From Sinomonas atrocyanea (GTDB lineage: Bacteria; Actinomycetota; Actinomycetes; Actinomycetales; Micrococcaceae), in assembly GCF_030812675.1 (NCBI RefSeq), contig NZ_JAUSTE010000007.1:62001-126000 (forward strand): 64,000 nt of DNA, given 5' to 3'. The notes beneath the pieces are model-generated. The model was not told where the DNA came from. It saw only the letters and a program-made list of their open reading frames with translations, and did no database searches. A program made the translations under genes and the position numbers. This document shows, one piece after another, positions 1 through 64,000 of this stretch; position 1 is the first letter of the stretch, and each line of letters starts with the position of its first letter.

Positions 1-26
1 GTCCTCAAGCCGGGCGGCCCGCACAG

Positions 27-43
27 TTCAAGATTTGCTCAAC
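27..43. promoter_or_regulatory. Direct-repeat motif upstream of the response regulator
   Basis: Two TCAA(G/C) half-sites spaced 11 bp apart (TTCAAGATTTGCTCAAC) lie about 45 bp before the response regulator ATG. Another CTCAAG is at 4-9. The same 17-bp pattern recurs at 2643-2659 upstream of the tasA-like gene. Direct repeats with 11-bp spacing are typical of OmpR-family binding sites. Autoregulation is an inference. Confidence 0.45.
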
Positions 44-87
44 CGGGCGTTCAGCGCGGCCTCCGCCGATCTGCGAGACTCTGTGGC

Positions 88-846
88 ATGGGGACAGATT
101 CCGCCGAGCGGCGCGCCGTGGTTGTCGAGGACGATGCTGACATGCGCAGCCTCCTGGCCCGGACCCTTCAGCGCCACGGCTTCGACGTCGCGCTGGCCGG
201 GACAGGAGCGGAGGGCCTCCGCATGGTCGGGGAGCACCGGCCCGACCTCGTCACGTTGGACCTGAACCTGCCCGATCTGGACGGCACCGAGGTCTGCCGC
301 CGGATCCGTGCCGTTTCGGACGCCTACGTCATGATGATCACCGGCCGGGCGGACGAGATCGACGAGCTGATGGGCCTCCAGATTGGGGCGGACGACTACA
401 TCAGCAAGCCGTTCAGCCCGCGGACCGTCCAAGCCCGGGTGGAGGCCATGTTCCGGCGTCCCCGCACGGCAGTGCCCGCTTCCGCGGTGCCGTCGCAGGA
501 GGCCACCGTGGCCGCGGCCGCGCCGGCCCCGGGCGGATCGAGGCTGGCCCACGGGGCGCTGGAGGTCGACGTCGACGCTCGGCTCGTGCTGCTGGATGGC
601 GAGGAGCTGGCCCTGACCCGGACCGAGTTCGACCTCCTGGTCCTCTTGGTCGGGGCGCCGAGGCGGGTGTGGACGCGGGAGATGCTGCTGCGGTCGGTGT
701 GGGGCGACGAGTGGGCCTCGGACGAGCACCTCGTCGAGGTCCATGTCGGCAACCTGCGCCGCAAGTTGGGGGACCGCGGCAAGGCCCCCCGATTCATCCG
801 CACCGTGCGCGGGGTGGGCTATGGGATGGTCGCCCCGGCCGGTTGA
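88..846 (+). CDS. OmpR/PhoB-family response regulator
   Basis: This 252-aa cytoplasmic two-component response regulator should bind DNA when phosphorylated. The receiver domain (about residues 9-121) has the acidic pair E14/D15-D16, the phospho-acceptor D58 (in LDLNLPD), T85 and K107 (in SKPF). An Ala/Pro-rich linker (about 125-150) leads to a winged-helix domain ending in the family signature RTVRGVGYGM. There is no adjacent histidine kinase. The neighbour is instead a convergent operon for an Hpt-like protein, a SipW-type peptidase and a TasA-like protein. The ATG at 88 has only a weak ribosome binding site. A shared direct-repeat motif upstream of both units suggests that it controls itself and the tasA-like operon (inference). 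Confidence 0.9.
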   Translation: MGTDSAERRAVVVEDDADMRSLLARTLQRHGFDVALAGTGAEGLRMVGEHRPDLVTLDLNLPDLDGTEVCRRIRAVSDAYVMMITGRADEIDELMGLQIGADDYISKPFSPRTVQARVEAMFRRPRTAVPASAVPSQEATVAAAAPAPGGSRLAHGALEVDVDARLVLLDGEELALTRTEFDLLVLLVGAPRRVWTREMLLRSVWGDEWASDEHLVEVHVGNLRRKLGDRGKAPRFIRTVRGVGYGMVAPAG

Positions 847-865
847 GCTGGGAGGGCATGTTGAC

Positions 866-1228
866 TCAGCCGCCGGCCAGGAGGTCCTCGAGCGCCTGCG
901 CGACGGCGCCGGCGCTGCGCCGCAAATCCGGCACGGAGGCCCGGGCCGAGGGGAGGTCCACCGCTCGGACCGCACGGTCCGTGCACCGGGCTGCCCGTTC
1001 GAGCTGGACGGCCCCGACCATCTCGGCCGAGGTCGCGAGGCTGAGCAGCGCCACGTGGGCGTCGTCCGTCCGCCCCGCCTCGACGGCGGCCGCGACCGTC
1101 CTGAGCCTCCGGGGGAGGAGGTCCAGGAACAGGGCCGCGAAACTCAGCGCATCGGCCGCGGAGTCGAGGTCGCCGGCGATCTCCCGCAGGCGGCCCCGTT
1201 CGAGGATGGGCAGCTCATGGGGCTCCAC
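866..1228 (-). CDS. Hpt-like four-helix protein lacking the usual phospho-histidine
   Basis: The protein is 120 aa from a GTG start at 1228 with a strong GGAGGAGG-type ribosome binding site. The start lies inside the end of the signal peptidase gene (14-nt overlap), so the two are probably translationally coupled. The helical pattern and the stretch SAEMVGAVQLERAAR match the conserved core of histidine phosphotransfer domains (H-x-L-K-x-S-A-x-x-x-G-A). Here the segment reads LSLATSAEMVGA, so Leu sits where the phosphorylated His is expected and Ala where the Lys is. It may be a pseudo-Hpt that binds the neighbouring response regulator without phosphotransfer. The fold assignment rests on motif reading only. 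Confidence 0.6.
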   Translation of the reverse strand: MEPHELPILERGRLREIAGDLDSAADALSFAALFLDLLPRRLRTVAAAVEAGRTDDAHVALLSLATSAEMVGAVQLERAARCTDRAVRAVDLPSARASVPDLRRSAGAVAQALEDLLAGG

Positions 1229-1865
1229 GGTTCTCCCCCTCCTCCCGCGATGCCCCCGGTGGACGCCGCCAGATCGAGGACAGCGCGATTCCGACAACGA
1301 GCATCGGGGCGCCGACCACGAGGGCCAGCCGCAACGACGGTGAGCGCAGGGCACGGATCACGTCGCCGAGGTGCGGAATCGCGGCCTTCGTGGTGTACAC
1401 GGAGTCGTCTGTGATGCCGGCGGCCCACGGGTCGGCGCCGTTGTTGGCGTCACCCTTGGTCCTGACCACGGTTGCCCCGGCGGGGTTGCGCGTGACCTCG
1501 ACGACCCGGTGGGTCTCGATGCGCTGGTCGTCCACGGGGATGCGATAGGTGATGATGTCCCCGACCGCCAGCTGCGCGGTCGGGGTCTTCACGCTCACCA
1601 CGACGTCTCCGGGATTGATGAGCGGGGCCATGGATCCGGTGAGCATCGTCGAGGTCTGGTAGCCGAGGAACCGGGGGCCCACCGCCAGGAACAGGAACGC
1701 TGCGGCGGCCGCAGCGAGCACGAGGGCGAGTCCGGCGCGGAGCGCGAGGCGTGCGGCCCTGCGCCAAGGGCGCGCCGTCCGGCCGCCGGACCGGCCCGTG
1801 GAGGGCTCGGACCGGCGGCGCCGCGGCGTGGCTGCTGTGCCGTCGCGGGACAAGGTGGTGCTCAT
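1215..1865 (-). CDS. sipW: SipW-type (ER-type) signal peptidase I
   Basis: This 216-aa membrane signal peptidase likely removes the signal peptide of the TasA-like protein encoded just upstream in the same operon. It has a basic, Arg-rich N-terminal tail, a membrane segment (about residues 40-65), the catalytic Ser in TGSMAP, then THRVVEV with His in place of the bacterial Lys general base, and an Asp in TKGDANNGAD. Ser-His(-Asp) is the signature of the ER/archaeal/SipW class rather than LepB. A second hydrophobic segment lies near the C-terminus (VVGAPMLVVGIAL). The ATG at 1865 has an AGGAGGA ribosome binding site. The family processes biofilm-fibre proteins in Bacillus; that substrate here is inferred from gene order. 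Confidence 0.88.
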   Translation of the reverse strand: MSTTLSRDGTAATPRRRRSEPSTGRSGGRTARPWRRAARLALRAGLALVLAAAAAAFLFLAVGPRFLGYQTSTMLTGSMAPLINPGDVVVSVKTPTAQLAVGDIITYRIPVDDQRIETHRVVEVTRNPAGATVVRTKGDANNGADPWAAGITDDSVYTTKAAIPHLGDVIRALRSPSLRLALVVGAPMLVVGIALSSIWRRPPGASREEGENRGAP

Positions 1866-1900
1866 GGCAGGTCCTCCTGAGGCGTGCCGCGGTCGGGGTG

Positions 1901-2518
1901 CTACTGGTTGGTGGCGCTGCGCTGCGTGCCGGTGAAGGCGAAGTTCACCGTGCTCGTGATGCCCTGGAACGTGTTGTCCGCGCCGGAGGGCAGCGTCAGG
2001 GTGGCGCGGAGGTTGTCGGTGTGGCCGGCGGTGACGGCGCCGAGGCCGGTCAGCGCCACGTTGGAGCCGACGACGGCCCGCGTCGCCAGGACGGAGGTCA
2101 CCGTCCCGGAGCACGTGTAGGTGTAGGCCGGGGCGGTGCCGGCTTCGGTCCAGGGGACCGAGCAGGCATCGATCGCCAGCTGGAGGCCGTTGACGGCGTC
2201 GGTGTCGAGCTTCGACGAGGGCGCCGCCGTGGTGGTCAGGGTGATGCCGGCGAGGTTCTGCGTCCCGGAGTTGGCGAGCGTCACGGCGCGCTGCACACTG
2301 TCCCCCGGCACGAGGCCCGTGGCGCCCACGCTCAGACGGTTCGCGGTTCCGGAGGCACCGAGGTTGACCGCGACGGTGCCGGAAGCGACGTTCGTGCTCG
2401 CGGAGGTCGTGGACGTGAAGGCGCCGTAGGTGCCGAGGCCGGCGACGCTCGCGGCTGCGCCGATGAGGGCGGCGGAGGCCAGGAGCTTGCCGGAGGTGGA
2501 CTTGAGGCTGAGACCCAT
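1901..2518 (-). CDS. TasA/camelysin-like secreted protein, SipW-dependent
   Basis: The protein has 205 aa. The N-terminus (GKLLASAALIGAAASVAG, then GTYGAFTSTTSAS) has the form of a SipW-dependent signal peptide: a short basic start, a hydrophobic core and a T-x-A-x-F-T-rich cleavage region. The mature part is a Ser/Thr/Ala/Val-rich beta-sandwich-like chain with a VPGD-x-x-x-R motif followed by a V-T-L-x-N-S-G strand, typical of TasA-type proteins. Two Cys (in the DACSVPW and YTCSGTV regions) may form a disulfide. It heads the operon with the SipW-type peptidase and the Hpt-like protein. It is probably exported and may form surface fibres or coat material; the precise role is not known from sequence. 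Confidence 0.75.
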   Translation of the reverse strand: MGLSLKSTSGKLLASAALIGAAASVAGLGTYGAFTSTTSASTNVASGTVAVNLGASGTANRLSVGATGLVPGDSVQRAVTLANSGTQNLAGITLTTTAAPSSKLDTDAVNGLQLAIDACSVPWTEAGTAPAYTYTCSGTVTSVLATRAVVGSNVALTGLGAVTAGHTDNLRATLTLPSGADNTFQGITSTVNFAFTGTQRSATNQ

Positions 2519-2642
2519 GTTCTTCCCCTTGATCGGGCCGGGCAGCAGGCCCGGTGCGTTGTCGTCGCCAGCCCCATCGGCTGACACAGACAACTCTCCC
2601 GCCCGGGTTTCAAGGCCACCGGCCGCCGACGGACAAGAAAGC

Positions 2643-2659
2643 CTCAAGATCGGCTCAAG
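2643..2659. promoter_or_regulatory. Second copy of the CTCAAG direct-repeat motif, upstream of the tasA-like gene
   Basis: CTCAAGATCGGCTCAAG is a pair of CTCAAG half-sites with 11-bp spacing, about 125 bp before the tasA-like start and just past the mcrC stop. It matches the motif at 27-43 in 13 of 17 positions, with both half-sites and the AGAT and GCTCAA blocks kept. A lone TTCAAG half-site is near 2609. The 148-nt gap 2519-2666 holds nothing else I can identify. Confidence 0.45.
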
Positions 2660-2666
2660 CCGCTGC

Positions 2667-3824
2667 CTACGCGGAGAGGTAGGGTGCCGCCGCCGCGATG
2701 AGCTGCTCCCGCACGCACACCGAGGCGACGGAGAGGTCCACGGTCGCTGCGCCGAGGCGGTGGCCCGAGGAGATGAAGGATTCGGTGAGCGGGCTGCCCG
2801 CGGAGGGGTACAGGAGCAGTCCGCCGGCCTCGAGCGACGCCGGGTCGGCGGCGGACTCCTGCTCCCGCACGTAGGTGTAGAGCTGGTAGAGGTGCCCGGA
2901 ATCGAGGGTCTCGCGCGCGAACCGCCCCGGCCGGATCGCTGCGGCGAACCGCGTGTCCACGATGAGGCGGCGTCCGGAGGCGGGCGCGTCGATCCACACG
3001 TCGGTGACCATGTGCGGCAGGACGGCGGCCATGCCGAGGGTGGCCCCGCTGGCCTTCCATCCGACCTTGCGCCCGCGCTGGACGGACCACCCGCGGCCGC
3101 GCCCGTGGACGGCGTAGAAGCCGCCCACCGCGCGCTCGAACAGGTGGCGGAACTGGCGCTCGTCGAGGGTTCCGCGGCCATGGCCGGGATTGGTGCGGCC
3201 GAAGGGCAGCGAGAGCTGCAGGGCGAGCCGGGCCGCGAGCAGCACGGAGCGGTCCTGCTGGTCGTTGCGGGTCAGCCGTGCAGCGGCTGACGCGGACTGG
3301 TCGCGTTGGCCTGCGCGGTCGTCGAGGATGCCGACGCCGAGCTGGGCGAGGCGCTGCGACTGCCCCTGGCAGCGGCGCACGAGCTCCTCATCGCCGCACA
3401 GGCGCGCGATCGAGGCCAGCGCCGTGCGGATGAGCCGGTTGCGGGGCGTGTCCACCGTCAGCTCCTCGAACCTGCACGCCACGAGCCCGCGCGAGAGCAG
3501 CTGGTGGGACTCGGTGCGCAGGGTGTCAATGCCGCCGCGCACCCGCGCGAGGTCGCGCGAGGTCTTCCTGAACGACGGCGTGAGCGGCCGCCGGAGGCGG
3601 TCCTCGGCGCTCGCGACGAGCAGCTCGGCGAGGAGCTCGGGCAGCTTCTCGGGGTAGTCCTCGATCCCGTCGAAGGCCTCGGGCCCGGACTGGTAGAACT
3701 CCGACGCGTACAGCAGCAGGAGCCAGACGTTGCGGACGGGGATGCGCACCCCGCCGGCGACGACGACGGAACCGTCGGCGGCCGCCGTCGTGCGCTCCGG
3801 ACCGGAGGGGCCCGCAGGCGTCAC
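2667..3824 (-). CDS. mcrC: McrC-type restriction endonuclease subunit
   Basis: This 385-aa nuclease subunit of a type IV (modified-DNA) restriction system partners the upstream McrB. The GTG start overlaps the mcrB stop by 4 nt (3821-3824), so translation is coupled. The N-terminal half contains IPVRNVWLLLLYASEFYQ, typical of McrC. The C-terminal PD-(D/E)xK-like region has D275 (VTDVW) and D290 (IVDTRF), followed by SGHLYQLYTYV, which closely resembles the nuclease core of E. coli McrC. In E. coli McrC the catalytic core is D...D-x-K; here the Lys position is R292, so activity may be altered. Confidence 0.85.
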   Translation of the reverse strand: MTPAGPSGPERTTAAADGSVVVAGGVRIPVRNVWLLLLYASEFYQSGPEAFDGIEDYPEKLPELLAELLVASAEDRLRRPLTPSFRKTSRDLARVRGGIDTLRTESHQLLSRGLVACRFEELTVDTPRNRLIRTALASIARLCGDEELVRRCQGQSQRLAQLGVGILDDRAGQRDQSASAAARLTRNDQQDRSVLLAARLALQLSLPFGRTNPGHGRGTLDERQFRHLFERAVGGFYAVHGRGRGWSVQRGRKVGWKASGATLGMAAVLPHMVTDVWIDAPASGRRLIVDTRFAAAIRPGRFARETLDSGHLYQLYTYVREQESAADPASLEAGGLLLYPSAGSPLTESFISSGHRLGAATVDLSVASVCVREQLIAAAAPYLSA

Positions 3825-6034
3825 GCGAGGCCCTCGAGGAGGGCGGCCGACGCCGACTCGGCCTTCGCCGCGTCGTCGAACCAGTACTCCTCGAGGGTCG
3901 GCACGATCTCGGTGTCGACGACCCCGCGGAACCAGTCCGCGAAGGAGGCGACGCGCTCCTCGGCCGGGGGCGTGACGAACGAGTGCCCGAGGCGGAACTC
4001 GGAGCCGAGCGCCGGGTCGTCGGCGATGCGGTCGTTGAGCGCCTCGAAGCGGAAGCGCACGAGCTCGAGCTCCTTGGGGTCCACGCCGTGCCGGGCGGAC
4101 ATCCACGCCTGCCACGCGTCGTTGACGCTGGGCTCGAGCGAGACGAACGCGAAGCGGCGGCGGAACGCGAGGTCCATGATCGCCAGCGACCGGTCCGCGA
4201 GGTTCATCGTGCCGATGATGTACAGGTTGCTCGGCACGTGCACGCTCTCGGTGCCCGAGCGGGGATAGGCGAGCTGGAGGGACTCGCGCGGGGAGCGCTT
4301 CCCGGCCTCGATCAGGGTCAGGAGCTCGCCGAAGACCTGGACGGGGTTGCCGCGGTTGATCTCCTCGATGAGCATCACGTGGGGGACGTCCGGGTTCGCG
4401 TTGGCCCGCTCGACCATCTCGAGGAACGGGCCGTCCACGAGCGTCAGCTTCCCGTCCGAGCCGGGGCGCCAGCCGCGCACGAAGTCCTCGTAGCTGGAGT
4501 TGGGGTGGAACTGGGTGGCGCGCAGGGCGGACTTGTTGTCCCGTGTGCCGATGAGCGCGTATGCGAGGCGGCGCGCGAGCCACGTCTTGCCGGTGCCCGG
4601 AGGGCCCTGCAGGATGAGGTTCTTCTTGGACCGCCACCGGGCCAGGTACCCGTTGAGGTCGGACTCGTCGACGAAGCAGCCGTCCGCCACGATGTCGCGC
4701 ACCGTGTAGCTGGCCTGCGGGGACATCGGCGTCGGGTCGTCCTCGGGCTCCGGGGCCTCCCCGGCGCTGCCCGAGTCGGCGTGCGCGCCGTGCCCGTAGC
4801 GCTCGAGGTAGGCGGTCCAGGACAGCTCCGGGAAGGAGTGGACGGCGAACTGCGGGTCCTCGAACTTGGAGGCGAGGGTGTCCAGCAGCGTCACGTACGC
4901 GGTGCCGTCGGCCGTGAAGAAGTCCTGGTCGAGCATGAGCTCGGTCTTGAGGTACTGGCGCGAGCGGCCGTCGAGCGGCAGGTAGTTCCAGGGGCGCACC
5001 CAGAACAGGCCCATGGTGAGCTTGGTGCCGACGCGGTAGATGTCCCTGGCCCGGTCGTAGGCCGCGGCGAGGCGGAAGCGCTCGTGGTCCTCGCTCGAGT
5101 CGGCGGCGGCGAGGGCGGCCTCGAACACGTCCCAGAGGCTGTCGATGTCGTCCTTCTGGCGGGTGCCCGCGGGCGGGAAGAACCACGAGTTCTGGTTGTT
5201 CAGCAGCGGGATGCCGTCGAACCCCGTCGGGGCGGGGGCGGTGATCCCGAGGAAGGCCGCCCAGTCGGCGGCGATCTCGGTGCGCTTGGCCGGGCTCGCG
5301 CCGCGGTTGAACGTGCCCATCACGGTGAACGGGCAGATGTCCTTCAGCGGCACGGGGTTGTCCCGCCAGTCGCGGTCCATGAGGAAGCCGAGCTCCTCGT
5401 GCCGCTCCTGCATCGCGCGCAGGTGCGCGAGGAGCTCGCCGCGGCGGCGGCGGAAGCCGAGCAGCGCCGTCGCCATCGCCTCGTAGAAGGCGGTCCACTC
5501 GAAGCGCTGCTCCGGCGTGGGGTCGACGTCGCCGAACCGCTTCGCCCAGGCCGGGTCGTTGCGGAAGCGGTCGGTATCCTGGGGCTCGCCGAGGAAGGTG
5601 AAGCGCAGGAGGGCCTCGCGCATCCAGTGCCCCGGGGTGACCTTCCAGATGGTGTGCCGGCCGGTGTAGAGGTACCACTCGCGCGGCCGCCCCGCGCGGG
5701 TCCAGTCGACCCCGATCTTGCGGCCGTCGCCCGGATTGGCAGTGATCACTCCGACGGCGCGGACGGCCAGGACGGGGACGGCGTGTCCGTGGGCCTCGAA
5801 GGGGAGCCCGGAGCGGCGGACGTAGGTGGACTTGAGGGCGATCCTGTCGCCGACCTTCATCGACTTGACCGTGTCCAGGTAGCGGTCCTCGAAGCCGTTC
5901 TCCCAGATGCCCTGCGAGATGAACCGCTCGGCCTGGTCCTGGGACTCCTGGTCGGCGCCGGAGGCCCCGACGAACCAGTACTGACCCTCGGGAACGCCCG
6001 CTTCCACCATTGACTGCCCTGCCTTCAGATCCAT
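3821..6034 (-). CDS. mcrB: McrB-type AAA+ GTPase with N-terminal modified-base reader-like domain
   Basis: This 737-aa protein recognises DNA and drives GTP-dependent translocation in McrBC systems. The N-terminal part (about residues 17-130; YWFVGAS..., then VGDRIALKSTY and VRAVGVITAN) has the look of an EVE/PUA-like base-flipping domain. A middle region of unclear fold follows. The AAA+ domain has Walker A GPPGTGKT (477-484), Walker B VMLIEEINRGN with E557-E558, and the McrB-type NxxD-like signature GTMNLADRS. A second ATG at residue 9 (6010) has a slightly better ribosome binding site, so the start is uncertain. Together with McrC it should restrict DNA carrying modified cytosines; the exact target cannot be read from sequence. 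Confidence 0.87.
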   Translation of the reverse strand: MDLKAGQSMVEAGVPEGQYWFVGASGADQESQDQAERFISQGIWENGFEDRYLDTVKSMKVGDRIALKSTYVRRSGLPFEAHGHAVPVLAVRAVGVITANPGDGRKIGVDWTRAGRPREWYLYTGRHTIWKVTPGHWMREALLRFTFLGEPQDTDRFRNDPAWAKRFGDVDPTPEQRFEWTAFYEAMATALLGFRRRRGELLAHLRAMQERHEELGFLMDRDWRDNPVPLKDICPFTVMGTFNRGASPAKRTEIAADWAAFLGITAPAPTGFDGIPLLNNQNSWFFPPAGTRQKDDIDSLWDVFEAALAAADSSEDHERFRLAAAYDRARDIYRVGTKLTMGLFWVRPWNYLPLDGRSRQYLKTELMLDQDFFTADGTAYVTLLDTLASKFEDPQFAVHSFPELSWTAYLERYGHGAHADSGSAGEAPEPEDDPTPMSPQASYTVRDIVADGCFVDESDLNGYLARWRSKKNLILQGPPGTGKTWLARRLAYALIGTRDNKSALRATQFHPNSSYEDFVRGWRPGSDGKLTLVDGPFLEMVERANANPDVPHVMLIEEINRGNPVQVFGELLTLIEAGKRSPRESLQLAYPRSGTESVHVPSNLYIIGTMNLADRSLAIMDLAFRRRFAFVSLEPSVNDAWQAWMSARHGVDPKELELVRFRFEALNDRIADDPALGSEFRLGHSFVTPPAEERVASFADWFRGVVDTEIVPTLEEYWFDDAAKAESASAALLEGLA

Positions 6035-6104
6035 GCCGCGTCCACGGCACCCAGAGCATTAGATCACGTTCTGCTGGACGACGCGCCCGGGATCCGGGGG
6101 CGCT

Positions 6105-6126
6105 GAGGGCCCCCCGCGGGGCCCTC
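6105..6126 (-). terminator. GC hairpin after the reductase gene
   Basis: A perfect 9-bp stem (GAGGGCCCC / GGGGCCCTC) with a 4-nt loop lies 5 nt past the stop of the minus-strand dihydrofolate reductase-like gene. There is no clear T-run. A second GC-rich hairpin (around 6085-6103) follows. Confidence 0.45.
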
Positions 6127-6130
6127 CCGG

Positions 6131-6679
6131 CTAGGCGCGGACGGTGTAGTGCACGTACACGAAGCGGCCGATCCGGCGCTCGTTGACGAGCTCGAGGTCC
6201 AGCCTCGCCTCGGGCAGCGCGGGTGTCCCGCCGCCCACCGCGACCGGGGCGATGAACAGCCGGACGTCGTCCACGAGCCGCGCCCCGAAGGCCTCCGCCG
6301 CCAGCCCCGCGCCGCCGACCTCGAGGTCGGTGTGCTCCTTGAGGGCGCGCACCGCGGCGGGGTCGAAGCTGCGCTCGAGCCGGGTGCGCGCCGTCGTGAC
6401 CTCCGGCAGCGTGCGTGAGTAGACCACCTTCTCCGCGGCGCGCCAGATCTGGGCGAAGTCGCGGACGACGCCGGCCGGCCCGGCATCGATGACCGGGTCC
6501 GCCCAGGCGCGCATCACCTCGCAGACCCGCCGGCCGTACAGGTAGGTGCCGACGGGCCGGAGGATCTCGTTCACCGCGGCATGGACGTCCTCGTCCGGCG
6601 CGGCCCAGTCGAAGCTGCCGCTGCGGTCGGCGATGTAGCCGTCGAGGGACGCGAGGTTCATGTACAGGAGCCGGCCCAT
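6131..6679 (-). CDS. Dihydrofolate reductase-like (RibD C-terminal domain) protein
   Basis: This 182-aa cytoplasmic protein belongs to the RibD C-terminal/dihydrofolate reductase-like family of NADPH-dependent reductases. It has the family opening LLYMNLASLDGYIAD, the YGRRVCEVM segment and a glycine-rich cofactor loop (LEVGGAGLAAEAFGARLVDD). The late IAPVAVGGGTPALP segment is also typical. The ATG at 6679 gives the expected N-terminus. The substrate is unknown; this is a broad family that is rarely a true folate enzyme. It stands alone between the McrBC pair and an APC permease. Confidence 0.8.
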   Translation of the reverse strand: MGRLLYMNLASLDGYIADRSGSFDWAAPDEDVHAAVNEILRPVGTYLYGRRVCEVMRAWADPVIDAGPAGVVRDFAQIWRAAEKVVYSRTLPEVTTARTRLERSFDPAAVRALKEHTDLEVGGAGLAAEAFGARLVDDVRLFIAPVAVGGGTPALPEARLDLELVNERRIGRFVYVHYTVRA

Positions 6680-6727
6680 GCGTCCACTCTCGGCTCCAGC
6701 GGCGCGCCCGGGCAAGGGCCCGCGCGC

Positions 6728-8704
<1,977 letters not shown>

Positions 8705-8799
8705 CGGGGTACCTTCCTGCTTGCGCCGCTAGTGCGACAGCCGAAAACGTACCCCGTCTACAGGTCCGCAGACCCGGTGTTTTACGGGATCTTTATGGC

Positions 8800-9111
8800 T
8801 CAGGCGGCTGCCGACTCCGGTGAGAGGACGTACACATCCCCGCGCACGCCGATGCGCACCGGTTCGCGCACGGGGAGGGCGCTCATGACGTCGATGCCCA
8901 CGGCGAGCGTCCCCGAGCGCCGCTCGTCGCTGCGTGGGCTCCACAGGACGGAGCGCTCGGTGCCGTCGACCGAGACCGTGACGACCGAGGGCACGGTCGG
9001 GAACGCGGTCAGTGCGCTGCCCGGGATCCGCAGGACCTCGGAGTTGCGGTCGGACTCGGTCACCGGCTGCGAGGCCACCACGCGCTCATAGTCGTTCTCC
9101 CACGTCTGCAT
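8800..9111 (-). CDS. Small hypothetical protein
   Basis: The protein is 103 aa from an ATG at 9111. I do not recognise a family. It is soluble, with alternating beta-type segments (SVVTVSVDGTERSVLW, LAVGIDVM, PVRIGVRGDVYVLS) and no Cys, membrane segment or signal peptide. It is followed on the same strand by the APC permease after about 95 nt, so co-transcription is possible but not certain. Confidence 0.5.
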   Translation of the reverse strand: MQTWENDYERVVASQPVTESDRNSEVLRIPGSALTAFPTVPSVVTVSVDGTERSVLWSPRSDERRSGTLAVGIDVMSALPVREPVRIGVRGDVYVLSPESAAA

Positions 9112-9197
9112 GCCTCAACGACTATCACAGACTTTCCCCCGGCGGCGGGCGGCAGGGCCGCGCGTGCCGGCCGGCCGCCGTCGTGCGGGCCGGGCTG

Positions 9198-9626
9198 CTA
9201 GGCGCCGACGGTCTTGACGATGTAGACGTCGCACGGGGCGGAGTGCGCCACTTTGTTGGCGACGCTGCCCAGCAGCCGCCCGAGCCCCTGCATCCCGCGG
9301 TTGCCGACCACGATCATCTGCGCGTCGATCCGCTCCGCCTCGGCCACGATCGCCTCGGCCGGCTTGCCGCGCGCGGCGGCGTAGGTGACGGTCAGGCCCG
9401 GCGCCTCGAGCGCGCGGGCCGTCTCCTTGGCGATCGCGACGGTCGTGTCGGCGTCCGAGACGATCCACGTGTCGCTGCCGCTGCCGAGGACCTCGGTGCG
9501 GTCGGTGTCGAACGCGGAGACGATGTGCAGCCGCGCCCCCAGCGCGAGAGCGAGCTGCTTGGCCTGCGCGGCAGCGCGCTCGGCAGTCTCGCTCCCGTCC
9601 ACGCCGACCACGATCGGTCCAGTCAT
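9198..9626 (-). CDS. Universal stress protein (UspA family)
   Basis: This 142-aa cytoplasmic protein carries the single-domain Usp fold. The N-terminus IVVGVDGSETAERA carries the first nucleotide-binding Asp, and the C-terminal G-x2-G-x9-G-S motif is intact in GNRGMQGLGRLLGSVANKV, so ATP binding is likely. Such proteins respond to starvation and oxidative stress. A GC-rich stretch at 9135-9190 follows the gene and may terminate it. It stands alone between the small unknown protein and the NAD(P)-binding protein. Confidence 0.88.
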   Translation of the reverse strand: MTGPIVVGVDGSETAERAAAQAKQLALALGARLHIVSAFDTDRTEVLGSGSDTWIVSDADTTVAIAKETARALEAPGLTVTYAAARGKPAEAIVAEAERIDAQMIVVGNRGMQGLGRLLGSVANKVAHSAPCDVYIVKTVGA

Positions 9627-9711
9627 GATGTGCCCCTCCTCAAGGATGACCTGATGTGGCCACCGTACCCGGCGCCGCGCACGGGCCGCGCGAGGCGGCC
9701 CCGCCCGCGGG

Positions 9712-10362
9712 TCAGAGCGAGGCGAGGGCGTCCGCGATCGGGGTCTGGCCCTGGTTGAAGCCGACGAACTGGCGCACCGTGCGCGGCTCGCGCAGGGCGG
9801 CTGCCGCGACCGCGGCGACGTCCGCGCGGCTCACGTTGCGCGAGTCGGAGGAGTCCGCGAGGTCGATCCTGCCGGTGGCGGGATCGGAGGTGAGCGTCGA
9901 GGGGCCGAGGATCGTCCAGTCCAGCGAGGTCCCGCGCAGGTGCTCGTCCGCCGCGGCCTTGGCCTCGGCGTAGTGGAAGAACGGGTTCGACTCCGGGACG
10001 CCGTGGTCGGGCCGGGCGCCGAGGTAGGAGACCATGATGTAGCGCGGCACATCCGCGGCCGAGGCGGCGCGCATGGAGCGGATCGCGGCGTCGCGGTCCA
10101 CGGCGCGCGTGCGCTCTGGGCTGCCGCCGCCGGCGCCGGCGGACCACACCACCGCGTTGTGGCCGGCGAGGACCTCGGCCAGGCCCTTCTCGTCCAGCGA
10201 CTCGACGTCCGCGACGACCGCCGTGGCGCCCGTCGCCTCGACCTCGGCCACGTGCTCGGCGTTGCGGACGATCGAGGTGACCTCGTCTCCGCGCCGGACG
10301 AGCAGGGGTGCGAGGAGGAGGGCCACCTTGCCGTGGCCTCCGATGATGGCGATGCGTGACAT
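9712..10362 (-). CDS. NAD(P)H-binding atypical SDR (NmrA/YwnB-like)
   Basis: The protein has 216 aa. The glycine-rich dinucleotide motif IIGGHGKVA is at the N-terminus, followed by VVADVESLDE and AVVWSAGAGGG strands typical of atypical short-chain dehydrogenases that bind NAD(P)H. A YAEAKAAADEHL segment with Tyr and Lys retains the active-site pattern YxxxK. The ATG at 10362 has an AAGGAG ribosome binding site. The substrate is unknown; members act as redox sensors or epimerase-like enzymes. It lies 96 nt after the MarR-type gene on the same strand. Confidence 0.82.
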   Translation of the reverse strand: MSRIAIIGGHGKVALLLAPLLVRRGDEVTSIVRNAEHVAEVEATGATAVVADVESLDEKGLAEVLAGHNAVVWSAGAGGGSPERTRAVDRDAAIRSMRAASAADVPRYIMVSYLGARPDHGVPESNPFFHYAEAKAAADEHLRGTSLDWTILGPSTLTSDPATGRIDLADSSDSRNVSRADVAAVAAAALREPRTVRQFVGFNQGQTPIADALASL

Positions 10363-10433
10363 GCGCTGCTCCTTCTTGCCGGTGGGCTCAAGACCACGTC
10401 CCACCTTGCCACGGCCCGGCCCTTCCGCCCACT

Positions 10434-10456
10434 TCCGGGGCCCGCGGCGCCCCGGA
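10434..10456 (-). terminator. GC hairpin after the MarR-type gene
   Basis: An 8-bp perfect stem (TCCGGGGC / GCCCCGGA) with a 7-nt loop sits 2 nt beyond the stop of the MarR-type gene on the minus strand. It lacks a T-run, so termination is plausible but unproven. Confidence 0.4.
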
Positions 10457-10458
10457 CC

Positions 10459-10926
10459 CTAGCCCCGGCGTTCGGCCTCCCACTCGTCCAGGAGCCCCGG
10501 CATCCGGCGTGTCAGGAAGCGGTAGAAGTCCGCGGTCTCCCGCGCCCGGGCCCGCGCCGGGCCGTCGGGGAGCTCGTCCGCCAGGGTGCCCGCGAGGCCC
10601 GCGAGCCGCTCGTAGACGGGGTTCTGGCGCAGCGTGGCGACGTACCAGGGGTCGTCGGGGAGGGCGTAGCGGTCGCGGCGGCTGCCCGGCTGCGAGACCC
10701 GGTGGACGAACCCGACCGTCTGCAGGTAGCGGACGGCGCCGGAGACCGCGGCCGCGCTCGCGCCGAGGGCGTCGGCGAGCTCGGCCGCGGTCAGTGCGCC
10801 CTCGTCGGAGGCCACGAGGGCCAGGAGGGCCCGGGCGGGCATCCTGGGGAAGCCCGCGGCGGCCATGACCGCTGCGGAGGCCTCGGCCGCGTCGGGGAGG
10901 CGCGGCTGCTCAGGGCCCGAGCTCAC
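10459..10926 (-). CDS. GbsR/MarR-family transcriptional regulator
   Basis: This 155-aa DNA-binding repressor starts at a GTG that overlaps the stop of the ABC permease gene by 4 nt (10923-10926), so it is the last gene of the exporter operon. The winged helix-turn-helix spans about residues 27-85 (ALTAAELADALGASAAAVSGAVRYLQTVGFVHR), followed by a helical C-terminal dimerisation part. The family commonly controls the efflux pump encoded beside it. A perfect palindrome at 13562-13577 just upstream of the operon is the natural candidate operator. Confidence 0.85.
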   Translation of the reverse strand: MSSGPEQPRLPDAAEASAAVMAAAGFPRMPARALLALVASDEGALTAAELADALGASAAAVSGAVRYLQTVGFVHRVSQPGSRRDRYALPDDPWYVATLRQNPVYERLAGLAGTLADELPDGPARARARETADFYRFLTRRMPGLLDEWEAERRG

Positions 10927-12545
10927 GTCGCCCCGACCTCGCGCCGCCGCATGAGGGCCAGGGCCGCGGCCGCGGCCACCACGGAGATGCCGAGCATCCA
11001 GAACCCGCCCGTCCAGTCACGGCCGCCCGGGCCTGGAACCGGTGTATGCGAGAACGGCGAGACGTCGGTCATCGACTGGTCTACGCCGATCAGCCCGCCG
11101 AAGACCCCCAGCAGCACGGCGACTCCCAGGACGGTCCACCCGACGGGGATGGTCGCCTGCGGCCACACGACGAAGACGAGCGCCGGGACCGCCAGGAAGA
11201 TGAGCGCGGCCGGGATCTGGTCGATCGCCGAGATCCAGACATCGCCCACCGCCGCCGAGGTGTCTCCGGAGGCAACGAGCGAGACCCATGCGCCGGCCGC
11301 GGTGAGGAGCATGACGGCGACGATCGTGAGCGCACCGAGGGCGAGGTAGTCCGCGAACCACCGGATCCGGCCGAGCGGCTGGGACACGAGCCACGGAGCG
11401 GTGCCGGCCGCTTCCTCCTGGCGCGCCCGGATCACGGCCTGGAGCGCGCAGGCAGCGGCGAGGACGCCTGCGAGCAGGAAGAAGACCGAGACAAGGAGCT
11501 GTGACGTCGAGACGCCCTGGGCCTCGACCATCCTGCGGAGGGCCTTGGTGGCCTCGGGGTTGGTCTGGGTCACCGCATCGACCGCCGTGCCGAGGCCTCC
11601 CGTGAGCAGGCCTGTGGCCAGGCCGCCGACGCACCAGCCGACGATGGAGCCCATCTGGAGCCGCGCCGCGAGGGCGAACGAGCCGTTCAGCGTCAGCCGG
11701 GCGTCCGCGCGTCCCGTGCGCCCTGCCACGAGCGCGGCACCGACGTCTCGGCGGTCCATGATCAGGGCGGTCACTGCGAGGCACAGGGCACCGAGGCCCA
11801 GGGGGAGGAGCAGGGGCCACCAGCGGTCCCCCGTGTAGGCGAAGGTCTGCTGGCCCCATCCGATCGGCGAGATCCAGCTCGGCCACGCCGCCGTCATCGA
11901 CATCCCGTCGGCGCCCGGGGTGCCGGCGGCGTCGCCGAAGCCGCGGAGGAGGTAGGCGACGAGCACGAGGGAGGCCGAGACCGCGTTCGCGCCGCGTGAG
12001 GTGCTCATGAACTCGCCCGCGAGCAGCCCGATCCCGAGGAACGAGATCCCCACGGCGCCGGTGGCGGCGCCGGCGAGCACGGACCCGCCCGGGTCGAGGT
12101 TCTCCGCGATGAAGGCGAGGGCAACGACGGCTGAGGCCAGGACATTGGCAACCACACCGTGCAGCACGGTGGCGGCGAGGGGGAGCATCCGGCCGGCGGG
12201 CGTCGACGAGATCATCTCGGCGCGGCCGGCCTCCTCCTCGGCCCTGGAATGGCGCACGGCCATGAAGGTGCTCATCCAGCCCGCAAGCAGCGAGAGGAAC
12301 GTGAAGATCTCGAAGAACGTGAAGGAGCCGAGGCCGGGCCCGCGCGCCAGGCCGCGGAAGACTAGGATCGCGGGCGTCGCGAGGGCGACCTTGAGGATCT
12401 CGGCCTGGGTGGCATAGTCGCCGTAGGTCTTGGCGACCGCGGCGACGGAGAACAGGGCCATGAGGGCGATGCCGAGGATCCACCCCACGAGCTGCCAGCG
12501 GTCACGGCGCAGCCGCTGTCGGTAGAGCATCAGGAAAGTACTCAC
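10923..12545 (-). CDS. ABC exporter permease, fused two-half type
   Basis: This 540-aa polytopic membrane protein begins at a GTG one base after the ATPase stop. Two sets of about six hydrophobic segments are separated by a soluble loop near the middle (around residues 285-320). This matches the large ABC-2-like permeases (TetR/MarR-linked 'exporter' type) that pair with a DrrA-like ATPase in Actinobacteria. It is probably a drug, lipid or antimicrobial exporter. The three-gene operon ATPase-permease-MarR is tightly coupled. Confidence 0.85.
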   Translation of the reverse strand: MSTFLMLYRQRLRRDRWQLVGWILGIALMALFSVAAVAKTYGDYATQAEILKVALATPAILVFRGLARGPGLGSFTFFEIFTFLSLLAGWMSTFMAVRHSRAEEEAGRAEMISSTPAGRMLPLAATVLHGVVANVLASAVVALAFIAENLDPGGSVLAGAATGAVGISFLGIGLLAGEFMSTSRGANAVSASLVLVAYLLRGFGDAAGTPGADGMSMTAAWPSWISPIGWGQQTFAYTGDRWWPLLLPLGLGALCLAVTALIMDRRDVGAALVAGRTGRADARLTLNGSFALAARLQMGSIVGWCVGGLATGLLTGGLGTAVDAVTQTNPEATKALRRMVEAQGVSTSQLLVSVFFLLAGVLAAACALQAVIRARQEEAAGTAPWLVSQPLGRIRWFADYLALGALTIVAVMLLTAAGAWVSLVASGDTSAAVGDVWISAIDQIPAALIFLAVPALVFVVWPQATIPVGWTVLGVAVLLGVFGGLIGVDQSMTDVSPFSHTPVPGPGGRDWTGGFWMLGISVVAAAAALALMRRREVGAT

Positions 12546-12546
12546 C

Positions 12547-13542
12547 TCAGGCCCCCGTGCTGGTGCTGGCCGGGGCCTTCTCGGCGGCGCGGCGCCGGCG
12601 GCGGTGGACGTCGTCGTGCTCCCCGCTCTCCGACCGGGCGACGGTGTCGCCATAATGCCGCAGGAAGAGCTCCTCGAGCGAGGCCGGCGCGACGAGCAGG
12701 CCCTGGACGCCCAGGCTGCCGAGCAGCGGGAGGACCTCGGCGACCCGGTCGGAGTCAGCGCCGAACTTGACCCGGCCCTCCGCCACGGTGAGGTCGTGGA
12801 CCTCGGGCCGGAGCCCGAGCGCCGCGGTATCGATGTGGTCCGCCGCAAAGGAGATCTCCGTGCGGGTGAGGTGGCGCAGCGAGTCGAGGGTGCCGCCGTC
12901 GACGATCTTCCCGGAGCGGATGATGCTCACCCGGTCGGCGAGCCGCTCGACCTCGGAGAGGATGTGGCTCGAGAGGAGCACGGTGGCCCCATTCTGGGCG
13001 AGGGTGCGGACCTCCCGGGTGAAGACGGCCTCCATGAGCGGGTCGAGGCCGCTCGTGGGCTCGTCAAAGAGGTACAGCTCGGCGTCGGTCGCGAGGGCCG
13101 CGATGAGGGCGACCTTCTGGCGGTTGCCCTTCGAGTAGGCGCGGCCCTTCTTGGTGGGGTCGAAATCGAAGGTCTCGCACAGCTCCTTCTTGCGCGCCCG
13201 GTACTTCGCACGGTCCGCCGTGCCGCCGCGGAGCCGGGAGATGAGGTCGATCGCCTCGCCGCCGGAGAGGTTGGGCCAGATGCTCACGTCGCCGGGGATG
13301 CTCGCGATGCGGCGGTGGAGCTCGACGGCGTCGGTCCACGGATCGCCGCCGAGGACCGTGGCCGTGCCCGAGGTGGCCCGTGCGAGCCCGAGGAGGATGC
13401 GCAGGGTAGTGGACTTCCCAGCGCCGTTGGGGCCCAGGAAGCCGTGGATCTCTCCGCGCGCGACCTCAAGGTCGAGGCCGTCGAGGGCGTGCACCCGGCC
13501 GAAGTGCTTGTGGAGCCCGGAGGTGGCAATGACGGTGTCCAT
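12547..13542 (-). CDS. ABC exporter ATPase (DrrA-like)
   Basis: This 331-aa cytoplasmic ATPase is the first gene of the exporter operon. Walker A is GPNGAGKST, the signature region is KGNRQKV (a variant of LSGGQ, as in many DrrA-type proteins), Walker B is LYLFDEPTSGLDP, and the switch His is in SSHILSEVE. A C-terminal extension of about 110 residues ends in a very basic HRRRRRAAEKA tail. The ATG at 13542 follows a promoter region with a perfect palindrome (13562-13577). The substrate is unknown. Confidence 0.9.
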   Translation of the reverse strand: MDTVIATSGLHKHFGRVHALDGLDLEVARGEIHGFLGPNGAGKSTTLRILLGLARATSGTATVLGGDPWTDAVELHRRIASIPGDVSIWPNLSGGEAIDLISRLRGGTADRAKYRARKKELCETFDFDPTKKGRAYSKGNRQKVALIAALATDAELYLFDEPTSGLDPLMEAVFTREVRTLAQNGATVLLSSHILSEVERLADRVSIIRSGKIVDGGTLDSLRHLTRTEISFAADHIDTAALGLRPEVHDLTVAEGRVKFGADSDRVAEVLPLLGSLGVQGLLVAPASLEELFLRHYGDTVARSESGEHDDVHRRRRRAAEKAPASTSTGA

Positions 13543-13561
13543 GCCTGCAGTGTGCGCCCGT

Positions 13562-13577
13562 TTCACAATCTTGTGAA
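13562..13577. promoter_or_regulatory. Perfect palindrome, candidate operator of the exporter operon
   Basis: TTCACAATCTTGTGAA is a 7-2-7 inverted repeat 20-35 bp upstream of the ABC ATPase ATG, in the 97-nt divergent region shared with the adenine deaminase gene. Its size and symmetry suit a MarR/GbsR dimer, and the operon encodes such a regulator. Confidence 0.6.
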
Positions 13578-13639
13578 TGTTCAGCAGCGCAAAGAAACCG
13601 CAAGGGTTTCCGGCCCCGGCGTATGCGAAGGTAGTGCGC

Positions 13640-14644
13640 ATGACGTCCCCCGCCCTGACCCTCCCCAAGGCCGAGCTCCACCTGCACATCGAGGGCACGC
13701 TCGAGCCCGAGCTCGCCTTCGAGCTGGCCGACCGCAACGGCGTGCGCCTCCCGTTCGGCTCCGTCGAAGAGCTGCGGTCCGCGTACCGGTTCGCCGACCT
13801 GCAGTCCTTCCTCGACCTGTACTACGCGTGCATGGACGTGCTGCGCACCCGGGAGGACTTCCGCGACCTCGCCGCCGCCTACCTCCGCCGGGCCGCGGCG
13901 GAGGGCGTGCGGCACGCCGAGCTGTTCTTCGACGCCCAGGCGCACACCGCCCGCGGCGTGGCCTACGCGGACGTCGTCGCGGGGCTGCGGGACGCGCTCG
14001 ACGACGCCGCGCGCCAGGGCGTGACCGGCGGCCTCATCCTCTGCTTCCTCCGCGACGCCCCCGTCGCCGAGGCCGAGGCGGTCTGGGCCGAGGCGAGCCG
14101 GCGCCCGGAGGAGCTGCTCGGGGTGGGCCTGGACTCCGCCGAGGTGGGCCACCGGGTCGGCCCCTTCGCCCACATCTTCGCCGAGGCCCGCGGGCTCGGC
14201 CTGCACGCGGTGGCGCACGCGGGGGAGGAGGGCGGGGCGGACTATGTCTGGGAGGCGCTGCGGGAGCTCGGCGCCGAGCGGATCGACCACGGCATCCGGT
14301 CCCTCGAGGACCCCGAGCTGGTCCGCCACCTCGCCGAGGAGCGCGTGCCGCTGACCGTGTGCCCGTTCTCCAACGTGCGCCTCCGCGCCGTGGACACGCT
14401 CGCGGACCACCCGCTGCCGGCCATGCTCGCCGCGGGCCTGCACGTGACCGTCAACTCGGACGACCCCGCCTACTTCGGCGGCTACGCGGGGGAGAACCTC
14501 GCGGCCGTGGCGGAGCAGTTCGGGCTGGGCAGCGCGGAGCTCGCCCGGCTGGCCCGCAACTCGGTCACCGGCAGCTTCGCGCCCGAGGCTCGCCGGCGTG
14601 AGCTCCTGGCAGACGTGGACGCGTGGGAGGCGTCCGCCCGCTAG
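13640..14644 (+). CDS. Adenine deaminase (Aah1-type, adenosine deaminase family)
   Basis: This 334-aa Zn-dependent cytoplasmic amidohydrolase should convert adenine to hypoxanthine plus ammonia in purine salvage. Metal and catalytic motifs are present: HLHIEGTLEPEL at residues 15-26 (HxH), AHAGEEGG (His and catalytic Glu), ERIDHGIRSLEDP (His) and VNSDDPAYFGGY (Asp pair). The E-G-T-L-E-P-E-L stretch and the S-D-D-P-A-Y-F-G-G-Y block match the bacterial/fungal adenine deaminase subgroup rather than adenosine deaminase proper. The 3' end overlaps the convergent cutC gene by 80 nt. It is divergent from the exporter operon. Confidence 0.87.
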   Translation: MTSPALTLPKAELHLHIEGTLEPELAFELADRNGVRLPFGSVEELRSAYRFADLQSFLDLYYACMDVLRTREDFRDLAAAYLRRAAAEGVRHAELFFDAQAHTARGVAYADVVAGLRDALDDAARQGVTGGLILCFLRDAPVAEAEAVWAEASRRPEELLGVGLDSAEVGHRVGPFAHIFAEARGLGLHAVAHAGEEGGADYVWEALRELGAERIDHGIRSLEDPELVRHLAEERVPLTVCPFSNVRLRAVDTLADHPLPAMLAAGLHVTVNSDDPAYFGGYAGENLAAVAEQFGLGSAELARLARNSVTGSFAPEARRRELLADVDAWEASAR

Positions 14645-15353
14645 CGACCGCGTGCGCGATGCCCGCCGCGGCTCCCGGGTCGATCACACCGTCCGCGCCG
14701 CGGGCGGAGGCGTGCACCGCGTGCACCCCGGCGTCGACCAGCGCGGGCACGAGGCCCGCGGTCACGCCGCCGCCGGCCATGATCTGCAGGCCCGGCGCGT
14801 GCTCCCGCGCCAGCGCGACGAGATCGCGCAGCCCTGCGGCGCCCTGGCCGCAGTCCGGGGCGCCGGCGCTGGTCAGCACCCGGTCTGCCCCGGCCGCCGC
14901 GAGCCGGGCGAGGGCCCCGGCGCGGTCCGCGCCCGCGGCCAGCGCGGCGTCGAACGCGCGGTGGAAGGTCACCTCCGCGCGCGGGTCCGCCCCGCGCACG
15001 ACGCCGGCCACTCGCCGGAACGCCTCGGCGTCCGGGCCGCCGTCGGACGCCAGCATCCCCACAACCACCCCCGCGGCGCCGGCCCGGACGGCGAGCACGC
15101 AGTCCCGCTCGATGGTCCGCAGCTCCTCGCCCGAGTAGGCGAAGCCGCCGGCGCGGGGGCGGACGAGGACGTGCACGGGGACCCCCACCGCGCACGCGGC
15201 CTCGATCGCGGCCTGGCTCGGCGTGATCCCGTCCGTGGCCGCGAGCGCCGCGCACAGCTCCACGCGCGCGGCGCCCGCGGCGGCCGCCACCCGGGCGCCC
15301 GCGGCGGACTCCACGGCGAACTCGAGGGCCGGGGTGCTCAGAAGCCCTGCCAC
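14565..15353 (-). CDS. cutC: CutC-family TIM-barrel protein
   Basis: This 262-aa cytoplasmic protein has the CutC hallmarks [49 protein letters not shown] and RVLTSAG, then IMAGGGV. The family is historically linked with copper tolerance, but its biochemical role is unsettled. Here the start overlaps the 3' end of nagB by 16 nt, so it is the last gene of an amino-sugar operon. That context suggests a carbohydrate or amino-sugar role rather than copper (inference). Its last 80 nt overlap the convergent adenine deaminase gene, and the tail after about residue 240 is Pro/Arg-rich and poorly conserved in appearance. Confidence 0.88.
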
Positions 15354-16114
15354 GCCGGCTTCCGGCCGAACGTGTACTGGTAGTACTCGGTGTGCGCGAG
15401 CCGGGATGCCGCCGCCGCGTCGACGAGCACCGTCACGTGCGGGTGCAGCTGGAGCGCCGAGGCGGGGCAGAGGGCGGCCACGGGTCCCTCGACCGCGGCC
15501 GCGACGGCCTCTGCCTTTGCCTCCCCGAGGCCCAGGAGCAGGAGGTGCCGCGCCTCGAGGATCGTGCCGAGGCCCTGCGTGAGGACGTGCTCCGGGACCT
15601 CATCCGGGCTGGCGAAGAAGCGCGCGTTGTCCCGCCGCGTCTGCTCGGTGAGGGTCTTGATTCGGGTGCGCGAGGCGAGGGAGCTCATGGGCTCGTTGAA
15701 CCCGACGTGCCCGTCGGTGCCGATGCCGAGCAGCTGGACGTCCACCCCGCCCGCGGCGGCGATCGAGGCCTCGTAGCGGCGGGCTTCGGCGGCCGGGTCG
15801 GCGGCCTCGCCGTCGAGCCCGTGCACGGCGTCCGCGGCGAAGTCCACGTGGCCGGCGAACTCGCGCCGGATCACGGAACGGTACGACTCGGGGTGCTCAG
15901 CGGGCAGGCCCACGTACTCGTCGAGCAGGAATGCCTGGGCGTCGGCGAAGCTCAGGCCGTGCCGGTGCCGTTCGATGAGCTCGCGGTAGGTGCCCAGCGG
16001 GGTGGATCCGGTCGCGAGGCCCAGGACGGACGGGCCGCGGCGCACCCGCTCCTCGATGATGTCCGCGGCCGTGCGCGCCACCGCGTCGGGGTCGGGAAGG
16101 ACGATGATCTCCAT
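15338..16114 (-). CDS. nagB: Glucosamine-6-phosphate deaminase
   Basis: This 258-aa enzyme converts glucosamine-6-phosphate to fructose-6-phosphate and ammonia in the cytosol. Diagnostic motifs are [16 protein letters not shown] (phosphate loop), FLLDEYVGL with the catalytic Asp, and [14 protein letters not shown] with the catalytic His. The length is normal for NagB. It starts 2 nt after the EIIC stop and overlaps cutC by 16 nt, so transport and deamination are co-expressed. The deacetylase NagA is not in this window. Confidence 0.95.
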
Positions 16115-16116
16115 GC

Positions 16117-17364
<1,248 letters not shown>

Positions 17365-17428
17365 GGGATGCACCTTTGCGGGTTCGGGTCGAGGGGTCTT
17401 GTGGCGGGCCGGTCTCTGCCGGTACTGT

Positions 17429-17442
17429 CTGGTTATGACCAG
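17429..17442. promoter_or_regulatory. DasR/NagR-type operator (dre-like)
   Basis: CTGGTTATGACCAG has the core TGGT-N4-ACCA and matches the consensus TGGTCTAGACCA of GntR/HutC regulators that sense glucosamine-6-phosphate. It lies 65 bp upstream of the EIIC start in the divergent region. A GntR-family gene of this class is at 18325-19074. Confidence 0.65.
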
Positions 17443-17508
17443 TTCAGTGTGAGACGGCCCACCACGGGGTGTCAAGGGGGTGACCCCGTCGGCGGTTCCG
17501 CCCACACT

Positions 17509-17524
17509 GGTCCCACACGGGACC
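17509..17524. promoter_or_regulatory. GGTCCC-N4-GGGACC inverted repeat in the PTS divergent region
   Basis: A perfect 6-4-6 inverted repeat about 90 bp upstream of the EIIB ATG. Preceded by T at 17508-17509 it also reads TGGTCCC...GGGACC, so it could be a second weak operator or an RNA hairpin. No function can be assigned from sequence. Confidence 0.35.
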
Positions 17525-17546
17525 GGCTGGTCCCGGCAACAGGGTC

Positions 17547-17597
17547 AGACCAGCAGCACAGTTGCACCAGCAGCACAGTTGCACCAGCAGCACAGTC
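17547..17597 (+). repeat. Three tandem 17-bp repeats in the EIIB leader
   Basis: Three consecutive 17-bp units (consensus GCACCAGCAGCACAGTT) sit 15 nt before the EIIB ATG. The first differs at two positions (AG for GC), and the last at its final base. They fall between the operator region and the ribosome binding site, so they are probably transcribed as 5' leader. They may have arisen by replication slippage, or may tune expression. Confidence 0.8.
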
Positions 17598-17611
17598 AGA
17601 GAGGACATGCC

Positions 17612-17842
17612 ATGTCGAAGGCAGAGAAGATCGTCGCGGGCCTGGGCGGCGCCGCCAACATCGTGGAAGTGGAGGCCTGCATCACGCGCCTGCGCACCGA
17701 GGTCAAGGACGCCTCGCTCGTGAACGAGGCCGCGCTCAAGGCGGCCGGCGCCCACGGGGTGCTCGCCGCCGGCAGCGCGGTCCAGGTGATCGTGGGCCCC
17801 GAGGCGGACACGCTCGCCGAGGACATCGAGGACCTCCTCTGA
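17612..17842 (+). CDS. PTS glucose/GlcNAc-family EIIB
   Basis: This 76-aa cytosolic phosphotransfer domain carries the phospho-cysteine C23 in the family motif EACITRLR. It passes phosphate from EIIA to the incoming sugar on EIIC. The ATG at 17612 has a GAGAGGA ribosome binding site. Its TGA stop overlaps the EIIA ATG (1 nt), so the two are coupled. It is divergent from the EIIC-nagB-cutC operon and shares its operator region. Confidence 0.93.
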   Translation: MSKAEKIVAGLGGAANIVEVEACITRLRTEVKDASLVNEAALKAAGAHGVLAAGSAVQVIVGPEADTLAEDIEDLL

Positions 17843-18309
17843 TGCCCCCGGCGCTCGTGGTCCGGGCCCCGCTCGCGGGCCGCTCCCTGCCGCTCGCCGA
17901 GGTCCCGGACCCGGTGTTCGCGGCGCAGATGGTCGGCTCCGGTGCGGCGGTCGAGCCCCCTGCGGGCGCGCCGTTCGAGGTCGTCTCGCCGGTGGCCGGC
18001 ACGATCGTCAAGCTCCTGCCGCACGCGTTCATCGTGGTCGACGGCGCGGGGCGCGGCGTCCTGACCCACGTGGGGATCGACACCGTGAAGCTCAAGGGCG
18101 AGGGGTTCGAGCTGCTCGCCGCGAAGGGCGACACGGTCGACGCCGGCGCGCCGGTGATGCGCGTGGACCCGGCCGCCGCCGTGGCCGCCGGGTACTCGAT
18201 GGTGAGCCCCGTCGTCGTGCTCGACACGAAGCCGGACACCGCGACCGTGCTGGCCTCCGGCGAGGTGGCCGCAGGGGCCGAGCTGTTCTCCGTCAACGGC
18301 GCCGGCTGA
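17842..18309 (+). CDS. PTS glucose-family EIIA (Crr-like)
   Basis: This 155-aa cytosolic phosphocarrier protein belongs to the EIIA-Glc family. The beta-rich core begins VVRAPLAGRSLPLAEVPDPVF and carries both active-site histidines, in LPHAF and in LTHVGIDTVKLKGEGFE. The second is the usual phospho-His. It is encoded right after EIIB with a one-base overlap and converges on the GntR gene 15 nt downstream. It may also serve other sugar-specific PTS permeases of the cell. Confidence 0.93.
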   Translation: MPPALVVRAPLAGRSLPLAEVPDPVFAAQMVGSGAAVEPPAGAPFEVVSPVAGTIVKLLPHAFIVVDGAGRGVLTHVGIDTVKLKGEGFELLAAKGDTVDAGAPVMRVDPAAAVAAGYSMVSPVVVLDTKPDTATVLASGEVAAGAELFSVNGAG

Positions 18310-18324
18310 GCCAGGCCCCGGGCC

Positions 18325-19074
18325 CTACAGCCGCACCTCCATGCTGAGGGCGTACCGGTCGGAGCGGTACCACGAGCGGGCGTGCTCGATCGGCAGCTCG
18401 CCGGAGTAGGAGACGCGGTCGAAGAACAGGATCGGGGCCCCCGCCCCGGTGCCCAGGAGCACGCCGATGTCCGAGGGGGCGCCCTCGGCGCGGACGGTCT
18501 GGCGGGCGCGGTCGATCTGGTGGCCGAACTCGGAGGCGAGCGCCCTGTAGACCGAGCCCGTCAGGTCGATCCCCAGCAGGCCGGCTGCGTGCACCGGGTG
18601 GTACCACGCGTCGTCGACGCTCACCGGACGGCCGTCGGCCAGGCGCAGGCGGCGGAGGTGGATCGCCTCGGTCCCGGGGGAGAGGCCGAGCGCCTCGGCG
18701 GTGTCCTCGGGCGCCGCCGCATGCTCGGCCGTGAGCACCACCGTGCTGGCGGTGAGCCCGCGACCCTCCATCTCCTGCGTGAAGGAGGCGAGGTGGAGCG
18801 TGGACTGGATCGCGGAGTCGGCCACGAACGTGCCCTTGCCGGGCGCCCGGACCAGGTGCCCCTCCGTGACGAGCCGGCCGATCGCGGCGCGGACGGTGAT
18901 GCGGGAGACCCCGTAGGCATCCATGAGGGCCCGCTCGCTGGGCAGGCGGTCGCCCGGTTCGAGCTCCTCCTTGGCCAGCCTGAGGATGATCGAGCGGAGC
19001 TGCTCGTGCTTGGGCACGCTCGAGTTGTTGATCGCGCTGCCCGTGGTCCGCGCGTCAGACGGAGTCGCTGGCAC
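18325..19074 (-). CDS. GntR/HutC-family regulator of amino-sugar genes (DasR/NagR-like)
   Basis: This 249-aa transcription factor has an N-terminal GntR winged helix (about residues 22-85; LPSERALMDAYGVSRITVRAAIGRLVTEG, then RAPGKGTFV) and a C-terminal UTRA effector domain. The GTG start at 19074 has a GAGGAGG ribosome binding site. DasR/NagR proteins bind TGGTCTAGACCA-type sites and release DNA with glucosamine- or GlcNAc-phosphates. Matching sites lie at 17429-17442 and, more weakly, 19091-19104. It likely represses the neighbouring PTS and nagB genes. Confidence 0.88.
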   Translation of the reverse strand: MPATPSDARTTGSAINNSSVPKHEQLRSIILRLAKEELEPGDRLPSERALMDAYGVSRITVRAAIGRLVTEGHLVRAPGKGTFVADSAIQSTLHLASFTQEMEGRGLTASTVVLTAEHAAAPEDTAEALGLSPGTEAIHLRRLRLADGRPVSVDDAWYHPVHAAGLLGIDLTGSVYRALASEFGHQIDRARQTVRAEGAPSDIGVLLGTGAGAPILFFDRVSYSGELPIEHARSWYRSDRYALSMEVRL

Positions 19075-19090
19075 TGAGGCCTCCTCGCTG

Positions 19091-19104
19091 CTGGTTCGAT
19101 CCAG
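19091..19104. promoter_or_regulatory. Weak dre-like site between gntR and the HAD gene
   Basis: CTGGTTCGATCCAG shares the TGGT-N4-CCA framework of the DasR/NagR operator with one arm imperfect. It is 17 bp upstream of the gntR GTG and 56 bp upstream of the HAD phosphatase ATG. It could serve autoregulation. Confidence 0.4.
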
Positions 19105-19159
19105 ATAGGACCACTACGGGGATTATGCCATGTACGGTGGAGACCCAGGAGGAGAACGC

Positions 19160-19819
19160 ATGACCTTTGAGACCATCGCCGCCCGCGCCGTCCTGCTGGA
19201 CATGGACGGCACCCTGGTGAACTCCGACGCCGTGGTGGAGCGCCTCTGGGCCGAGTGGGCCGCCGAGCACGGCCTCGCCTGGGCCACCGTGGAGCCGCTC
19301 ATCCACGGCCGGCAGGGCTGGCTCACCATGTCCCTGCTGCTGCCCGACCGGCCGCACGCCGAGAACCTCGCCGACGAGGCCCGCATGCTCGACGCGTCCC
19401 GCGAGGACGTGGCCGGGGTGGTGCCGGTCCCGGGCGCCGCGGACCTCCTCGCGGCGCTCGCGGGCATCCCCCACACCCTCGTCACCTCGGCGGACGACGA
19501 CCTCGCGCGCCGCCGCATGGCGGCCGCCGGGCTGCCCTTCCCCGACCTCGCCGTCACCGCGGAGCTGGTCGCCGCGAGCAAGCCCGACCCGGAGGGCTTC
19601 CTCCTCGCAGCCTCGCAGCTCGGTGCGCTCCCGGGGGAATGCCTCGTCCTCGAGGACTCCGAGGCCGGGATCATGGCGGGGCTCGCCGCCGGGGCGAGGG
19701 TGCTCGGCATCGGCGAGCGCGCGGCGTCGTACTCGCCGACCTACTGGGCCGCGGACCTCACCGGCGTGGCGCTCGCCAGGACCGACGACGGCGCCGCCCT
19801 CCTCACGCTCGCGGGCTGA
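19160..19819 (+). CDS. HAD-family sugar phosphatase-like hydrolase
   Basis: This 219-aa cytosolic phosphatase has the HAD motif I LLDMDGTLVNSD, a helical cap, motif II in LVTSADDD, motif III Lys in SKPDPEGF and motif IV LEDSEAGIMAG. This is the pattern of HAD-IA sugar phosphatases (mannitol-1-, glycerol- or 2-deoxyglucose-6-phosphatase group). The ATG at 19160 with AGGAGGA is preferred over an upstream ATG at 19130. It is divergent from the amino-sugar regulator, so it may remove excess sugar phosphates (inference). Confidence 0.85.
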   Translation: MTFETIAARAVLLDMDGTLVNSDAVVERLWAEWAAEHGLAWATVEPLIHGRQGWLTMSLLLPDRPHAENLADEARMLDASREDVAGVVPVPGAADLLAALAGIPHTLVTSADDDLARRRMAAAGLPFPDLAVTAELVAASKPDPEGFLLAASQLGALPGECLVLEDSEAGIMAGLAAGARVLGIGERAASYSPTYWAADLTGVALARTDDGAALLTLAG

Positions 19820-19858
19820 GGGTTTCGGCTCCGCTCACCCCGCCGGGCCCCCGCCCGG

Positions 19859-20200
19859 CTACTTCGGCGGCAGGGACGCGGCATACTCGACGCCGATCCG
19901 GACCCAGCGGGCGAGGTCCTCGTCCGAGGCGACCGCGGCGTCGTCCACGCGCAGCCAGCCGTCCAGGGACCGGCCGCGCATCACCGCGCGCTCGGCCCCC
20001 GGCTCGGCGCACAGGGCGCCGCTCGAGGCCGGGTCGGCGCGCAGGAGCAGTCCGCCCTGCGCCGACGCGCTCACGGCCATGTTCCCGCCGATCAGGAAGG
20101 CGAGCCCGCCGAACATCTGCTGCTCCGTCGCGCCGCGGGCGCCGTCGATGCCGGCCAGGACAGCGCGGATGCGGTCCGCCAGCTCGTTGCAGTACACCAC
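19859..20200 (-). CDS. TfoX N-terminal domain protein
   Basis: This 113-aa single-domain protein of the TfoX/Sxy family carries the typical MFGGLAFLIGGNMAVSAS block, preceded by helical ELADRIRAVL. The start is a GTG at 20200. Sxy regulates competence in some proteobacteria, but the function of these short actinobacterial homologues is not known. It converges on the HAD gene with a 39-nt gap. Confidence 0.83.
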   Translation of the reverse strand: MVYCNELADRIRAVLAGIDGARGATEQQMFGGLAFLIGGNMAVSASAQGGLLLRADPASSGALCAEPGAERAVMRGRSLDGWLRVDDAAVASDEDLARWVRIGVEYAASLPPK

Positions 20201-20300
20201 GCGCCCATGGTCGCAGCGGTGCCGTCCGCGGACAATGGGTGACCGCGGCGGTTCCCGGGTACGAGAACCAGCGTTGGACGAGGCGATTCAGGAGGATTAC

Positions 20301-21161
20301 ATGGCAACCACGGCAGCAGTGCTCGGGACCGGCATCATGGGCGCGGGGATGGCGAAGAACCTCGCGAAGGCGGGCTTCGACGTCGTCGTCTGGAACCGCA
20401 GCCACGACAAGGCGGCGGCGCTCGCGGACAGCGTCTCGCGGGTCGCCGGGAGCGCCAGGGAAGCGGTGGCGGACGCGGACATCGTGGTGACCATGCTCTT
20501 CGACGAGGCCGCCGTGAGGGACGTCATGGCCGATGCGCTGCCCGCCATGAAGGACGCGGCCGTGTGGGTGCAGAGCGCCACGATCGGTGTGGACGGCGCC
20601 CAGAGGCTCGCCGAGCAGGCCCGGTCCGCGCGCGTCGCCTTCGTGGACGCGCCGGTGGTCGGCACCCGGCAGCCGGCCGAGGAGGGGACCCTCACGGTGA
20701 TGGCGGGATGCGCACCCGAGCTGCGCGACGCCGTCGCCCCCGTGTTCGAGGCTGTCGGCGCGAAGACGGTGTGGGTCGGCGACGAGCCCGGCGACGGGCA
20801 GCGGCTCAAGCTCGTGATGAACTCGTGGGTGCTCACGATCGTGGGCGGCACGGCGCAGGCGGTCGGCCTCGCCCGCGGCCTCGGCATCGACCCGCAGCTG
20901 TTCCTCGACTCGATCGCCGGCGGCGGGACGGACAGCCCGTACGCGCAGCTGAAGGGCAAGGCCATGCTCGCCGGCGAGTTCCCGCCCGCGTTCCCGCTCG
21001 ACGGTGCCGCGAAGGACGCCGGCCTCATCGCCGACGCCCTGCGCGCCGCCGGAGTCAGCCCGGTGCTCATGGACGCGCTGCGGGACCGCTTCGAGGCTGG
21101 CATCGCCGCGGGGCACGGGGGCGAGGACATGGCCTCCGTCGTGGAGGCGTTCAGGGAGTAG
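20301..21161 (+). CDS. 3-hydroxyisobutyrate dehydrogenase-family NAD(P) oxidoreductase
   Basis: This 286-aa cytosolic beta-hydroxyacid dehydrogenase has the nucleotide motif VLGTGIMGAGMAKNLAKAG at the N-terminus, the substrate-binding block FVDAPVVGTRQPAEEGTLTVMAG, and the catalytic Lys in GQRLKLVMNSW. Length and motifs fit hydroxyisobutyrate/glyoxylate-succinic semialdehyde reductases; the substrate is not defined. The ATG at 20301 has a strong AGGAGG ribosome binding site. It stands as a single gene. Confidence 0.88.
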   Translation: MATTAAVLGTGIMGAGMAKNLAKAGFDVVVWNRSHDKAAALADSVSRVAGSAREAVADADIVVTMLFDEAAVRDVMADALPAMKDAAVWVQSATIGVDGAQRLAEQARSARVAFVDAPVVGTRQPAEEGTLTVMAGCAPELRDAVAPVFEAVGAKTVWVGDEPGDGQRLKLVMNSWVLTIVGGTAQAVGLARGLGIDPQLFLDSIAGGGTDSPYAQLKGKAMLAGEFPPAFPLDGAAKDAGLIADALRAAGVSPVLMDALRDRFEAGIAAGHGGEDMASVVEAFRE

Positions 21162-21218
21162 CGCGCGCCCGCCGGAAGCCGCCGGCGGCCCAGTCCGGCG
21201 GTCGGGGCCAAGCCGGCC

Positions 21219-21887
21219 TCAGGACCGCGCCCGGCGGTACGAGTACTCCCGCAGCCGGCGGGTCCAGCCGTAGGTCCCGGCCGTGGGCAGCGGGTTGAGC
21301 AGCGGGTCGAAGCGCAGCGCGCTGTCCCGCACGGCACCATCGTCCCCGAGCGCGGGCGTCAGGTGCAGGGCGCCGAAGCGGTGCCAGCGGCCCAGCGGCG
21401 TGGCCCAGGACAGTGCCAGGGTCCACGTCGCGCTGTCCCGGAGGCGGCCCGGCGCCCCCGGGTCGGGGCCGAGCGTCCGCGCCCCGAGGAGCACCGGCCC
21501 GCGCGAACCGCGGTACGGCATGAGCGAGGTCAGCCGGGCGGCCCCGGCCGTGCGGTGCGCCGTCAGGCAGAAGCGGCCGGGCACCCGCCATCCGGTCGAG
21601 GCGAGCAGGAGGTCCGCGGCGCCGTCGTCCGTGGGGAAGCGCAGCGCGAGCCCGAGGATGTCCGGCCAGCCGGACGGCAGGCCGAGCGAGCGGGAGAGCC
21701 GGGCCGCCACCGTCCGCGAGGAGGGGGTGTCGAGGAACGGGATGCCCGCGGCGCCCCCGGTGATCTCGAGCGTCCCGTTCATCAGCACGCCCTGCGGGTG
21801 GATCGGGCGGTCCGGCCGGAGCGCCTTCACAGCGCCGAAGCCGGCGGCGAAGAGGCGTCCGAAGGAGGTGGTCAGACGGTGGGCCAT
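21219..21887 (-). CDS. Small catalase-fold-like protein
   Basis: This 222-aa soluble protein resembles the core of heme catalases in order of elements. HPQGVLMNGTLEITG parallels the catalase HAKG-x-x-x-x-G-x-F segment with its distal His. LGLPSGWPDILGLALRFP parallels the stretch with G-x-A-x-K-F. A late RLREYSY could hold a Tyr like the proximal heme ligand (R-x-x-x-Y). It lacks the rest of a roughly 480-aa catalase. It may be a heme-binding mini-catalase-like protein or simply share the fold. Relatives are often annotated only as hypothetical or 'phosphodiesterase'. Confidence 0.5.
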   Translation of the reverse strand: MAHRLTTSFGRLFAAGFGAVKALRPDRPIHPQGVLMNGTLEITGGAAGIPFLDTPSSRTVAARLSRSLGLPSGWPDILGLALRFPTDDGAADLLLASTGWRVPGRFCLTAHRTAGAARLTSLMPYRGSRGPVLLGARTLGPDPGAPGRLRDSATWTLALSWATPLGRWHRFGALHLTPALGDDGAVRDSALRFDPLLNPLPTAGTYGWTRRLREYSYRRARS

Positions 21888-21948
21888 GGGAACGTCCCTC
21901 TCTGGGTCAGCGGTGCGGCAGGAGCCGGTGGGTCACCCGGCCGCCGTC

Positions 21949-21961
21949 TGGGTAATACCCA
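21949..21961. promoter_or_regulatory. TGGGTAATACCCA palindrome in a divergent promoter region
   Basis: A perfect 13-bp odd palindrome lies midway between the divergent catalase-like gene (start 21887) and the DJ-1/PfpI gene (start 21995). Its AT core could overlap a -10 element. A second small palindrome, GGGTCACCC, is at 21930-21938. No cognate regulator is encoded next to it. Confidence 0.4.
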
Positions 21962-21994
21962 CCCGCATCCCAGCAATCGGCACATGGAGGAAGT

Positions 21995-22705
21995 ATGAGC
22001 AGGATCCTGATGATCGTCACCGGCGCCACGGAGCTCCGCCTCGCCGACGGCACCTCGCATCCCACCGGCTTCTGGGCCGAGGAGCTCGCCACGGCCCACC
22101 GTGAACTGACCCGCGCCGGGCACTCCGTCGTCATCGCGACGCCGGACGGCGTGACCCCCACCCCGGATGCGGTCAGCCTCGACGCCGAGCAGGTCGGCTC
22201 CCAGGAGAAGGCCGACGAGCTCGCCGCCTACCTGCGCGAGATCTCCGGGGAGCTCGAGGCCGCCGTGCCCATCTCCTCGGTGGACGTCTCCGAGTTCGAC
22301 GCGGTGGTGCTCCCGGGCGGCCACGGCCCCATGACCGACCTCGCGTTCGACGCCCAGACCGGCCGCGTGCTCGCGGCGGCGAACGCGGCGGGCACGGTCA
22401 TCGCGCCGTTCTGCCACGGTCCCGCCGCGCTCCTGGCCGCCAAGGCCGAGGACGGCACCAACGTGTTCGCCGGGCGCAGGGTGACGGCCTTCACGGACGA
22501 GGAGGAGCGTACCGGCGGCACCGGCGAGAAGACGCCCTGGTGGGTCGAGTCCGCGCTGCGCGACGCGGGCCTCGAGGTCGAGACGGCGCCCGCCTGGAGC
22601 GACCACGTCGTGGTGGACGGGAACCTCATCTCGGGCCAGAACCCCCAGTCGAGCGCCTCGGTGGCCCGAGAGGTGATCGACGCCCTCGGGCGCGGCGCCA
22701 GCTGA
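21995..22705 (+). CDS. DJ-1/PfpI-superfamily (class I glutamine amidotransferase-like) protein
   Basis: This 236-aa cytosolic protein has the flavodoxin-like DJ-1 fold. The nucleophile elbow is APFCHGPAALL with the reactive Cys and following His, a Glu is found in DAVVLPGGHGP's neighbourhood, and the typical cap region TAFTDEEE follows. The group includes Hsp31-like glyoxalase/deglycase enzymes and stress chaperones. The ATG at 21995 follows GGAGG. It is divergent from the catalase-like gene, so both may act in stress defence (inference). Confidence 0.87.
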   Translation: MSRILMIVTGATELRLADGTSHPTGFWAEELATAHRELTRAGHSVVIATPDGVTPTPDAVSLDAEQVGSQEKADELAAYLREISGELEAAVPISSVDVSEFDAVVLPGGHGPMTDLAFDAQTGRVLAAANAAGTVIAPFCHGPAALLAAKAEDGTNVFAGRRVTAFTDEEERTGGTGEKTPWWVESALRDAGLEVETAPAWSDHVVVDGNLISGQNPQSSASVAREVIDALGRGAS

Positions 22706-22806
22706 GTGCCGCGGCCGGGCGCGCCCCGCTGGGCACCGAGGTGCTTGGCGGGGCGCGCTCTGCCTGCTTGACTGCCACCAGCGCACCCGACCCCGAAGGA
22801 GTCCGC

Positions 22807-23928
22807 ATGCCCGCCTCCCGCACCATCCGCGGCGCCGTCCTGAACACCCTGGGCGCCGAGCCGCCCTACGCGGACTCCCGCCCCATCACGGTGGACGAGC
22901 TCGAGCTGGAGGGCCCCGGGCCCGGCGAGCTGATGGTCCGCATCGAGGCGGCGGGGCTGTGCCACTCCGACCTCTCGGTGGTCAACGGCTCCCGCCCCCG
23001 CCCCCTGCCCATGCTCCTGGGGCACGAGGCCGCCGGCATCGTCGAGGAGGTCGGCGAGGGCGTGGAGTCCGTGCGCCCCGGACAGCGCGTCGTGATGACC
23101 TTCCTGCCCCGCTGCGGCGAATGCTCCGCGTGCGCCACGGACGGCCGGCTGCCGTGCGAGCGGGGGAGCGCGGCGAACACGGCCGGGACGCTCCTCACCG
23201 GCACCCGGCGGCTGCGCCGCTCCGGGGAGACCGTCCAGCACCACTTAGGGGTCTCCGGCTTCGCGACCCACGCCGTGGTGGACGAGCGGTCCGTGGTCCC
23301 CGTCGGCGACGACGTCCCGCCCCACGTCGCGGCCCTGCTCGGCTGCGCGGTGCTCACGGGAGGCGGGGCGCTGCTGAACGCGGGCAGGATCACTCCCGAG
23401 ACCACGGTCGCCGTGGTGGGCCTCGGGGGCGTGGGCATGGCCGGGCTGCTCACGGCCCTCGCCACGGGGTGCCCGGTCGTGGCGGTGGACGCGCAGGAGT
23501 CCAAGCTCGAGACCGCCCGCGCGTGGGGCGCAGCGGAGGCGCTCACCCCGGCCCAGGCCCTCGAGCGGGGCGTGCAGGCTGACGTGGTCCTCGAGGCGGT
23601 GGGCCATCCGCGGGCGTTCGAGACCGCGTACCGGCTGCTCGGCCTCGGCGGGACGCTCGTGACCGTCGGGCTGCCCGCCCCCGGCGCGACCGCTCAGATC
23701 GAGCCGCTGCAGCTGACCGCGAAGGCCCAGACCGTGGTGGGCAGCTACCTCGGCTCGGCGGTGCCCAAGCGCGATGTGCCCGCATTCGAGCGGCTCTGGC
23801 GCGAGGGCCGCCTCCCGCTCGAGCGGCTGGTGTCGCGCCGGATCGGCCTCGAGGAGATCAACGAGGGCATGGATGCGCTCGCCTCGGGCTCGGTGATCCG
23901 CCAGGTCGTGACGTTCGACGGCGTGTAG
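22807..23928 (+). CDS. Zn-dependent alcohol dehydrogenase (class III-like MDR)
   Basis: This 373-aa medium-chain dehydrogenase binds catalytic Zn through LCHSDL (Cys) and GHEAAG (His-Glu). The structural Zn lobe is CGECSACATDGRLPC with four Cys. The NAD motif is VVGLGGVGMAGL. An AAGGAG ribosome binding site precedes the ATG at 22807. Length and the R-G-A-V-L start resemble alcohol or S-hydroxymethyl mycothiol/glutathione-type dehydrogenases. The substrate cannot be fixed from sequence. Confidence 0.88.
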   Translation: MPASRTIRGAVLNTLGAEPPYADSRPITVDELELEGPGPGELMVRIEAAGLCHSDLSVVNGSRPRPLPMLLGHEAAGIVEEVGEGVESVRPGQRVVMTFLPRCGECSACATDGRLPCERGSAANTAGTLLTGTRRLRRSGETVQHHLGVSGFATHAVVDERSVVPVGDDVPPHVAALLGCAVLTGGGALLNAGRITPETTVAVVGLGGVGMAGLLTALATGCPVVAVDAQESKLETARAWGAAEALTPAQALERGVQADVVLEAVGHPRAFETAYRLLGLGGTLVTVGLPAPGATAQIEPLQLTAKAQTVVGSYLGSAVPKRDVPAFERLWREGRLPLERLVSRRIGLEEINEGMDALASGSVIRQVVTFDGV

Positions 23929-23970
23929 CGGCTGCCGCGCAGGCCTCGCCTCCGCGCTGCCTCGCGGGGC

Positions 23971-25497
23971 TCAGGCGTGGTCGTCGAGGAAGCGGGTCCA
24001 CTCGCGCCGGAATCCGGCGCGGGCCTCGGCGGCACGCAGCTCCTCGAGGGCGTGGAGCCGGCCGAAGCTGAACGCGCTCTCCCCGTCGGCCTGGGCGGCG
24101 GCCGCGAGCTCGAGCAGGTGGGCCCTGCTCACCACGGTGTCCTGCAGCTCCCCGAGGGTGTCCTGGAGGCGCTCGGCGGACGCCGCGAGCTTCTTGGCGC
24201 GCTTGCCGAGCACCGGTTCGGCAGCCTCGCCCGCGTAGCGCAGCCGCTTGGCGCTCTTGCGCACCTCGTGGAGGGCCGCGTCGAGGGCGTCCACATCGAG
24301 GGGGTCGGCGTCCTCGAGCTCCTCGGCCGCCCGGACGGCGTCCTGCAGCCGCCCGACGTCCTTCGCGAGACGGCGCGCCACCGCCTTCCGTGCCGGCTTC
24401 CGGCCGCGGTCCACGAGCGGGGGCGCGTCGAGGAAGGCGTCGAGCGAGTCCAGGAGGCGGAAGTAGCGCTCGCTGTCCAAGGCGACCAGGCCGGCGTCGT
24501 GCGCCTGCCGGTAGCGGAAGTCCGACTCCTCCTCGATCCGGCGCACCACCGGCCCGAGCAGCAGCGCGTGCGGCTGGTCGCCGGCGAGGGCGGTCAGGCG
24601 CCCGCGCATGACTTCGACGTCGCGCGCCTGCCCGACGGTGCCCGCGAGCCACTGGAGCTCGTCGCGGAGCCGGTTCGCGGCGTCCGCGTCGACGAATTTC
24701 CTGAACGATGCGAGGGCCGAGCGCATGCGGCGTGCGCTGACGCGGAGCTGGTGCACGGCATCGGGCGCGTCGAGCCGGACGCCGGGGTCGTGGGCCAGGA
24801 GCGCCTCGGCGTGCCGGCGCACGTAGGCCACGAGCACGACGCCGGCTTCCCCCTTCCGCTCGGGCCCCGCCTGCTGCTCGGACGGGTGCTGGAGCGCGGG
24901 CCCGAGGGCGCGGACGAGCTTGGAGGGGAGCGCGGCGGGGTGGATCCCGTCGGCGGCGAGCAGCTCGTCGGCCGCCTCGAGCAGGTCCTCGCTGCCCGTG
25001 ACGAGCTCGAGTTCCCATTCGCGCCACCGCTGGCCCGGGCCGATGCCGGGCGGGACCTGGGACTCGACGTGGTCGTCGCTGAACTCGGCGAGGACCCCGC
25101 CGGCGGCGTCGAAGAGCTCGGTCGCGGTGCGGCGGGTGGACAGGCGGGCGATCGGCACGAGGCCGGCGCCGCGGGTGTGGGCGCCCACCAGCCCGCGGAA
25201 CCTGTCCGGCACCGTGGCGGTGTCCAGACGGAGGGGCTCGTGGAGCTCCTGCCGGGCGCCCGAGTCCGCGGGGAGCTTGAGGTGCCAGCCCGCGTCCGGA
25301 CCGCCTGTCCGGCGCCGCAGCGTGATGCGGTGCCGGGCGAGGGCGAAGTCCTGGGTGTCGAAGTACACGGCGTCGAGCAGGCGCGTCTGGGGCGTGCCGA
25401 TCCGTTCGACGCCGGGGAGCCCGGCGAGGGAGGGGACAGGCGTGTCCGCGTCGACGCTGTACTTGCGTTCCACCTCGAGGGCGTCCTGGCCGGCCAT
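23971..25497 (-). CDS. CYTH-CHAD domain fusion protein
   Basis: This 508-aa cytosolic protein has an N-terminal CYTH domain (about residues 7-205) with the signature EVERKYSV and charged beta-strands (ITLRRRTGG, WHLKLPAD), the triphosphate-tunnel fold that binds polyphosphate-like substrates. The C-terminal CHAD domain (about 225-505) is all helical, with conserved basic and His residues (PDAVHQLRVSARRMRSAL, LHEVRKSAKRLRYAGE). CYTH-CHAD fusions are linked with polyphosphate binding or hydrolysis. The gene ends 42 nt from the convergent alcohol dehydrogenase. Confidence 0.92.
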   Translation of the reverse strand: MAGQDALEVERKYSVDADTPVPSLAGLPGVERIGTPQTRLLDAVYFDTQDFALARHRITLRRRTGGPDAGWHLKLPADSGARQELHEPLRLDTATVPDRFRGLVGAHTRGAGLVPIARLSTRRTATELFDAAGGVLAEFSDDHVESQVPPGIGPGQRWREWELELVTGSEDLLEAADELLAADGIHPAALPSKLVRALGPALQHPSEQQAGPERKGEAGVVLVAYVRRHAEALLAHDPGVRLDAPDAVHQLRVSARRMRSALASFRKFVDADAANRLRDELQWLAGTVGQARDVEVMRGRLTALAGDQPHALLLGPVVRRIEEESDFRYRQAHDAGLVALDSERYFRLLDSLDAFLDAPPLVDRGRKPARKAVARRLAKDVGRLQDAVRAAEELEDADPLDVDALDAALHEVRKSAKRLRYAGEAAEPVLGKRAKKLAASAERLQDTLGELQDTVVSRAHLLELAAAAQADGESAFSFGRLHALEELRAAEARAGFRREWTRFLDDHA

Positions 25498-25506
25498 GGG
25501 CCCAGC

Positions 25507-25935
25507 CTACGGGGGCCCGGTGGGCAGCGCACCGGGCGGGGCCGCGGGGGGCGGGGCTGCTGCCGCGTAGGCGGCGGCGATCCCGGGGGCGACCGCCTGG
25601 AAGACGGTGGCACCGCCGGGCATGACCATGTAGGCGAGGAACTCCTCGTCGAAAGTGGTGATGCCCGCATCGACGGCATCGAGCTTGGCCTGGACGAGCG
25701 CGGAGAGCTGGCGCCAGCCGCGCCGGGCGGCCTCCTGTGCGTGGGGCAGGTCGGACGTCGCGGCCGGGAGGGCGAGGAGGAAGTGGTGGCCGCCGGAGCG
25801 GAAGGTGATCCTGGTCTTTCCGCGCTCGGAGGCGAACCGGATCCCGGTGGCCCCGGCGGAGGCGAGCATCGTCTGGATCTCGGCCTGGGAGGCCGAGCAG
25901 GTGACGGAGGCCCCGCGGATGTAGTTGCTTCTCAT
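25507..25935 (-). CDS. Conserved hypothetical protein
   Basis: The protein is 142 aa from an ATG at 25935. I do not recognise a named domain. The first 100 residues are mixed alpha/beta with three short hydrophobic patches (HHFLLALPAA, FLAYMVMPGG), and the C-terminus is Ala/Pro-rich. It ends 9 nt before CYTH-CHAD on the same strand (which it precedes), so they may share a transcript. The 106-nt gap 25936-26041 to the desaturase holds only a GC palindrome near 25946. Confidence 0.55.
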   Translation of the reverse strand: MRSNYIRGASVTCSASQAEIQTMLASAGATGIRFASERGKTRITFRSGGHHFLLALPAATSDLPHAQEAARRGWRQLSALVQAKLDAVDAGITTFDEEFLAYMVMPGGATVFQAVAPGIAAAYAAAAPPPAAPPGALPTGPP

Positions 25936-26041
25936 GGTGCGGAGTGCCCCCGGGGGCCGGCCCAGGTTCCGGGCGGCGATGTCGCAGCCTGCACAGTCGG
26001 CACCGCGCTGGAATGCGGTCTGCGCGCTGCAGGGTGGGACA

Positions 26042-27049
26042 TCACGCGCGCCGGTACTGGGCGGTGATGGGGCACTCGAACGGGTCGCGGGCGGCGAGCC
26101 CGACCCGGTTGAGGTAGGCGATGACGATCCCGTAGGAGCGCCACAGGGTCGTCTCCGTGTAGGGGACCGCGAGGGCGCGGCATTGTTCGCGCACGAGCCT
26201 GCGGGCACGGCCCAGGTGGGGCCGGGGCATGCTGGGGAAGAGGTGGTGCTCGACCTGGTAGTTCAGGCCGCCCATGAGCCAGGTGGCCCACCAGCCGCCG
26301 GCGATGTTGCGGGAGGTGCGGACCTGCTTGCTGAAGAAGTCGAGCCTCGCGTCCCGGGCGATCACCGGCATCCCCTTGTGGTTGGGGGCGAACGTGGCCC
26401 CCATGTAGAGGCCGAAGACGGCGACCTGGACGCCGAGGAACGCGAAGGCCATGCCGACGGGGAGGAGCCAGAAGAGCGGGACCAGCAGGAGCCCGAACCG
26501 GAGGGTGAGGAGGCCGAGCTCGGTCCATCGGCCGCGGACCGGTCCGCGGGAGAAGAGGTGGCGGAAGCTCAGGAAGTGCAGGTTGAGGCCCTCGAGCGTC
26601 AGCAGCGGGAAGAACAGCCAGCCCTGGTGCCGCGTGATGAGCCTGCGCAGGCCACGGGCCTGGGACGCGTCCTCCTCGATGAACGAGATGGTGTCCACCT
26701 CGATGTCCGGGTCGCGGCCCACCCGGTTCGGGTTGGCGTGGTGCCGGGAGTGCTTGGAGTCCCACCACGAGTAGCTCATCCCGACGACGGCGGCGAGGGC
26801 GCGGGCCAGCCTGTCGTTCGCGGGGCCGGTGGAGAGGATCTGCCGGTGGGCGGCCTCGTGGGCCATGAAGGCGACCTGGGTGAACAGGATGCCCAGCCCT
26901 GCGGCGATGAGGAGCTGGAACCAGCTCTCGCCGAGGAGGACGGAGCCGGTGAGGAAACCGCCCAGAACGGCCAGCAGTGCTCCGCCGAGGAGCGAGTAGA
27001 ACCACGGTGTGCGCCGCAGCAGGCCGTCGTCGCGCACCATCTGCGCCAC
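26042..27049 (-). CDS. Membrane fatty acid (acyl-CoA) desaturase, QxxHH type
   Basis: This 335-aa di-iron membrane enzyme introduces a double bond into fatty acyl chains. The three His boxes are complete: HEAAH, HSRHH and QVEHH, the last with the Gln of front-end/DesA3-like desaturases. Four hydrophobic segments frame the boxes. The listed start is GTG 27049, with ATG 27040 nine bases later. The frame stays open upstream to at least 27190 with a plausible N-terminal text (VSSPAVPS, TYTFPPLTKAYLHV) but no ATG/GTG/TTG. The true start could be a rare codon such as CTG 27145. Alternatively, TATACG near 27080 may be the promoter -10. Confidence 0.88.
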   Translation of the reverse strand: MAQMVRDDGLLRRTPWFYSLLGGALLAVLGGFLTGSVLLGESWFQLLIAAGLGILFTQVAFMAHEAAHRQILSTGPANDRLARALAAVVGMSYSWWDSKHSRHHANPNRVGRDPDIEVDTISFIEEDASQARGLRRLITRHQGWLFFPLLTLEGLNLHFLSFRHLFSRGPVRGRWTELGLLTLRFGLLLVPLFWLLPVGMAFAFLGVQVAVFGLYMGATFAPNHKGMPVIARDARLDFFSKQVRTSRNIAGGWWATWLMGGLNYQVEHHLFPSMPRPHLGRARRLVREQCRALAVPYTETTLWRSYGIVIAYLNRVGLAARDPFECPITAQYRRA

Positions 27050-27189
27050 GTGGAGGTAGGCCTTGGTCAGCGGCGGGAACGTATAGGTTCCTGCATGCGG
27101 CTGACGAGTCGAGGGGACTGCGGGGCTGGAGACTGTGGTTATCAGGCGACTTTCAGGTCTGGGGAGGGTGCTTGGAGTAGAAACGATGC

Positions 27190-27224
27190 CCGCGGGCGGG
27201 GCGCCGGCGGCGGCCCGCCCGCGG
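27190..27224 (-). terminator. cspA terminator hairpin
   Basis: A perfect 11-bp stem (CCGCGGGCGGG / CCCGCCCGCGG) with a 13-nt loop lies 12 nt past the cspA stop on the minus strand. A short T-rich stretch (CGTTTCTACT) follows. Confidence 0.7.
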
Positions 27225-27235
27225 CGTCGCTCATG

Positions 27236-27439
27236 TCAGAGGGCGCGGATGTTCGCAGCCTGCGGGCCCTTGGGGCCGCGCTCGGAATCGAACTCGACGC
27301 GCTGACCCTCTTCGAGGGAGCGGTAGCCGGACGAGTTGATGGCGCTGTAGTGGGCGAAGACGTCGGGGGTGCCGTCCTCAGGCGCGATGAAGCCGAAGCC
27401 CTTTTCGGAGTTGAACCATTTCACGGTGCCAGTGGCCAT
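27236..27439 (-). CDS. cspA: Cold-shock protein CspA
   Basis: This 67-aa single-stranded nucleic acid binding protein (cold-shock domain) contains both RNP motifs: [12 protein letters not shown] (RNP1) and VFAHYSAI (RNP2). It acts as an RNA chaperone. An AGAAGGAAAG ribosome binding site precedes the ATG at 27439. It has a long non-coding 5' region up to 27671 and its own terminator hairpin, so it is monocistronic. Confidence 0.96.
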
Positions 27440-27671
27440 GTTGCTTTCCTTCTGTGTGGATGTGACCCCTGTGCAGGGGCCGGTTGCCGGGCCGACGACG
27501 TCGACGCGGACAGCTGTGGTGGTGGGGGAATGATGTGCGAGGCAGTGCGCGGTGCGGGCGTCCAAGAGCGGTCGCGGCCCGGCGGTCGAAGGCCTTGCGG
27601 CAAGAAGTCTGAGAGGCGCCCTCAATCTGAGGGGCGGTGACCAGCCGCTTTTCTGACAGCTGGCGTTTGTA
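27440..27671 (-). promoter_or_regulatory. Long 5' region of cspA
   Basis: These 232 nt separate cspA from the upstream membrane protein gene on the same strand. They hold an imperfect hairpin (27617-27636, CGCCCTCA / TGAGGGGCG) that may terminate the upstream gene. The rest is probably the promoter and untranslated leader. Long structured leaders are usual for cold-shock genes; I cannot place the -10 box with confidence. Confidence 0.45.
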
Positions 27672-28397
27672 TCACTCTACAGCTTTCCGGCCCCTGTGTC
27701 CCGCCAGCCCCAGGAGGGCGATGCCGACGGCCGCGATCCAGACCCACAGGAGCGGCCCGTAGACCGTGTAGAGGGCGGTGACGGCGAACCTGAGCACCTC
27801 GCTCGCCAGGCCGAGGGCCCCGGTGGCGATCCCGAGCCAGCCCATCCAGTGCGGGAGCGGGCCGCGGACCATGGGCACGCTGATGAGCAGGACGCCCAGC
27901 GGCGTGAGCGCTCCCGCGAGGGTGACGGTGTTGTTCTCTGCCACGAGCGCCTCCGCGGCCGCGACGAAAGCCGGCCGCGCGGCGTCGTCCGCGGCGGACC
28001 ACGCATCGCTGAGCGTGACGAGCGAGAGGGTGCCCACGCTCGAGGTGGGCACCGCGAGCAGCGCCGTCCACGAGGCCGCCCCGACCACGAACCCCAGCAG
28101 CGCGAGGGCCGCGTTCGTGGGCAGCAGGGCGACCAGGAGCGCCGTGAACACCACGAGGCCGAACAGGGACGGGACGAGCCACAGGAGCTGCTGGGCGATA
28201 TAGGAGGCCTTGTGCCCCGCGATGAACTGCAGCGTCGCCTCGCCGCCCGAGGCCGGGGGCGCGTCCACGGCGTAGAGCGCCAGCGCGGCCACATCGAAGA
28301 GGACGAACAGGAGCGCCGCCGCCCCCGCAACCCGGTACAGGGGAGTCCAGGTCCGGGAGGCCCAGGCACGGGTGCCGGGCCCGGTGGTCGCCGTCAT
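27672..28397 (-). CDS. DUF4386-like multi-pass membrane protein
   Basis: This 241-aa integral membrane protein has about six hydrophobic segments ([61 protein letters not shown], and three more). The loops and the P-L-Y-R-V-A-G start resemble the DUF4386 family. Its function is unknown. It is divergent from another small membrane protein (28552) with a 154-nt gap that shows no clear operator. Confidence 0.7.
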
Positions 28398-28551
28398 GCT
28401 CTTCAGGCTAGGGCCGGCGGCCGCGGCCTGCTGGGGGCGAAGGGCCCGGCTCGGGGCGCGGCCGCGGCGGCGGGACTTGGTGCTCTGAACCGGGCGCCGG
28501 CGCCAGCCTAGCCTTGAGACCAGGTCCGTGCAGCGTCCGGGAGTGATCGCC

Positions 28552-29058
28552 ATGAATCCGCTGGTCCAGATGGTGGTGTTCTTCGTCTTCGCCGTCCCCG
28601 CATTCCTCGGCAGCGTCCTCGCGGCCCGGTTCCCCTGGGCCAGGCGGGTGGGCCGCGTGGGGACGGGCCTGACCATGCTGCTCGGCGGGGCAGCCGTGAA
28701 CGCCTCGTTCCTGATCGGGGGCGCCACCTACGCCGACTTCGCCGACGACGCGAAGTTCGCCTGGGTGACGGATGCCTGGCGGGCGGTGGTGCCCGGGGAC
28801 TACGCCCTCTGGATCGGGCTGCTCATCGCGTTCGAGGCCGTGGCCGGGATCCTGATCCTTTCCGGCGGCCGCCCTGCCCGGGCCGGCCTCGTGGCCGCGA
28901 TCGCGTTCCACGTGGGGCTCGGGGTGTTCTTCTCGTGGTTCCTGACGTACTACGCGGCGGTCATGCTCGTGGGCATGGGGCTCCTGCTGCGCGCCGAGTG
29001 GCGCCCGCGGGCCGCTGCGCCGCTCCGGGCGCCACCGCGGCAGCACCGCCTCGCGTAG
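28552..29058 (+). CDS. Small multi-pass membrane protein
   Basis: This 168-aa protein has four hydrophobic segments (VQMVVFFVFAVPAFLGSVLA, TGLTMLLGGAAVNASFL, LWIGLLIAFEAVAGILIL, LGVFFSWFLTYYAAVMLVGMG), a topology like DUF2165/DoxX-type small membrane proteins. The ATG at 28552 with GGGAG is preferred over an upstream GTG at 28528. The C-terminal tail is basic. Its function is unknown. Confidence 0.65.
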   Translation: MNPLVQMVVFFVFAVPAFLGSVLAARFPWARRVGRVGTGLTMLLGGAAVNASFLIGGATYADFADDAKFAWVTDAWRAVVPGDYALWIGLLIAFEAVAGILILSGGRPARAGLVAAIAFHVGLGVFFSWFLTYYAAVMLVGMGLLLRAEWRPRAAAPLRAPPRQHRLA

Positions 29059-29067
29059 GCGTGGACC

Positions 29068-29466
29068 TCAGTCCTCGTCCTCCCCGTCGTCGTCCTCGTC
29101 GTCCGCTTCGGCGAGGTTGAGGGAGGCTGCCTGCAGGATCGCCGCGACGTCCGCGTCCGGCGCGTCCTGCCGGTAGGCCTCGGCCACGGACTTGAAGCCG
29201 ATCGCCATCCCCAGGACGAGGCGCGTGTAGTCGGGGGCGAGGGCCTCGATGATCTGGCGGATCACCTGGGGAAGGACCTCACGGAGCGCCGCCGCCTGTT
29301 CGGGCGAGCCGCCGCTGAAGGTCACGGAGACCGCGTCGTCCACACGGGCCAGGGTCTTGAGGGACTCCTTGAACATCTCCGTCGCCGCGGGGTCTTCCGG
29401 CTCCCAGGACAGGGCCGCCGTGAGGACACCGATGCCACGCTGGATCATCTCCGTCTCATCGCTCAT
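29068..29466 (-). CDS. Acidic-tailed hypothetical protein
   Basis: This 132-aa soluble helical protein starts at ATG 29466. The C-terminal tail is a run of Asp and Glu (last 13 residues). I recognise no domain. It converges on the membrane protein gene with a 9-nt gap. Confidence 0.6.
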   Translation of the reverse strand: MSDETEMIQRGIGVLTAALSWEPEDPAATEMFKESLKTLARVDDAVSVTFSGGSPEQAAALREVLPQVIRQIIEALAPDYTRLVLGMAIGFKSVAEAYRQDAPDADVAAILQAASLNLAEADDEDDDGEDED

Positions 29467-29535
29467 GCCCCCATCCTGCCCCGCGGTGCCCCGCTGCAAT
29501 CCGCGCGGCGCGGGATTCGGTGGCTGGCCGCCGGA

Positions 29536-29570
29536 AAGTAACCCACCCAGAGGTGCTGGATGGGTTACTT
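29536..29570. terminator. Strong 14-bp hairpin in a 197-nt intergenic region
   Basis: AAGTAACCCA pairs perfectly with TGGGTTACTT, and an inner CCAG/CTGG pair continues the stem past one mismatch, giving a 5-nt loop. It lies 94 nt beyond the osmC stop on the minus strand, with T's at both outer ends, so it could terminate in either direction. It is notably less GC-rich than the other hairpins in the window. The rest of 29467-29663 shows nothing else. Confidence 0.65.
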
Positions 29571-29663
29571 CTTGGAGGCGGGGCCGTCACCTTCCGCCGG
29601 TCGCGGCGTGCACCGGACGACGGCGGCCCTCGCCTGCCCGGTCAGCGGCTTCGGTCCGGATCC

Positions 29664-30041
29664 TCAGCCGACGGCGACCGTGAGCTCCGGGGAGTGCGTG
29701 AGTGTCGCGTGGACCGGGCAGTGCTGGCCCGCGCGCAGGAGGGCCTCCCGGTGCTTCTCGCTGAGGCCGTCGGGGAGGACGAGCTCCGCGCGGATCTCGC
29801 CCACGCGACGCGGCCGGTTCGCCATGGCGCCGGAGACCCTCACGCTGACCTCGCCCGGGAGGCCGATCCCGTTGCGCTCGGCGTAGTCCACCACCGTCCA
29901 CAGGATGCACGAGCTCAGCGAGGCCAGCAGCAGCTCGCTCGGCCGCAGGCTGGCGTCCGAGACGACCGTGGCACTGCCCGTGGACACCGTGAACTGGTCG
30001 GTCCCGGTGCGGGTTGCGGTGGCGGTGTAGGAATCGGCCAT
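29664..30041 (-). CDS. OsmC/Ohr-family peroxide-detoxifying protein
   Basis: This 125-aa OsmC-family protein has the two redox cysteines at C45 (LASLSSCILW) and C108 (GQHCPVHATL), the arrangement of thiol-dependent peroxidases acting on organic hydroperoxides. The length is slightly short for Ohr but normal for OsmC-like proteins. The ATG at 30041 follows a GGGGAGG-type ribosome binding site. It lies 48 nt after the APC permease gene and may be co-transcribed with it. Confidence 0.88.
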   Translation of the reverse strand: MADSYTATATRTGTDQFTVSTGSATVVSDASLRPSELLLASLSSCILWTVVDYAERNGIGLPGEVSVRVSGAMANRPRRVGEIRAELVLPDGLSEKHREALLRAGQHCPVHATLTHSPELTVAVG

Positions 30042-30089
30042 GGGGAGGTTCCTTTTCGGTGGGCGGGGTGAGGGGGAGGCGGGGGAGGC

Positions 30090-31448
30090 TCAGCGGGTGA
30101 GGCCGCGCCGTCGTCCGCGCGCGTACTGCACCGAGGCGGCGGCCGCGCCGACCACGAGCCAGCCCGCGCCGACCAGGAGCGCATTCTGGTTCGCGAACAC
30201 GACGATCACGGCCAGCACGACGATCGCGAGCGCGGGCACGGCCACGTGCACCAGCCGGCGGGTGCTGCGGCGGCGCACGGCGAAGTAGCCGATGACGGAG
30301 GCGTGCAGGAGCAGGAACGCGCTCAGCGCGCCGATCGAGACGGTCGAGGCGAGCAGGTCGAGCCCGTCCGGCTCATAGGCCGCCCACACGGCGAGGACGA
30401 GGGTGACGGCGGTGACGAGCGCCGTGGCGAGCATGGGCGAGCCGGACCGGTTGCCCACGCGCGAGAAGGCGCGGGGGAAGCGGCCGTCGCGGGCCATGGT
30501 CATGACCACCCGCGACCCGGCGGCCAGCCCCATCATGCCGGCGAAGCTCGCGCCGATCGCCTTCGCGACCGCCAGGAGCGTCGCGAGCCACGGCGCCACC
30601 TGGGAGCGGACCACGTCGTAGAACAGCGTGCCCTCCGAGGACGGGTCGGCGGCGAGGTCGGCCGGGGTGGCGGTGGTGAGGAGCTGGATCACGTAGCTCT
30701 GGAGGAAGAACAGGACGCCGGCCACCACGAGGCACGCGAGCATCGCCTTGCCCACGACCTTCGCCGCGCCGGCGGTCTCCTCGGCGAAGGTCGCGATCGC
30801 GTCGAAGCCCAGGTACGCCATGGCCGCGACCGAGACGGTGCCGACGATGGCCGTGGCGGAGAAGCCCCCCACCCCGGCGAACGGGGCCGCGAGGCTCTGC
30901 CGCGCCCCCGACGTGGCGAGGACGGCGAGCGCGCCGACGAGCACGACGGCGAGCACCGCCACCTCGGCGAGGACGACGGCGGCCGCCGCCCGCGCGATCG
31001 TCCTGCCGCCGGCGAGGTTGACCGCCGTGGTGACGAGCACGGCGAGCGCCGTGAACGCCCACGCCGGCACGGCGGGCAGGAACGAATGGAGGGCGTAGCC
31101 GGTGAAGAGGAACGCGACGCTCGGGATGAGGAGGTAGTCCAGGAGCACCATCCAGCCGGCGATGAAGCCCGCCGGCGCACTCAGCCCCGCTGAGGCGTAC
31201 GAGTAGACCGATCCGGCCCGCGGTACCGCGGCGGACATCTGGGCGTAGGAGACGGCGGTGAGCGCCATGACGAGGGTCGCGACGAGGTAGACGGACAGGC
31301 TCGCGCCCTGGCTCTTGGCGTAGATGGTGCCGAAGATCCCCACCGGTGCGGCGGGGCCGATGAACACGAGTCCGTTGCCGATGAGCTGGCGGAGGCTGAG
31401 CGATCTCGGGAGGGAGGTCTGCGGCGGGGTCTGCTGCTGGGCGGTCAT
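30090..31448 (-). CDS. APC-family amino acid permease
   Basis: This 452-aa membrane transporter has twelve hydrophobic segments. The first helix carries the APC motif NGLVFIGPAAPVGIFG, and helix 6 has the conserved FDAIATFAEET block. The ATG at 31448 (MTAQQQ) with GAGAGGG is chosen. The substrate is probably an amino acid or amine. It is encoded 78 nt downstream of the AcoR-type regulator on the same strand. Confidence 0.88.
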   Translation of the reverse strand: MTAQQQTPPQTSLPRSLSLRQLIGNGLVFIGPAAPVGIFGTIYAKSQGASLSVYLVATLVMALTAVSYAQMSAAVPRAGSVYSYASAGLSAPAGFIAGWMVLLDYLLIPSVAFLFTGYALHSFLPAVPAWAFTALAVLVTTAVNLAGGRTIARAAAAVVLAEVAVLAVVLVGALAVLATSGARQSLAAPFAGVGGFSATAIVGTVSVAAMAYLGFDAIATFAEETAGAAKVVGKAMLACLVVAGVLFFLQSYVIQLLTTATPADLAADPSSEGTLFYDVVRSQVAPWLATLLAVAKAIGASFAGMMGLAAGSRVVMTMARDGRFPRAFSRVGNRSGSPMLATALVTAVTLVLAVWAAYEPDGLDLLASTVSIGALSAFLLLHASVIGYFAVRRRSTRRLVHVAVPALAIVVLAVIVVFANQNALLVGAGWLVVGAAAASVQYARGRRRGLTR

Positions 31449-31526
31449 GGCTTTCCCTCTCAGTGGTCCTGAGCGCGGCGCGGTCCGGCGGGCGCACCTC
31501 CTCGGCAACGGGATGGGCGCCGGGGG

Positions 31527-33041
31527 CTATTCCCCGGCGGGTCCGGAACCGGGGCGCGGGGCCGTTGGCATGCTGATCCCCAGCCGGGCCATGCGCCGGT
31601 AGATGGTGGCCCGGCTGATGCCGATCTCCGTGGCGGCCCCGGCCACGGTGGCTCCCGGGCGCGAGAGGCTGCGGATGATTTCGTCCCGCTCGAGCGCCTC
31701 GAGGCGGGTCAGATGGGCCGGCGGCCGGCTGAGGACCTCCGGCGGGAGGTGCTGGAGGTCGATGGTCTCGGCGCGGGAGGCCGCGGACCGGACCGCACGG
31801 ACCAGCTCGTCCGCGTTGCCGGGCCACTCGTACGCCGTCAGGGCGCGCTCGGCCGCCCGGGTGAAGGAGACCTCGCGCAGCCGGGCCTCGCGGGCGGCAT
31901 GGCGGGCGATCGGCAGGACGTCGCCGGGGCGCTCCCGCAGCGGGGACAGCTGGACGAGGGCGCCCACGAGCGCGGCGATCGGCGCGGGGAGGTCCGCGAG
32001 CTGCTCGGCGGTGACGGCCCACAGGGGGCCGCCACCCGGGGCGGGGGAGCCCGCGTGGACGATCCGCTCCTGTACCTCGTGTGCGGCCCACGCCGGGAGC
32101 ATGCCGGCATTCTCGAGGACGACTGCGGTGCCCGCCTTGGCGAGCTCGGGCCCCCAGAGGGCGAGCCACGCCTCGACCTCTGCGGGAGCGGGCACATCGA
32201 CGGTGAGGATGCGCGTGCCCGGGTGGGCCTGCCGCAGGGCCTGGGCGAGCAGGGTGGCCCGCCCGGAGCCGCGTTCGCCGAGGGCGGCCACGGCGTGGCC
32301 GGCGGCGAGCGCGCCGGCGGCGGTGGCGGCCACGTCCGCCCAGGCGGGGGACATGGCCCGCAGCGTCTCGGGGGCCGGTTCGAGGCGGCTCCCCTGGATG
32401 CGGAAGACGCCGCCCCTGGGCTGGCTGCGCGGGGTGCGGCCCCGGGAGCGGGCGAGCATGAGGGCGGCGGTGCTGCTGGCGGCGGACTGGGCCAGGGCCA
32501 GCAGCAGCCCGTGGGACTGCTGGGACCAGGTGGTGATGTTCACGCTGCCCTCGAGCCGGCCCGTCACGGGGTCGAGGACCGGCACCGCGGCGCACGTGTA
32601 GGTGGCGAGGCTCGCGTTGTAGTGCTCGGCCGCGCGCACGAGGCTGGGGGTGCGGTCGGCGAGCGCCAGCCCCAGGCCCGTGGTGCCGGCCTCCCGCTCG
32701 GAGAACGCGAACCCCGGGGCGAGGTGCACGGCGTCGAGCGCGCGCAGGAGTGAGGCGTCGGAGCTGAAGCGGTTGAGGACGAGGCCGTCGGCGTCGGTGA
32801 GCATGAGGCTCACCGGCTCGCCGGCCAGGGTGGCGTGCAGGTCTGTGAGCACTTCGTGGCCGCACTCGAAGAACAGCGAGTCGGAGACCACCTGGCCGGT
32901 CCACACCGGGTCGATGGACTCCGGGGAGACGCCGTAGTGCTCGCTGCGCTGCCACGAGGCCAGCAGCCGGCGGGACGCGGGCACCTCCGCCCCGTGCGGG
33001 GCCAGGGACGTAGCCGGCGGCCGCGGGTCCTGCTCCGGCAT
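31527..33041 (-). CDS. AcoR/MimR-type activator with degenerate AAA+ domain
   Basis: This 504-aa transcription factor has an N-terminal GAF-like sensor (about residues 20-190; SWQRSEHYGVSPESIDPVW, GTTGLGLAL). A central AAA+-like domain (about 215-430) and a C-terminal Fis-type helix-turn-helix (VAGAATEIGISRATIYRRMARLGI) follow. The P-loop reads GERGSGRATLL with Arg for the usual Lys, and the sigma-54 contact motif GAFTGA is absent, so it should act on ordinary sigma-70-type promoters. The ATG at 33041 with AAGGAGG is preferred over GTG 33080. It is divergent from the amidohydrolase operon and probably controls it through the palindrome at 33123-33137. Confidence 0.82.
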   Translation of the reverse strand: MPEQDPRPPATSLAPHGAEVPASRRLLASWQRSEHYGVSPESIDPVWTGQVVSDSLFFECGHEVLTDLHATLAGEPVSLMLTDADGLVLNRFSSDASLLRALDAVHLAPGFAFSEREAGTTGLGLALADRTPSLVRAAEHYNASLATYTCAAVPVLDPVTGRLEGSVNITTWSQQSHGLLLALAQSAASSTAALMLARSRGRTPRSQPRGGVFRIQGSRLEPAPETLRAMSPAWADVAATAAGALAAGHAVAALGERGSGRATLLAQALRQAHPGTRILTVDVPAPAEVEAWLALWGPELAKAGTAVVLENAGMLPAWAAHEVQERIVHAGSPAPGGGPLWAVTAEQLADLPAPIAALVGALVQLSPLRERPGDVLPIARHAAREARLREVSFTRAAERALTAYEWPGNADELVRAVRSAASRAETIDLQHLPPEVLSRPPAHLTRLEALERDEIIRSLSRPGATVAGAATEIGISRATIYRRMARLGISMPTAPRPGSGPAGE

Positions 33042-33122
33042 CGGCGACGCCTCCTTGCCCTGGACGCCAGGTTCTCGCACTCCCTCGAGGATAGCCCGCC
33101 GCGGGGCCGCCGTGTGATGTGA

Positions 33123-33137
33123 GTCTCAAAGTGAGAC
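33123..33137. promoter_or_regulatory. GTCTCA-N3-TGAGAC palindrome, candidate activator site
   Basis: A perfect 6-3-6 inverted repeat 80 bp upstream of both divergent starts. Fis-type HTH regulators such as AcoR/MimR bind symmetric sites of this kind. The 179-nt region 33042-33220 holds nothing else distinctive. Confidence 0.55.
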
Positions 33138-33220
33138 GCCGTCGCGGGCCCGGCGGCCCGGCGTCGTCCCTACCGTGGTGCTACCGCGACTACGGCAGTC
33201 GCGGAACGAGGAGGCCAGGC

Positions 33221-34291
33221 ATGTACACCAAGGATGGCGAGAACTACTTCATCGTCGATGCGCACATCGCCCTCTGGGACGCGCGGCCCGAGAACCAGCG
33301 CAACATCCACGGCAAGCAGTTCATCGACTGCTTCTACGACTACCACCGCAACCTCTCACCCGAGGAGGAGCTCTGGGGGTACGACGAGTACCTCTACCAG
33401 GGCGGCGAGCGGCTCATGAAGGACCTGTTCGAGGACGGCTACGTGGACCACGCGATCTTCCAGCCGGCCTACCTCGGGGAGTTCTACAAGCGGGGCTTCG
33501 GGCAGACCAAGGAGGCGTTCGGGCTGGCCTCGGCCCACCCGGACAAGCTCACCTACAACCACTGCTTCGACCCCCGCAACGGCGAGAACGGCCTGGACCA
33601 GCTCCGCGCCGACCACGAGCGGATGGGCTTCACCGGGGTCAAGCTCTACACCGCCGAGTGGCACGGCGACTCCCGCGGGTACAAGCTCTCCGACCCGGAG
33701 ACGTACCTGTACTTCGAGGAGTGCCGGAAGCTGGGCATCAAGAACATCCACGTCCACAAGGGCCCCACCATCCGGCCGCTGGACCGGGACGCCTTCGACG
33801 TCGCCGACGTGGACCACGCGGCCTCCGACTTCACCGACCTGAACTTCATCGTGGAGCACGTGGGCCTGCCGCGGCTGGAGGACTTCTGCTGGATCGCCAC
33901 GCAGGAGCCCAACGTGTACGGCGGCCTGGCGGTGGCGATGCCGTTCATCCACACCCGTCCCCGCTACTTCGCGCAGATCATCGGCGAGCTCATCTACTGG
34001 CTCGGCGAGGACCGTATCTTCTTCTCGAGCGACTACGCCCTGTGGACCCCGCGCTGGCTCGTGGAGCGGTTCGTGGACTTCCAGATCCCCGAGGACATGA
34101 GCGAGTACGCCCCGCTCACGGTCGCGCAGAAGAAGAAGATCCTGGGCCTGAACGCCGCGGCGATGTACGGCATCCCGGTGCCGGAGGAGCTGCGGCTGCC
34201 CGAGGCGGACGAGACCGCCACGGGTCCCCGCCAGCCCGGCGCCGCGGACCTCGGGGCGGCGGAGGCAGCCCAGACCGGGGCCGCGCGGTGA
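33221..34291 (+). CDS. Amidohydrolase-family protein of propane/acetone monooxygenase-type clusters
   Basis: This 356-aa cytosolic TIM-barrel protein belongs to the amidohydrolase (ACMSD-like) family found beside mim/prm monooxygenase genes. Recognisable blocks are DHAIFQPAYLGEFYKRGFG, GVKLYTAEWHGDSRGYKL, NIHVHKGPTIRPLDRDAFD, FIVEHVGLPRLEDFCW and FFSSDYALWTP. Metal-ligand His and Asp occur in NIHVHKG, VEHVG and SSDYA. The N-terminal motif reads DAHIALWD, so the second His of the usual HxH is Ala. GAGGAGG precedes the ATG. It overlaps the DUF59 gene by 4 nt. Confidence 0.82.
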   Translation: MYTKDGENYFIVDAHIALWDARPENQRNIHGKQFIDCFYDYHRNLSPEEELWGYDEYLYQGGERLMKDLFEDGYVDHAIFQPAYLGEFYKRGFGQTKEAFGLASAHPDKLTYNHCFDPRNGENGLDQLRADHERMGFTGVKLYTAEWHGDSRGYKLSDPETYLYFEECRKLGIKNIHVHKGPTIRPLDRDAFDVADVDHAASDFTDLNFIVEHVGLPRLEDFCWIATQEPNVYGGLAVAMPFIHTRPRYFAQIIGELIYWLGEDRIFFSSDYALWTPRWLVERFVDFQIPEDMSEYAPLTVAQKKKILGLNAAAMYGIPVPEELRLPEADETATGPRQPGAADLGAAEAAQTGAAR

Positions 34292-35142
34292 CCGCGGTCG
34301 AGGCCGAGCGCCCCGCCCCCGGCGCCGCTGCCGATCCCCTGGGCGCAGAGCCCCTGCGCGGAGCCGTCCTCGCCGCCCTCGCCACGGTGTTCGACCCCGA
34401 GCTGGACGAGCCGATCACGGACCTCGGGTTCGTCCGCTCGGTCGCGCTCCGGCGGACGGACGACGGCGTGCCGCACCAGGGCGGCCCCGGCGCCGAGGCG
34501 GTGGTGCACCTGCGCCTGCCCACCTCGTTCTGCTCGCCCAACTTCGCCTACCTCATGGCCTCCGACGCGAAGGACGCGGTCACCGCCGTCCCCGGGATCC
34601 GCAGGGTGGTCGTCGAACTCGACGACCACCACGACTCCGAGCTGATCAACGCCGGCCTCGCCGCCGATGCCGGCTACAGGGGCACGTTCAGGCACGAGGC
34701 CGAGCAGGACCTCGAGGAGCTCCGGCTCACCTTCCGCCGGAAGGCGCACACCGCCGCGATGGAGCGCTGCCTCACCGGGCTGCTCCGCGCCGACGCCTCC
34801 CTGCCCGAGGCCGCCGTGGGGGCCGTGACCCTCGCCGACCTGCCCGAGGGCCGGCACAAGGACGCCCTGCTGCGCCGGCGGGAGGCGCTGGGCCTGCCCG
34901 GCCGGCCCGACGCCGTCGTGCTCGTGGACCACAGCGGCCGGGAGTACGCGCCCGAGGAGGTGCCCCTCGCCCTGCGCCGCGCCCGGTCCACGAGGATCTC
35001 GATCGACGGCAACGCCCACTTCTGCCGGGGCCTGCTGCGCACCCGCTACGAGGGCTCCGGGACCGACCAGGCGCCGAGGGCTGACGGCGCCGAGCCGGCG
35101 GACTACCATCATCTACTTCCCATCCACGTCAAGGAGAGCTGA
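34288..35142 (+). CDS. DUF59 (MIP18/SufT-like) Fe-S or metal-cluster assembly protein
   Basis: The protein is 284 aa from a GTG that overlaps the amidohydrolase stop (GTGA). The N-terminal DUF59 domain (about residues 20-115) has FDPELDEPITDLGFVRSV and PTSFCSPNFAYLMASDA with the family Cys. The C-terminal half is less conserved, with HFCRGLLRTRYEG near the end. Such proteins help mature metal centres; in mim/prm clusters they are thought to serve the di-iron monooxygenase. No such enzyme is encoded here. Confidence 0.82.
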   Translation: MTAVEAERPAPGAAADPLGAEPLRGAVLAALATVFDPELDEPITDLGFVRSVALRRTDDGVPHQGGPGAEAVVHLRLPTSFCSPNFAYLMASDAKDAVTAVPGIRRVVVELDDHHDSELINAGLAADAGYRGTFRHEAEQDLEELRLTFRRKAHTAAMERCLTGLLRADASLPEAAVGAVTLADLPEGRHKDALLRRREALGLPGRPDAVVLVDHSGREYAPEEVPLALRRARSTRISIDGNAHFCRGLLRTRYEGSGTDQAPRADGAEPADYHHLLPIHVKES

Positions 35143-35143
35143 C

Positions 35144-36178
35144 ATGAGCACGATGCGCGCTGTGCAGGTCGTGGGGTACCACGACGACCTGAAGATGGCC
35201 GAGGTCCCCAGGCCCGAGGCGGCCGGGCCGTGGGACGTGGTGGTGCGGATCGGCGGGGCCGGGGTGTGCCGCACCGACCTGCACATCCTCGAGGGGCAGT
35301 GGGAGGAGAAGTCCGGGGTGCACCTGCCCTACACGATCGGGCACGAGAACGCGGGCTGGGTCGAGGAGATCGGCAGCGCCGTGAGCAACGTCAAGGTCGG
35401 CGACAAGGTGATCCTGCACCCGCTCATCACGTGCGGGCTGTGCCGGGCGTGCCGCTCCGGCGACGACGTGCACTGCGAGAACAGCAGGTTCCCGGGCATC
35501 GACACCAACGGCGGCTACGCCGAGTACCTGCTCACCTCCGCCCGCTCGGTGGTGAAGATCGACGACGCGCTCGAGCCGGCCGACGTCGCCGCCCTCGCCG
35601 ACGCCGGCCTGACCGCCTACCACGCCGCCGCGAAGGCCGCGAAGCGCCTCACGCCCCGGGACACCTGCGTGGTGATCGGCGCCGGCGGCCTCGGGCACAT
35701 CGGCATCCAAGTCCTCAAGGCGCTCACCCCGGCCCGGATCGTGGTGGTGGACCGCAACCCGGCCGCGCTCGAGCTCGCGAAGTCGATCGGCGCGGACGAG
35801 GGAGTCCTCGCCGACGGCTCCCAGGTGGAGAAGGTGCTCGGGCTCACCGGCGGCAACGGGGCCGAGGCCCTGATCGACTTCGTCGGCGAGGGCGGCGCGA
35901 CCGCCGAGGGCGTGCAGATGCTGCGCCGGGCCGGCGACTACTACGTGGTGGGCTACGGGGAGAACATCGACATCCCCACGATCGACATCATCTCCACCGA
36001 GATCAACATCATCGGCAACCTCGTGGGCTCCTACAACGACCTGCAGGACCTCATGGCCCTCGCCGCCCGCGGCGCCGTCACCCTGCACACCCAGAAGTAC
36101 GCGCTCGCGGACTTCCAGCAGGCCATCTCCGACCTCGACGCCGGCAAGGTCCGCGGCCGCGCCATCCTCGTCCCGTAA
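35144..36178 (+). CDS. NAD-dependent Zn alcohol dehydrogenase
   Basis: This 344-aa MDR-family dehydrogenase has catalytic Zn ligands in GVCRTDLHI and GHENAG, structural Zn Cys in CGLCRACRSGDDVHC and the NAD motif VIGAGGLGHIGIQ. It matches the alcohol dehydrogenase found after the DUF59 gene in propane/acetone monooxygenase clusters, where it oxidises the alcohol product. An AAGGAG ribosome binding site precedes it and the gap to the DUF59 gene is one base. Confidence 0.9.
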   Translation: MSTMRAVQVVGYHDDLKMAEVPRPEAAGPWDVVVRIGGAGVCRTDLHILEGQWEEKSGVHLPYTIGHENAGWVEEIGSAVSNVKVGDKVILHPLITCGLCRACRSGDDVHCENSRFPGIDTNGGYAEYLLTSARSVVKIDDALEPADVAALADAGLTAYHAAAKAAKRLTPRDTCVVIGAGGLGHIGIQVLKALTPARIVVVDRNPAALELAKSIGADEGVLADGSQVEKVLGLTGGNGAEALIDFVGEGGATAEGVQMLRRAGDYYVVGYGENIDIPTIDIISTEINIIGNLVGSYNDLQDLMALAARGAVTLHTQKYALADFQQAISDLDAGKVRGRAILVP

Positions 36179-36200
36179 CCCGATCTCAGGAAGGATCCCC

Positions 36201-36518
36201 GTGATCTACATCAGCGCCAAATTCCCGGTCAAGCCCGAGCACGCCGACGCGTGGCCGGAGATCTCCCGCGAGTTCACCGAGGCCACCAACGCCGAGGACG
36301 GCTGCCTGTTCTTCGAGTGGTCCCGGTCCCTCGCCGACCCCACCACGTACGTGCTCCTCGAGGCGTTCCGCGACGACGAGGCCGGCGGCGAGCACGTGAA
36401 GTCAGCGCACTTCAAGAAGGCCACGGAGGAGCTGCCCGCGTACCTCGCGCGGACACCGGACATCATCAACGTCAAGGTGGACGGCTGGTCCGAGCTGGGC
36501 GAACTCGCCGTCAAGTAG
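36201..36518 (+). CDS. Antibiotic biosynthesis monooxygenase (ABM)-domain protein
   Basis: This 105-aa single-domain protein has the dimeric ferredoxin-like ABM fold, shown by YISAKFPVKPEHADAW, CLFFEWSRSLADPTTYVLLEAFRD and HVKSAHFKKATEEL. Family members are cofactor-free quinol monooxygenases or of unknown role. The GTG start follows AGGAAGG. It is the last gene of the operon; a hairpin terminator follows 17 nt after the stop. Confidence 0.85.
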   Translation: MIYISAKFPVKPEHADAWPEISREFTEATNAEDGCLFFEWSRSLADPTTYVLLEAFRDDEAGGEHVKSAHFKKATEELPAYLARTPDIINVKVDGWSELGELAVK

Positions 36519-36534
36519 GCGCGGAAGGCGGATC

Positions 36535-36579
36535 GGCGGGCGGACGACGGCGGGTGGGGCCCGGCGTCGTCCGCCCGCC
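36535..36579. terminator. Bidirectional hairpin; left copy of a direct repeat
   Basis: A perfect 15-bp stem (GGCGGGCGGACGACG and its complement) around a 15-nt loop sits between the convergent ABM and epimerase genes. About 42 nt of it recurs in the same orientation at 47266-47307, with one G missing from the loop. Besides terminating both genes it marks the left boundary of the catabolic module. Confidence 0.8.
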
Positions 36580-36584
36580 CTCCT

Positions 36585-37478
36585 CTAGCCGGACATCTCC
36601 TCCGAGGCCCCCGCCGCGGCCCAGGCCTCGTCGACAAGCCGCTTTGCGGCGGCCGCGATCGCCATCCCGTCGGCGTAGGGGGAGCGCCAGATGGCGAGCA
36701 TGTCGCCCGCCTCGGGACGGAGCACCGAGCGCGAGAACGCTTCTACGCCGACGCGGCCGCCGTAGCCGTCGCGGAACGCTGAAGCGAGCACGCGTGGCAG
36801 GTCGACGGCGCCCGAGGACACATCGCCTCGGCCCGACTGCCCGACCTCGAGATAGCCGAGCTTGGGCAGGGCGTGCCGGATGGCTCCCTCGAGGTCCTCC
36901 TCCTCAACGGCCATGTGGAAGGTGTCGAGATGGATCTGCAGGTGGTCTGAGCCGCTTGCGGCGACGAACTCGCGGGCCTGCTCGGCGGTGTTCACGACCG
37001 ACGTCTCATACCGGTTGAGCACCTCGAAGGTCATGCGCACGCCGTGCGCGTGGGCATAGTCGGCCACTGCGCCGACCGCCGAGGCCGCGCGCCGGAACGT
37101 CTCCTCGGACGTGCGTCCCCGAGGGTGCCCAAAGAGCCCATACGGCACCCCGTTCATCTGGTCGCCGCCGAGGTCCGCGGTGAACTCGACAAGGCGCTGC
37201 AGGCTCTTGGCCCCCGCCCGGCGGATGTCGGGATCCTCCGAGGAGACGTCGGCGTCCGGTCGCTGTCCCGCGATGGTGACGACGCCGAGCCCCCGATCCG
37301 AGAGCAGGCGGCGCACCTTCCTGGCATCCGTCGCGTGGGGATCGAGCGGCGGCATCACGATCCGTGCGTAGCCGAGCGCTGCGAGCGCGTCGAGCGCGGC
37401 CGGGAGTCCCGGGTCCTCGAGGTCGGGCATGACAACGTTGAGGTGGCATGCGACGTCAGGCGTGGTGGGGTCGGTCAT
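36585..37478 (-). CDS. Sugar epimerase/isomerase of the D-tagatose 3-epimerase/TIM-barrel family
   Basis: This 297-aa cytosolic TIM barrel has metal-site residues in FEVLNRYETS (Glu), IHLDTFHMAVEEED (Asp) and GVEAFSRSVL (Glu). The fourth ligand region reads GYLEVGQSGRGDVSSG, where D-tagatose/psicose epimerases have HxHxGE-type sequence, so Glu may replace the usual His. The probable role is C3 epimerisation or isomerisation of a ketose. It is the last gene of the minus-strand operon, 17 nt after the SDR stop. Confidence 0.8.
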   Translation of the reverse strand: MTDPTTPDVACHLNVVMPDLEDPGLPAALDALAALGYARIVMPPLDPHATDARKVRRLLSDRGLGVVTIAGQRPDADVSSEDPDIRRAGAKSLQRLVEFTADLGGDQMNGVPYGLFGHPRGRTSEETFRRAASAVGAVADYAHAHGVRMTFEVLNRYETSVVNTAEQAREFVAASGSDHLQIHLDTFHMAVEEEDLEGAIRHALPKLGYLEVGQSGRGDVSSGAVDLPRVLASAFRDGYGGRVGVEAFSRSVLRPEAGDMLAIWRSPYADGMAIAAAAKRLVDEAWAAAGASEEMSG

Positions 37479-37495
37479 GCGCTGTGGCCTTTGCT

Positions 37496-38281
37496 CTAGA
37501 AGACGGGCAGTTCGAGGCGCTGCTTGAACACCGAATAGCCGTCGTCGACGTGCACGACGGTCCCATTGATGGCGTTTGCCTCGTCCGAGGCGAGGAAGGC
37601 CACGACATCGGCGATCTCGTCCGGCTCGGTCATCTTGCCGCGCAGCTGCTCGGCCGCGAACGTCGACTTCAGTTCCTCGCTGAATTGGTTGATGATCGGG
37701 GTTCCCACTCGACCGGGGGTGATGGCGACGGCCCGGATACCGTACTCGGCAAGCTCGTAGGCAGCCGACCGGGTGAAGGAGATGACCGCGGCCTTCGCTG
37801 CACTGTAGGTGAAGGAGAGCTCCGCGGCCTGCTCGCCGTAGATCGAAGACGTGCTGATGATGACGCCACCTGTGCCCTGCGCCCTGAACTGGCGGCCGGC
37901 TGCGAGGATGCCATAGTAGACGCCGTTCTGGTCGATGCGGATCATCGGCTCGTAATCGGCCGCGGGGTCGTGCTCCAGCAGCGGCTTGCCTCCGGCAATT
38001 CCCGCGTTGTTGAAGATGACGTCGAGGCGCCCGAAGACCCGCACAGCCTCGGCGACGGCGGCCTCGACCTCCGCGTAGGCGGAGACGTCGACACCGACAG
38101 CCGCAAGCGAGCCGTTGTGGCCCTCTTCGGCGATCTGCCGGGCGGCCTTCTCCGCACCCGCCTTGTCGATATCGGCGATCATGACCTTCGCACCCTCGCG
38201 GACGAACTTCCGCACCGTCGCCAAGCCGATTCCGCTGGCTCCGCCGGTGATGAGCGCTACCTTGCCGTCAAGACGCATCAT
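37496..38281 (-). CDS. Short-chain dehydrogenase/reductase (polyol or sugar dehydrogenase)
   Basis: This 261-aa classical SDR has the NAD motif TGGASGIG, NNAG in the middle and the catalytic Ser...Tyr-x-x-x-Lys (SSIYGEQAAELSFTYSAAK). The ATG at 38281 with AAAGAGGA is chosen; the next codon is also ATG. In this operon it probably oxidises a polyol or sugar to a keto form. It lies 73 nt downstream of the binding protein gene. Confidence 0.88.
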   Translation of the reverse strand: MMRLDGKVALITGGASGIGLATVRKFVREGAKVMIADIDKAGAEKAARQIAEEGHNGSLAAVGVDVSAYAEVEAAVAEAVRVFGRLDVIFNNAGIAGGKPLLEHDPAADYEPMIRIDQNGVYYGILAAGRQFRAQGTGGVIISTSSIYGEQAAELSFTYSAAKAAVISFTRSAAYELAEYGIRAVAITPGRVGTPIINQFSEELKSTFAAEQLRGKMTEPDEIADVVAFLASDEANAINGTVVHVDDGYSVFKQRLELPVF

Positions 38282-38354
38282 GTCCTCTTTCTTCAGCTCA
38301 TGGTGGTGGGGGTGGGGGGCGGCGCGTGCCACCCCCCACGTGGCGTGCAGAGGG

Positions 38355-39335
38355 CTAGCCCAGCTTGTCCGAAGGCGTCACGCTCGCGGCATTGGAGGCG
38401 TCGACGATGGCCGCATCCACCGCCTTGAACCGCTCCTTCGGCAGCGTCTTGTCCTTCTGGTAGGCCGTGACGTCCTTGATGACCTCATCCGTGATGGACG
38501 GCCACGGCTGGTTGATCGTGGCCAGGAAGTTTCCTCCCGACTTGATCTGGGCGAGGGCCTCGCTTGTCGCGTCCACGCCCGTGACCTTCGCACTCGAGCG
38601 GGCCTCGGAGAGTGCCTTGGTTGCGCCGAGAGCGGCGTCGTCCCAGCCGACCCACACGGCGTCGAGCCCGTTCGGGTGAGCGCTCAGGTAGTCGGCGACC
38701 AGGGCGAGGGCTTCGGTGCGCCCGGTCGCCGGCGACTTGACCTTCTGGATGTCTCCGCCCGCGATGTTCGCACCGGCCGCCTTGAGCTCCTTCTCCGCGA
38801 GGCTGGCCCGCATACGGATCCCGGGGTGCGGATCGTGGCCGATCACCATGACGTTCTTGCCCTTGAGGCCACCGAGGGACTTGTCGAGAGCGCCGACCGT
38901 GGTGTCAGCGATCTGCTGCTGGTTGGTGGTGATGTTGACGGCGAATCCGTCGGTGTCCGAGGTCGAGCTGTCGACGGCAAAGATGGGAATGCCGGCGTCC
39001 TTCGCCGCTGAGACGATGGAACCGATCGACGCAATATCGGTGTAGCCGTCCAGAATGGCATCCGCGCCCTGGCCGATGGCGCTTTCAACGGCGGGATTCA
39101 TTTTCTGGAAGTCGAAATCACCCTGGATCATCGTGAGGTTCCACCCCAGCTCTTTGGCCTTGGCTGTCACCGCCTTGACCCACCATGCGCCGATAGGCGT
39201 TTGGTTGCCCGAGGTAAAGGCGATGACCTTGAACGGCTTGCCTGATGAACTTCCTCCTGCGGCGCCTCCGCAGCCTGTCAGGAAGAGAGTCGCCGCGGCG
39301 ATGAGGGCCACGAACATCCCGAATTTTGCACGCAT
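38355..39335 (-). CDS. Ribose-type ABC transporter substrate-binding lipoprotein
   Basis: The protein has 326 aa. The signal peptide ends in the lipobox LTGC (Cys near residue 22), so it is anchored to the membrane outer face. The mature part is a periplasmic-binding-protein type I (RbsB-like) sugar-binding fold with VIAFTSGNQTPIGAWW, DAILDGYTDIASI, AVDSSTSDTDGFA and DAVWVGWDDAALGATKAL. It delivers a sugar or polyol to the adjacent permease. The ligand is unknown. Confidence 0.92.
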   Translation of the reverse strand: MRAKFGMFVALIAAATLFLTGCGGAAGGSSSGKPFKVIAFTSGNQTPIGAWWVKAVTAKAKELGWNLTMIQGDFDFQKMNPAVESAIGQGADAILDGYTDIASIGSIVSAAKDAGIPIFAVDSSTSDTDGFAVNITTNQQQIADTTVGALDKSLGGLKGKNVMVIGHDPHPGIRMRASLAEKELKAAGANIAGGDIQKVKSPATGRTEALALVADYLSAHPNGLDAVWVGWDDAALGATKALSEARSSAKVTGVDATSEALAQIKSGGNFLATINQPWPSITDEVIKDVTAYQKDKTLPKERFKAVDAAIVDASNAASVTPSDKLG

Positions 39336-39419
39336 GTATCTACTCCTTTGTGATGATTGCGTTTCTTTGTCTCGTATTCCGGCGCGTCCTGATGCTGCAG
39401 GCGCCGCCGACGGCGGCCG

Positions 39420-40394
39420 TTACCGGCGGCGCGTCCGAAGGGAGGAGAGCGTCACGGCCGCGATGATGATCGCGCCTGTCACCACCTGTTGGACGTACGA
39501 ATTGACCCCGAGGATGTTCAGTCCGTTGCTCATCACGCCGATGATGGCGACTCCCACCATCGTTCCTCCGAGATTCGCAGCCCCGGATTTGATGACGGTC
39601 ATGCCGAGGAACACCGCCGCGACCGAGAACATCATGTTGTCGCTCCCCTGAACGGCGCTCGCGCTCCCGAGCCTCGCAGCCAGGAGGATGCCGCCGAGGG
39701 CGGAGATCAGGCCTGCGATCGCGAAGGCGAGCATGCGCGCGAACCTGACGTTGACTCCTGAGAGCCGCGACACCTCGACGTTCCCGCCGATTGCGTGCCA
39801 CCGGCGCCCAGTGGTGGTGAACTGCAGTACGGCCCACAGCACGACCGAGATGACGATGGCGATGTACACGGGCAACGGGATGTTGAGCAGTCGTCCCTGA
39901 CCCAGATAGTTGAAGCCGGTCGGGAGATTGAACAGAGTCGTCCCGGCGGTCACGAGGTATGCGAGTCCTACCACCGAGGTCATTGTCGCGAGGGTCGCAA
40001 CAAACGCCGAAAGGTTCACGTAGGCGATGAGGAGCCCGTTGACAAGGCCCACCAGGAGGCCGACTCCCAGCCCTGAGAGGATGGCCATCTCAGTAGGCGT
40101 TCCGTTCAGCATCATGGAGGCGCTCACTGCGCCAGCAAGGCTTGAGGTCGCACCGACGGAGAGGTCGAAGTCGCCGACCACCATGACCACGGTCTGGGCC
40201 CCGGCGATGATCGCGAGGATCGAGATCTGGAACAGGATGTTCTTCACGTTCACGAAGGTGAGGAAGACATCCGGGCGCATCGCGAAGAAGAAGGCGATGA
40301 GGACGATGAGGGCAACCACGGTGCCCCCATGCAGGAGCACACGGCCGGCCGACCGGACCGGGCTGATGGCTGACGTGGTTGTTGTCATGGTCAT
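39420..40394 (-). CDS. Ribose-type ABC transporter permease
   Basis: This 324-aa membrane permease of the RbsC family has eight to ten hydrophobic segments. The conserved VGDFDLSVGATSSLAGAV and GGNVEVSRLSGVNV cytoplasmic-loop motifs are intact. The ATG at 40394 overlaps the ATPase stop by 4 nt. It forms the importer with the ATPase and the binding protein. Confidence 0.93.
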   Translation of the reverse strand: MTMTTTTSAISPVRSAGRVLLHGGTVVALIVLIAFFFAMRPDVFLTFVNVKNILFQISILAIIAGAQTVVMVVGDFDLSVGATSSLAGAVSASMMLNGTPTEMAILSGLGVGLLVGLVNGLLIAYVNLSAFVATLATMTSVVGLAYLVTAGTTLFNLPTGFNYLGQGRLLNIPLPVYIAIVISVVLWAVLQFTTTGRRWHAIGGNVEVSRLSGVNVRFARMLAFAIAGLISALGGILLAARLGSASAVQGSDNMMFSVAAVFLGMTVIKSGAANLGGTMVGVAIIGVMSNGLNILGVNSYVQQVVTGAIIIAAVTLSSLRTRRR

Positions 40395-41947
40395 TCTGAC
40401 TTTCCGTAGCAGTACGAAAGGAGGAGTTCGTCGTCGGCGACCTCGGCGGCAACCTCTCCCGAGATCCCGCCCTCGTGCATGATGAGAATCCGATCGCTCA
40501 TGCCGATCAGCTCGGGGAGTTCGGAGCTGACCGCGATCACCGCAGTGCCCTCGCGGGCCAGGTCGCGGATCAGCCGGTAGATCTCCGCTTTCGTGCCCAC
40601 ATCGATCCCCCGCGTGGGCTCGTCCATGAGGAGGACCTTGGGGCGGCGGGCCAGCATCTTCGCCAGCACCACCTTCTGCTGGTTGCCTCCGGACAGCTCT
40701 CCTACGTGTTGCCGAGGATTCCTCGCCTTGATCTGCAGGTCTCGCATCCCCCGGTTGGCGATGTCGGCGATTCGACCGCCGGAGACGAGTCCCAGACTGC
40801 TCACCGCGGGCATGTTGGCGAGCGCGATGTTGTCCTGGATCGATGCGCCTAGGATGACTCCTTCGCTGCGGCGCTCCTCCGGGACCAGCGCGATCCCTGC
40901 CCTGAGGGCCTTGGCCACGCCGGGCGAGCGGGGGAGCGGGGCGCCGCCGACCGTGACGGTGCCGGACTTGTGCTTCTGCGCTCCCGAGAGGATCCGCAGC
41001 AGTTCGCTTCGACCCGACCCCGCCAGCCCGCCGATTCCCAGAACTTCGCCCGCTCTGACTGTGAAGGAGACGTCCTTCACACGCGAGCCGTGGAGGCCCT
41101 CGACGGACAGCGCTACCGCCGACGTGGCCGTGCCCCTCGGTGGGTAAAGCTGGCCGGCCGAACGGCCCACCATGGCCGAGATGACCTCGTCGATCGTGGA
41201 GTCCGCGACCGTCTTCGTGAGAATCGTCTCGCCGTTGCGCATGATCGTGATCCGGTCACAGAGCTCGAAGACCTCCTCGAGGCGATGAGAGACGTAGACG
41301 ATCGCCACGCCTTGGTCCCGGAGCGAGCGGAGCACGGTGAACAGGTCCTGGATCTCGGAATCGGTGAGCGAGGCGGTCGGCTCGTCGAGGATCAGGACAC
41401 GCGCCTCGGCGGCAAGGGCGCGGGCCACGGCGACCATGGTCTGCTGGACGGGCGAGAGCTCGCCCGCAAGCTGCCCGAGGGGGATCTTCTGGTTGAGGCT
41501 GTCCAGAAGTTCCTGCGCCCTGCGGCGCAGCAGCTTCCACCGGACGAGACCGCCCCTGCTGGGCGTCTGCTCGCCAAGGAGAATGTTCTCCGCGACGCTG
41601 ACTGTCGGGATGGTCGAGAGCTCCTGGTAGAGCGCGACGACGCCGGCGGCCTGCCCCTTCCGGACGCTCGAGAACTCAACGGCCTCGCCGTCGCGCAGGA
41701 TCACACCCGAGTCCGGCGCATAGACGCCGGTGAGGATCTTGATCAGCGTCGACTTGCCTGCGCCGTTCTCGCCGAGCAGTGCGTGGATCTCTCCCGGCTG
41801 CACCGACATCTTCGCTCCGCGGAGCGCGTGCACCCCTTCGAAGCTCTTGACGATCCCACGCGCTTCGAGCGCCGCGCGCGGCTCCTCGACGCCCATCTGC
41901 GCTGCCCCTCGGATCGCGGTAACGAGGGGGCTCTCCTGATCCGTCAT
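40391..41947 (-). CDS. Ribose-type ABC transporter ATPase (two NBDs)
   Basis: This 518-aa cytosolic ATPase carries two nucleotide-binding domains. The N-terminal one has Walker A GENGAGKST, LSPVQQ and Walker B ILDEPTASL. The C-terminal one has a degenerate P-loop (GLAGSGRSELL), LSGGNQQKV and LLMDEPTRGID. This is the RbsA/MglA arrangement. It overlaps the dehydrogenase upstream and the permease downstream by 4 nt each, so all three are translationally coupled. Confidence 0.94.
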   Translation of the reverse strand: MTDQESPLVTAIRGAAQMGVEEPRAALEARGIVKSFEGVHALRGAKMSVQPGEIHALLGENGAGKSTLIKILTGVYAPDSGVILRDGEAVEFSSVRKGQAAGVVALYQELSTIPTVSVAENILLGEQTPSRGGLVRWKLLRRRAQELLDSLNQKIPLGQLAGELSPVQQTMVAVARALAAEARVLILDEPTASLTDSEIQDLFTVLRSLRDQGVAIVYVSHRLEEVFELCDRITIMRNGETILTKTVADSTIDEVISAMVGRSAGQLYPPRGTATSAVALSVEGLHGSRVKDVSFTVRAGEVLGIGGLAGSGRSELLRILSGAQKHKSGTVTVGGAPLPRSPGVAKALRAGIALVPEERRSEGVILGASIQDNIALANMPAVSSLGLVSGGRIADIANRGMRDLQIKARNPRQHVGELSGGNQQKVVLAKMLARRPKVLLMDEPTRGIDVGTKAEIYRLIRDLAREGTAVIAVSSELPELIGMSDRILIMHEGGISGEVAAEVADDELLLSYCYGKSE

Positions 41948-43014
41948 GCCTGCCTCCCGGTGTCCGCGACGTCGTTGCAGCGGATGACCACCTTGGGATG
42001 GACGCCGCTGACGTGGACCCGGAACGCCTCCGCCGCGTCCTCGAGGTCGAAGACGGCCTGGGTCAGCTCTGCCAGCTGAAGGTGCGGGAGGATCTGCAGC
42101 GCGCGGGGGAAGGCATACGGGGAGACGAACACGCCGGTGAGGGTCAGTTCCTTGAGATACAGGTACTCCGAGAGATTCAGCGGCATCTCGAACTCGTGGG
42201 GGTACATGGCCCCGTAGACGACGGTGGCGCCCTTGGCTGCGATGTCCAGCAGACCGCGCACCGCCCGCGGTGACCCGGAGGCGTCGATGACGACGTCGAA
42301 GCCAAGGCCGCCCGTGATCTCCTGAGCGCGGTGCAGCTGGTCCTCCGCGACTGGATCGATCACCACGTCGGCCCCGTGCCGCCTGCCCATTTCCCGGCGC
42401 TCGGCCATCGGCTCGATGAGCGTCAGCGAGGTGGCCCCGTGCATCTTCATGACCTGCAGGACGAGCTGTCCGATCGGCCCCCCGCCGCAGACCGCCACCC
42501 TGTCGCCGACCTTGATGTTGGTCTTGTCAGCGATGCGCACCGCTACCGAGGTGGGCTCGAGGAGGCATCCCTCGAGGAGGGAGACCTCCTCGGGCAGTCG
42601 GTACAGCTGCGATTCGTGCCAGGTCACCGTCTCGGACATGCCTGGCCGGTTGTACTCCTGGATGTACTCGCAGAACTGCTGGCGGCCCGCGCGGCAGGGG
42701 GTGCACGTCCCGCAGAACCGAAGGAAGTTCCCCGCGACCCGGTCGCCAACGCGCAGGCCGGTCCGGTGCGCGCGTTCCCCGAGGGCCTCGACGATCCCGG
42801 ACAGCTCGTGGCCGAGGCCGATCGGCACGTCCTCGCCGAAGAACCCCTCCGCGAGGTGCGGGTCCGAGCCGCAGATCGCCGCGTAGGCGACCCGCACGCG
42901 TACGTCCTCAGGTCCGAGGTGCTGGTCCGGGAAGTCGACGACGCCGATCCGGCCCCGGGTTGCCTCGTCGGGATCGCGAAGGCTGCCGATCTTGGTGACG
43001 GCGACAGTTCTCAT
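41944..43014 (-). CDS. Zn-dependent sugar/polyol dehydrogenase (MDR family)
   Basis: This 356-aa MDR dehydrogenase has catalytic Zn ligands in AICGSDPH and GHELSG. The structural Zn Cys are in CGTCTPCRAGRQQFC, and the NAD motif is CGGGPIGQLVLQ. It resembles sorbitol/threonine-type dehydrogenases. In the module it would oxidise the imported polyol to a ketose. It is followed without a gap by the importer ATPase. Confidence 0.9.
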   Translation of the reverse strand: MRTVAVTKIGSLRDPDEATRGRIGVVDFPDQHLGPEDVRVRVAYAAICGSDPHLAEGFFGEDVPIGLGHELSGIVEALGERAHRTGLRVGDRVAGNFLRFCGTCTPCRAGRQQFCEYIQEYNRPGMSETVTWHESQLYRLPEEVSLLEGCLLEPTSVAVRIADKTNIKVGDRVAVCGGGPIGQLVLQVMKMHGATSLTLIEPMAERREMGRRHGADVVIDPVAEDQLHRAQEITGGLGFDVVIDASGSPRAVRGLLDIAAKGATVVYGAMYPHEFEMPLNLSEYLYLKELTLTGVFVSPYAFPRALQILPHLQLAELTQAVFDLEDAAEAFRVHVSGVHPKVVIRCNDVADTGRQA

Positions 43015-43041
43015 GGTCTCTCCCTTGAGCTCGAGCTGACG

Positions 43042-44007
43042 TCAGGAAGCCGCGCGGACGGCCCGGTGGACGGCGGCGACGGTGGCGGAGAGGCCGTACC
43101 CGTGCTTGTCGCGCAGCTGCTCGTCCTCACCGAAGCCGGCGTACACCTGGGGGATGCCGAGCCGTTCGAAGGCCTGGAGGTGGATGCCGCGGTCTGCGAC
43201 CACGTCGGCAATCCGCGAGGCCAGACCGCCATAGGCGAGGTGGTCCTCGAGAACGACGAACCTGCCGCCGGTCTCCTCGGCGCAGCGGACGACAAGCTCC
43301 TCGTCGATGGGCTTGAGGGTGAACATGTCCACGACGCGCACCGACACCCCGTCCCGGGCGAGGTCCTCGGCAGCCTGGAGGGCCTGCGCAACGACGGTGC
43401 CGTGCGTGAAGATCGTCGCGTCCGTGCCGTCCGCGGCGAGGATGCCCTTGCCGATCGTCACCTCATGCTGGCCGGGCTCGTAGAGCACCTTGTCCTTCTT
43501 GCCGACGGCGAGGCGGATGTAGATCGGGCCCGCCATGGACATGGACTGGCGGATGACCTCGCCCACCATCAGGGGATCCCCGATGGAGGTCACCGTCATG
43601 TTCGTGAGGGCGCACATGAGGGCGAGGTCTTCGACCGCGTAGTGGGTGGAGCCGCCGTTGCCGACCAGTCCGCCGTGGGTGCCGATGATCTTCACCGGCA
43701 GGCTGGGGTAGCAGACGTCGCTGCGCACCTGCTCGAGGGCCCGCATGCTCAGGAATGGCAGCATTCCGGAGACCACCGGGATGTTCCCGTCGTAGGCGAG
43801 GCCGGCGGCGATGCCCACGCAGGCCTGCTCGGCCAGCCCGACGTCGATGAAGCGGTCTGGGTACTTGTCGCGGAACTCGACGAGGGTCGCGCCGATATCC
43901 GGGGTGAGGACCCAGAGGTTGTCATGGGTGTCGCCGAGCTCGGCGAGGGTCGATCCGATGACGGACCGGGCAGAGAGCATCTCTCCGAATGTGAACGTGA
44001 CCGGCAT
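43042..44007 (-). CDS. Transketolase, C-terminal subunit
   Basis: This 321-aa protein contains the pyrimidine-binding and C-terminal domains of transketolase as a separate chain. The catalytic Glu is E60 in DVGLAEQACVG; GTHGGLVGNGGSTHYAVED and the late VVLEDHLAYGGLASRIADV are further family blocks. It forms the thiamine diphosphate site jointly with the N-terminal subunit, whose stop overlaps its ATG by one base. Split transketolases are common in dedicated catabolic clusters. Confidence 0.92.
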   Translation of the reverse strand: MPVTFTFGEMLSARSVIGSTLAELGDTHDNLWVLTPDIGATLVEFRDKYPDRFIDVGLAEQACVGIAAGLAYDGNIPVVSGMLPFLSMRALEQVRSDVCYPSLPVKIIGTHGGLVGNGGSTHYAVEDLALMCALTNMTVTSIGDPLMVGEVIRQSMSMAGPIYIRLAVGKKDKVLYEPGQHEVTIGKGILAADGTDATIFTHGTVVAQALQAAEDLARDGVSVRVVDMFTLKPIDEELVVRCAEETGGRFVVLEDHLAYGGLASRIADVVADRGIHLQAFERLGIPQVYAGFGEDEQLRDKHGYGLSATVAAVHRAVRAAS

Positions 44008-44885
44008 CAGACCGTCTCCTTCTTGCGCGAGGCTTCGAGGGCGGACATGGCCCGCTCCAGATCAGCGGCTCCCAGGGAACCGGCGTGCCAGGCGAGGTTC
44101 CGCTCCATGAAGTCGACCCCCTTGCCCTTGACCGTTTCGCAGATCACGACGGTGGGACGCTTGCTGTCGGTGGCCGGCAGGTGGTCGATCGCGTCCACGA
44201 GCTGCTTCATGTCATGGCCGTCGATCACCACGACGTTCCACCCGAAGGCCGCCCACTTGTCCGGGTAGGGCTCGAACACGACCCTCTCCTCGGCGAAGCT
44301 CGTCATGAGCTGGCGGTTGCGGTCCACAAAGGCCACCAGGTTGCCCAGCTCGTTGCTGCGGGCCGCCTGGGCGGCCTCCCAGACCGAACCCTCTCCGGTC
44401 TCGCCGTCGCCGAGCAGGCAGGCCACCCTGTGGGGCTCGTTGCGTCCGCGCGCGCTGAGGGCCATGCCTACCGCCAGGGGCAGCCCGTGCCCGAGCGAGC
44501 CGGTCGAACATTCGACGCCGGGCAGTTGGACCTTGCAGGGGTGCATCCCGTACGCGCTGTCGAGCTGGCCATACGTGCTGACGATCTCCTCGTAGGGGAA
44601 GAACCCGCGCATCGCCATGGCAATGTACATGCAGACCGCGGCGTGGCCCTTGCTGAGCACGAAGCGGTCCCGGAGCGGATTGGTGATGTCGGTGGGATCG
44701 ACATTCAATCCGTAATGGAAGAGGGCGGTGAAGATATCGGCTGCGGAAAGATCGCCGCCGATATGAACGGCCCCCTCATATGTTCCGCAGAGTTGCAGGA
44801 GCTTTGATCTCAGTTCGAAGGCAAGGTCTTCAAGCTCATCTACGGTGTGCGGATTTCCGCCCGTTGGCAGGCTCATCTGGCCCAT
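44007..44885 (-). CDS. Transketolase, N-terminal (ThDP pyrophosphate-binding) subunit
   Basis: The protein has 292 aa. The thiamine-diphosphate/Mg motif GDGETGEGSVW...DRN is intact (about residues 158-187), and HIGGDLSAADIFTALF and SKGHAAVCMYIAM are typical. The ATG at 44885 with GGAGAGG is preferred over ATG 44900, which has no ribosome binding site. It starts the long minus-strand operon TK-N, TK-C, dehydrogenase, ATPase, permease, binding protein, SDR, epimerase. Transfer of a C2 unit from the ketose to an aldose phosphate would link the sugar to central metabolism. Confidence 0.92.
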   Translation of the reverse strand: MGQMSLPTGGNPHTVDELEDLAFELRSKLLQLCGTYEGAVHIGGDLSAADIFTALFHYGLNVDPTDITNPLRDRFVLSKGHAAVCMYIAMAMRGFFPYEEIVSTYGQLDSAYGMHPCKVQLPGVECSTGSLGHGLPLAVGMALSARGRNEPHRVACLLGDGETGEGSVWEAAQAARSNELGNLVAFVDRNRQLMTSFAEERVVFEPYPDKWAAFGWNVVVIDGHDMKQLVDAIDHLPATDSKRPTVVICETVKGKGVDFMERNLAWHAGSLGAADLERAMSALEASRKKETV

Positions 44886-45009
44886 CACATGCCTCTCCAT
44901 TGAATGACATTGATGTCGGTTGCCGCCCGAGTGTGGCGTCTTCGTCGACTCACATTGATTCCGGATTGGGGGGTGTCTCCAAGCCGGCAGGAACGACGCT
45001 ACACCGGTG

Positions 45010-45040
45010 TTTACATCTAAACAAGATTAGATCTAAACTG
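45010..45040. promoter_or_regulatory. Candidate MarR operator in the divergent control region
   Basis: In the 278-nt gap between the transketolase operon and the aldehyde dehydrogenase, ATCTAAAC occurs twice (45015-45022 and 45031-45038), 16 bp apart. The second copy is part of a perfect palindrome, TTAGATCTAA (45027-45036). The stretch is markedly AT-rich. The MarR-type regulator at 46702-47232 is the likely ligand. Confidence 0.5.
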
Positions 45041-45163
45041 ATTTTCCGGACTCCGTTACCGGTGGTTGCATGCCTGCTCGGCGAGCCCGGACTGCTTCCG
45101 AAGGGGTGCTCGTCGCCACATGGAAGCCTCTTCAGATCTGACACAGAGAGGTGCTTGATCGTC

Positions 45164-46657
45164 ATGAGTGATGGAAGCGTGGACGTCGCCGTGCGCACGG
45201 GACTATTCATCGGGGGCCGCGAGCGGGAGACGGCAGAGGTGCTGCCCGTGCTCGATCCGGCGAAGGCCGGCCGGATTGTGGGAGAGGCGGCGTCAGCATC
45301 GCCGTCGGAGGCCGCCGAGGCGGTGGCCGCCGCCAAGGAGGCATTCCCCGCGTGGGCCGCTCTGCCGGCGACCGAGCGGGCTGCGATGATGGCCACGGCC
45401 ATCCAGGGCATCGCTGAAGCCCGCGACGAGGACGCCGCAATCCTCTCCCAGGAGAACGGCAAGGTGCGGTTCGAGGCTTGGGTGGACTCACTCGTCTTCG
45501 AACTCCGCTGGAACCTCGCGCTTGCGCTCGCCGAAGAGGTGGATCGGCACAAGGTGCTCGAGCCGGCCCCCGGGATTCCCGTGACTACCGAAGTCTCTTA
45601 CCAGCCTCTTGGCGTGGTCACGGTCATCGTCCCGTTCAACTGGCCGATCGCGATTCTCGGGGCCGCGCTGCCCCACGCGCTCCTCGCGGGAAACACCGCG
45701 ATCGTGAAGCCGCCGCCCTCGGCACCGCTGGCTACTGTCAGGGTGGTCCAGCGGATTGCGGAGCAGCTGCCTCCCGGCGTGCTCAACGTCATCACCGGCG
45801 AGGACAAGAACATGACGGCGCTGATCCAGAACACCGATGTAGCCAAGGTCTGCTTCACGGGCAGCGTCAACGGGGGCAGGCGAATCATGGAGATGGCGGC
45901 CAAGTCCCTCACGCGGGTCACCCTCGAACTCGGCGGGAACGACGCAGCGATTCTCCTCGAGGATGCAGTACTCGACGACACGCACCTGGACCGTCTCTAC
46001 GCGGCGATCTATGACACGACCGGGCAGATCTGCATGAATGCCAAGCGCGTCTTCGTGCATCGGTCCCGGATCGACGAGCTCGTGGCGGGCCTGTCGGCGC
46101 GGCTCGAGAAGGTGGTCGTCGGCTACGGCCTCGAGGAGGGCACCACGATGGGCCCCCTGCACTCTCCCGTCCAGAAGACCTTCGTCGATGAGCTCATCCG
46201 GGAGGCCAAGGAGTCGGGAGCCGAGGTGCGCGAATTCGGCAGTCTTCCCGGCGGGGAGCTCGCGGACGGGAATTTCGTGCGCCCGGCGATCGTCATTGAT
46301 CCCCAGCCATCGCTCCGGGTCGTGACAGAGGAGCAGTTCGGTCCCGTCATCCCGGTGATCCCCTTCGACACCGAGGCAGAGGCCGTTGACCTGGCCAACG
46401 GCACGTGGGGAGGCCTCTGTGGGTCTGTCTGGACGTCGTCCCCCGATTCGGCGCGCCGCATCGGTGCGCAGCTGGTCTGCGGCTACGTGTGGGTCAACGA
46501 TCACGGTGCGACACGCCTTGATCTGCGGGCGCCATTCGGCGGCATGAAGCAGTCTGGAATGGGCCGAGAGCAGGGCATTGAAGGTATCAGGGCGTTCCAG
46601 GACACTCGATCCATCGCAACCCTCGACGAAGCCGCCATCGCTTCGGCTTCCCAGTGA
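45164..46657 (+). CDS. NAD(P)-dependent aldehyde dehydrogenase
   Basis: This 497-aa cytosolic enzyme of the aldehyde dehydrogenase superfamily is complete: N159 in PFNWP, E255 in LELGGND, catalytic C290 in TTGQICMN, and FGGMKQSGMGREQG at the end. It oxidises a short aldehyde to the acid; in this module that could be the aldehyde left after transketolase cleavage. The ATG at 45164 is chosen because homology begins there. It is divergent from the transketolase operon and is followed by the MarR gene. Confidence 0.92.
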   Translation: MSDGSVDVAVRTGLFIGGRERETAEVLPVLDPAKAGRIVGEAASASPSEAAEAVAAAKEAFPAWAALPATERAAMMATAIQGIAEARDEDAAILSQENGKVRFEAWVDSLVFELRWNLALALAEEVDRHKVLEPAPGIPVTTEVSYQPLGVVTVIVPFNWPIAILGAALPHALLAGNTAIVKPPPSAPLATVRVVQRIAEQLPPGVLNVITGEDKNMTALIQNTDVAKVCFTGSVNGGRRIMEMAAKSLTRVTLELGGNDAAILLEDAVLDDTHLDRLYAAIYDTTGQICMNAKRVFVHRSRIDELVAGLSARLEKVVVGYGLEEGTTMGPLHSPVQKTFVDELIREAKESGAEVREFGSLPGGELADGNFVRPAIVIDPQPSLRVVTEEQFGPVIPVIPFDTEAEAVDLANGTWGGLCGSVWTSSPDSARRIGAQLVCGYVWVNDHGATRLDLRAPFGGMKQSGMGREQGIEGIRAFQDTRSIATLDEAAIASASQ

Positions 46658-46701
46658 GCCCGGGAAGACCGTTCCCGAGCCGGCGCAACCTTAGGAGCGC
46701 A

Positions 46702-47232
46702 ATGCCTGATCAACGCGACGGGAGTCCCAGCGCCCTTGTCCCAGACGGGGCGGTGGGGGAGCCCCTCGAAGTCAGCGTCGACCCTGAGGAATTCACCCCG
46801 AGGCTCCTTGCGCTGCTGTCGAACGCGCTCGTCTGGCGGGAGTCCCGCGAGCTGCGTCAGCGGTTCTCCCTCGGAACGAACGAGTGGCGGGTTCTGTCCT
46901 CGCTCGCGTCCCGGCCGGGGATGTCTGCGACCGAGGTGAGCGAGTTCCTCGATATGAACAAGGCGGTCGTTTCGAAGAGCGTCAACGTCCTCGTCGAGCG
47001 CGGCCTCGTCGTCCTCTCCGACGGCCCGCGCGGCTCGCGTCCGCTCTATCTGACACAGGCTGGAGCTCGCATGCACGACGGGATGCTGCCGATATCGATG
47101 CGGGGCCAGGAGATCATCCTCGGGCAGCTCTCCGAGCGAGAGTCGAAGCAGTTCAACGCGCTCCTGCGCGGCATGCTGGTTCGGCTGAAAGAGGAAGGCC
47201 TGCGGGACGAGGAGGCCCTGGCCGCCGGGTAG
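46702..47232 (+). CDS. MarR-family regulator of the catabolic module
   Basis: This 176-aa DNA-binding protein has a winged helix at about residues 55-115 (NEWRVLSSLASRPGMSATEVSEFLDMNKAVVSKSVNVLVERGLV, then GPRGSRPLYLT). The ATG at 46702 with AGGAG is preferred over GTG 46654. It lies 44 nt after the aldehyde dehydrogenase stop, so the two are co-transcribed. It probably controls the divergent promoter through the AT-rich site at 45010-45040. Confidence 0.88.
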   Translation: MPDQRDGSPSALVPDGAVGEPLEVSVDPEEFTPRLLALLSNALVWRESRELRQRFSLGTNEWRVLSSLASRPGMSATEVSEFLDMNKAVVSKSVNVLVERGLVVLSDGPRGSRPLYLTQAGARMHDGMLPISMRGQEIILGQLSERESKQFNALLRGMLVRLKEEGLRDEEALAAG

Positions 47233-47265
47233 TCCAAGGGCTGCAGGTTCCGAAGGCATCCTCAA

Positions 47266-47307
47266 GGCGGGCGGACGACGGCGGGTGGGCCCGGCGTCGT
47301 CCGCCCG
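47266..47307. repeat. Right copy of the 42-nt hairpin direct repeat
   Basis: GGCGGGCGGACGACG, a loop, and CGTCGTCCGCCC form a 12-bp stem 33 nt after the MarR stop. The sequence equals 36535-36577 except for one missing G in the loop, in the same orientation. It can terminate the MarR transcript and marks the right boundary of the module. Confidence 0.8.
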
Positions 47308-47343
47308 GGTTTCACTTCGCGGGATAGTTCCATTCCCAGCCGC

Positions 47344-48120
47344 CAGCCTGTCCTGCACCACCAGCCGATCGTCTCCCTCGACGACGGGGCGATGGTCGGG
47401 GTCGAGGCGCTGGTGAGGTGGCGCAGGTCGGAGTCGGAGCTGGTCTACCCGGACCAGTTCATCCCGGTGGCGGAGGAGACCGGCATCATCGTCTTCCTCG
47501 GCCTCTGGGTGCTGCGCGAGGCGTGCCGCACGATGGTCCGCTGGCAGCGGGAGTTCCCCCGCGACCCCTCCCTCACGGTGGCCGTCAACGTCTCCGCCCG
47601 CCAGTTCGCCCAGCACGACTTCGTCGAGCAGGTCAGCCGGGTCCTCGCGGAGACCGGCATTCGCCCCGACACGCTCAAGCTCGAGATCACCGAGAGCGTG
47701 TCGATGATGGACACCGAGTACACGGTCGAGGTCCTCACCCAGCTCCAGCGCCTCGGCGTCTGCGTCAGCATCGACGACTTCGGAACCGGCTACTCCTCAC
47801 TCGCGTACCTGCACAGCTTCCCGATGGACACCCTCAAGATCGACAGGTCCTTCGTCGCCCAGCTCGACCGCGGCGAGCAGGGCCGTCAGATCGTGGGGAC
47901 CATCATGAACCTGGCCCGTGACCTGAAGATCCGGGTCATTGCCGAGGGGGCCGAGACGTCCGAGCATGTCGAGGAGCTGAAGACCCTGGGCTGCGACTTC
48001 GCGCAGGGCTACTACTTCTCCCGGCCCGTCGAGCCGGCCGTCATCTCCGGGCTGCTCGCGGCGGATCCCGAGTTGGCTGGGTCAGCCCGGGGATCCGAGT
48101 GCGACGCGCTGCCCGCCTGA
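47344..48120 (+). pseudogene. 5'-truncated EAL-domain (c-di-GMP phosphodiesterase) gene
   Basis: The EAL homology begins at about 47347 with PVLHHQPIVSLDDG, but no ATG, GTG or TTG exists in frame between the MarR stop (47232) and ATG 47392. A protein made from 47392 would lack the first strand. The rest is intact: VEALVRW (EAL), VNVSARQF, LEITES, DDFGTGYSSL, LKIDRSFV, IAEGAET and FAQGYYFSRP, so all usual metal and catalytic residues remain. No GGDEF or sensor part is present. It looks like the 3' remnant of a larger gene cut at the repeat boundary. Confidence 0.75.
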
Positions 48121-48223
48121 GCGGAACCGCTGGATTGCGAGGCAGCCGCTTGGCAGCATAGGCGTCGAGCCCACGAGCAGGATCCCGTCAGCAACCAAGT
48201 GCGAACGCCGCCAAGGAGAAGCC

Positions 48224-49966
48224 ATGACCGACCCCGGCCCCGCCAGCCCCCACGCCGATCCAGCCGCCGACCCCGAGTGGTTCCGCAGCGCCGTCGTCTA
48301 CCAGATCTACCCGCGCAGCTTCGCGGACTCCGACGGGGACGGGGTGGGAGACCTCCGCGGCATCATCGGCCGGCTGGACTACCTCGAGCGCCTCGGGGTC
48401 GACGTCGTGTGGCTCTCGCCCGTCTACCGCTCCCCGCAGGACGACAACGGCTACGACATCAGCGACTACCGGGACATCGACCCGCTCTTCGGCTCCCTCG
48501 CCGACCTCGATGAGCTGATCGGGGGCCTGCACGCCCGCGGGATGAAGCTCGTCATGGACCTCGTGGTCAACCACACCTCCGACGAGCACCCCTGGTTCGC
48601 CGAGTCCCGCGCCTCGATGGACTCGCCCAAGCGCGACTGGTACTGGTGGCGACCCGCCCGGCCGGGCCCCGAGCCCGGCACCCCGGGCGCCGAGCCGAAC
48701 AACTGGGCCTCCTTCTTCTCCGGCCCCGCCTGGCAGTTCGACGAGGCCACCGGCGAGTACTACCTCCACCTCTTCTCGAAGAAGCAGCCCGACCTGAACT
48801 GGGAGAACCCCGAGGTCCGCGAGGCCGTCTACGCGATGATGAACTGGTGGCTGGACCGCGGCGTGGACGGCTTCCGCATGGACGTCATCAACTTCATCTC
48901 CAAGGATCCCGCGCTCGCGGACAAGCCCCTCGCCGAGGGCGAGCTCTACAGCCACGACCGCAGCGGCTACGTCTGCGGCCCGCGCATCCACGAGTTCCTC
49001 CAGGAGATGCACCGGGAGGTCTTCGCGCACCGGGACGCCGGCCTGCTGACGGTCGGCGAGATGCCCAGCGTCACGGTCGAGGACGCGGTCCTCTTCACCG
49101 ACCCTGCCCGCGCCGAGCTGGACATGGTCTTCCAGTTCGAGCACGTGAACCTGGACCATGGCAACGGCAGCAAGTGGCAGCCGGGCATGCTCCGCCTCAC
49201 CGATCTCAAGACCTCGTTCAACCGGTGGCAGGAGGGCCTGGAGGAGCGGGGCTGGAACAGCCTCTACTGGGGCAACCACGACCAGCCGCGGATTGTCTCC
49301 CGCTTCGGCGACGACGGCGAGTACCGGGACCTCTCGGCGAAGATGCTCGCCGGCGTCCTGCACCTGCACCGCGGCACCCCGTACGTCTACCAGGGCGAGG
49401 AGCTCGGCATGACCAACATGGCCTTCCCCGGGATCGACGCGCACCGGGACATCGAGGTCCTCAACCACTACCGCGAGGCCACCGGCGCGCTCGGCCTCGA
49501 CCCGGTCCAGGTCCTCGAGGCCATCGCCCCGCTCAACCGGGACAACGCCCGCACCCCCGTCCAGTGGGACGCGGGCCCCAACGCAGGCTTCACCACGGGC
49601 ACGCCGTGGATCGCGGTCAACCCGAACGCCGCGGCGATCAACGCCGCCGACCAGGTGGACCGCGACGACTCCGTCTTCGCCTTCTACCGGCAGCTCATCC
49701 GGCTCCGCCACCAGCTGCCGGTCATCGCGGACGGCGACTTCACCATGCTCCTGCCCGACCACGAGGCGGTCTACGCCTTCACCCGCCGCCTCGACGGGAC
49801 CGAGCTGCTCGTCCTCGGCAACTTCTCCGGAGAGCCCCAGCGGGTGGACGTGGGCGACCCGGCCTGGGCCGCTGCCGAGGTGCTGCTCGGCAACTACCCC
49901 GACGTCCCGGGGCTGGACCTGCGCCCGTGGGAGTTCACCTGCCGCCTCCGCACCCACGGCGGTTGA
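48224..49966 (+). CDS. GH13 alpha-glucosidase / oligo-1,6-glucosidase
   Basis: This 580-aa cytosolic glycoside hydrolase has the GH13 regions in order: DLVVNHTSDEHPWF, GFRMDVIN with nucleophile D220, LTVGEMP with acid/base E279 and WGNHDQPR with D353. The start VVYQIYPRSFADSDGDGVGDLRGI is typical of GH13 subfamilies 23/30/31. There is no signal peptide. It would hydrolyse imported malto- or isomalto-oligosaccharides or sucrose-like sugars to glucose. It is monocistronic, with a strong terminator hairpin at 50005-50050. Confidence 0.93.
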   Translation: MTDPGPASPHADPAADPEWFRSAVVYQIYPRSFADSDGDGVGDLRGIIGRLDYLERLGVDVVWLSPVYRSPQDDNGYDISDYRDIDPLFGSLADLDELIGGLHARGMKLVMDLVVNHTSDEHPWFAESRASMDSPKRDWYWWRPARPGPEPGTPGAEPNNWASFFSGPAWQFDEATGEYYLHLFSKKQPDLNWENPEVREAVYAMMNWWLDRGVDGFRMDVINFISKDPALADKPLAEGELYSHDRSGYVCGPRIHEFLQEMHREVFAHRDAGLLTVGEMPSVTVEDAVLFTDPARAELDMVFQFEHVNLDHGNGSKWQPGMLRLTDLKTSFNRWQEGLEERGWNSLYWGNHDQPRIVSRFGDDGEYRDLSAKMLAGVLHLHRGTPYVYQGEELGMTNMAFPGIDAHRDIEVLNHYREATGALGLDPVQVLEAIAPLNRDNARTPVQWDAGPNAGFTTGTPWIAVNPNAAAINAADQVDRDDSVFAFYRQLIRLRHQLPVIADGDFTMLLPDHEAVYAFTRRLDGTELLVLGNFSGEPQRVDVGDPAWAAAEVLLGNYPDVPGLDLRPWEFTCRLRTHGG

Positions 49967-50004
49967 GCGGAGTCGAATCCTCCGTGGCGGAACGGTGCCG
50001 GAAG

Positions 50005-50050
50005 CACGACGCCGGTGACGCGCCCGCGCGGGTGCGTCCCCGGCGTCGTG
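50005..50050 (+). terminator. Long hairpin after the alpha-glucosidase gene
   Basis: An 11-bp perfect outer stem (CACGACGCCGG / CCGGCGTCGTG), an inner GACGC/GCGTC stem and a CCCGCGCGGG palindrome at the tip form one extended hairpin 38 nt after the stop. Confidence 0.75.
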
Positions 50051-50102
50051 CGCGGGTAAGGGGAGCGGGTTGCGCCCTTGGCGGGCCGGAGGAAATAATT
50101 TG

Positions 50103-50133
50103 TCTCGACTGTCTAGCAATACGCTTGTCGAGA
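50103..50133. promoter_or_regulatory. TCTCGAC...GTCGAGA inverted repeat upstream of the alcohol dehydrogenase
   Basis: Seven-bp perfect arms are separated by 17 nt, in the AT-richest part of the 257-nt gap, about 90 bp before the ATG at 50224. A second overlapping inverted repeat (CGAGA/TCTCG, 50129-50144) follows. It may be an operator for an unlinked regulator; no regulator gene is adjacent. Confidence 0.4.
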
Positions 50134-50223
50134 TGAATCTCTCGGCCTGCACCCAGTTGGCGCCAAGGCGCCGCTGCTAGCTTGTGCCGCGGTCAAGCAA
50201 GCCCTTCGACGAAAGGTGTCACC

Positions 50224-51225
50224 ATGCGAGCCATCCAGATCCCCGCCGCCGGCGAGTCCCTCGAAGCAGTGGACCGCGACGTCCCCGAGGTCCCGCGAGG
50301 ACACGTCCTCGTGCGCGTCTCGGCGTGCGGCGTCTGCCACAGCGACGTGATGGCGGGCGCCGGCATGGCCTCGTCCTATCCGCGGATCCCGGGCCACGAG
50401 GTGGCCGGCACCGTCGAGACCGTCGGCGAGGGCGTGGAGCAGTGGGAGCCCGGCCAGCGCGTGGGGGTGGGCTGGTTCGGCGGCGCGTGCTTCGTGTGCG
50501 ACGCCTGCCGCGACGGCGACTTCATCTCCTGCCGCGTCGGCAAGGTCACCGGGCTGACCTCGGACGGCGGGTACGCCGAGTTCGTCGTCGCCCCCGCGGA
50601 CGCGCTCGCGGCCGTCCCGGACGGGCTCAGCGACGCCGAGGCGGCCCCGCTCATGTGCGCCGGCGTCACCACGTTCAACGGGCTGCGCGAGAGCGGCGCC
50701 CGCCCCGGCGACGTCGTGGCGGTCCTGGGCCTCGGCGGCCTCGGCCACCTCGGCGTGCAGTTCGCGGCCCGCATGGGCTTCGAGACGGTCGCGATCGCCC
50801 GCGGGGCGGAGAAGGAGAAGTTCGCCCGCGAGCTCGGCGCGCACCACTACATCGACAGCACGGCGGACGACGTCGCGGGCTCGCTCGCGGCGCTCGGCGG
50901 CGCCACTGTGGTGCTCGCCACCGTGACGGACGCGGAGGCGATGACCGCCACGATCGGCGGCCTCGCCCCGCGCGGGAAGCTCGTGGTGCTCGGCGTCCCG
51001 CAGGAGCCGCTCTCCGTCCACGCCGGGGCGATCATCGGCGGCAGCCAGTCGCTGGCCGGGCACGCGTCCGGGTCGGCGAAGGACTCCGAGGACACCCTCA
51101 GGTTCGCGGCCCTGACCGGCGTGCGCCCGCTCATCGAGACGTACCCGCTCGAGAAGGCCGCGGACGGGTTCGAGCGCATGATGTCCGGCAAGGCCCGCTT
51201 CCGGGTGGTCCTGACCGTCGACTGA
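50224..51225 (+). CDS. Zn-dependent alcohol dehydrogenase (AdhP-like)
   Basis: This 333-aa MDR enzyme has catalytic Zn ligands ACGVCHSDV and GHEVAG, structural Zn Cys in CFVCDACRDGDFISC and the NAD(P) motif VLGLGGLGHLGVQ. It resembles the AdhP/AdhT class of bacterial alcohol dehydrogenases. The ATG at 50224 follows a GAAAGG-like ribosome binding site. It is a single gene with an inverted repeat in its promoter region, and it converges on the flavodoxin gene. Confidence 0.9.
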   Translation: MRAIQIPAAGESLEAVDRDVPEVPRGHVLVRVSACGVCHSDVMAGAGMASSYPRIPGHEVAGTVETVGEGVEQWEPGQRVGVGWFGGACFVCDACRDGDFISCRVGKVTGLTSDGGYAEFVVAPADALAAVPDGLSDAEAAPLMCAGVTTFNGLRESGARPGDVVAVLGLGGLGHLGVQFAARMGFETVAIARGAEKEKFARELGAHHYIDSTADDVAGSLAALGGATVVLATVTDAEAMTATIGGLAPRGKLVVLGVPQEPLSVHAGAIIGGSQSLAGHASGSAKDSEDTLRFAALTGVRPLIETYPLEKAADGFERMMSGKARFRVVLTVD

Positions 51226-51247
51226 CGCAGGGCAGGAGGCGGCGTCC

Positions 51248-51793
51248 CTACCGGGGCGCCGCCTCCAGCTCTGCCGCGAAGTCCTCGGCGAACCGCCGCA
51301 CGCCGTCCCACTCGGTGTACACGTAGTCGCGCGAGAGGTCCGTGCCCAGATTCCCCGGCTTGCCCTCCACGATCCGCTTCATCATGTGCCGGCTGACGAA
51401 ATTGAGGTGCTTGTACGGCAGCCCGCCGCCGAACAGGGCGATCCTCGTGGGGAGCCAGCCCGTCTCCTCCTCGAACTTCTCGACGTAGCCCTCCGCCTCC
51501 TGCGTGTCGCCGCTGGCGGAGGAGAGGCTCACGGAGAAGAACGCCGAGGGCAGCCCGGTCAGCGCGTGGCGGTTGCCGCGGACGTAGTCGACCACGTGCT
51601 TGTCGTGCTTGCCCACGTGGACCGATCCGCCCACGATCACGCCGTCGTAGTCGATGAGCGCGGGGTCGGCGCTCTCCTTGACGTCGCACGTGTCCACGTC
51701 GAGGCCCCTGCCGCGCAGGACCCCGGCGATGAAGTCCGCGATCTTCGCCGTCTGCCCTTCGTGCGTGCTGTAGGCGACCAGGACCTTGCTCAT
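51248..51793 (-). CDS. Flavodoxin-domain protein (HemG-like)
   Basis: The 181-aa protein has the FMN phosphate-binding loop at the N-terminus (VAYSTHEGQTAKIA), followed by GVIVGGSVHVGKHDKHVVDYV and FFSVSLSSASGD. This is the long-chain flavodoxin/HemG pattern (menaquinone-dependent protoporphyrinogen oxidase family), although a role in heme synthesis is not assured. The ATG at 51793 follows GGAGGAG. It is divergent from the YCII-ECF pair. Confidence 0.85.
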   Translation of the reverse strand: MSKVLVAYSTHEGQTAKIADFIAGVLRGRGLDVDTCDVKESADPALIDYDGVIVGGSVHVGKHDKHVVDYVRGNRHALTGLPSAFFSVSLSSASGDTQEAEGYVEKFEEETGWLPTRIALFGGGLPYKHLNFVSRHMMKRIVEGKPGNLGTDLSRDYVYTEWDGVRRFAEDFAAELEAAPR

Positions 51794-51914
51794 GCCGGCT
51801 CCTCCTCGGGCTGCGTTACCCCTCATCGTGCGCTGCCCGGCCCGCGGGCTGAAGTGCCCAAGGTCCCGCGGCGCCGCGTCCCCGTGCGGCGGCTTGAACC
51901 CGTCCAGCCTCCGG

Positions 51915-51942
51915 TGTCCGATAGGGGCAGGCCCGTTCGTTG
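51915..51942 (+). promoter_or_regulatory. Possible ECF-type promoter of the YCII-sigma operon
   Basis: TGTCCGA (51915-51921) and CGTTG (51938-51942) are spaced 16 bp and lie 55 bp upstream of the YCII gene. They resemble the TGTCGA-type -35 and CG-rich -10 reported for ECF42 promoters. This is a weak match by eye. Confidence 0.3.
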
Positions 51943-51996
51943 CAGGGGTGAGCGGCCGCCCGCGCCGGGCGCCCCGAGCCACAGGAGATGATCCTC

Positions 51997-52320
51997 ATGC
52001 AGTACTTGGTATCCGTCCTCAACGACACCAGCGACCTCGCCACCGACGAGGAGGCGGCCGCGATCGACGCCTTCAACGACCGGCTCCAGGCCGAGGGGCA
52101 CTGGGTCTTCGCCGGCGGCCTCAGCGCGCCCGCCTCGGCCACGGTCATCGACAACCGAAACGGCGAGGCCGTGATGACCGACGGGCCGTTCGTGGAGACC
52201 AAGGAGTGGATCGTGGGCTTCTGGATCATGGAGGCCCCGGACCTGGACGCGGCGCTCAGGCTCGCCGCCGAGGGCTCCAAGGCCTGCAACCGCAGGATCG
52301 AGGTCCGGCCGTTCCTGTGA
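51997..52320 (+). CDS. YCII/DGPF-domain protein paired with an ECF42 sigma factor
   Basis: This 107-aa ferredoxin-like protein of the YCII family carries the hallmark DGPF in VMTDGPFVETKEWIVGFWIME. The ATG at 51997 with AGGAG nine bases before it is preferred over ATG 51988. Its stop overlaps the sigma factor GTG by 4 nt. DGPF proteins are the typical targets and partners of ECF42 sigma factors; their activity is unknown. Confidence 0.88.
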   Translation: MQYLVSVLNDTSDLATDEEAAAIDAFNDRLQAEGHWVFAGGLSAPASATVIDNRNGEAVMTDGPFVETKEWIVGFWIMEAPDLDAALRLAAEGSKACNRRIEVRPFL

Positions 52321-53615
52321 GCGCGGCCGGCGGACGCGACCCGGGGGAGGCGCTCGCCCGGGCCCATCGCGAGGAGTGGGCCCGGGTGGTCGCCTCGCTG
52401 GCCCGGCGCTTCGGCGACCTCGACCTCGCCGAGGACGCGGCCGCCGAGGCGTTCGCGACCGCCGTCGAACGCTGGAGGGCCGACGGCGTGCCGCCCAACC
52501 CCGGCGCGTGGCTGACGACCACCGCGAACCGCAAGGCGATCGACCGGATCCGCCGGGAGAACCGGCGCGGCGACAAGTACCGCGAGGCGCTCATGCTCCA
52601 CGACGACAGCCCGCCCGAGCCGCTCGGCGCGGTGGGCGACGACAGGCTCCGGCTCGTCTTCACCTGCTGCCACCCGGCGCTGGCGATGGAGGCCCGGGTG
52701 GCGCTCACGCTGCGGCTGGTCGGCGGCCTGACGGTGCCCGAGATCGCCCGCGCGTTCCTCGTGCAGGAGGGCGCGATGGCGCGCCGCATCACGCGCGCGA
52801 AGACCAAGATCGCCGACGCGCGCATCCCGTACCGCGTGCCCTCCGCCGAAGACCTCCCGGCCCGCGTCTCCGGCGTGCTCGCGGTCCTGTTCCTCGTCTT
52901 CAACGAGGGCTACCTCGCGACCGGGCCCGACGCCGATCCCGTGCGCCCGGCGCTCTCTGCCGAGGCGATCCGGCTCGCCCGCCTCGTCCGGGAGCTCCTC
53001 CCGGACCACGGCGAGGCGGCCGGCCTGCTCGCGCTCATGCTCCTGACGGAGGCGCGCCGCCCCGCGCGGGTAGCGGCCGACGGCGCGCTGGTCCCCTTGG
53101 GCGAGCAGGACCGCTCCGCCTGGGATGCGGCGCTCATCGCCGAAGGGCACCGGCTGGTGCGGGAGCGACTGGCCTCGGGGGAGGCGCCGGGCCGGTACCA
53201 GCTCCTCGCGGCCGTCAACGCCGTGCACACCTCGGCCCGCACCGCGGCGGACACGGACTGGCGGCAGATCGTGGCCCTCTACGACCAGCTCGTCCGGCTC
53301 GACCCCTCCCCGGTGGTCGCGCTCAACCGGGCCGTGGCGGTCGCCGAACTGGACGGACCCCAGGTGGGGCTCGCGCTCCTCGGGCCGCTGGGGGAGGCCC
53401 TCGCCGGGTACCGGGCCTACCACGCTGCCCGCGCCGAGCTGCTGCGCCGTCTGGGCCGGGCTGCGGAGGCGCGCGCGGCGTACGAGTCGGCCCTCGAGCT
53501 CCCCGGCAACGCGGCGGAGACCGCCTATCTCACGCGGGCGGTGGAGCGGAGTCGCGACGGTGGTGGAGCGGCGTCGGAACCCCAGCCGGACGATCGCGGT
53601 CGCGCACCCACGTGA
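52317..53615 (+). CDS. ECF42-type RNA polymerase sigma factor with C-terminal TPR-like extension
   Basis: This 432-aa sigma factor has region 2 at about residues 18-85 (WARVVASLARRFGDLDLAEDAAAEAF, NPGAWLTTTANRKAIDRIRRE). Region 4 lies at about 120-175 (LRLVGGLTVPEIARAFLVQEGAMARRITRAKTKI). The roughly 200-residue C-terminal extension (LFLVFNEGYLA, ALIAEGHRLVRERL, LYDQLVRLDPSPVVALNRAVAVAE) is the conserved ECF42 type. There is no anti-sigma factor gene; in ECF42 the extension itself controls activity. The GTG start overlaps the YCII gene. Its last 86 nt overlap the convergent MaoC-like gene. Confidence 0.92.
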   Translation: MSAAGGRDPGEALARAHREEWARVVASLARRFGDLDLAEDAAAEAFATAVERWRADGVPPNPGAWLTTTANRKAIDRIRRENRRGDKYREALMLHDDSPPEPLGAVGDDRLRLVFTCCHPALAMEARVALTLRLVGGLTVPEIARAFLVQEGAMARRITRAKTKIADARIPYRVPSAEDLPARVSGVLAVLFLVFNEGYLATGPDADPVRPALSAEAIRLARLVRELLPDHGEAAGLLALMLLTEARRPARVAADGALVPLGEQDRSAWDAALIAEGHRLVRERLASGEAPGRYQLLAAVNAVHTSARTAADTDWRQIVALYDQLVRLDPSPVVALNRAVAVAELDGPQVGLALLGPLGEALAGYRAYHAARAELLRRLGRAAEARAAYESALELPGNAAETAYLTRAVERSRDGGGAASEPQPDDRGRAPT

Positions 53616-54021
53616 CCACATGGCGGGCGACCGCCACGAGCTCGTCCTTCTGGTGCGCCTGCACGGTGGCGATGGCACGGCGGGACTCAGGGTCGTAGCT
53701 GTCCCATTCGTGGCGGAAGGAGAGGGTCTGCCCCGGGAACACCGGCCGGATGAAGCGGATGCGGTCGTAGCCGAGGGAGACGGGAGTGAGCCCTTCCGGA
53801 CGTGCATCCTCGAGGGCACGGGCCGCGACGGCGGACATGAATCCGACGAGGAGCGCGCCGTGGATCTGCCGCGTGCCGAAGGGCGTGGCCCGCATGTACT
53901 CCTCATCGGTGTGGTTGCTCGCGAAGTCGCCGGTGATCCCGGCGAACAGCACGAGGTCCGTCTCGGTGACGGTCTTGCGGAAGACCGCCACGTGGTCTGG
54001 GTCGAACGGGGCCTGGTCCAT
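53530..54021 (-). CDS. MaoC-like (R)-specific enoyl-CoA hydratase domain protein
   Basis: This 163-aa single hot-dog domain of the MaoC/PhaJ group has FAGITGDFASNHTDEEYMRATPFGTRQIHGALLVG, which contains the catalytic Asp/Asn-His pair of (R)-hydratases. It is the last gene of the minus-strand acyl-CoA operon, 48 nt after the SDR stop. The C-terminal 28 residues lie over the end of the sigma factor gene. It probably hydrates an enoyl-CoA intermediate of the pathway. Confidence 0.85.
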   Translation of the reverse strand: MDQAPFDPDHVAVFRKTVTETDLVLFAGITGDFASNHTDEEYMRATPFGTRQIHGALLVGFMSAVAARALEDARPEGLTPVSLGYDRIRFIRPVFPGQTLSFRHEWDSYDPESRRAIATVQAHQKDELVAVARHVVTWVRDRDRPAGVPTPLHHRRDSAPPPA

Positions 54022-54069
54022 GGGTCTCCTCCTGGTGGTGTCCTCGGGTGGTCAGCGCGCCGCCGGGCG

Positions 54070-54852
54070 CTACATGGTGAGGCCGCCCGAGACGGAGAGC
54101 ACCTGGCCGGTGGTGAAGCCGGCATCCCGGGAGGCGAGGTAGGCGACGGCCGCCGCGACCTCCTCGGCCCGTGCGGCCCTGCCCTTGGGCACGGCCCTGA
54201 CGGTCCCGGCCATGACCTTGCCGGTGAGGCCGTCGGCGGCGAGCATGCCCGCGAGGAGCCCGGTGTCGGTGGGCCCCGGGGAGACGACGTTGATGGTGAC
54301 GTCCGTCCTGGCCGTCTCGCGGGCCACTGACCTGGCGAGGCCGTGGAGGCCCGCGCGCGCCGCCGACGACGCGGCGTCGCCGAGGGTGCCGGCCTTGCCG
54401 CTGTCCGAGCCCACCAGCACGATCCGGCCGAACCCGGCCTCGAGCATGACGGGCAGGACCGCGCGGACGAGGAGCATCGGGCCCACGAGCTCGGTGCGGA
54501 CGATCTCCTCGAGGGCCGCCGGGTCCGTCGCCGTCAGGGGCGCCAGCGGGTGGCGGTGCCCGGCGGTGACCACGAGGGTGTCGATGCCTCCCAGGGCGGC
54601 GGCCGCGCTCCCGCCCGGCCCGACGACGTCGGCCACGGACGCCGGATCCGCCGCGTCGAGCGGCGCGGTCCCGGCCCAGGTGCCGGCCGGGAGCCGTGCG
54701 CCGAGGGCCGCCGCCCCGTCGTGGTCGCAGCGGTAGGTCCCGAAGATGCGGGCGCCCTCGCCCGCCAGCCGGGCGGCGACCGCGGCCCCGATGCCGCCCG
54801 TGCCCACGAGCAGGACCATCCGGTCCGCGAAGGCTGGCTCCTCGCACGGCAT
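54070..54852 (-). CDS. SDR-family protein lacking the catalytic Tyr and Lys
   Basis: This 260-aa protein has the SDR nucleotide motif VGTGGIGAAVAARLAGEGA, the TINVVSPGPTDTG block and the C-terminal GQVLSVSGGLTM. At the active site, where functional relatives have Y-S-A-A-K-A-G, it reads DAASSAARAG, with Ser for Tyr and Arg for Lys. It may bind cofactor without dehydrogenase activity, or use other residues. Its ATG overlaps the upstream acyl-CoA dehydrogenase stop by one base. Confidence 0.82.
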   Translation of the reverse strand: MPCEEPAFADRMVLLVGTGGIGAAVAARLAGEGARIFGTYRCDHDGAAALGARLPAGTWAGTAPLDAADPASVADVVGPGGSAAAALGGIDTLVVTAGHRHPLAPLTATDPAALEEIVRTELVGPMLLVRAVLPVMLEAGFGRIVLVGSDSGKAGTLGDAASSAARAGLHGLARSVARETARTDVTINVVSPGPTDTGLLAGMLAADGLTGKVMAGTVRAVPKGRAARAEEVAAAVAYLASRDAGFTTGQVLSVSGGLTM

Positions 54853-56123
54853 CAGAACGCCGACCTCCCCGTGACCTTCCGCCCGATGAGGAGCGACTGG
54901 ATGAACTCGGTGCCCTCGTAGGTGTGGACCACCTCCATGTCCGTGAGGTGGCGGGCCACGTGGAAGTCGAGGAGGAGGCCGTTGCCGCCGAGGAGGTCAC
55001 GGGCCTGCTGGGCGATGGTGCGGGCCTTGTTCGAGGTGTGCATCTTCGCGATCGAGGCCATGGTTCCGCTCCACGTCCCTGCCTCCTGGAGCTCGGCCAT
55101 GCGGAAGCAGATCAGCTGCATCGCGGTGAGCTCGGAGAGCATCGAGGCCAGGGTGGACTGGACGAGCTGGTAGTTCGCGATGGGGTGCCCGAACTGCTCG
55201 CGGACCTCGGTGTAGGCCACGGCGGCCTCGAAGCAGGCGACCGCGTGGCCCAGGGCCTCCCAGCTCGCGCCGCCACGGGTGGTGGCGAGCACGCGGGACG
55301 TGTCGCGGAAGCTGTTCGCCCCGGGGAGCCGGTTTGCCTCGGGCACGCTCACGTTCTCGAAGGCGAGGTCCGCCTGGAAGATGGCGCGCTTGCCGATCTT
55401 GCCGTCGATGGTCCGGGCCGAGAACCCCGCGGGCAGGTTCTCGGGGTCGCGCGGGTCCTCGCGCTCGAGGACGAAGGCCTTGACCTCGCCGTCGGCCTCG
55501 TCGCGGGCCCAGACGACCGTCACGTGGGCCATCGAGCCGTTGCCGATCCAGCGCTTGGCTCCGTTGAGGATCCAGGAGTCGCCGTCGCGCCGGCCGGTGG
55601 TCTCGAGCTGCGCCGAGTCGGAGCCGTGGCGCGGCTCGGTGAGCGCGAACGCGCCGATCTTCTCGAGCCGGACCATGCCGGGGAGCCAGCGCTCCTTCTG
55701 CTCCTCGGAGCCAAGCAGGTTGATGGTGCCCATGGTCAGGTTGGCCTGGACGCCGAGGAACGTGTTCATCGACCCGTCGCCGCGGGCGAGCTCCACGGTG
55801 GCGAGTCCGGCGGCCAGCCGGGAGAGGCCTGCGGCGCCGTGCCCGTGGATCACCCCGCCCACGAGGCCGGTCGCGGCGAGGTCGGGCAGGAGCTCCCACG
55901 GGAACTCCGCGCGCTCCCAGTAGCCGTTGATCACGGGCAGCACCTTCGCGTCGACGAAGGCGCGCATGCGGGCCCGGGCGGCCGCGGCGTCGTCCGGCAG
56001 GTCCTCGGCGAGGAGGAGGTAGTCCGTGTCCCGCGGGACTGTGAGACGCTCGCGGAGCGCCGCGAGGTACTCGTCGGTCTCGGCGAAGCCGGTCCTGGGC
56101 CCGGCATCGAGCAGCTCATCCAT
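54852..56123 (-). CDS. Acyl-CoA dehydrogenase (glutaryl-CoA dehydrogenase-like)
   Basis: The protein is 423 aa. It has the flavin-binding FALTEPRHGSDS and WILNGAKRWIGNGSMA segments and the catalytic Glu in HTYEGTEFIQSLLIGR, the same position as in glutaryl-CoA dehydrogenase. It resembles the dehydrogenase at 57763 but is longer at the N-terminus. A role in dehydrogenating a dicarboxylyl-CoA such as pimeloyl-CoA is an inference from context. It overlaps the 3-hydroxyacyl-CoA dehydrogenase gene by 8 nt. Confidence 0.88.
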   Translation of the reverse strand: MDELLDAGPRTGFAETDEYLAALRERLTVPRDTDYLLLAEDLPDDAAAARARMRAFVDAKVLPVINGYWERAEFPWELLPDLAATGLVGGVIHGHGAAGLSRLAAGLATVELARGDGSMNTFLGVQANLTMGTINLLGSEEQKERWLPGMVRLEKIGAFALTEPRHGSDSAQLETTGRRDGDSWILNGAKRWIGNGSMAHVTVVWARDEADGEVKAFVLEREDPRDPENLPAGFSARTIDGKIGKRAIFQADLAFENVSVPEANRLPGANSFRDTSRVLATTRGGASWEALGHAVACFEAAVAYTEVREQFGHPIANYQLVQSTLASMLSELTAMQLICFRMAELQEAGTWSGTMASIAKMHTSNKARTIAQQARDLLGGNGLLLDFHVARHLTDMEVVHTYEGTEFIQSLLIGRKVTGRSAF

Positions 56124-56982
56124 ACGTGTACCAGCCCTTCCCGGTCTTGCGGCCGAACTCGCCGGCCTCGTACTTGGCAGCCACGAGCGGATGGGGGAGA
56201 TCCTTCTCGTCCCCGGTCTGCGCGTAGGCGGCTTGGCGGATCAGGTAGGTGACGTCGAGGCCCACGAGGTCCATGAGCTCGAAGGGGCCCATCGGGTAGC
56301 CGAGCGCGTCCTTCGCCGCCGTGTCGATGTCCTCGAGGGAGGCGACGCCGCCGGCGTACAGGGCGAGCGCCTCGTCCCGCACCGCGCCCATGAGCCGGTT
56401 CGCGACGAACCCGGGGATCTCGCGGTTGAGCAGCACCGGGGACTTGCCCATGGCCCGGGCCACCGCGGTGACGGCCGCGACGGTCTCGTCCGAGGTCTGC
56501 GGGTTCCGCACGATCTCCACGGCCTTCATGACGAGGGCCGGGTTGAAGAAGTGCAGGTTGCAGACCTTGTCGGGGCGTCCGGTCGCGTCGGCGACCGTCG
56601 AGGAGGCCAGCGTCGAGGAGTTGGTCGCGAGGACCGCGTGCGCCGGCGTGAGGGCGTCGAGCTCGGCGAAGATGGACCGCTTGACGTCGAGCCGCTCGGT
56701 CGCCGCCTCGATCACGAGGTCCGCGTCCGCGGCCGCACCGGCCAGATCGGTGCTGAACGTGAGCCGGTCCCACGCGTCCGCGGCGTCGGCCTCGGTGAGC
56801 CGGCCCTTCGCGACCCGCCCGTCGAGCCAGCGGCGCATGTCCGCCTCGGCGGCCGCGGCGGCGTCGGCGCTCACGTCCCGCACCGCCGTCGTGAATCCCG
56901 CGACGGCGGCGGCCATGCCGATCTGGCGGCCCATCGCCCCCGACCCGACCACGAGGATCTTCCGCACGTCCACCGCGGTCAC
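56116..56982 (-). CDS. 3-hydroxyacyl-CoA dehydrogenase (HbdA/PaaH-like)
   Basis: This 288-aa NAD-dependent enzyme oxidises 3-hydroxyacyl-CoA to 3-ketoacyl-CoA. Motifs are VVGSGAMGRQIGMAAAVAGF for NAD, NSSTLASS, HFFNPALVMKAVEIV with the catalytic His, and NREIPGFVANRLM. The length equals single-domain 3-hydroxybutyryl-CoA dehydrogenases. The GTG start overlaps the enoyl-CoA hydratase stop by 4 nt. It follows hydration in the lower pathway. Confidence 0.93.
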   Translation of the reverse strand: MTAVDVRKILVVGSGAMGRQIGMAAAVAGFTTAVRDVSADAAAAAEADMRRWLDGRVAKGRLTEADAADAWDRLTFSTDLAGAAADADLVIEAATERLDVKRSIFAELDALTPAHAVLATNSSTLASSTVADATGRPDKVCNLHFFNPALVMKAVEIVRNPQTSDETVAAVTAVARAMGKSPVLLNREIPGFVANRLMGAVRDEALALYAGGVASLEDIDTAAKDALGYPMGPFELMDLVGLDVTYLIRQAAYAQTGDEKDLPHPLVAAKYEAGEFGRKTGKGWYTYG

Positions 56983-57758
56983 CGCCCCACGAATTCCGGC
57001 CGGCGCTTGGCCAGGAACGCCGCGGCGCCCTCGGCCTTGTCCTCGGTCGTGTACAGCAGCGTCTGGGCGAGCCGCTCGAGCAGCAGGCCGGTCTTCTGGT
57101 CCGTCTCGGCGCCCTGGCGGATCACCAGCTTGCCGAGCCGGACCGCGAGCGGGCCCTTGGACAGGATCGTGGCGGCGGTCGCGGCGGCGGTCGCCGCGAG
57201 CTCCTCGCGGGGCACGACGGCGGTCACGAGCCCGTAGCGCTCGGCCTCGGCTGCCGTCAGTGCCCGGCTCGTGAGGATCATCTCGACGGCGCGGCCCGTT
57301 CCGACGAGCCGGGTGAGGCGTTGGGTCCCGCCGGCGCCCGGGAGGACGCCGAGGGTGGCCTCGGGCAGCCCCATCTTCGCGCCGTCGGCGGCGATGCGGA
57401 TGTCGCAGCTCATGGCGAGCTCGAGGCCCCCGCCCATGGCGACGCCGTTGATCGCGGCGATGGTCGGCTTGGGGTACTCCTCGACGCGGTCGAAGAGCTT
57501 CTGCATCTGGGCGGCGAGCCCGTAGGCGAGGTCGTAGCCGGCGAGCTGGCCGATGTCGGCGCCGGCCACGAAGGCCTTCTCGCCGGCGCCGGTGAACACG
57601 ACCGCGCTGACCGCGCCGTCGTCCTCCCACGCGTCCAGGACGGCTCCGATCTCGGAGAGCACGGTCTTCGAGAGGGCGTTGCGCACCTCGGGCCGGTTGA
57701 CCGTGATGGTGCCGACGGCGCCGTCGAGCGAGGCGGTGACGGTCTCCAGGGTTTCCAC
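56979..57758 (-). CDS. Enoyl-CoA hydratase/isomerase (crotonase family)
   Basis: This 259-aa crotonase-fold enzyme has both catalytic Glu positions: GGGLELAMSCD and LPEATLGVLPGAGGTQRL. The oxyanion-hole motif is AGADI. It could act as the cyclohex-1-ene-1-carboxyl-CoA hydratase (BadK role) or the crotonyl-CoA hydratase of the lower pathway; sequence alone does not decide. The GTG start lies 4 nt after the glutaryl-CoA dehydrogenase stop. Confidence 0.9.
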   Translation of the reverse strand: METLETVTASLDGAVGTITVNRPEVRNALSKTVLSEIGAVLDAWEDDGAVSAVVFTGAGEKAFVAGADIGQLAGYDLAYGLAAQMQKLFDRVEEYPKPTIAAINGVAMGGGLELAMSCDIRIAADGAKMGLPEATLGVLPGAGGTQRLTRLVGTGRAVEMILTSRALTAAEAERYGLVTAVVPREELAATAAATAATILSKGPLAVRLGKLVIRQGAETDQKTGLLLERLAQTLLYTTEDKAEGAAAFLAKRRPEFVGR

Positions 57759-57762
57759 GGGC

Positions 57763-58986
57763 CTACCTCCCCGCTGCCTGGAAGGCGCCGAGGCCGGTGA
57801 GCGCGCGGCCGAGGATGAGCTGGTGGACCTCGTCGGTGCCCTCGTAGGTGCGCACCGACTCGAGGTTGTTGGCGTGCCGCAGCGGCGAGTAGTCGAGGGT
57901 GATGCCGTTGCCGCCGAGCATCTCGCGCGCGTCGCGGGCGATCCGGATGGCCTCGCGGCAGTTGTTGAGCTTGCCCACCGAGATCATGGTGGGGGAGAGG
58001 GTCCCGGCGTCCTTCGCGCGGCCGATCTGCAGCGCGAGCAGGTAGCCCTTGGTGATCTCCACGGCCATGTCCGCGAGCTTGGCCTGGGTCAGCTGGAAGG
58101 CGGCGAGCGGCTGGCCGAACTGGGTGCGCTCGGAGCTGTACCGCAGCACCTCCTCGAAGCTGTCCCGGGCGGCGCCCATGACGCCCCAGATGATCCCGTA
58201 GCGGGCCTCGTTGAGGCACGAGAAGGGGCCCTTGAGCCCGATCGCGGTGTCGGCCGGGAGGATCGCGTCCGCGGGGAGGCGCACGTCCTCGAGCGTGATG
58301 TCGCACTGCACGGACGCGCGCATCGAGAGCTTGGGCTCGATCGCGGTGGCCGTGAACCCCGGGGTGCCGGTGGGGACCACGAACCCGCGCACGCCGCGGG
58401 CGTCGCCGTGCTCGCCCGTCTGCGCCCAGATGATGGCGACGTCGGCGATCGTGGCGAGCCCGATCCACCGCTTGGCGCCGTTGAGCACCCAGTCCCCGCC
58501 GGGCTGCTGGACCGCCGTGGTGCGCATCGAGGCCGGGTCCGAGCCCGCCGTGGGCTCCGTGAGCCCGAAGCAGCCCACGGCGCGGCCGGCCGCCAGCTCG
58601 GGCAGCCAGCGCTGCTTCTGCTCCTCGGAGCCGTGCTTGTGGATCGCGGACATGGCGAGCGAGCCCTGGACCGAGACGAACGTGCGCAGCCCCGAGTCGC
58701 CGGCCTCGAGCTCGGAGGCGGCGAGGCCGTACATCACCGCGGAGCGCCCCGCGCAGCCGTAGCCGGTGAGGTGCATGCCGAGGAGGCCGAGCCTGGCGAG
58801 CTCGGGGATGATCTCCCGGGGGAAGACCGCCTGCTCGTACCAGCCGGCGATGTTGGGGCGGATGTGCTCGTCGACGAGCCCCCGGACCGCGAGGGCGAGG
58901 TCCTTCTCCTCGGTGCTGAGCTGGCCGTCGAGGCCGGTGAGGTCGGCGGGGCCGAACACGGAACTGAGGGTGGTCATGGTGGTCAC
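57763..58986 (-). CDS. gcdH: Glutaryl-CoA dehydrogenase
   Basis: This 407-aa flavoprotein converts glutaryl-CoA to crotonyl-CoA and CO2. It closely follows the GcdH pattern: FGLTEPTAGSDPASMRT, WVLNGAKRWIGLATIADVAI, CLNEARYGIIWGVMGAARDS and VRTYEGTDEVHQLILGRALTG with the catalytic Glu. The GTG at 58986 with AGGAGG overlaps the ligase stop by 4 nt; an ATG nine bases later is possible. In this operon it would process glutaryl-CoA derived from pimeloyl-CoA. Confidence 0.92.
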   Translation of the reverse strand: MTTMTTLSSVFGPADLTGLDGQLSTEEKDLALAVRGLVDEHIRPNIAGWYEQAVFPREIIPELARLGLLGMHLTGYGCAGRSAVMYGLAASELEAGDSGLRTFVSVQGSLAMSAIHKHGSEEQKQRWLPELAAGRAVGCFGLTEPTAGSDPASMRTTAVQQPGGDWVLNGAKRWIGLATIADVAIIWAQTGEHGDARGVRGFVVPTGTPGFTATAIEPKLSMRASVQCDITLEDVRLPADAILPADTAIGLKGPFSCLNEARYGIIWGVMGAARDSFEEVLRYSSERTQFGQPLAAFQLTQAKLADMAVEITKGYLLALQIGRAKDAGTLSPTMISVGKLNNCREAIRIARDAREMLGGNGITLDYSPLRHANNLESVRTYEGTDEVHQLILGRALTGLGAFQAAGR

Positions 58987-60650
58987 GCCGTGGCCTCCTG
59001 GCTGAACTCCTCCGACAGCTCCTGCCGGATCTTGTACTTCTGGATCTTGCCGCTCGGGGTCCGGGGCAGCTCGGGGACGACCTTGAGGATTTCGGGCCAG
59101 TACGGCTTGGCGAGCCCCTTGGCCTCGAGGAAGGCCCTGAGGTCCTCGAGCGTGAACGGGTCGGAGTCGTTGAGCTGGACGACGGCGCCGCCGATCTCCT
59201 GGAGGCGCGGGTGCGGGACGGCGACGAGCGCCACGGCGGCGACGCGCGGGTGCTCGTAGAGGACGTTCTCCACGTAGGCGACGGGGACGTTCTCGCCGCC
59301 GCGCATGATGATGTCCTTGGTGCGCCCGGCGAGCCGGACGTACGAGTCCTCGTCCTGGGTGCCCAGGTCGCCGGTGTCGAACCACTCGCCGTCGAACTCG
59401 CTGAGCGTGGCGTCGAGCTGCTCGAGGTAGCCGCGGAAGAGGAAGGAGCCGCGGATCTGGATGCGGCCCTCGGTACCCGTGGGCACGGGCTCGCCGGCGT
59501 AGTCGACGAGGCGCAGCTCCATGCCGGGGAGCACGCGCCCGTCGGAGTCGAGGACCTTCTCGACCGGGTCTTCCGGGCTGCCCATGGTGACGAGGCAGCA
59601 CTCGGTCTGGCCCCATCCGCCGAAGACGTTCAGGCCAGGAAGCTTCTCCTTGGCGGCGTGCACCACGGCGCGGGGGATCGGCGCTCCCATGCAGCAGAAC
59701 CGGGCGAGGCTCGAGACGTCGTGGTCGGCGAGGTTGGGCGCGGTGAGGATGTCCTGGAGGAACGGCGTGGCGCCGGAGGTGTGCTGGATGCCGTGCTCCT
59801 CGACGAGCTCGACGAACTCCGCGGGCTGCCAGACCTCCTGGAAGACCCCCGTGGCGCCGAGCATGATCGGGAGCGCGACGCCGAACAGGTAGCCGGTGAG
59901 GTGGCCGAAGGTGGAGGCCATGTGGATCACCGAGGTGCTGTCCATCCCGAGCCGGTCCGGCCAGGGCAGGGCGCCGGAGAGCACGGTGTTGTGGCTGTGC
60001 ATGGCGCCCTTGGGCCGACCGGTGGTCCCGGAGGTGAACATGACCAGCGCCAGGTCGTCCGGGTCGGGCCGGCGGCCGGCGGCCTCCGCGGCGGTGAGGC
60101 CGCGGGCCCTGCCGCGCTCGGCCAGGTCGGCCCAGGACAGGAAGCCGTCCGCGGCCGGCGCCGCGGGGCCCGTTCCGAGGACGACGGCGTGGCGCAGCTG
60201 GGGCAGCGAGCCGCGCAGCCGCCCGATCATCGCCACGTAGTCGAAGTTCCGGAACGTGTCCGGGATGAAGATGACCTTGGCGCGGGCCTTGCTCGCCATG
60301 TACTCGATCTCGCGGTCCCGGTAGATGGGGATGAGGGCGTTGGTCACCGCACCGACGCGCTCTGCGGCGAGGTGGGCGACGATCCACTCGTGCCGGTTGG
60401 GCAGCTGGATCGAGACCGTGTCCCCGGCCTCGACACCCAGGGAGATCAGGCCCGCGGCGATGGCCTCGACCTCGGCCGCCATCTCCCGGTACGTGGTGGG
60501 GCCGGCGGCGTCGATCGAGGCGATCTTGTCCGGGTCTGCCGCGACGGCGTCGTCGAAGTAGTCGAGGAGGAGACGGTTCTTCCAGTACCCCTTGGCGCGG
60601 AAGTCGGCCGCACCCTGTGGCAGCGGAAGCATCTCGAAGGGCGAGCTCAT
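58983..60650 (-). CDS. aliA: Acyl-CoA synthetase, cyclohexanecarboxylate-CoA ligase (AliA)-like
   Basis: This 555-aa AMP-forming ligase activates a carboxylic acid with CoA. The P-loop is MFTSGTTGRPKGAMHS, A5 is GGWGQTECC, A7/A8 are FDTGDLG and LAGRTKDIIMRGGENV, and the A10 Lys is in PSGKIQKYKIR. The neighbours AliB-, BadH- and BadI-like proteins make cyclohexanecarboxylate the best substrate guess. It lies 38 nt after the badH-like gene. Confidence 0.87.
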   Translation of the reverse strand: MSSPFEMLPLPQGAADFRAKGYWKNRLLLDYFDDAVAADPDKIASIDAAGPTTYREMAAEVEAIAAGLISLGVEAGDTVSIQLPNRHEWIVAHLAAERVGAVTNALIPIYRDREIEYMASKARAKVIFIPDTFRNFDYVAMIGRLRGSLPQLRHAVVLGTGPAAPAADGFLSWADLAERGRARGLTAAEAAGRRPDPDDLALVMFTSGTTGRPKGAMHSHNTVLSGALPWPDRLGMDSTSVIHMASTFGHLTGYLFGVALPIMLGATGVFQEVWQPAEFVELVEEHGIQHTSGATPFLQDILTAPNLADHDVSSLARFCCMGAPIPRAVVHAAKEKLPGLNVFGGWGQTECCLVTMGSPEDPVEKVLDSDGRVLPGMELRLVDYAGEPVPTGTEGRIQIRGSFLFRGYLEQLDATLSEFDGEWFDTGDLGTQDEDSYVRLAGRTKDIIMRGGENVPVAYVENVLYEHPRVAAVALVAVPHPRLQEIGGAVVQLNDSDPFTLEDLRAFLEAKGLAKPYWPEILKVVPELPRTPSGKIQKYKIRQELSEEFSQEATA

Positions 60651-60688
60651 GGTGGTGTCCGTTCGGCTAGTGGAGGCGGGGATGCGGC

Positions 60689-61435
60689 TCAGGCCATCGT
60701 GAGTCCACCGGAGACCGAGAGGGTCTGGCCGGTGATGTACGCCGCCTCGTCCGAGGCGAGGAAGGCGACGGCGTTGGCGAGGTCTTCGGGCTGGGCCAGG
60801 CGGCGCAGCGGGATGGCCTTCTCCAGCGCCGAGCGCAGCTTGGGATTGTCGGCGCTGATTCCCGCGAAGAGGGGGGTGTCCGCGGGGCCCGGGGAGACGC
60901 AGTTCACGGTGAACCCCTGGCGCGCGGTCTCGCGGGCGAGGGTCTTGCTGAAGGAGATGATGCCGCCCTTCGCCGCGGAGTAGACGGCTTCTCCCGAGGA
61001 CCCGACCCGGCCGGCGTCGGAGGCGATGTTCACGATCGTGGCGCGCTCCTGGTCCGCGACCGCGCGCAGGAAGGCCTGGCTGCAGTGCAGGGTGCCGTAC
61101 AGGTTGATGGCGACGACGCGGTCCCAGTCCGCGACGTCGCTGTCCACGAACGGGCCGACCTTGTCCCAGCCGGCGTTGTTGACCAGCACATCGATCCGGC
61201 CGAACTCGGCGTGGACGGCACGGACCATCTCGTCCACCGACTCGCGGGAGGTGACGTCGGTCCGCACGCCGATGGACTGGTTCCCGAGAGCGGCGGCGGT
61301 CTCCTTCGCCGCGGGCTCGTTGAGGTCGCTGACCACCACGGTCGCGCCCTCGGCGGCGAGCTTGGTGGCGATGCCCTTGCCGATGCCGGAGGCTCCGCCG
61401 GTGACGATGGCGATCTTGTTCTCGAGCTTTCCCAT
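60689..61435 (-). CDS. badH: 2-hydroxycyclohexanecarboxyl-CoA dehydrogenase (BadH-like SDR)
   Basis: This 248-aa classical SDR has TGGASGIGKG, the BadH-like NNAGWDKVGPF, and complete Ser-Tyr-Lys (IASDAGRVGSSGEAVYSAAKGG). It should oxidise 2-hydroxycyclohexanecarboxyl-CoA to the 2-keto form, the substrate of BadI. It sits between the AliB- and AliA-like genes, in keeping with the pathway. Confidence 0.88.
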   Translation of the reverse strand: MGKLENKIAIVTGGASGIGKGIATKLAAEGATVVVSDLNEPAAKETAAALGNQSIGVRTDVTSRESVDEMVRAVHAEFGRIDVLVNNAGWDKVGPFVDSDVADWDRVVAINLYGTLHCSQAFLRAVADQERATIVNIASDAGRVGSSGEAVYSAAKGGIISFSKTLARETARQGFTVNCVSPGPADTPLFAGISADNPKLRSALEKAIPLRRLAQPEDLANAVAFLASDEAAYITGQTLSVSGGLTMA

Positions 61436-61460
61436 GATTCTCCTTCGAAGAGGGGGCAGG

Positions 61461-62606
61461 TCAGGGCGCGTAGGCGCGGCCTGCGATGTTCCTGGCGATG
61501 ATCATCTTCATGATCTGGGCGGTTCCGTCGCCGATCTGCAGGCCGAGGACGTCCCGGAGTCGCTGCTCGATCGGCTTGTCCGTCCGGTAGCCGAACTGGC
61601 CGTGGAGGAGGAGGCACGCGTTGATGACGTCGTAGGCCGTCTTGGGCGCCCACCACTTGCACATGGCCGCCTGGGCGGTGTGGGGCAGCCCGTTGTCCTT
61701 GAGCCAGAGCGTCTGGTGGCACAGGAGCCGGGCGGCGGCCAGGAGGGTCTCGTTCTCGGCGAGCGGGAAGGCGACCCCCTGGAAGGTGCTCAGCGGCCGG
61801 TCGAAGGCGGCCCGGCCCTTGACGTACTCCCAGGTCTCCTCGAGCGTGACGGCCGCGGTGCCGATGCACTGCAGCCCGATGAGTGCCCGGGAGAAGTCGA
61901 AGCCCTGCATGACCTGGGTGAAGCCCTGGCCCTCGGCGCCGAGCAGGTGCTCGTCGGGGATCCACGCATCCGTGTAGTGCGCGTACCCCCGGGTCACGGC
62001 CTTCGTGCCCATGTCGTCGACGGCCTCGAGCTCCACGCCGTCGGCGGCCAGGTCGGTGACGAAGGCGCTGATGCCCCGGCCGCGGCCCTGCTCGGGGTTC
62101 GTCTTCGCGAAGACCACCGCGGCGTCCGCCTGGAGGGCGAAGGACATCGACTTCGTCCCGTTGAGCACCCAGCCGCCGCGTTCCCGCCGGGCGGTGAGGG
62201 AGGGGCTGCCGGCATCGGAGCCCGCGTTGGGCTCCGAGAGCCCGATCGCCACGATCCCCTCGCCGCTTGTGATCCGCGGGACCCAGTGCGCCGCGACCTG
62301 GGGCGCGGCATTGGCTGCGAGGATCTGGCCCACGAGGGAGCCGACCACCTGGACGTAGGCGACGTTGAAGTCGCCGCGGGCGATCTCCTCCGTGATGAGG
62401 CCCGAGGTGAGGCGCTGCTCGCCGCGTCCGCCCAGCTCCTCCGGCAGCTCGGGGGCGATGAGGCCCCGGGCGCCCATCTCGCGGCGCACCTCCGGCTCGA
62501 TGCGGCGCTCGGTTTCGCGCTGCCGGTACCCGGGGGCGAGCTGCCCGGCGACCTCGCGGGCTTCCTTGATGTACTGCTGCTGGGATTCCGTGACCGTGAA
62601 GTCCAT
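61461..62606 (-). CDS. aliB: Cyclohexanecarboxyl-CoA dehydrogenase (AliB-like)
   Basis: This 381-aa acyl-CoA dehydrogenase has GLSEPNAGSDAGS, WVLNGTKSMSFALQADA, VMQGFDFSRALIGLQCIG and the C-terminal LHGQFGYRTDKPIEQRLRDVLGLQIGDGTAQIMKMIIAR. It lacks the Glu of the GcdH type at the end (there it reads IGDGTAQI). The Asp-containing pattern is in line with ring-acyl-CoA dehydrogenases. It introduces the first double bond into the ring. Confidence 0.87.
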   Translation of the reverse strand: MDFTVTESQQQYIKEAREVAGQLAPGYRQRETERRIEPEVRREMGARGLIAPELPEELGGRGEQRLTSGLITEEIARGDFNVAYVQVVGSLVGQILAANAAPQVAAHWVPRITSGEGIVAIGLSEPNAGSDAGSPSLTARRERGGWVLNGTKSMSFALQADAAVVFAKTNPEQGRGRGISAFVTDLAADGVELEAVDDMGTKAVTRGYAHYTDAWIPDEHLLGAEGQGFTQVMQGFDFSRALIGLQCIGTAAVTLEETWEYVKGRAAFDRPLSTFQGVAFPLAENETLLAAARLLCHQTLWLKDNGLPHTAQAAMCKWWAPKTAYDVINACLLLHGQFGYRTDKPIEQRLRDVLGLQIGDGTAQIMKMIIARNIAGRAYAP

Positions 62607-62663
62607 GGATCGCTGCTCTTCTCTCGACGCTGAGGTGGGGCGGAAGCGGTGGGGGGCTGGCTG

Positions 62664-63506
62664 CTAGTGGTACTGGACCTTGCTGGCGAAGTCGGGCGTG
62701 CGCTTCTCGGCGAAGGCGGCGGCGCCCTCGGCGCCCTCGGGCGAGGCGACGAACAGGTCGAGGGCGGACATCGCGAGGTTGCTCAGCCCGGCCTGGTGGT
62801 CGGTGTCGGCGTTGAAGGACTGCTTGAGGAAGCGGAGCGCCGTGGGGCTCTTCGCGGCGATCTCGTCGGCCCAGGCCATCGCCTCGTCCATGAGCCGTTC
62901 CGGCTCGACCACCGCATTGGCGAGGCCCCAGCGTTCGGCGGTGGCGGCGTCGTACTGGCGGCACAGGTACCAGATCTCGCGGGCGCGCTTCTCCCCGACG
63001 ACGCGGGCGAGGTACGCCGAGCCGAACCCGGCGTCGAACGATCCGACGCGCGGGCCGGCCTGTCCGAACCGGGCCGTCGAGGAGGCGATCGTCAGGTCGC
63101 ACAGGACGTGCAGCACGTGGCCGCCTCCCACCGCGATGCCGTTGACGGCGGCGATGACGGGCTTCGGGATGTCGCGGATGAGCTTGTGGAGGTTCCCGAT
63201 CTCGAACATCCCGGACTCGGTGGGCCCGTAGTCGCCGGTCTCGGCGCGCTGCTTGACGTCGCCGCCCGTGCAGAACGCCTTCTCTCCGGTGCCGGTGAGG
63301 ATCACGGCCTGGACGCCGTGGTCGGCCCACGCGAGGCGGAAGGCCTTGATGAGCTCCTCGACCGTCTTGCCGCGGAAGGCGTTGTAGCGCTCGGGCCGGT
63401 TGATGGTGATGATCGCGGCGGCGTTGCGGCGTTCGTAGAGGATGTCGTCGAAGGCGGGAACCGCGGGGGCGGTCGTGCTGCTGGGGGCGGTGGTCTGGCC
63501 GGTCAT
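62664..63506 (-). CDS. badI: 2-ketocyclohexanecarboxyl-CoA hydrolase (BadI-like)
   Basis: This 280-aa crotonase-family ring-cleavage hydrolase is MenB-like. Motifs are NRPERYNAFRGKTVEELI, AFCTGGDVKQRAETGDYG, VGGGHVLHVLCDLTIAS and GPRVGSFDAGFGSAYLARVVG, all close to BadI of Rhodopseudomonas. It opens the ring to give pimeloyl-CoA. The first 20 residues are a Thr/Pro/Ala-rich extension. It follows the TetR gene by 12 nt and so begins the enzyme genes of the operon. Confidence 0.9.
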   Translation of the reverse strand: MTGQTTAPSSTTAPAVPAFDDILYERRNAAAIITINRPERYNAFRGKTVEELIKAFRLAWADHGVQAVILTGTGEKAFCTGGDVKQRAETGDYGPTESGMFEIGNLHKLIRDIPKPVIAAVNGIAVGGGHVLHVLCDLTIASSTARFGQAGPRVGSFDAGFGSAYLARVVGEKRAREIWYLCRQYDAATAERWGLANAVVEPERLMDEAMAWADEIAAKSPTALRFLKQSFNADTDHQAGLSNLAMSALDLFVASPEGAEGAAAFAEKRTPDFASKVQYH

Positions 63507-63518
63507 GGAAATGTCCTT

Positions 63519-64000
63519 TCAGGCGAGGGGGCCGAGGAGGTCGGAGTAGGCGGCCCGGTGTTCGGGCCGGACCACGGAGGAGAGGGCGAGGGCCGTGTGC
63601 TCGGCCACGTACTGCTCGTGGGTCATGAAGCGGCTGAAGTACCAGTGCTTGAGCGCCCAGAGGTGGGCGGTCGTCAGGAGGCCGTAGGCCAGGACTCTCG
63701 GGTCGACGTCGCCGAGCAGCCCCGCGTCGATGGCCTCGCGGGCGGCGGCGATGAGCGGTTCGGCGCTCTCGACCTCCAGGGCCTTGATCCTCTCGCGGCC
63801 CTCGGGCTCGAGCGTCTTGGACTCCTGGTAGGCGAGAACGGCCGCGTCCCGCAGCTCCTGCACCACGGAGCAGTAGCCGGCGAACGCCGCGGCGAGGCGG
63901 CGGACCGGGTCGGCCTCCTCCTGGACGGGCTCGGCGACGCGGAGGCTGAACTCGTTCAGCACATCCTCGATGACGGCCTGCACGAGCTCCTGCTTGTTGC
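63519..64000 (-). CDS. TetR-family regulator (5' end beyond the window)
   Basis: The visible 160 residues start within the end of the helix-turn-helix (NKQELVQAVIEDVLNEF at the window edge) and contain the whole helical ligand-binding domain (WALKHWYFSRFMTHEQYVAEHT, FAGYCSVVQELRDAAVLAYQES). It is the first gene of the cyclohexanecarboxylate operon, 12 nt before the badI-like gene, and probably represses it. The N-terminal DNA-binding part is outside the window. Confidence 0.88.
   Translation of the reverse strand, partial: NKQELVQAVIEDVLNEFSLRVAEPVQEEADPVRRLAAAFAGYCSVVQELRDAAVLAYQESKTLEPEGRERIKALEVESAEPLIAAAREAIDAGLLGDVDPRVLAYGLLTTAHLWALKHWYFSRFMTHEQYVAEHTALALSSVVRPEHRAAYSDLLGPLA

Follow-up and report, generated by a model that had tools for sequence, protein, structure and literature searches.

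Probable horizontal gain of a carbohydrate-catabolic cluster at a plastic locus of Sinomonas atrocyanea, next to an EAL gene remnant and between two hairpins of a genus-wide terminator-like family

Catabolic gene clusters that carry no integrase of their own move horizontally between actinobacteria, and in bacterial signalling an H-NOX protein with an associated GGDEF-EAL enzyme couples NO sensing to c-di-GMP. A U-tract is reportedly required for transcription termination. In mycobacteria, according to PMC12288462, intrinsic terminators are scarce and Rho-dependent termination is dominant, and tail-less "I-shaped" intrinsic terminators have been described. The locus that we describe here lies in a window of 64 kb (the whole stretch of DNA that was analysed, from an assembly of 32 contigs that is not closed). 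It resembles the horizontally moved actinobacterial clusters in combining a complete importer with enzymes and a regulator, in being strain-specific, in its shifted GC and in a layout that is conserved in other genera, but differs from them in being joined at gene ends beside hairpins of one family. It differs further in mobility features: a Pfam scan of 26 of the 67 called window proteins, three of which belong to no family, found no integrase or transposase domain, and the window holds no tRNA, so that none of these marks an edge of the cluster and an integrase- or tRNA-linked island was rejected. The hairpins themselves are GC-rich, lack a U run and mostly lie near stop codons, as do the I-shaped terminators of PMC12288462, but here the stem sequence itself is common to many copies and termination is predicted from sequence. 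Finally, the closest relative, G008, has an HNOB gene directly upstream of a GAF-GGDEF-EAL gene, like the known H-NOX/GGDEF-EAL pairs, whereas our window has neither H-NOX nor GGDEF and the EAL part alone remains.

The preliminary description of this DNA had placed a complete sugar operon pair between the hairpins, and both its completeness and its genes are borne out: 36585-47232 is a complete ABC-importer and polyol-type catabolic cluster of 10 genes (Table 1). Among the matches listed, those of all 10 proteins to NCBIfam models stay below the curated cut-offs, and a literature search for "split transketolase" found nothing. The possibility that the genes at the edges are cut off was rejected, as the TIM barrel and the MarR-type regulator both align with most of their homologues to near their ends. 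Judged by these families, the substrate is probably a ketose or a polyol, which would be imported, oxidised, epimerised and cut by the two-subunit transketolase, while the aldehyde product would be oxidised by the aldehyde dehydrogenase.

Table 1. Features of the locus, in window positions
Feature	Position	Strand	Basis or remark
Upstream activator, GAF/AAA-lid/Fis-type	31527-33041	-	Pfam
Upstream operon: amidohydrolase, FeS_assembly_P-domain protein, Zn-ADH, ABM protein	33221-36518	+	Pfam
Hairpin 1	36535-36579		Terminator-like family member between convergent ABM and TIM-barrel genes
Xylose-isomerase-like TIM barrel	36585-37478	-	PF01261, E 3e-32; nearest solved structures ketose 3-epimerases (PDB 3vyl, 8yeb, 5zfs)
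SDR oxidoreductase	37496-38281	-	PF13561
Sugar ABC transporter substrate-binding protein (SBP)	38355-39335	-	PF13407
Sugar ABC transporter permease, ribose/arabinose type	39420-40394	-	PF02653; NCBIfam NF007067 below cut-off
Sugar ABC transporter ATPase, AraG/RbsA type	40391-41947	-	NCBIfam NF008442 and NF008030, both below cut-off
Zn-dependent polyol-type dehydrogenase	41944-43014	-	PF08240/PF00107; nearest PDB sequence 4oh1, L-iditol 2-dehydrogenase
Split transketolase C-terminal subunit	43042-44007	-	PF02779/PF02780
Split transketolase N-terminal subunit	44007-44900	-	Best PDB sequence match 6yak, "N-terminal component of the split chain transketolase"
Aldehyde dehydrogenase (ALDH)	45164-46657	+	PF00171; paralogue in own genome (G000:C3), 76% nt
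MarR-type regulator, about full length	46654-47232	+	PF12802; most homologues align to residue 175-192 of 192
Hairpin 2	47266-47307		Family member, 33 nt past MarR stop; outermost arm bases unpaired
Linker	47308-47349		42 nt between hairpin 2 and start of EAL homology
EAL stump	47350-48120	+	Remnant of GAF-GGDEF-EAL gene; no internal stop
ROK remnant	48126-48148	-	23-nt match (20/23) to 3' end of ROK regulator gene here in G008
Alpha-amylase family glucosidase-like gene, right anchor	48224-49966	+	PF00128

That the cluster was gained horizontally is well supported by comparison of sequences. Apart from matches to the ALDH paralogue in seven of them, none of the 14 other genomes of the genus gave a match to the cluster (best 20 candidates per genome), and a second query covering 37496-45100 likewise returned nothing from the same 14. 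At the locus itself, compared in G008, G013 and G012, the cluster is absent from these relatives, and its composition differs from that of its host. The GC shift over 36.5-47.3 kb, proposed earlier as a check, was found: the cluster has a GC of 0.663 against 0.728 in the left and 0.719 in the right flank, and no other 10.6-kb stretch of the window falls below 0.716. Some of this drop may be a property of the cluster, because its GC is also 0.5 to 2.7 points lower than that of the flanks in the 11 cluster-bearing loci, out of 25, that were compared. With genes called by a codon-score caller whose training set included two cluster genes, GC3 is 0.830-0.922 in the 10 cluster genes and at least 0.94 in 48 of the 57 other called genes, ranges that overlap, since the remaining nine reach down to 0.868. 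The claim that the cluster is foreign and strain-specific holds, on the shifted GC and on the lack of any match but the ALDH paralogue in all 14 relatives. That a cluster of long standing in the genus has since disappeared from all 14 of them we regard as very improbable: genes are often lost, and two of the closest relatives of the cluster come from the same family, but every one of the 14 genomes lacks a match and the composition still differs.

A protein scan gave 26 named loci with the cluster, 25 of them at 63-85% identity. The core order TktN-TktC-ADH-ATPase-permease-SBP-SDR-TIM is kept in 19 of these 25 loci (seven of the 19 with an additional gene for an SDR, an SBP or both), and the divergent ALDH-MarR arm is also present in nine of the 25. 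In a tree of three concatenated proteins the window copy groups with Zafaria, Arthrobacter bambusae and Agreia at a support of 0.998, with weak branching inside this group (0.483). The donor was probably another actinobacterium, possibly one of the Micrococcaceae; in a sample of 395 genomes of the family, drawn from a larger group and with one or two candidates scored in each, 14 genomes (our own included) matched the cluster and no copy was nearer than 77% at the nucleotide level over its whole length, which fixes the source only roughly.

The relatives show what the locus looks like elsewhere. In G008 the order is permease, H-NOX, GAF-GGDEF-EAL, ROK, a Melibiase_C protein (alpha-galactosidase-like) and glucosidase; in G013 a search finds similar H-NOX and EAL genes and inspection by eye similar open reading frames, while G013 has no match to the permease gene at 30090-31508 and shares an OsmC-like gene as its left anchor with the window. 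H-NOX occurs in two of the 15 genus genomes and is absent from our own, and the right anchor gene is matched at 81% or more in 10 of the 15, our own included. Beyond the EAL stump about 3.2 kb are missing relative to G008, and the ROK match there is weak taken alone (E 3e-4, in a comparison of two sequences). The upstream unit (31527-36518) has a native-like composition, with a GC3 of 0.954-0.991. G012 holds its DNA, hairpin 1 included (31558-36579, 85% identity), and G003 matches 31564-36180 at 82% and then, about 0.6 kb further on, 36202-36579. The 10.7-kb module of the preliminary description stands as a hairpin-bounded cluster, but the stretch that is novel relative to the closest relative measures 15.8 kb. 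A single replacement of those 15.8 kb, operon and cluster together, by DNA from another member of the genus could have cut the EAL gene in one event, and it would suit the way in which 31.54-47.35 kb stands where G008 has about 1.84 kb and 30.05-47.35 kb where G013 has about 3.6 kb. We nevertheless consider it rather unlikely, as the GC3 of the operon is native while that of the cluster is not, and as G012 has the operon, but not the cluster, near the same anchor gene, as would fit two separate steps.

The EAL gene past the right hairpin had been described as missing its start and first strand, and both the reading frame and the Pfam profile agree. The frame (47233-48120) has no ATG, GTG or TTG before 47392, and the Pfam match begins at profile position 12, while the match in the intact G008 protein begins at 3; even when reading begins at 47308 the first 11 profile positions are missing, so that there is no complete domain with a start codon. 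The catalytic motifs of EAL phosphodiesterases are EALVRW, NVS, ITES, DDFGTGYSS, LKID and EGAE, and all of them are readable in the stump translation. At the nucleotide level the stump is 92.4% identical to G008 and 91.1% to G013, with a GC that is also low (0.681) and a GC3 of 0.951. Its dN/dS is 0.112 (G008) and 0.145 (G013), no higher than the 0.143 found when the intact copies of these two are compared, which gives no sign of decay, and the stump is therefore recent or still used. Relocation of the EAL gene was rejected, since a search of our own genome (E <= 0.001) finds the stump and, besides it, a single match of 36% identity. Among the matches listed, the 42-nt linker has none longer than 14 nt elsewhere in the fetched loci. 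As to the proposal that the module destroyed a phosphodiesterase gene, the intact counterparts in G008 and G013 speak for the loss, but the cluster may not have been what cut the gene, because the unit replaced relative to G008 also takes in the upstream operon.

Two same-orientation hairpin sequences that differ by one base had been noted, at 36535-36577 and 47266-47307, and they are as described, separated by the gain or loss of one G in the loop run; the arms of hairpin 1 pair out to 36579. Both fold on the plus strand far better than shuffled sequences (z of -6.6 and -4.7, with none of 200 shuffles equally good), and the cluster edges lie at distances of 5 nt (hairpin 1) and 33 nt (hairpin 2). 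The preliminary description had read them as repeated terminator sequences that served the insertion or replacement, and had named many copies across the genome, as in an ordinary terminator family, as what would speak against this. The count is of that kind: the strict core is found at 28 places in our own genome and 11-33 times in each of the 15 genus genomes, against 0-2 copies per genome for the reversed pattern. For a ranking of pairs, 44 loci were scanned and 35 kept, two of which (L135 and L136) are one site, giving 34 members and 561 distinct pairs; loci without a copy with at least three further stem pairs were dropped (L116, L119, L121, L124, L125, L127, L130, L151 and L155). By alignment score the two hairpins are joint fifth to eighth among these pairs and so do not stand out as a pair; of the four pairs that score higher, two are on different contigs and two within 8 kb of each other. 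With the same gene calls, 27 of the 34 sampled copies lie outside called genes, 22 lie within 60 nt of the 3' end of a called gene (a count without a randomised control), and eight have genes converging on them, with a gene end no more than 60 nt away on either side. Each single hairpin is real, and the pair is unremarkable in its own genome, both being members of a genus-wide terminator-like family whose function in termination is predicted from its stable fold near many stop codons.

Insertion or replacement through these repeats was the route proposed earlier: a DNA, circular or linear, that bore both the cluster and a hairpin of the family would have recombined by homology with hairpin 1, leaving the cluster between two copies. 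The shared orientation and the short distances to the cluster edges would fit, as would the observation that by plain identity hairpin 2 is the copy closest to hairpin 1 (98% over 42-43 nt, the next being 93% over 46, in the best 40 of 359 candidates), and hairpin 2 looks native to the recipient genus because one exact family pattern occurs in none of the 26 cluster-bearing loci (504 kb). However, hairpin 2 and the next-nearest copy have the same bit score (70.7), four pairs beat the two hairpins by alignment score and three equal them, EAL homology starts 42 nt outside hairpin 2, and a family hairpin already follows the ABM gene in G012, in G014 and twice in G003, all three without the cluster. 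Capture of this kind is not supported, and we hold it to be quite unlikely. Relatives lacking the module had also been expected to have a single hairpin and an intact EAL gene; G008 and G013 do have the intact gene, but 31 kb from each gave no match to the family core. A target-site duplication or attachment site was rejected on the many-copy family and the hairpin after ABM in cluster-less relatives, and hairpins brought by the donor were rejected on the exact pattern just given and on another found in none of four loci (L108-L111, a set that includes the records L070 and L079 under other labels).

The likely explanation, in our judgement, is that a catabolic cluster was gained by ordinary horizontal transfer at a plastic locus, where erosion from both sides has reduced the signalling genes. 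The order of events and the manner of joining are our inference. The locus would once have been of the type seen in the two closest relatives, with H-NOX, GAF-GGDEF-EAL, a ROK-type regulator and an alpha-galactosidase-like gene. Loss on the left would have taken H-NOX and the GAF-GGDEF part, and loss on the right the ROK and alpha-galactosidase-like genes, with the EAL stump left over. A complete uptake-and-breakdown cluster for a carbohydrate or polyol would have come in just before the alpha-glucosidase-like gene, joined by illegitimate or mixed recombination. Hairpin 1, which follows the older upstream operon, would now also close the new minus-strand operon, and hairpin 2 would close ALDH-MarR. 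Random insertion, however, leaves the closeness of both cluster edges to family hairpins unexplained.

The locus is a clear case in which sugar-catabolic capacity has taken the place of an NO/c-di-GMP signalling pair that close relatives carry, a stump being what remains of it. It also cautions that hairpin repeats on the two sides of a gene cluster in a high-GC genome can be terminator-like elements of the ordinary kind; because both hairpins belong to the genus's common family, their match does not reveal the route by which the cluster arrived. It is a long shot that genus-wide, sequence-conserved terminator hairpins are recurrent joining points for integrase-free foreign clusters, with the result that operons brought in are insulated by a terminator on each side, either on arrival or eventually. 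If the hairpins were such preferred joining points, this would help to account for the entry of operons into genomes without the aid of mobility genes.

The sugar/polyol ABC-importer cluster of the window lies between two hairpins of one family, which share their orientation, differ by one G in the loop and fold very stably whichever strand is folded (see table). Eight genes on the minus strand encode a TIM barrel, an SDR, a substrate-binding protein, a permease, an ATPase, a Zn-ADH and two transketolase subunits, and two on the plus strand encode an ALDH and a MarR protein. Among solved structures, the TIM barrel is nearest by sequence to ketose 3-epimerases, the cluster ADH to L-iditol 2-dehydrogenase and the transketolase N-subunit to a split-chain transketolase; none of the ten proteins matched a kinase family in profile searches. 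This content suggests that a ketose or polyol would be imported, oxidised and epimerised, after which the split transketolase would transfer a two-carbon unit and the resulting aldehyde would be oxidised.

Features of the locus in window coordinates
Feature	Coordinates	Remark
Amino-acid permease gene	30090-31508	
Upstream operon	31527-36518	activator, amidohydrolase, FeS_assembly_P-domain, Zn-ADH and ABM genes
Hairpin 1	36535-36579	5 nt from the TIM-barrel stop codon
Importer cluster	36585-47232	
Cluster ALDH gene	45164-46657	
Reading frame shared by MarR and EAL stump	46654-48120	no further stop from MarR's own to the stump; passes through hairpin 2
Hairpin 2	47266-47307	begins 33 nt after the MarR stop
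Homology to intact GAF-GGDEF-EAL gene	47350 to about 48088	identity 92.4% (G008), 91.1% (G013)

Apart from its ALDH part, the cluster is absent from all 14 other genus genomes compared, leaving the window's genome as sole holder among the 15 searched, and a query of 37496-45100 found no match in the same 14. Matches to the ALDH part only, at 76-77%, occur in seven of the 14 and at a second place in the window's own genome, where the paralogue (G000:C3:195219-196550) has 76% nucleotide identity. The shift in GC and codon usage that the preliminary description had proposed to look for is present: the cluster has a GC of 0.663 against about 0.72 around it (0.728 on the left side, 0.719 on the right side and 0.723 in the upstream operon), and every stretch of its length elsewhere in the window reaches at least 0.716. 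The ten cluster genes have GC3 values of 0.830-0.922, and 48 of the 57 other called genes reach at least 0.94, the minimum among those others being 0.868. As a control, 11 of the 25 cluster-bearing loci of other genomes were compared, and there too cluster GC lay under that of the flanks, though by no more than 0.5 to 2.7 points. A protein scan of named genomes gave 26 cluster loci, one of them distant (25% identity); with that one excluded, 19 of 25 share the core gene order, seven of these 19 having an extra SDR and/or SBP gene, the divergent ALDH-MarR arm recurs in nine of 25, and some loci without the full order end at contig ends. In a tree of the transketolase and ADH proteins the window copy groups with Agreia, Zafaria and Arthrobacter bambusae (support 0.998), with a weak inner order (0.483). 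Across a family sample of 395 genomes, with one or two candidates scored per genome, 14 matched, the window's included, and the best match among those candidates (G412) has 77% identity across almost the whole query. Judged by these sequence comparisons, the cluster is foreign.

The nearest relatives across the region, G008 and G013 (about 87-93% at the nucleotide level), carry open frames of 764 and 929 amino acids at the place matching the EAL remnant to the right of hairpin 2, and are the only two of the 14 other genus genomes with a matching gene at E <= 1e-60. The G008 gene encodes a GAF-GGDEF-EAL protein and lies directly 3' of an HNOB (H-NOX) gene; in G013 the H-NOX gene has a counterpart (87% identity), and there is a long ORF that, judged by eye, resembles the G008 sequence. 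H-NOX was found in two of the 15 genus genomes, the window's own being without it in that search. The pair likely links NO to c-di-GMP; the order H-NOX then GAF-GGDEF-EAL stands at L015:12774-15412 and G013:C1:1278945-1281463 (high-GC actinobacterium). In the window, the EAL frame has no usual start codon upstream of 47392; it runs in the MarR reading frame. Comparison with the relatives, both of which have an intact gene at the matching place, confirms that the EAL gene of the window is a remnant, and the earlier claim of a gene deprived of its start and first strand is borne out. Stump dN/dS, 0.112 against G008 and 0.145 against G013, is comparable to the value between the two intact copies (0.143) and to those of the adjacent alpha-amylase-family glucosidase gene (0.126, 0.173); either the gene was therefore cut recently or its remnant is still constrained.

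The preliminary description had spoken of a 10.7-kb unit; the comparison with G008 shows a wider change. On the left, homology to G008 ends near 31447 (a weaker 47-nt piece reaches about 31541) and restarts at 47350, so that 15.8 kb of the window occupies the place of about 1.84 kb holding H-NOX and the GAF-GGDEF part. Homology to G013 ends at 30045, inside an OsmC-like gene, with about 3.6 kb further before the EAL homology. The permease gene is variable, being matched in G008 and unmatched in the fetched stretches of G013 and G012. On the right, EAL and glucosidase are separated in G008 by about 3.2 kb encoding a ROK regulator and a Melibiase_C protein, and in G013 by about the same length with ORFs resembling those of G008; the window has about 100 nt, in which 23 nt match the 3' end of the ROK gene, suggesting a deletion in this lineage. 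With changes on both sides of the stump, the 10.7-kb unit therefore covers just a part of what happened.

The stretch from 31.56 to 36.58 kb, including hairpin 1, is present in G012 at 85% identity, 1.2 kb from the same glucosidase anchor. G003 matches 31564-36180 at 82%, has ABM and hairpin about 0.6 kb on, and holds a second ABM and hairpin copy at another place; G014 has only pieces, from the activator and ABM ends. The main part of the operon occurs, besides the window's genome, only in G012 and G003. The cluster is absent from all three relatives, and in each a family hairpin, with loop variants, follows the ABM gene; hairpin 1 therefore belongs to the operon as an older terminator-like element. 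G012 does have what the insertion proposal expected, a single hairpin at a locus free of the cluster, but no EAL match was found there at 1e-60; the EAL-bearing G008 and G013 gave no family-core match within the 31 kb fetched from each.

The family core, GGACGACG-loop-CGTCGTCC, has 28 copies in the window's genome and 11-33 in each of the 15 genus genomes, and a reversed core pattern, used as a control, 0-2 per genome. Five copies sharing the stem core GACGACGGCGGGTG lie within 19 kb of G003 (L065:3859, 5308, 12244, 15198, 16819). As raw counts with both hairpins included, 27 of 34 copies sampled in the window's genome lie outside called genes and 22 of 34 within 60 nt of a called gene's 3' end. 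The family resembles tail-less terminators of mycobacteria, as described in PMC12288462, and termination here is predicted; that unlinked copies have a stem sequence in common seems to go beyond the needs of a simple terminator. PMC8355165 holds a poly-A/U pattern inessential. On the opposing side, PMC12288462 holds intrinsic terminators to be scarce in mycobacteria, and both papers list a study whose title states that a U-tract is required. The alignment score of hairpins 1 and 2 (40) ties for 5th to 8th among 561 distinct sampled pairs, the four better pairs being two across different contigs and two neighbouring on one contig. By plain identity, among the candidates scored, hairpin 2 is the closest copy to hairpin 1 (98% against 93% for the next, at equal bit score). 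Given this ranking and the many copies, the pair does not point strongly to a shared origin in one insertion, and insertion through terminator repeats is not supported.

Operon and cluster may have arrived together or, as the operon's native composition and its position in G012 make more likely, in two steps. The cluster would have come from an actinobacterium of lower GC, which may belong to the same family, and would have been inserted between gene ends where the locus was already turning over genes; the signalling genes may have been lost through the same or neighbouring deletions. Directly seen are the foreign cluster, the intact allele in near relatives, the stump in the window and the many-copy hairpins; the original observation stands, import and loss of the EAL N-terminal part are supported, and the terminator-repeat mechanism is not supported. 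Events of this type are already known, and the window adds a further instance, of modest interest.
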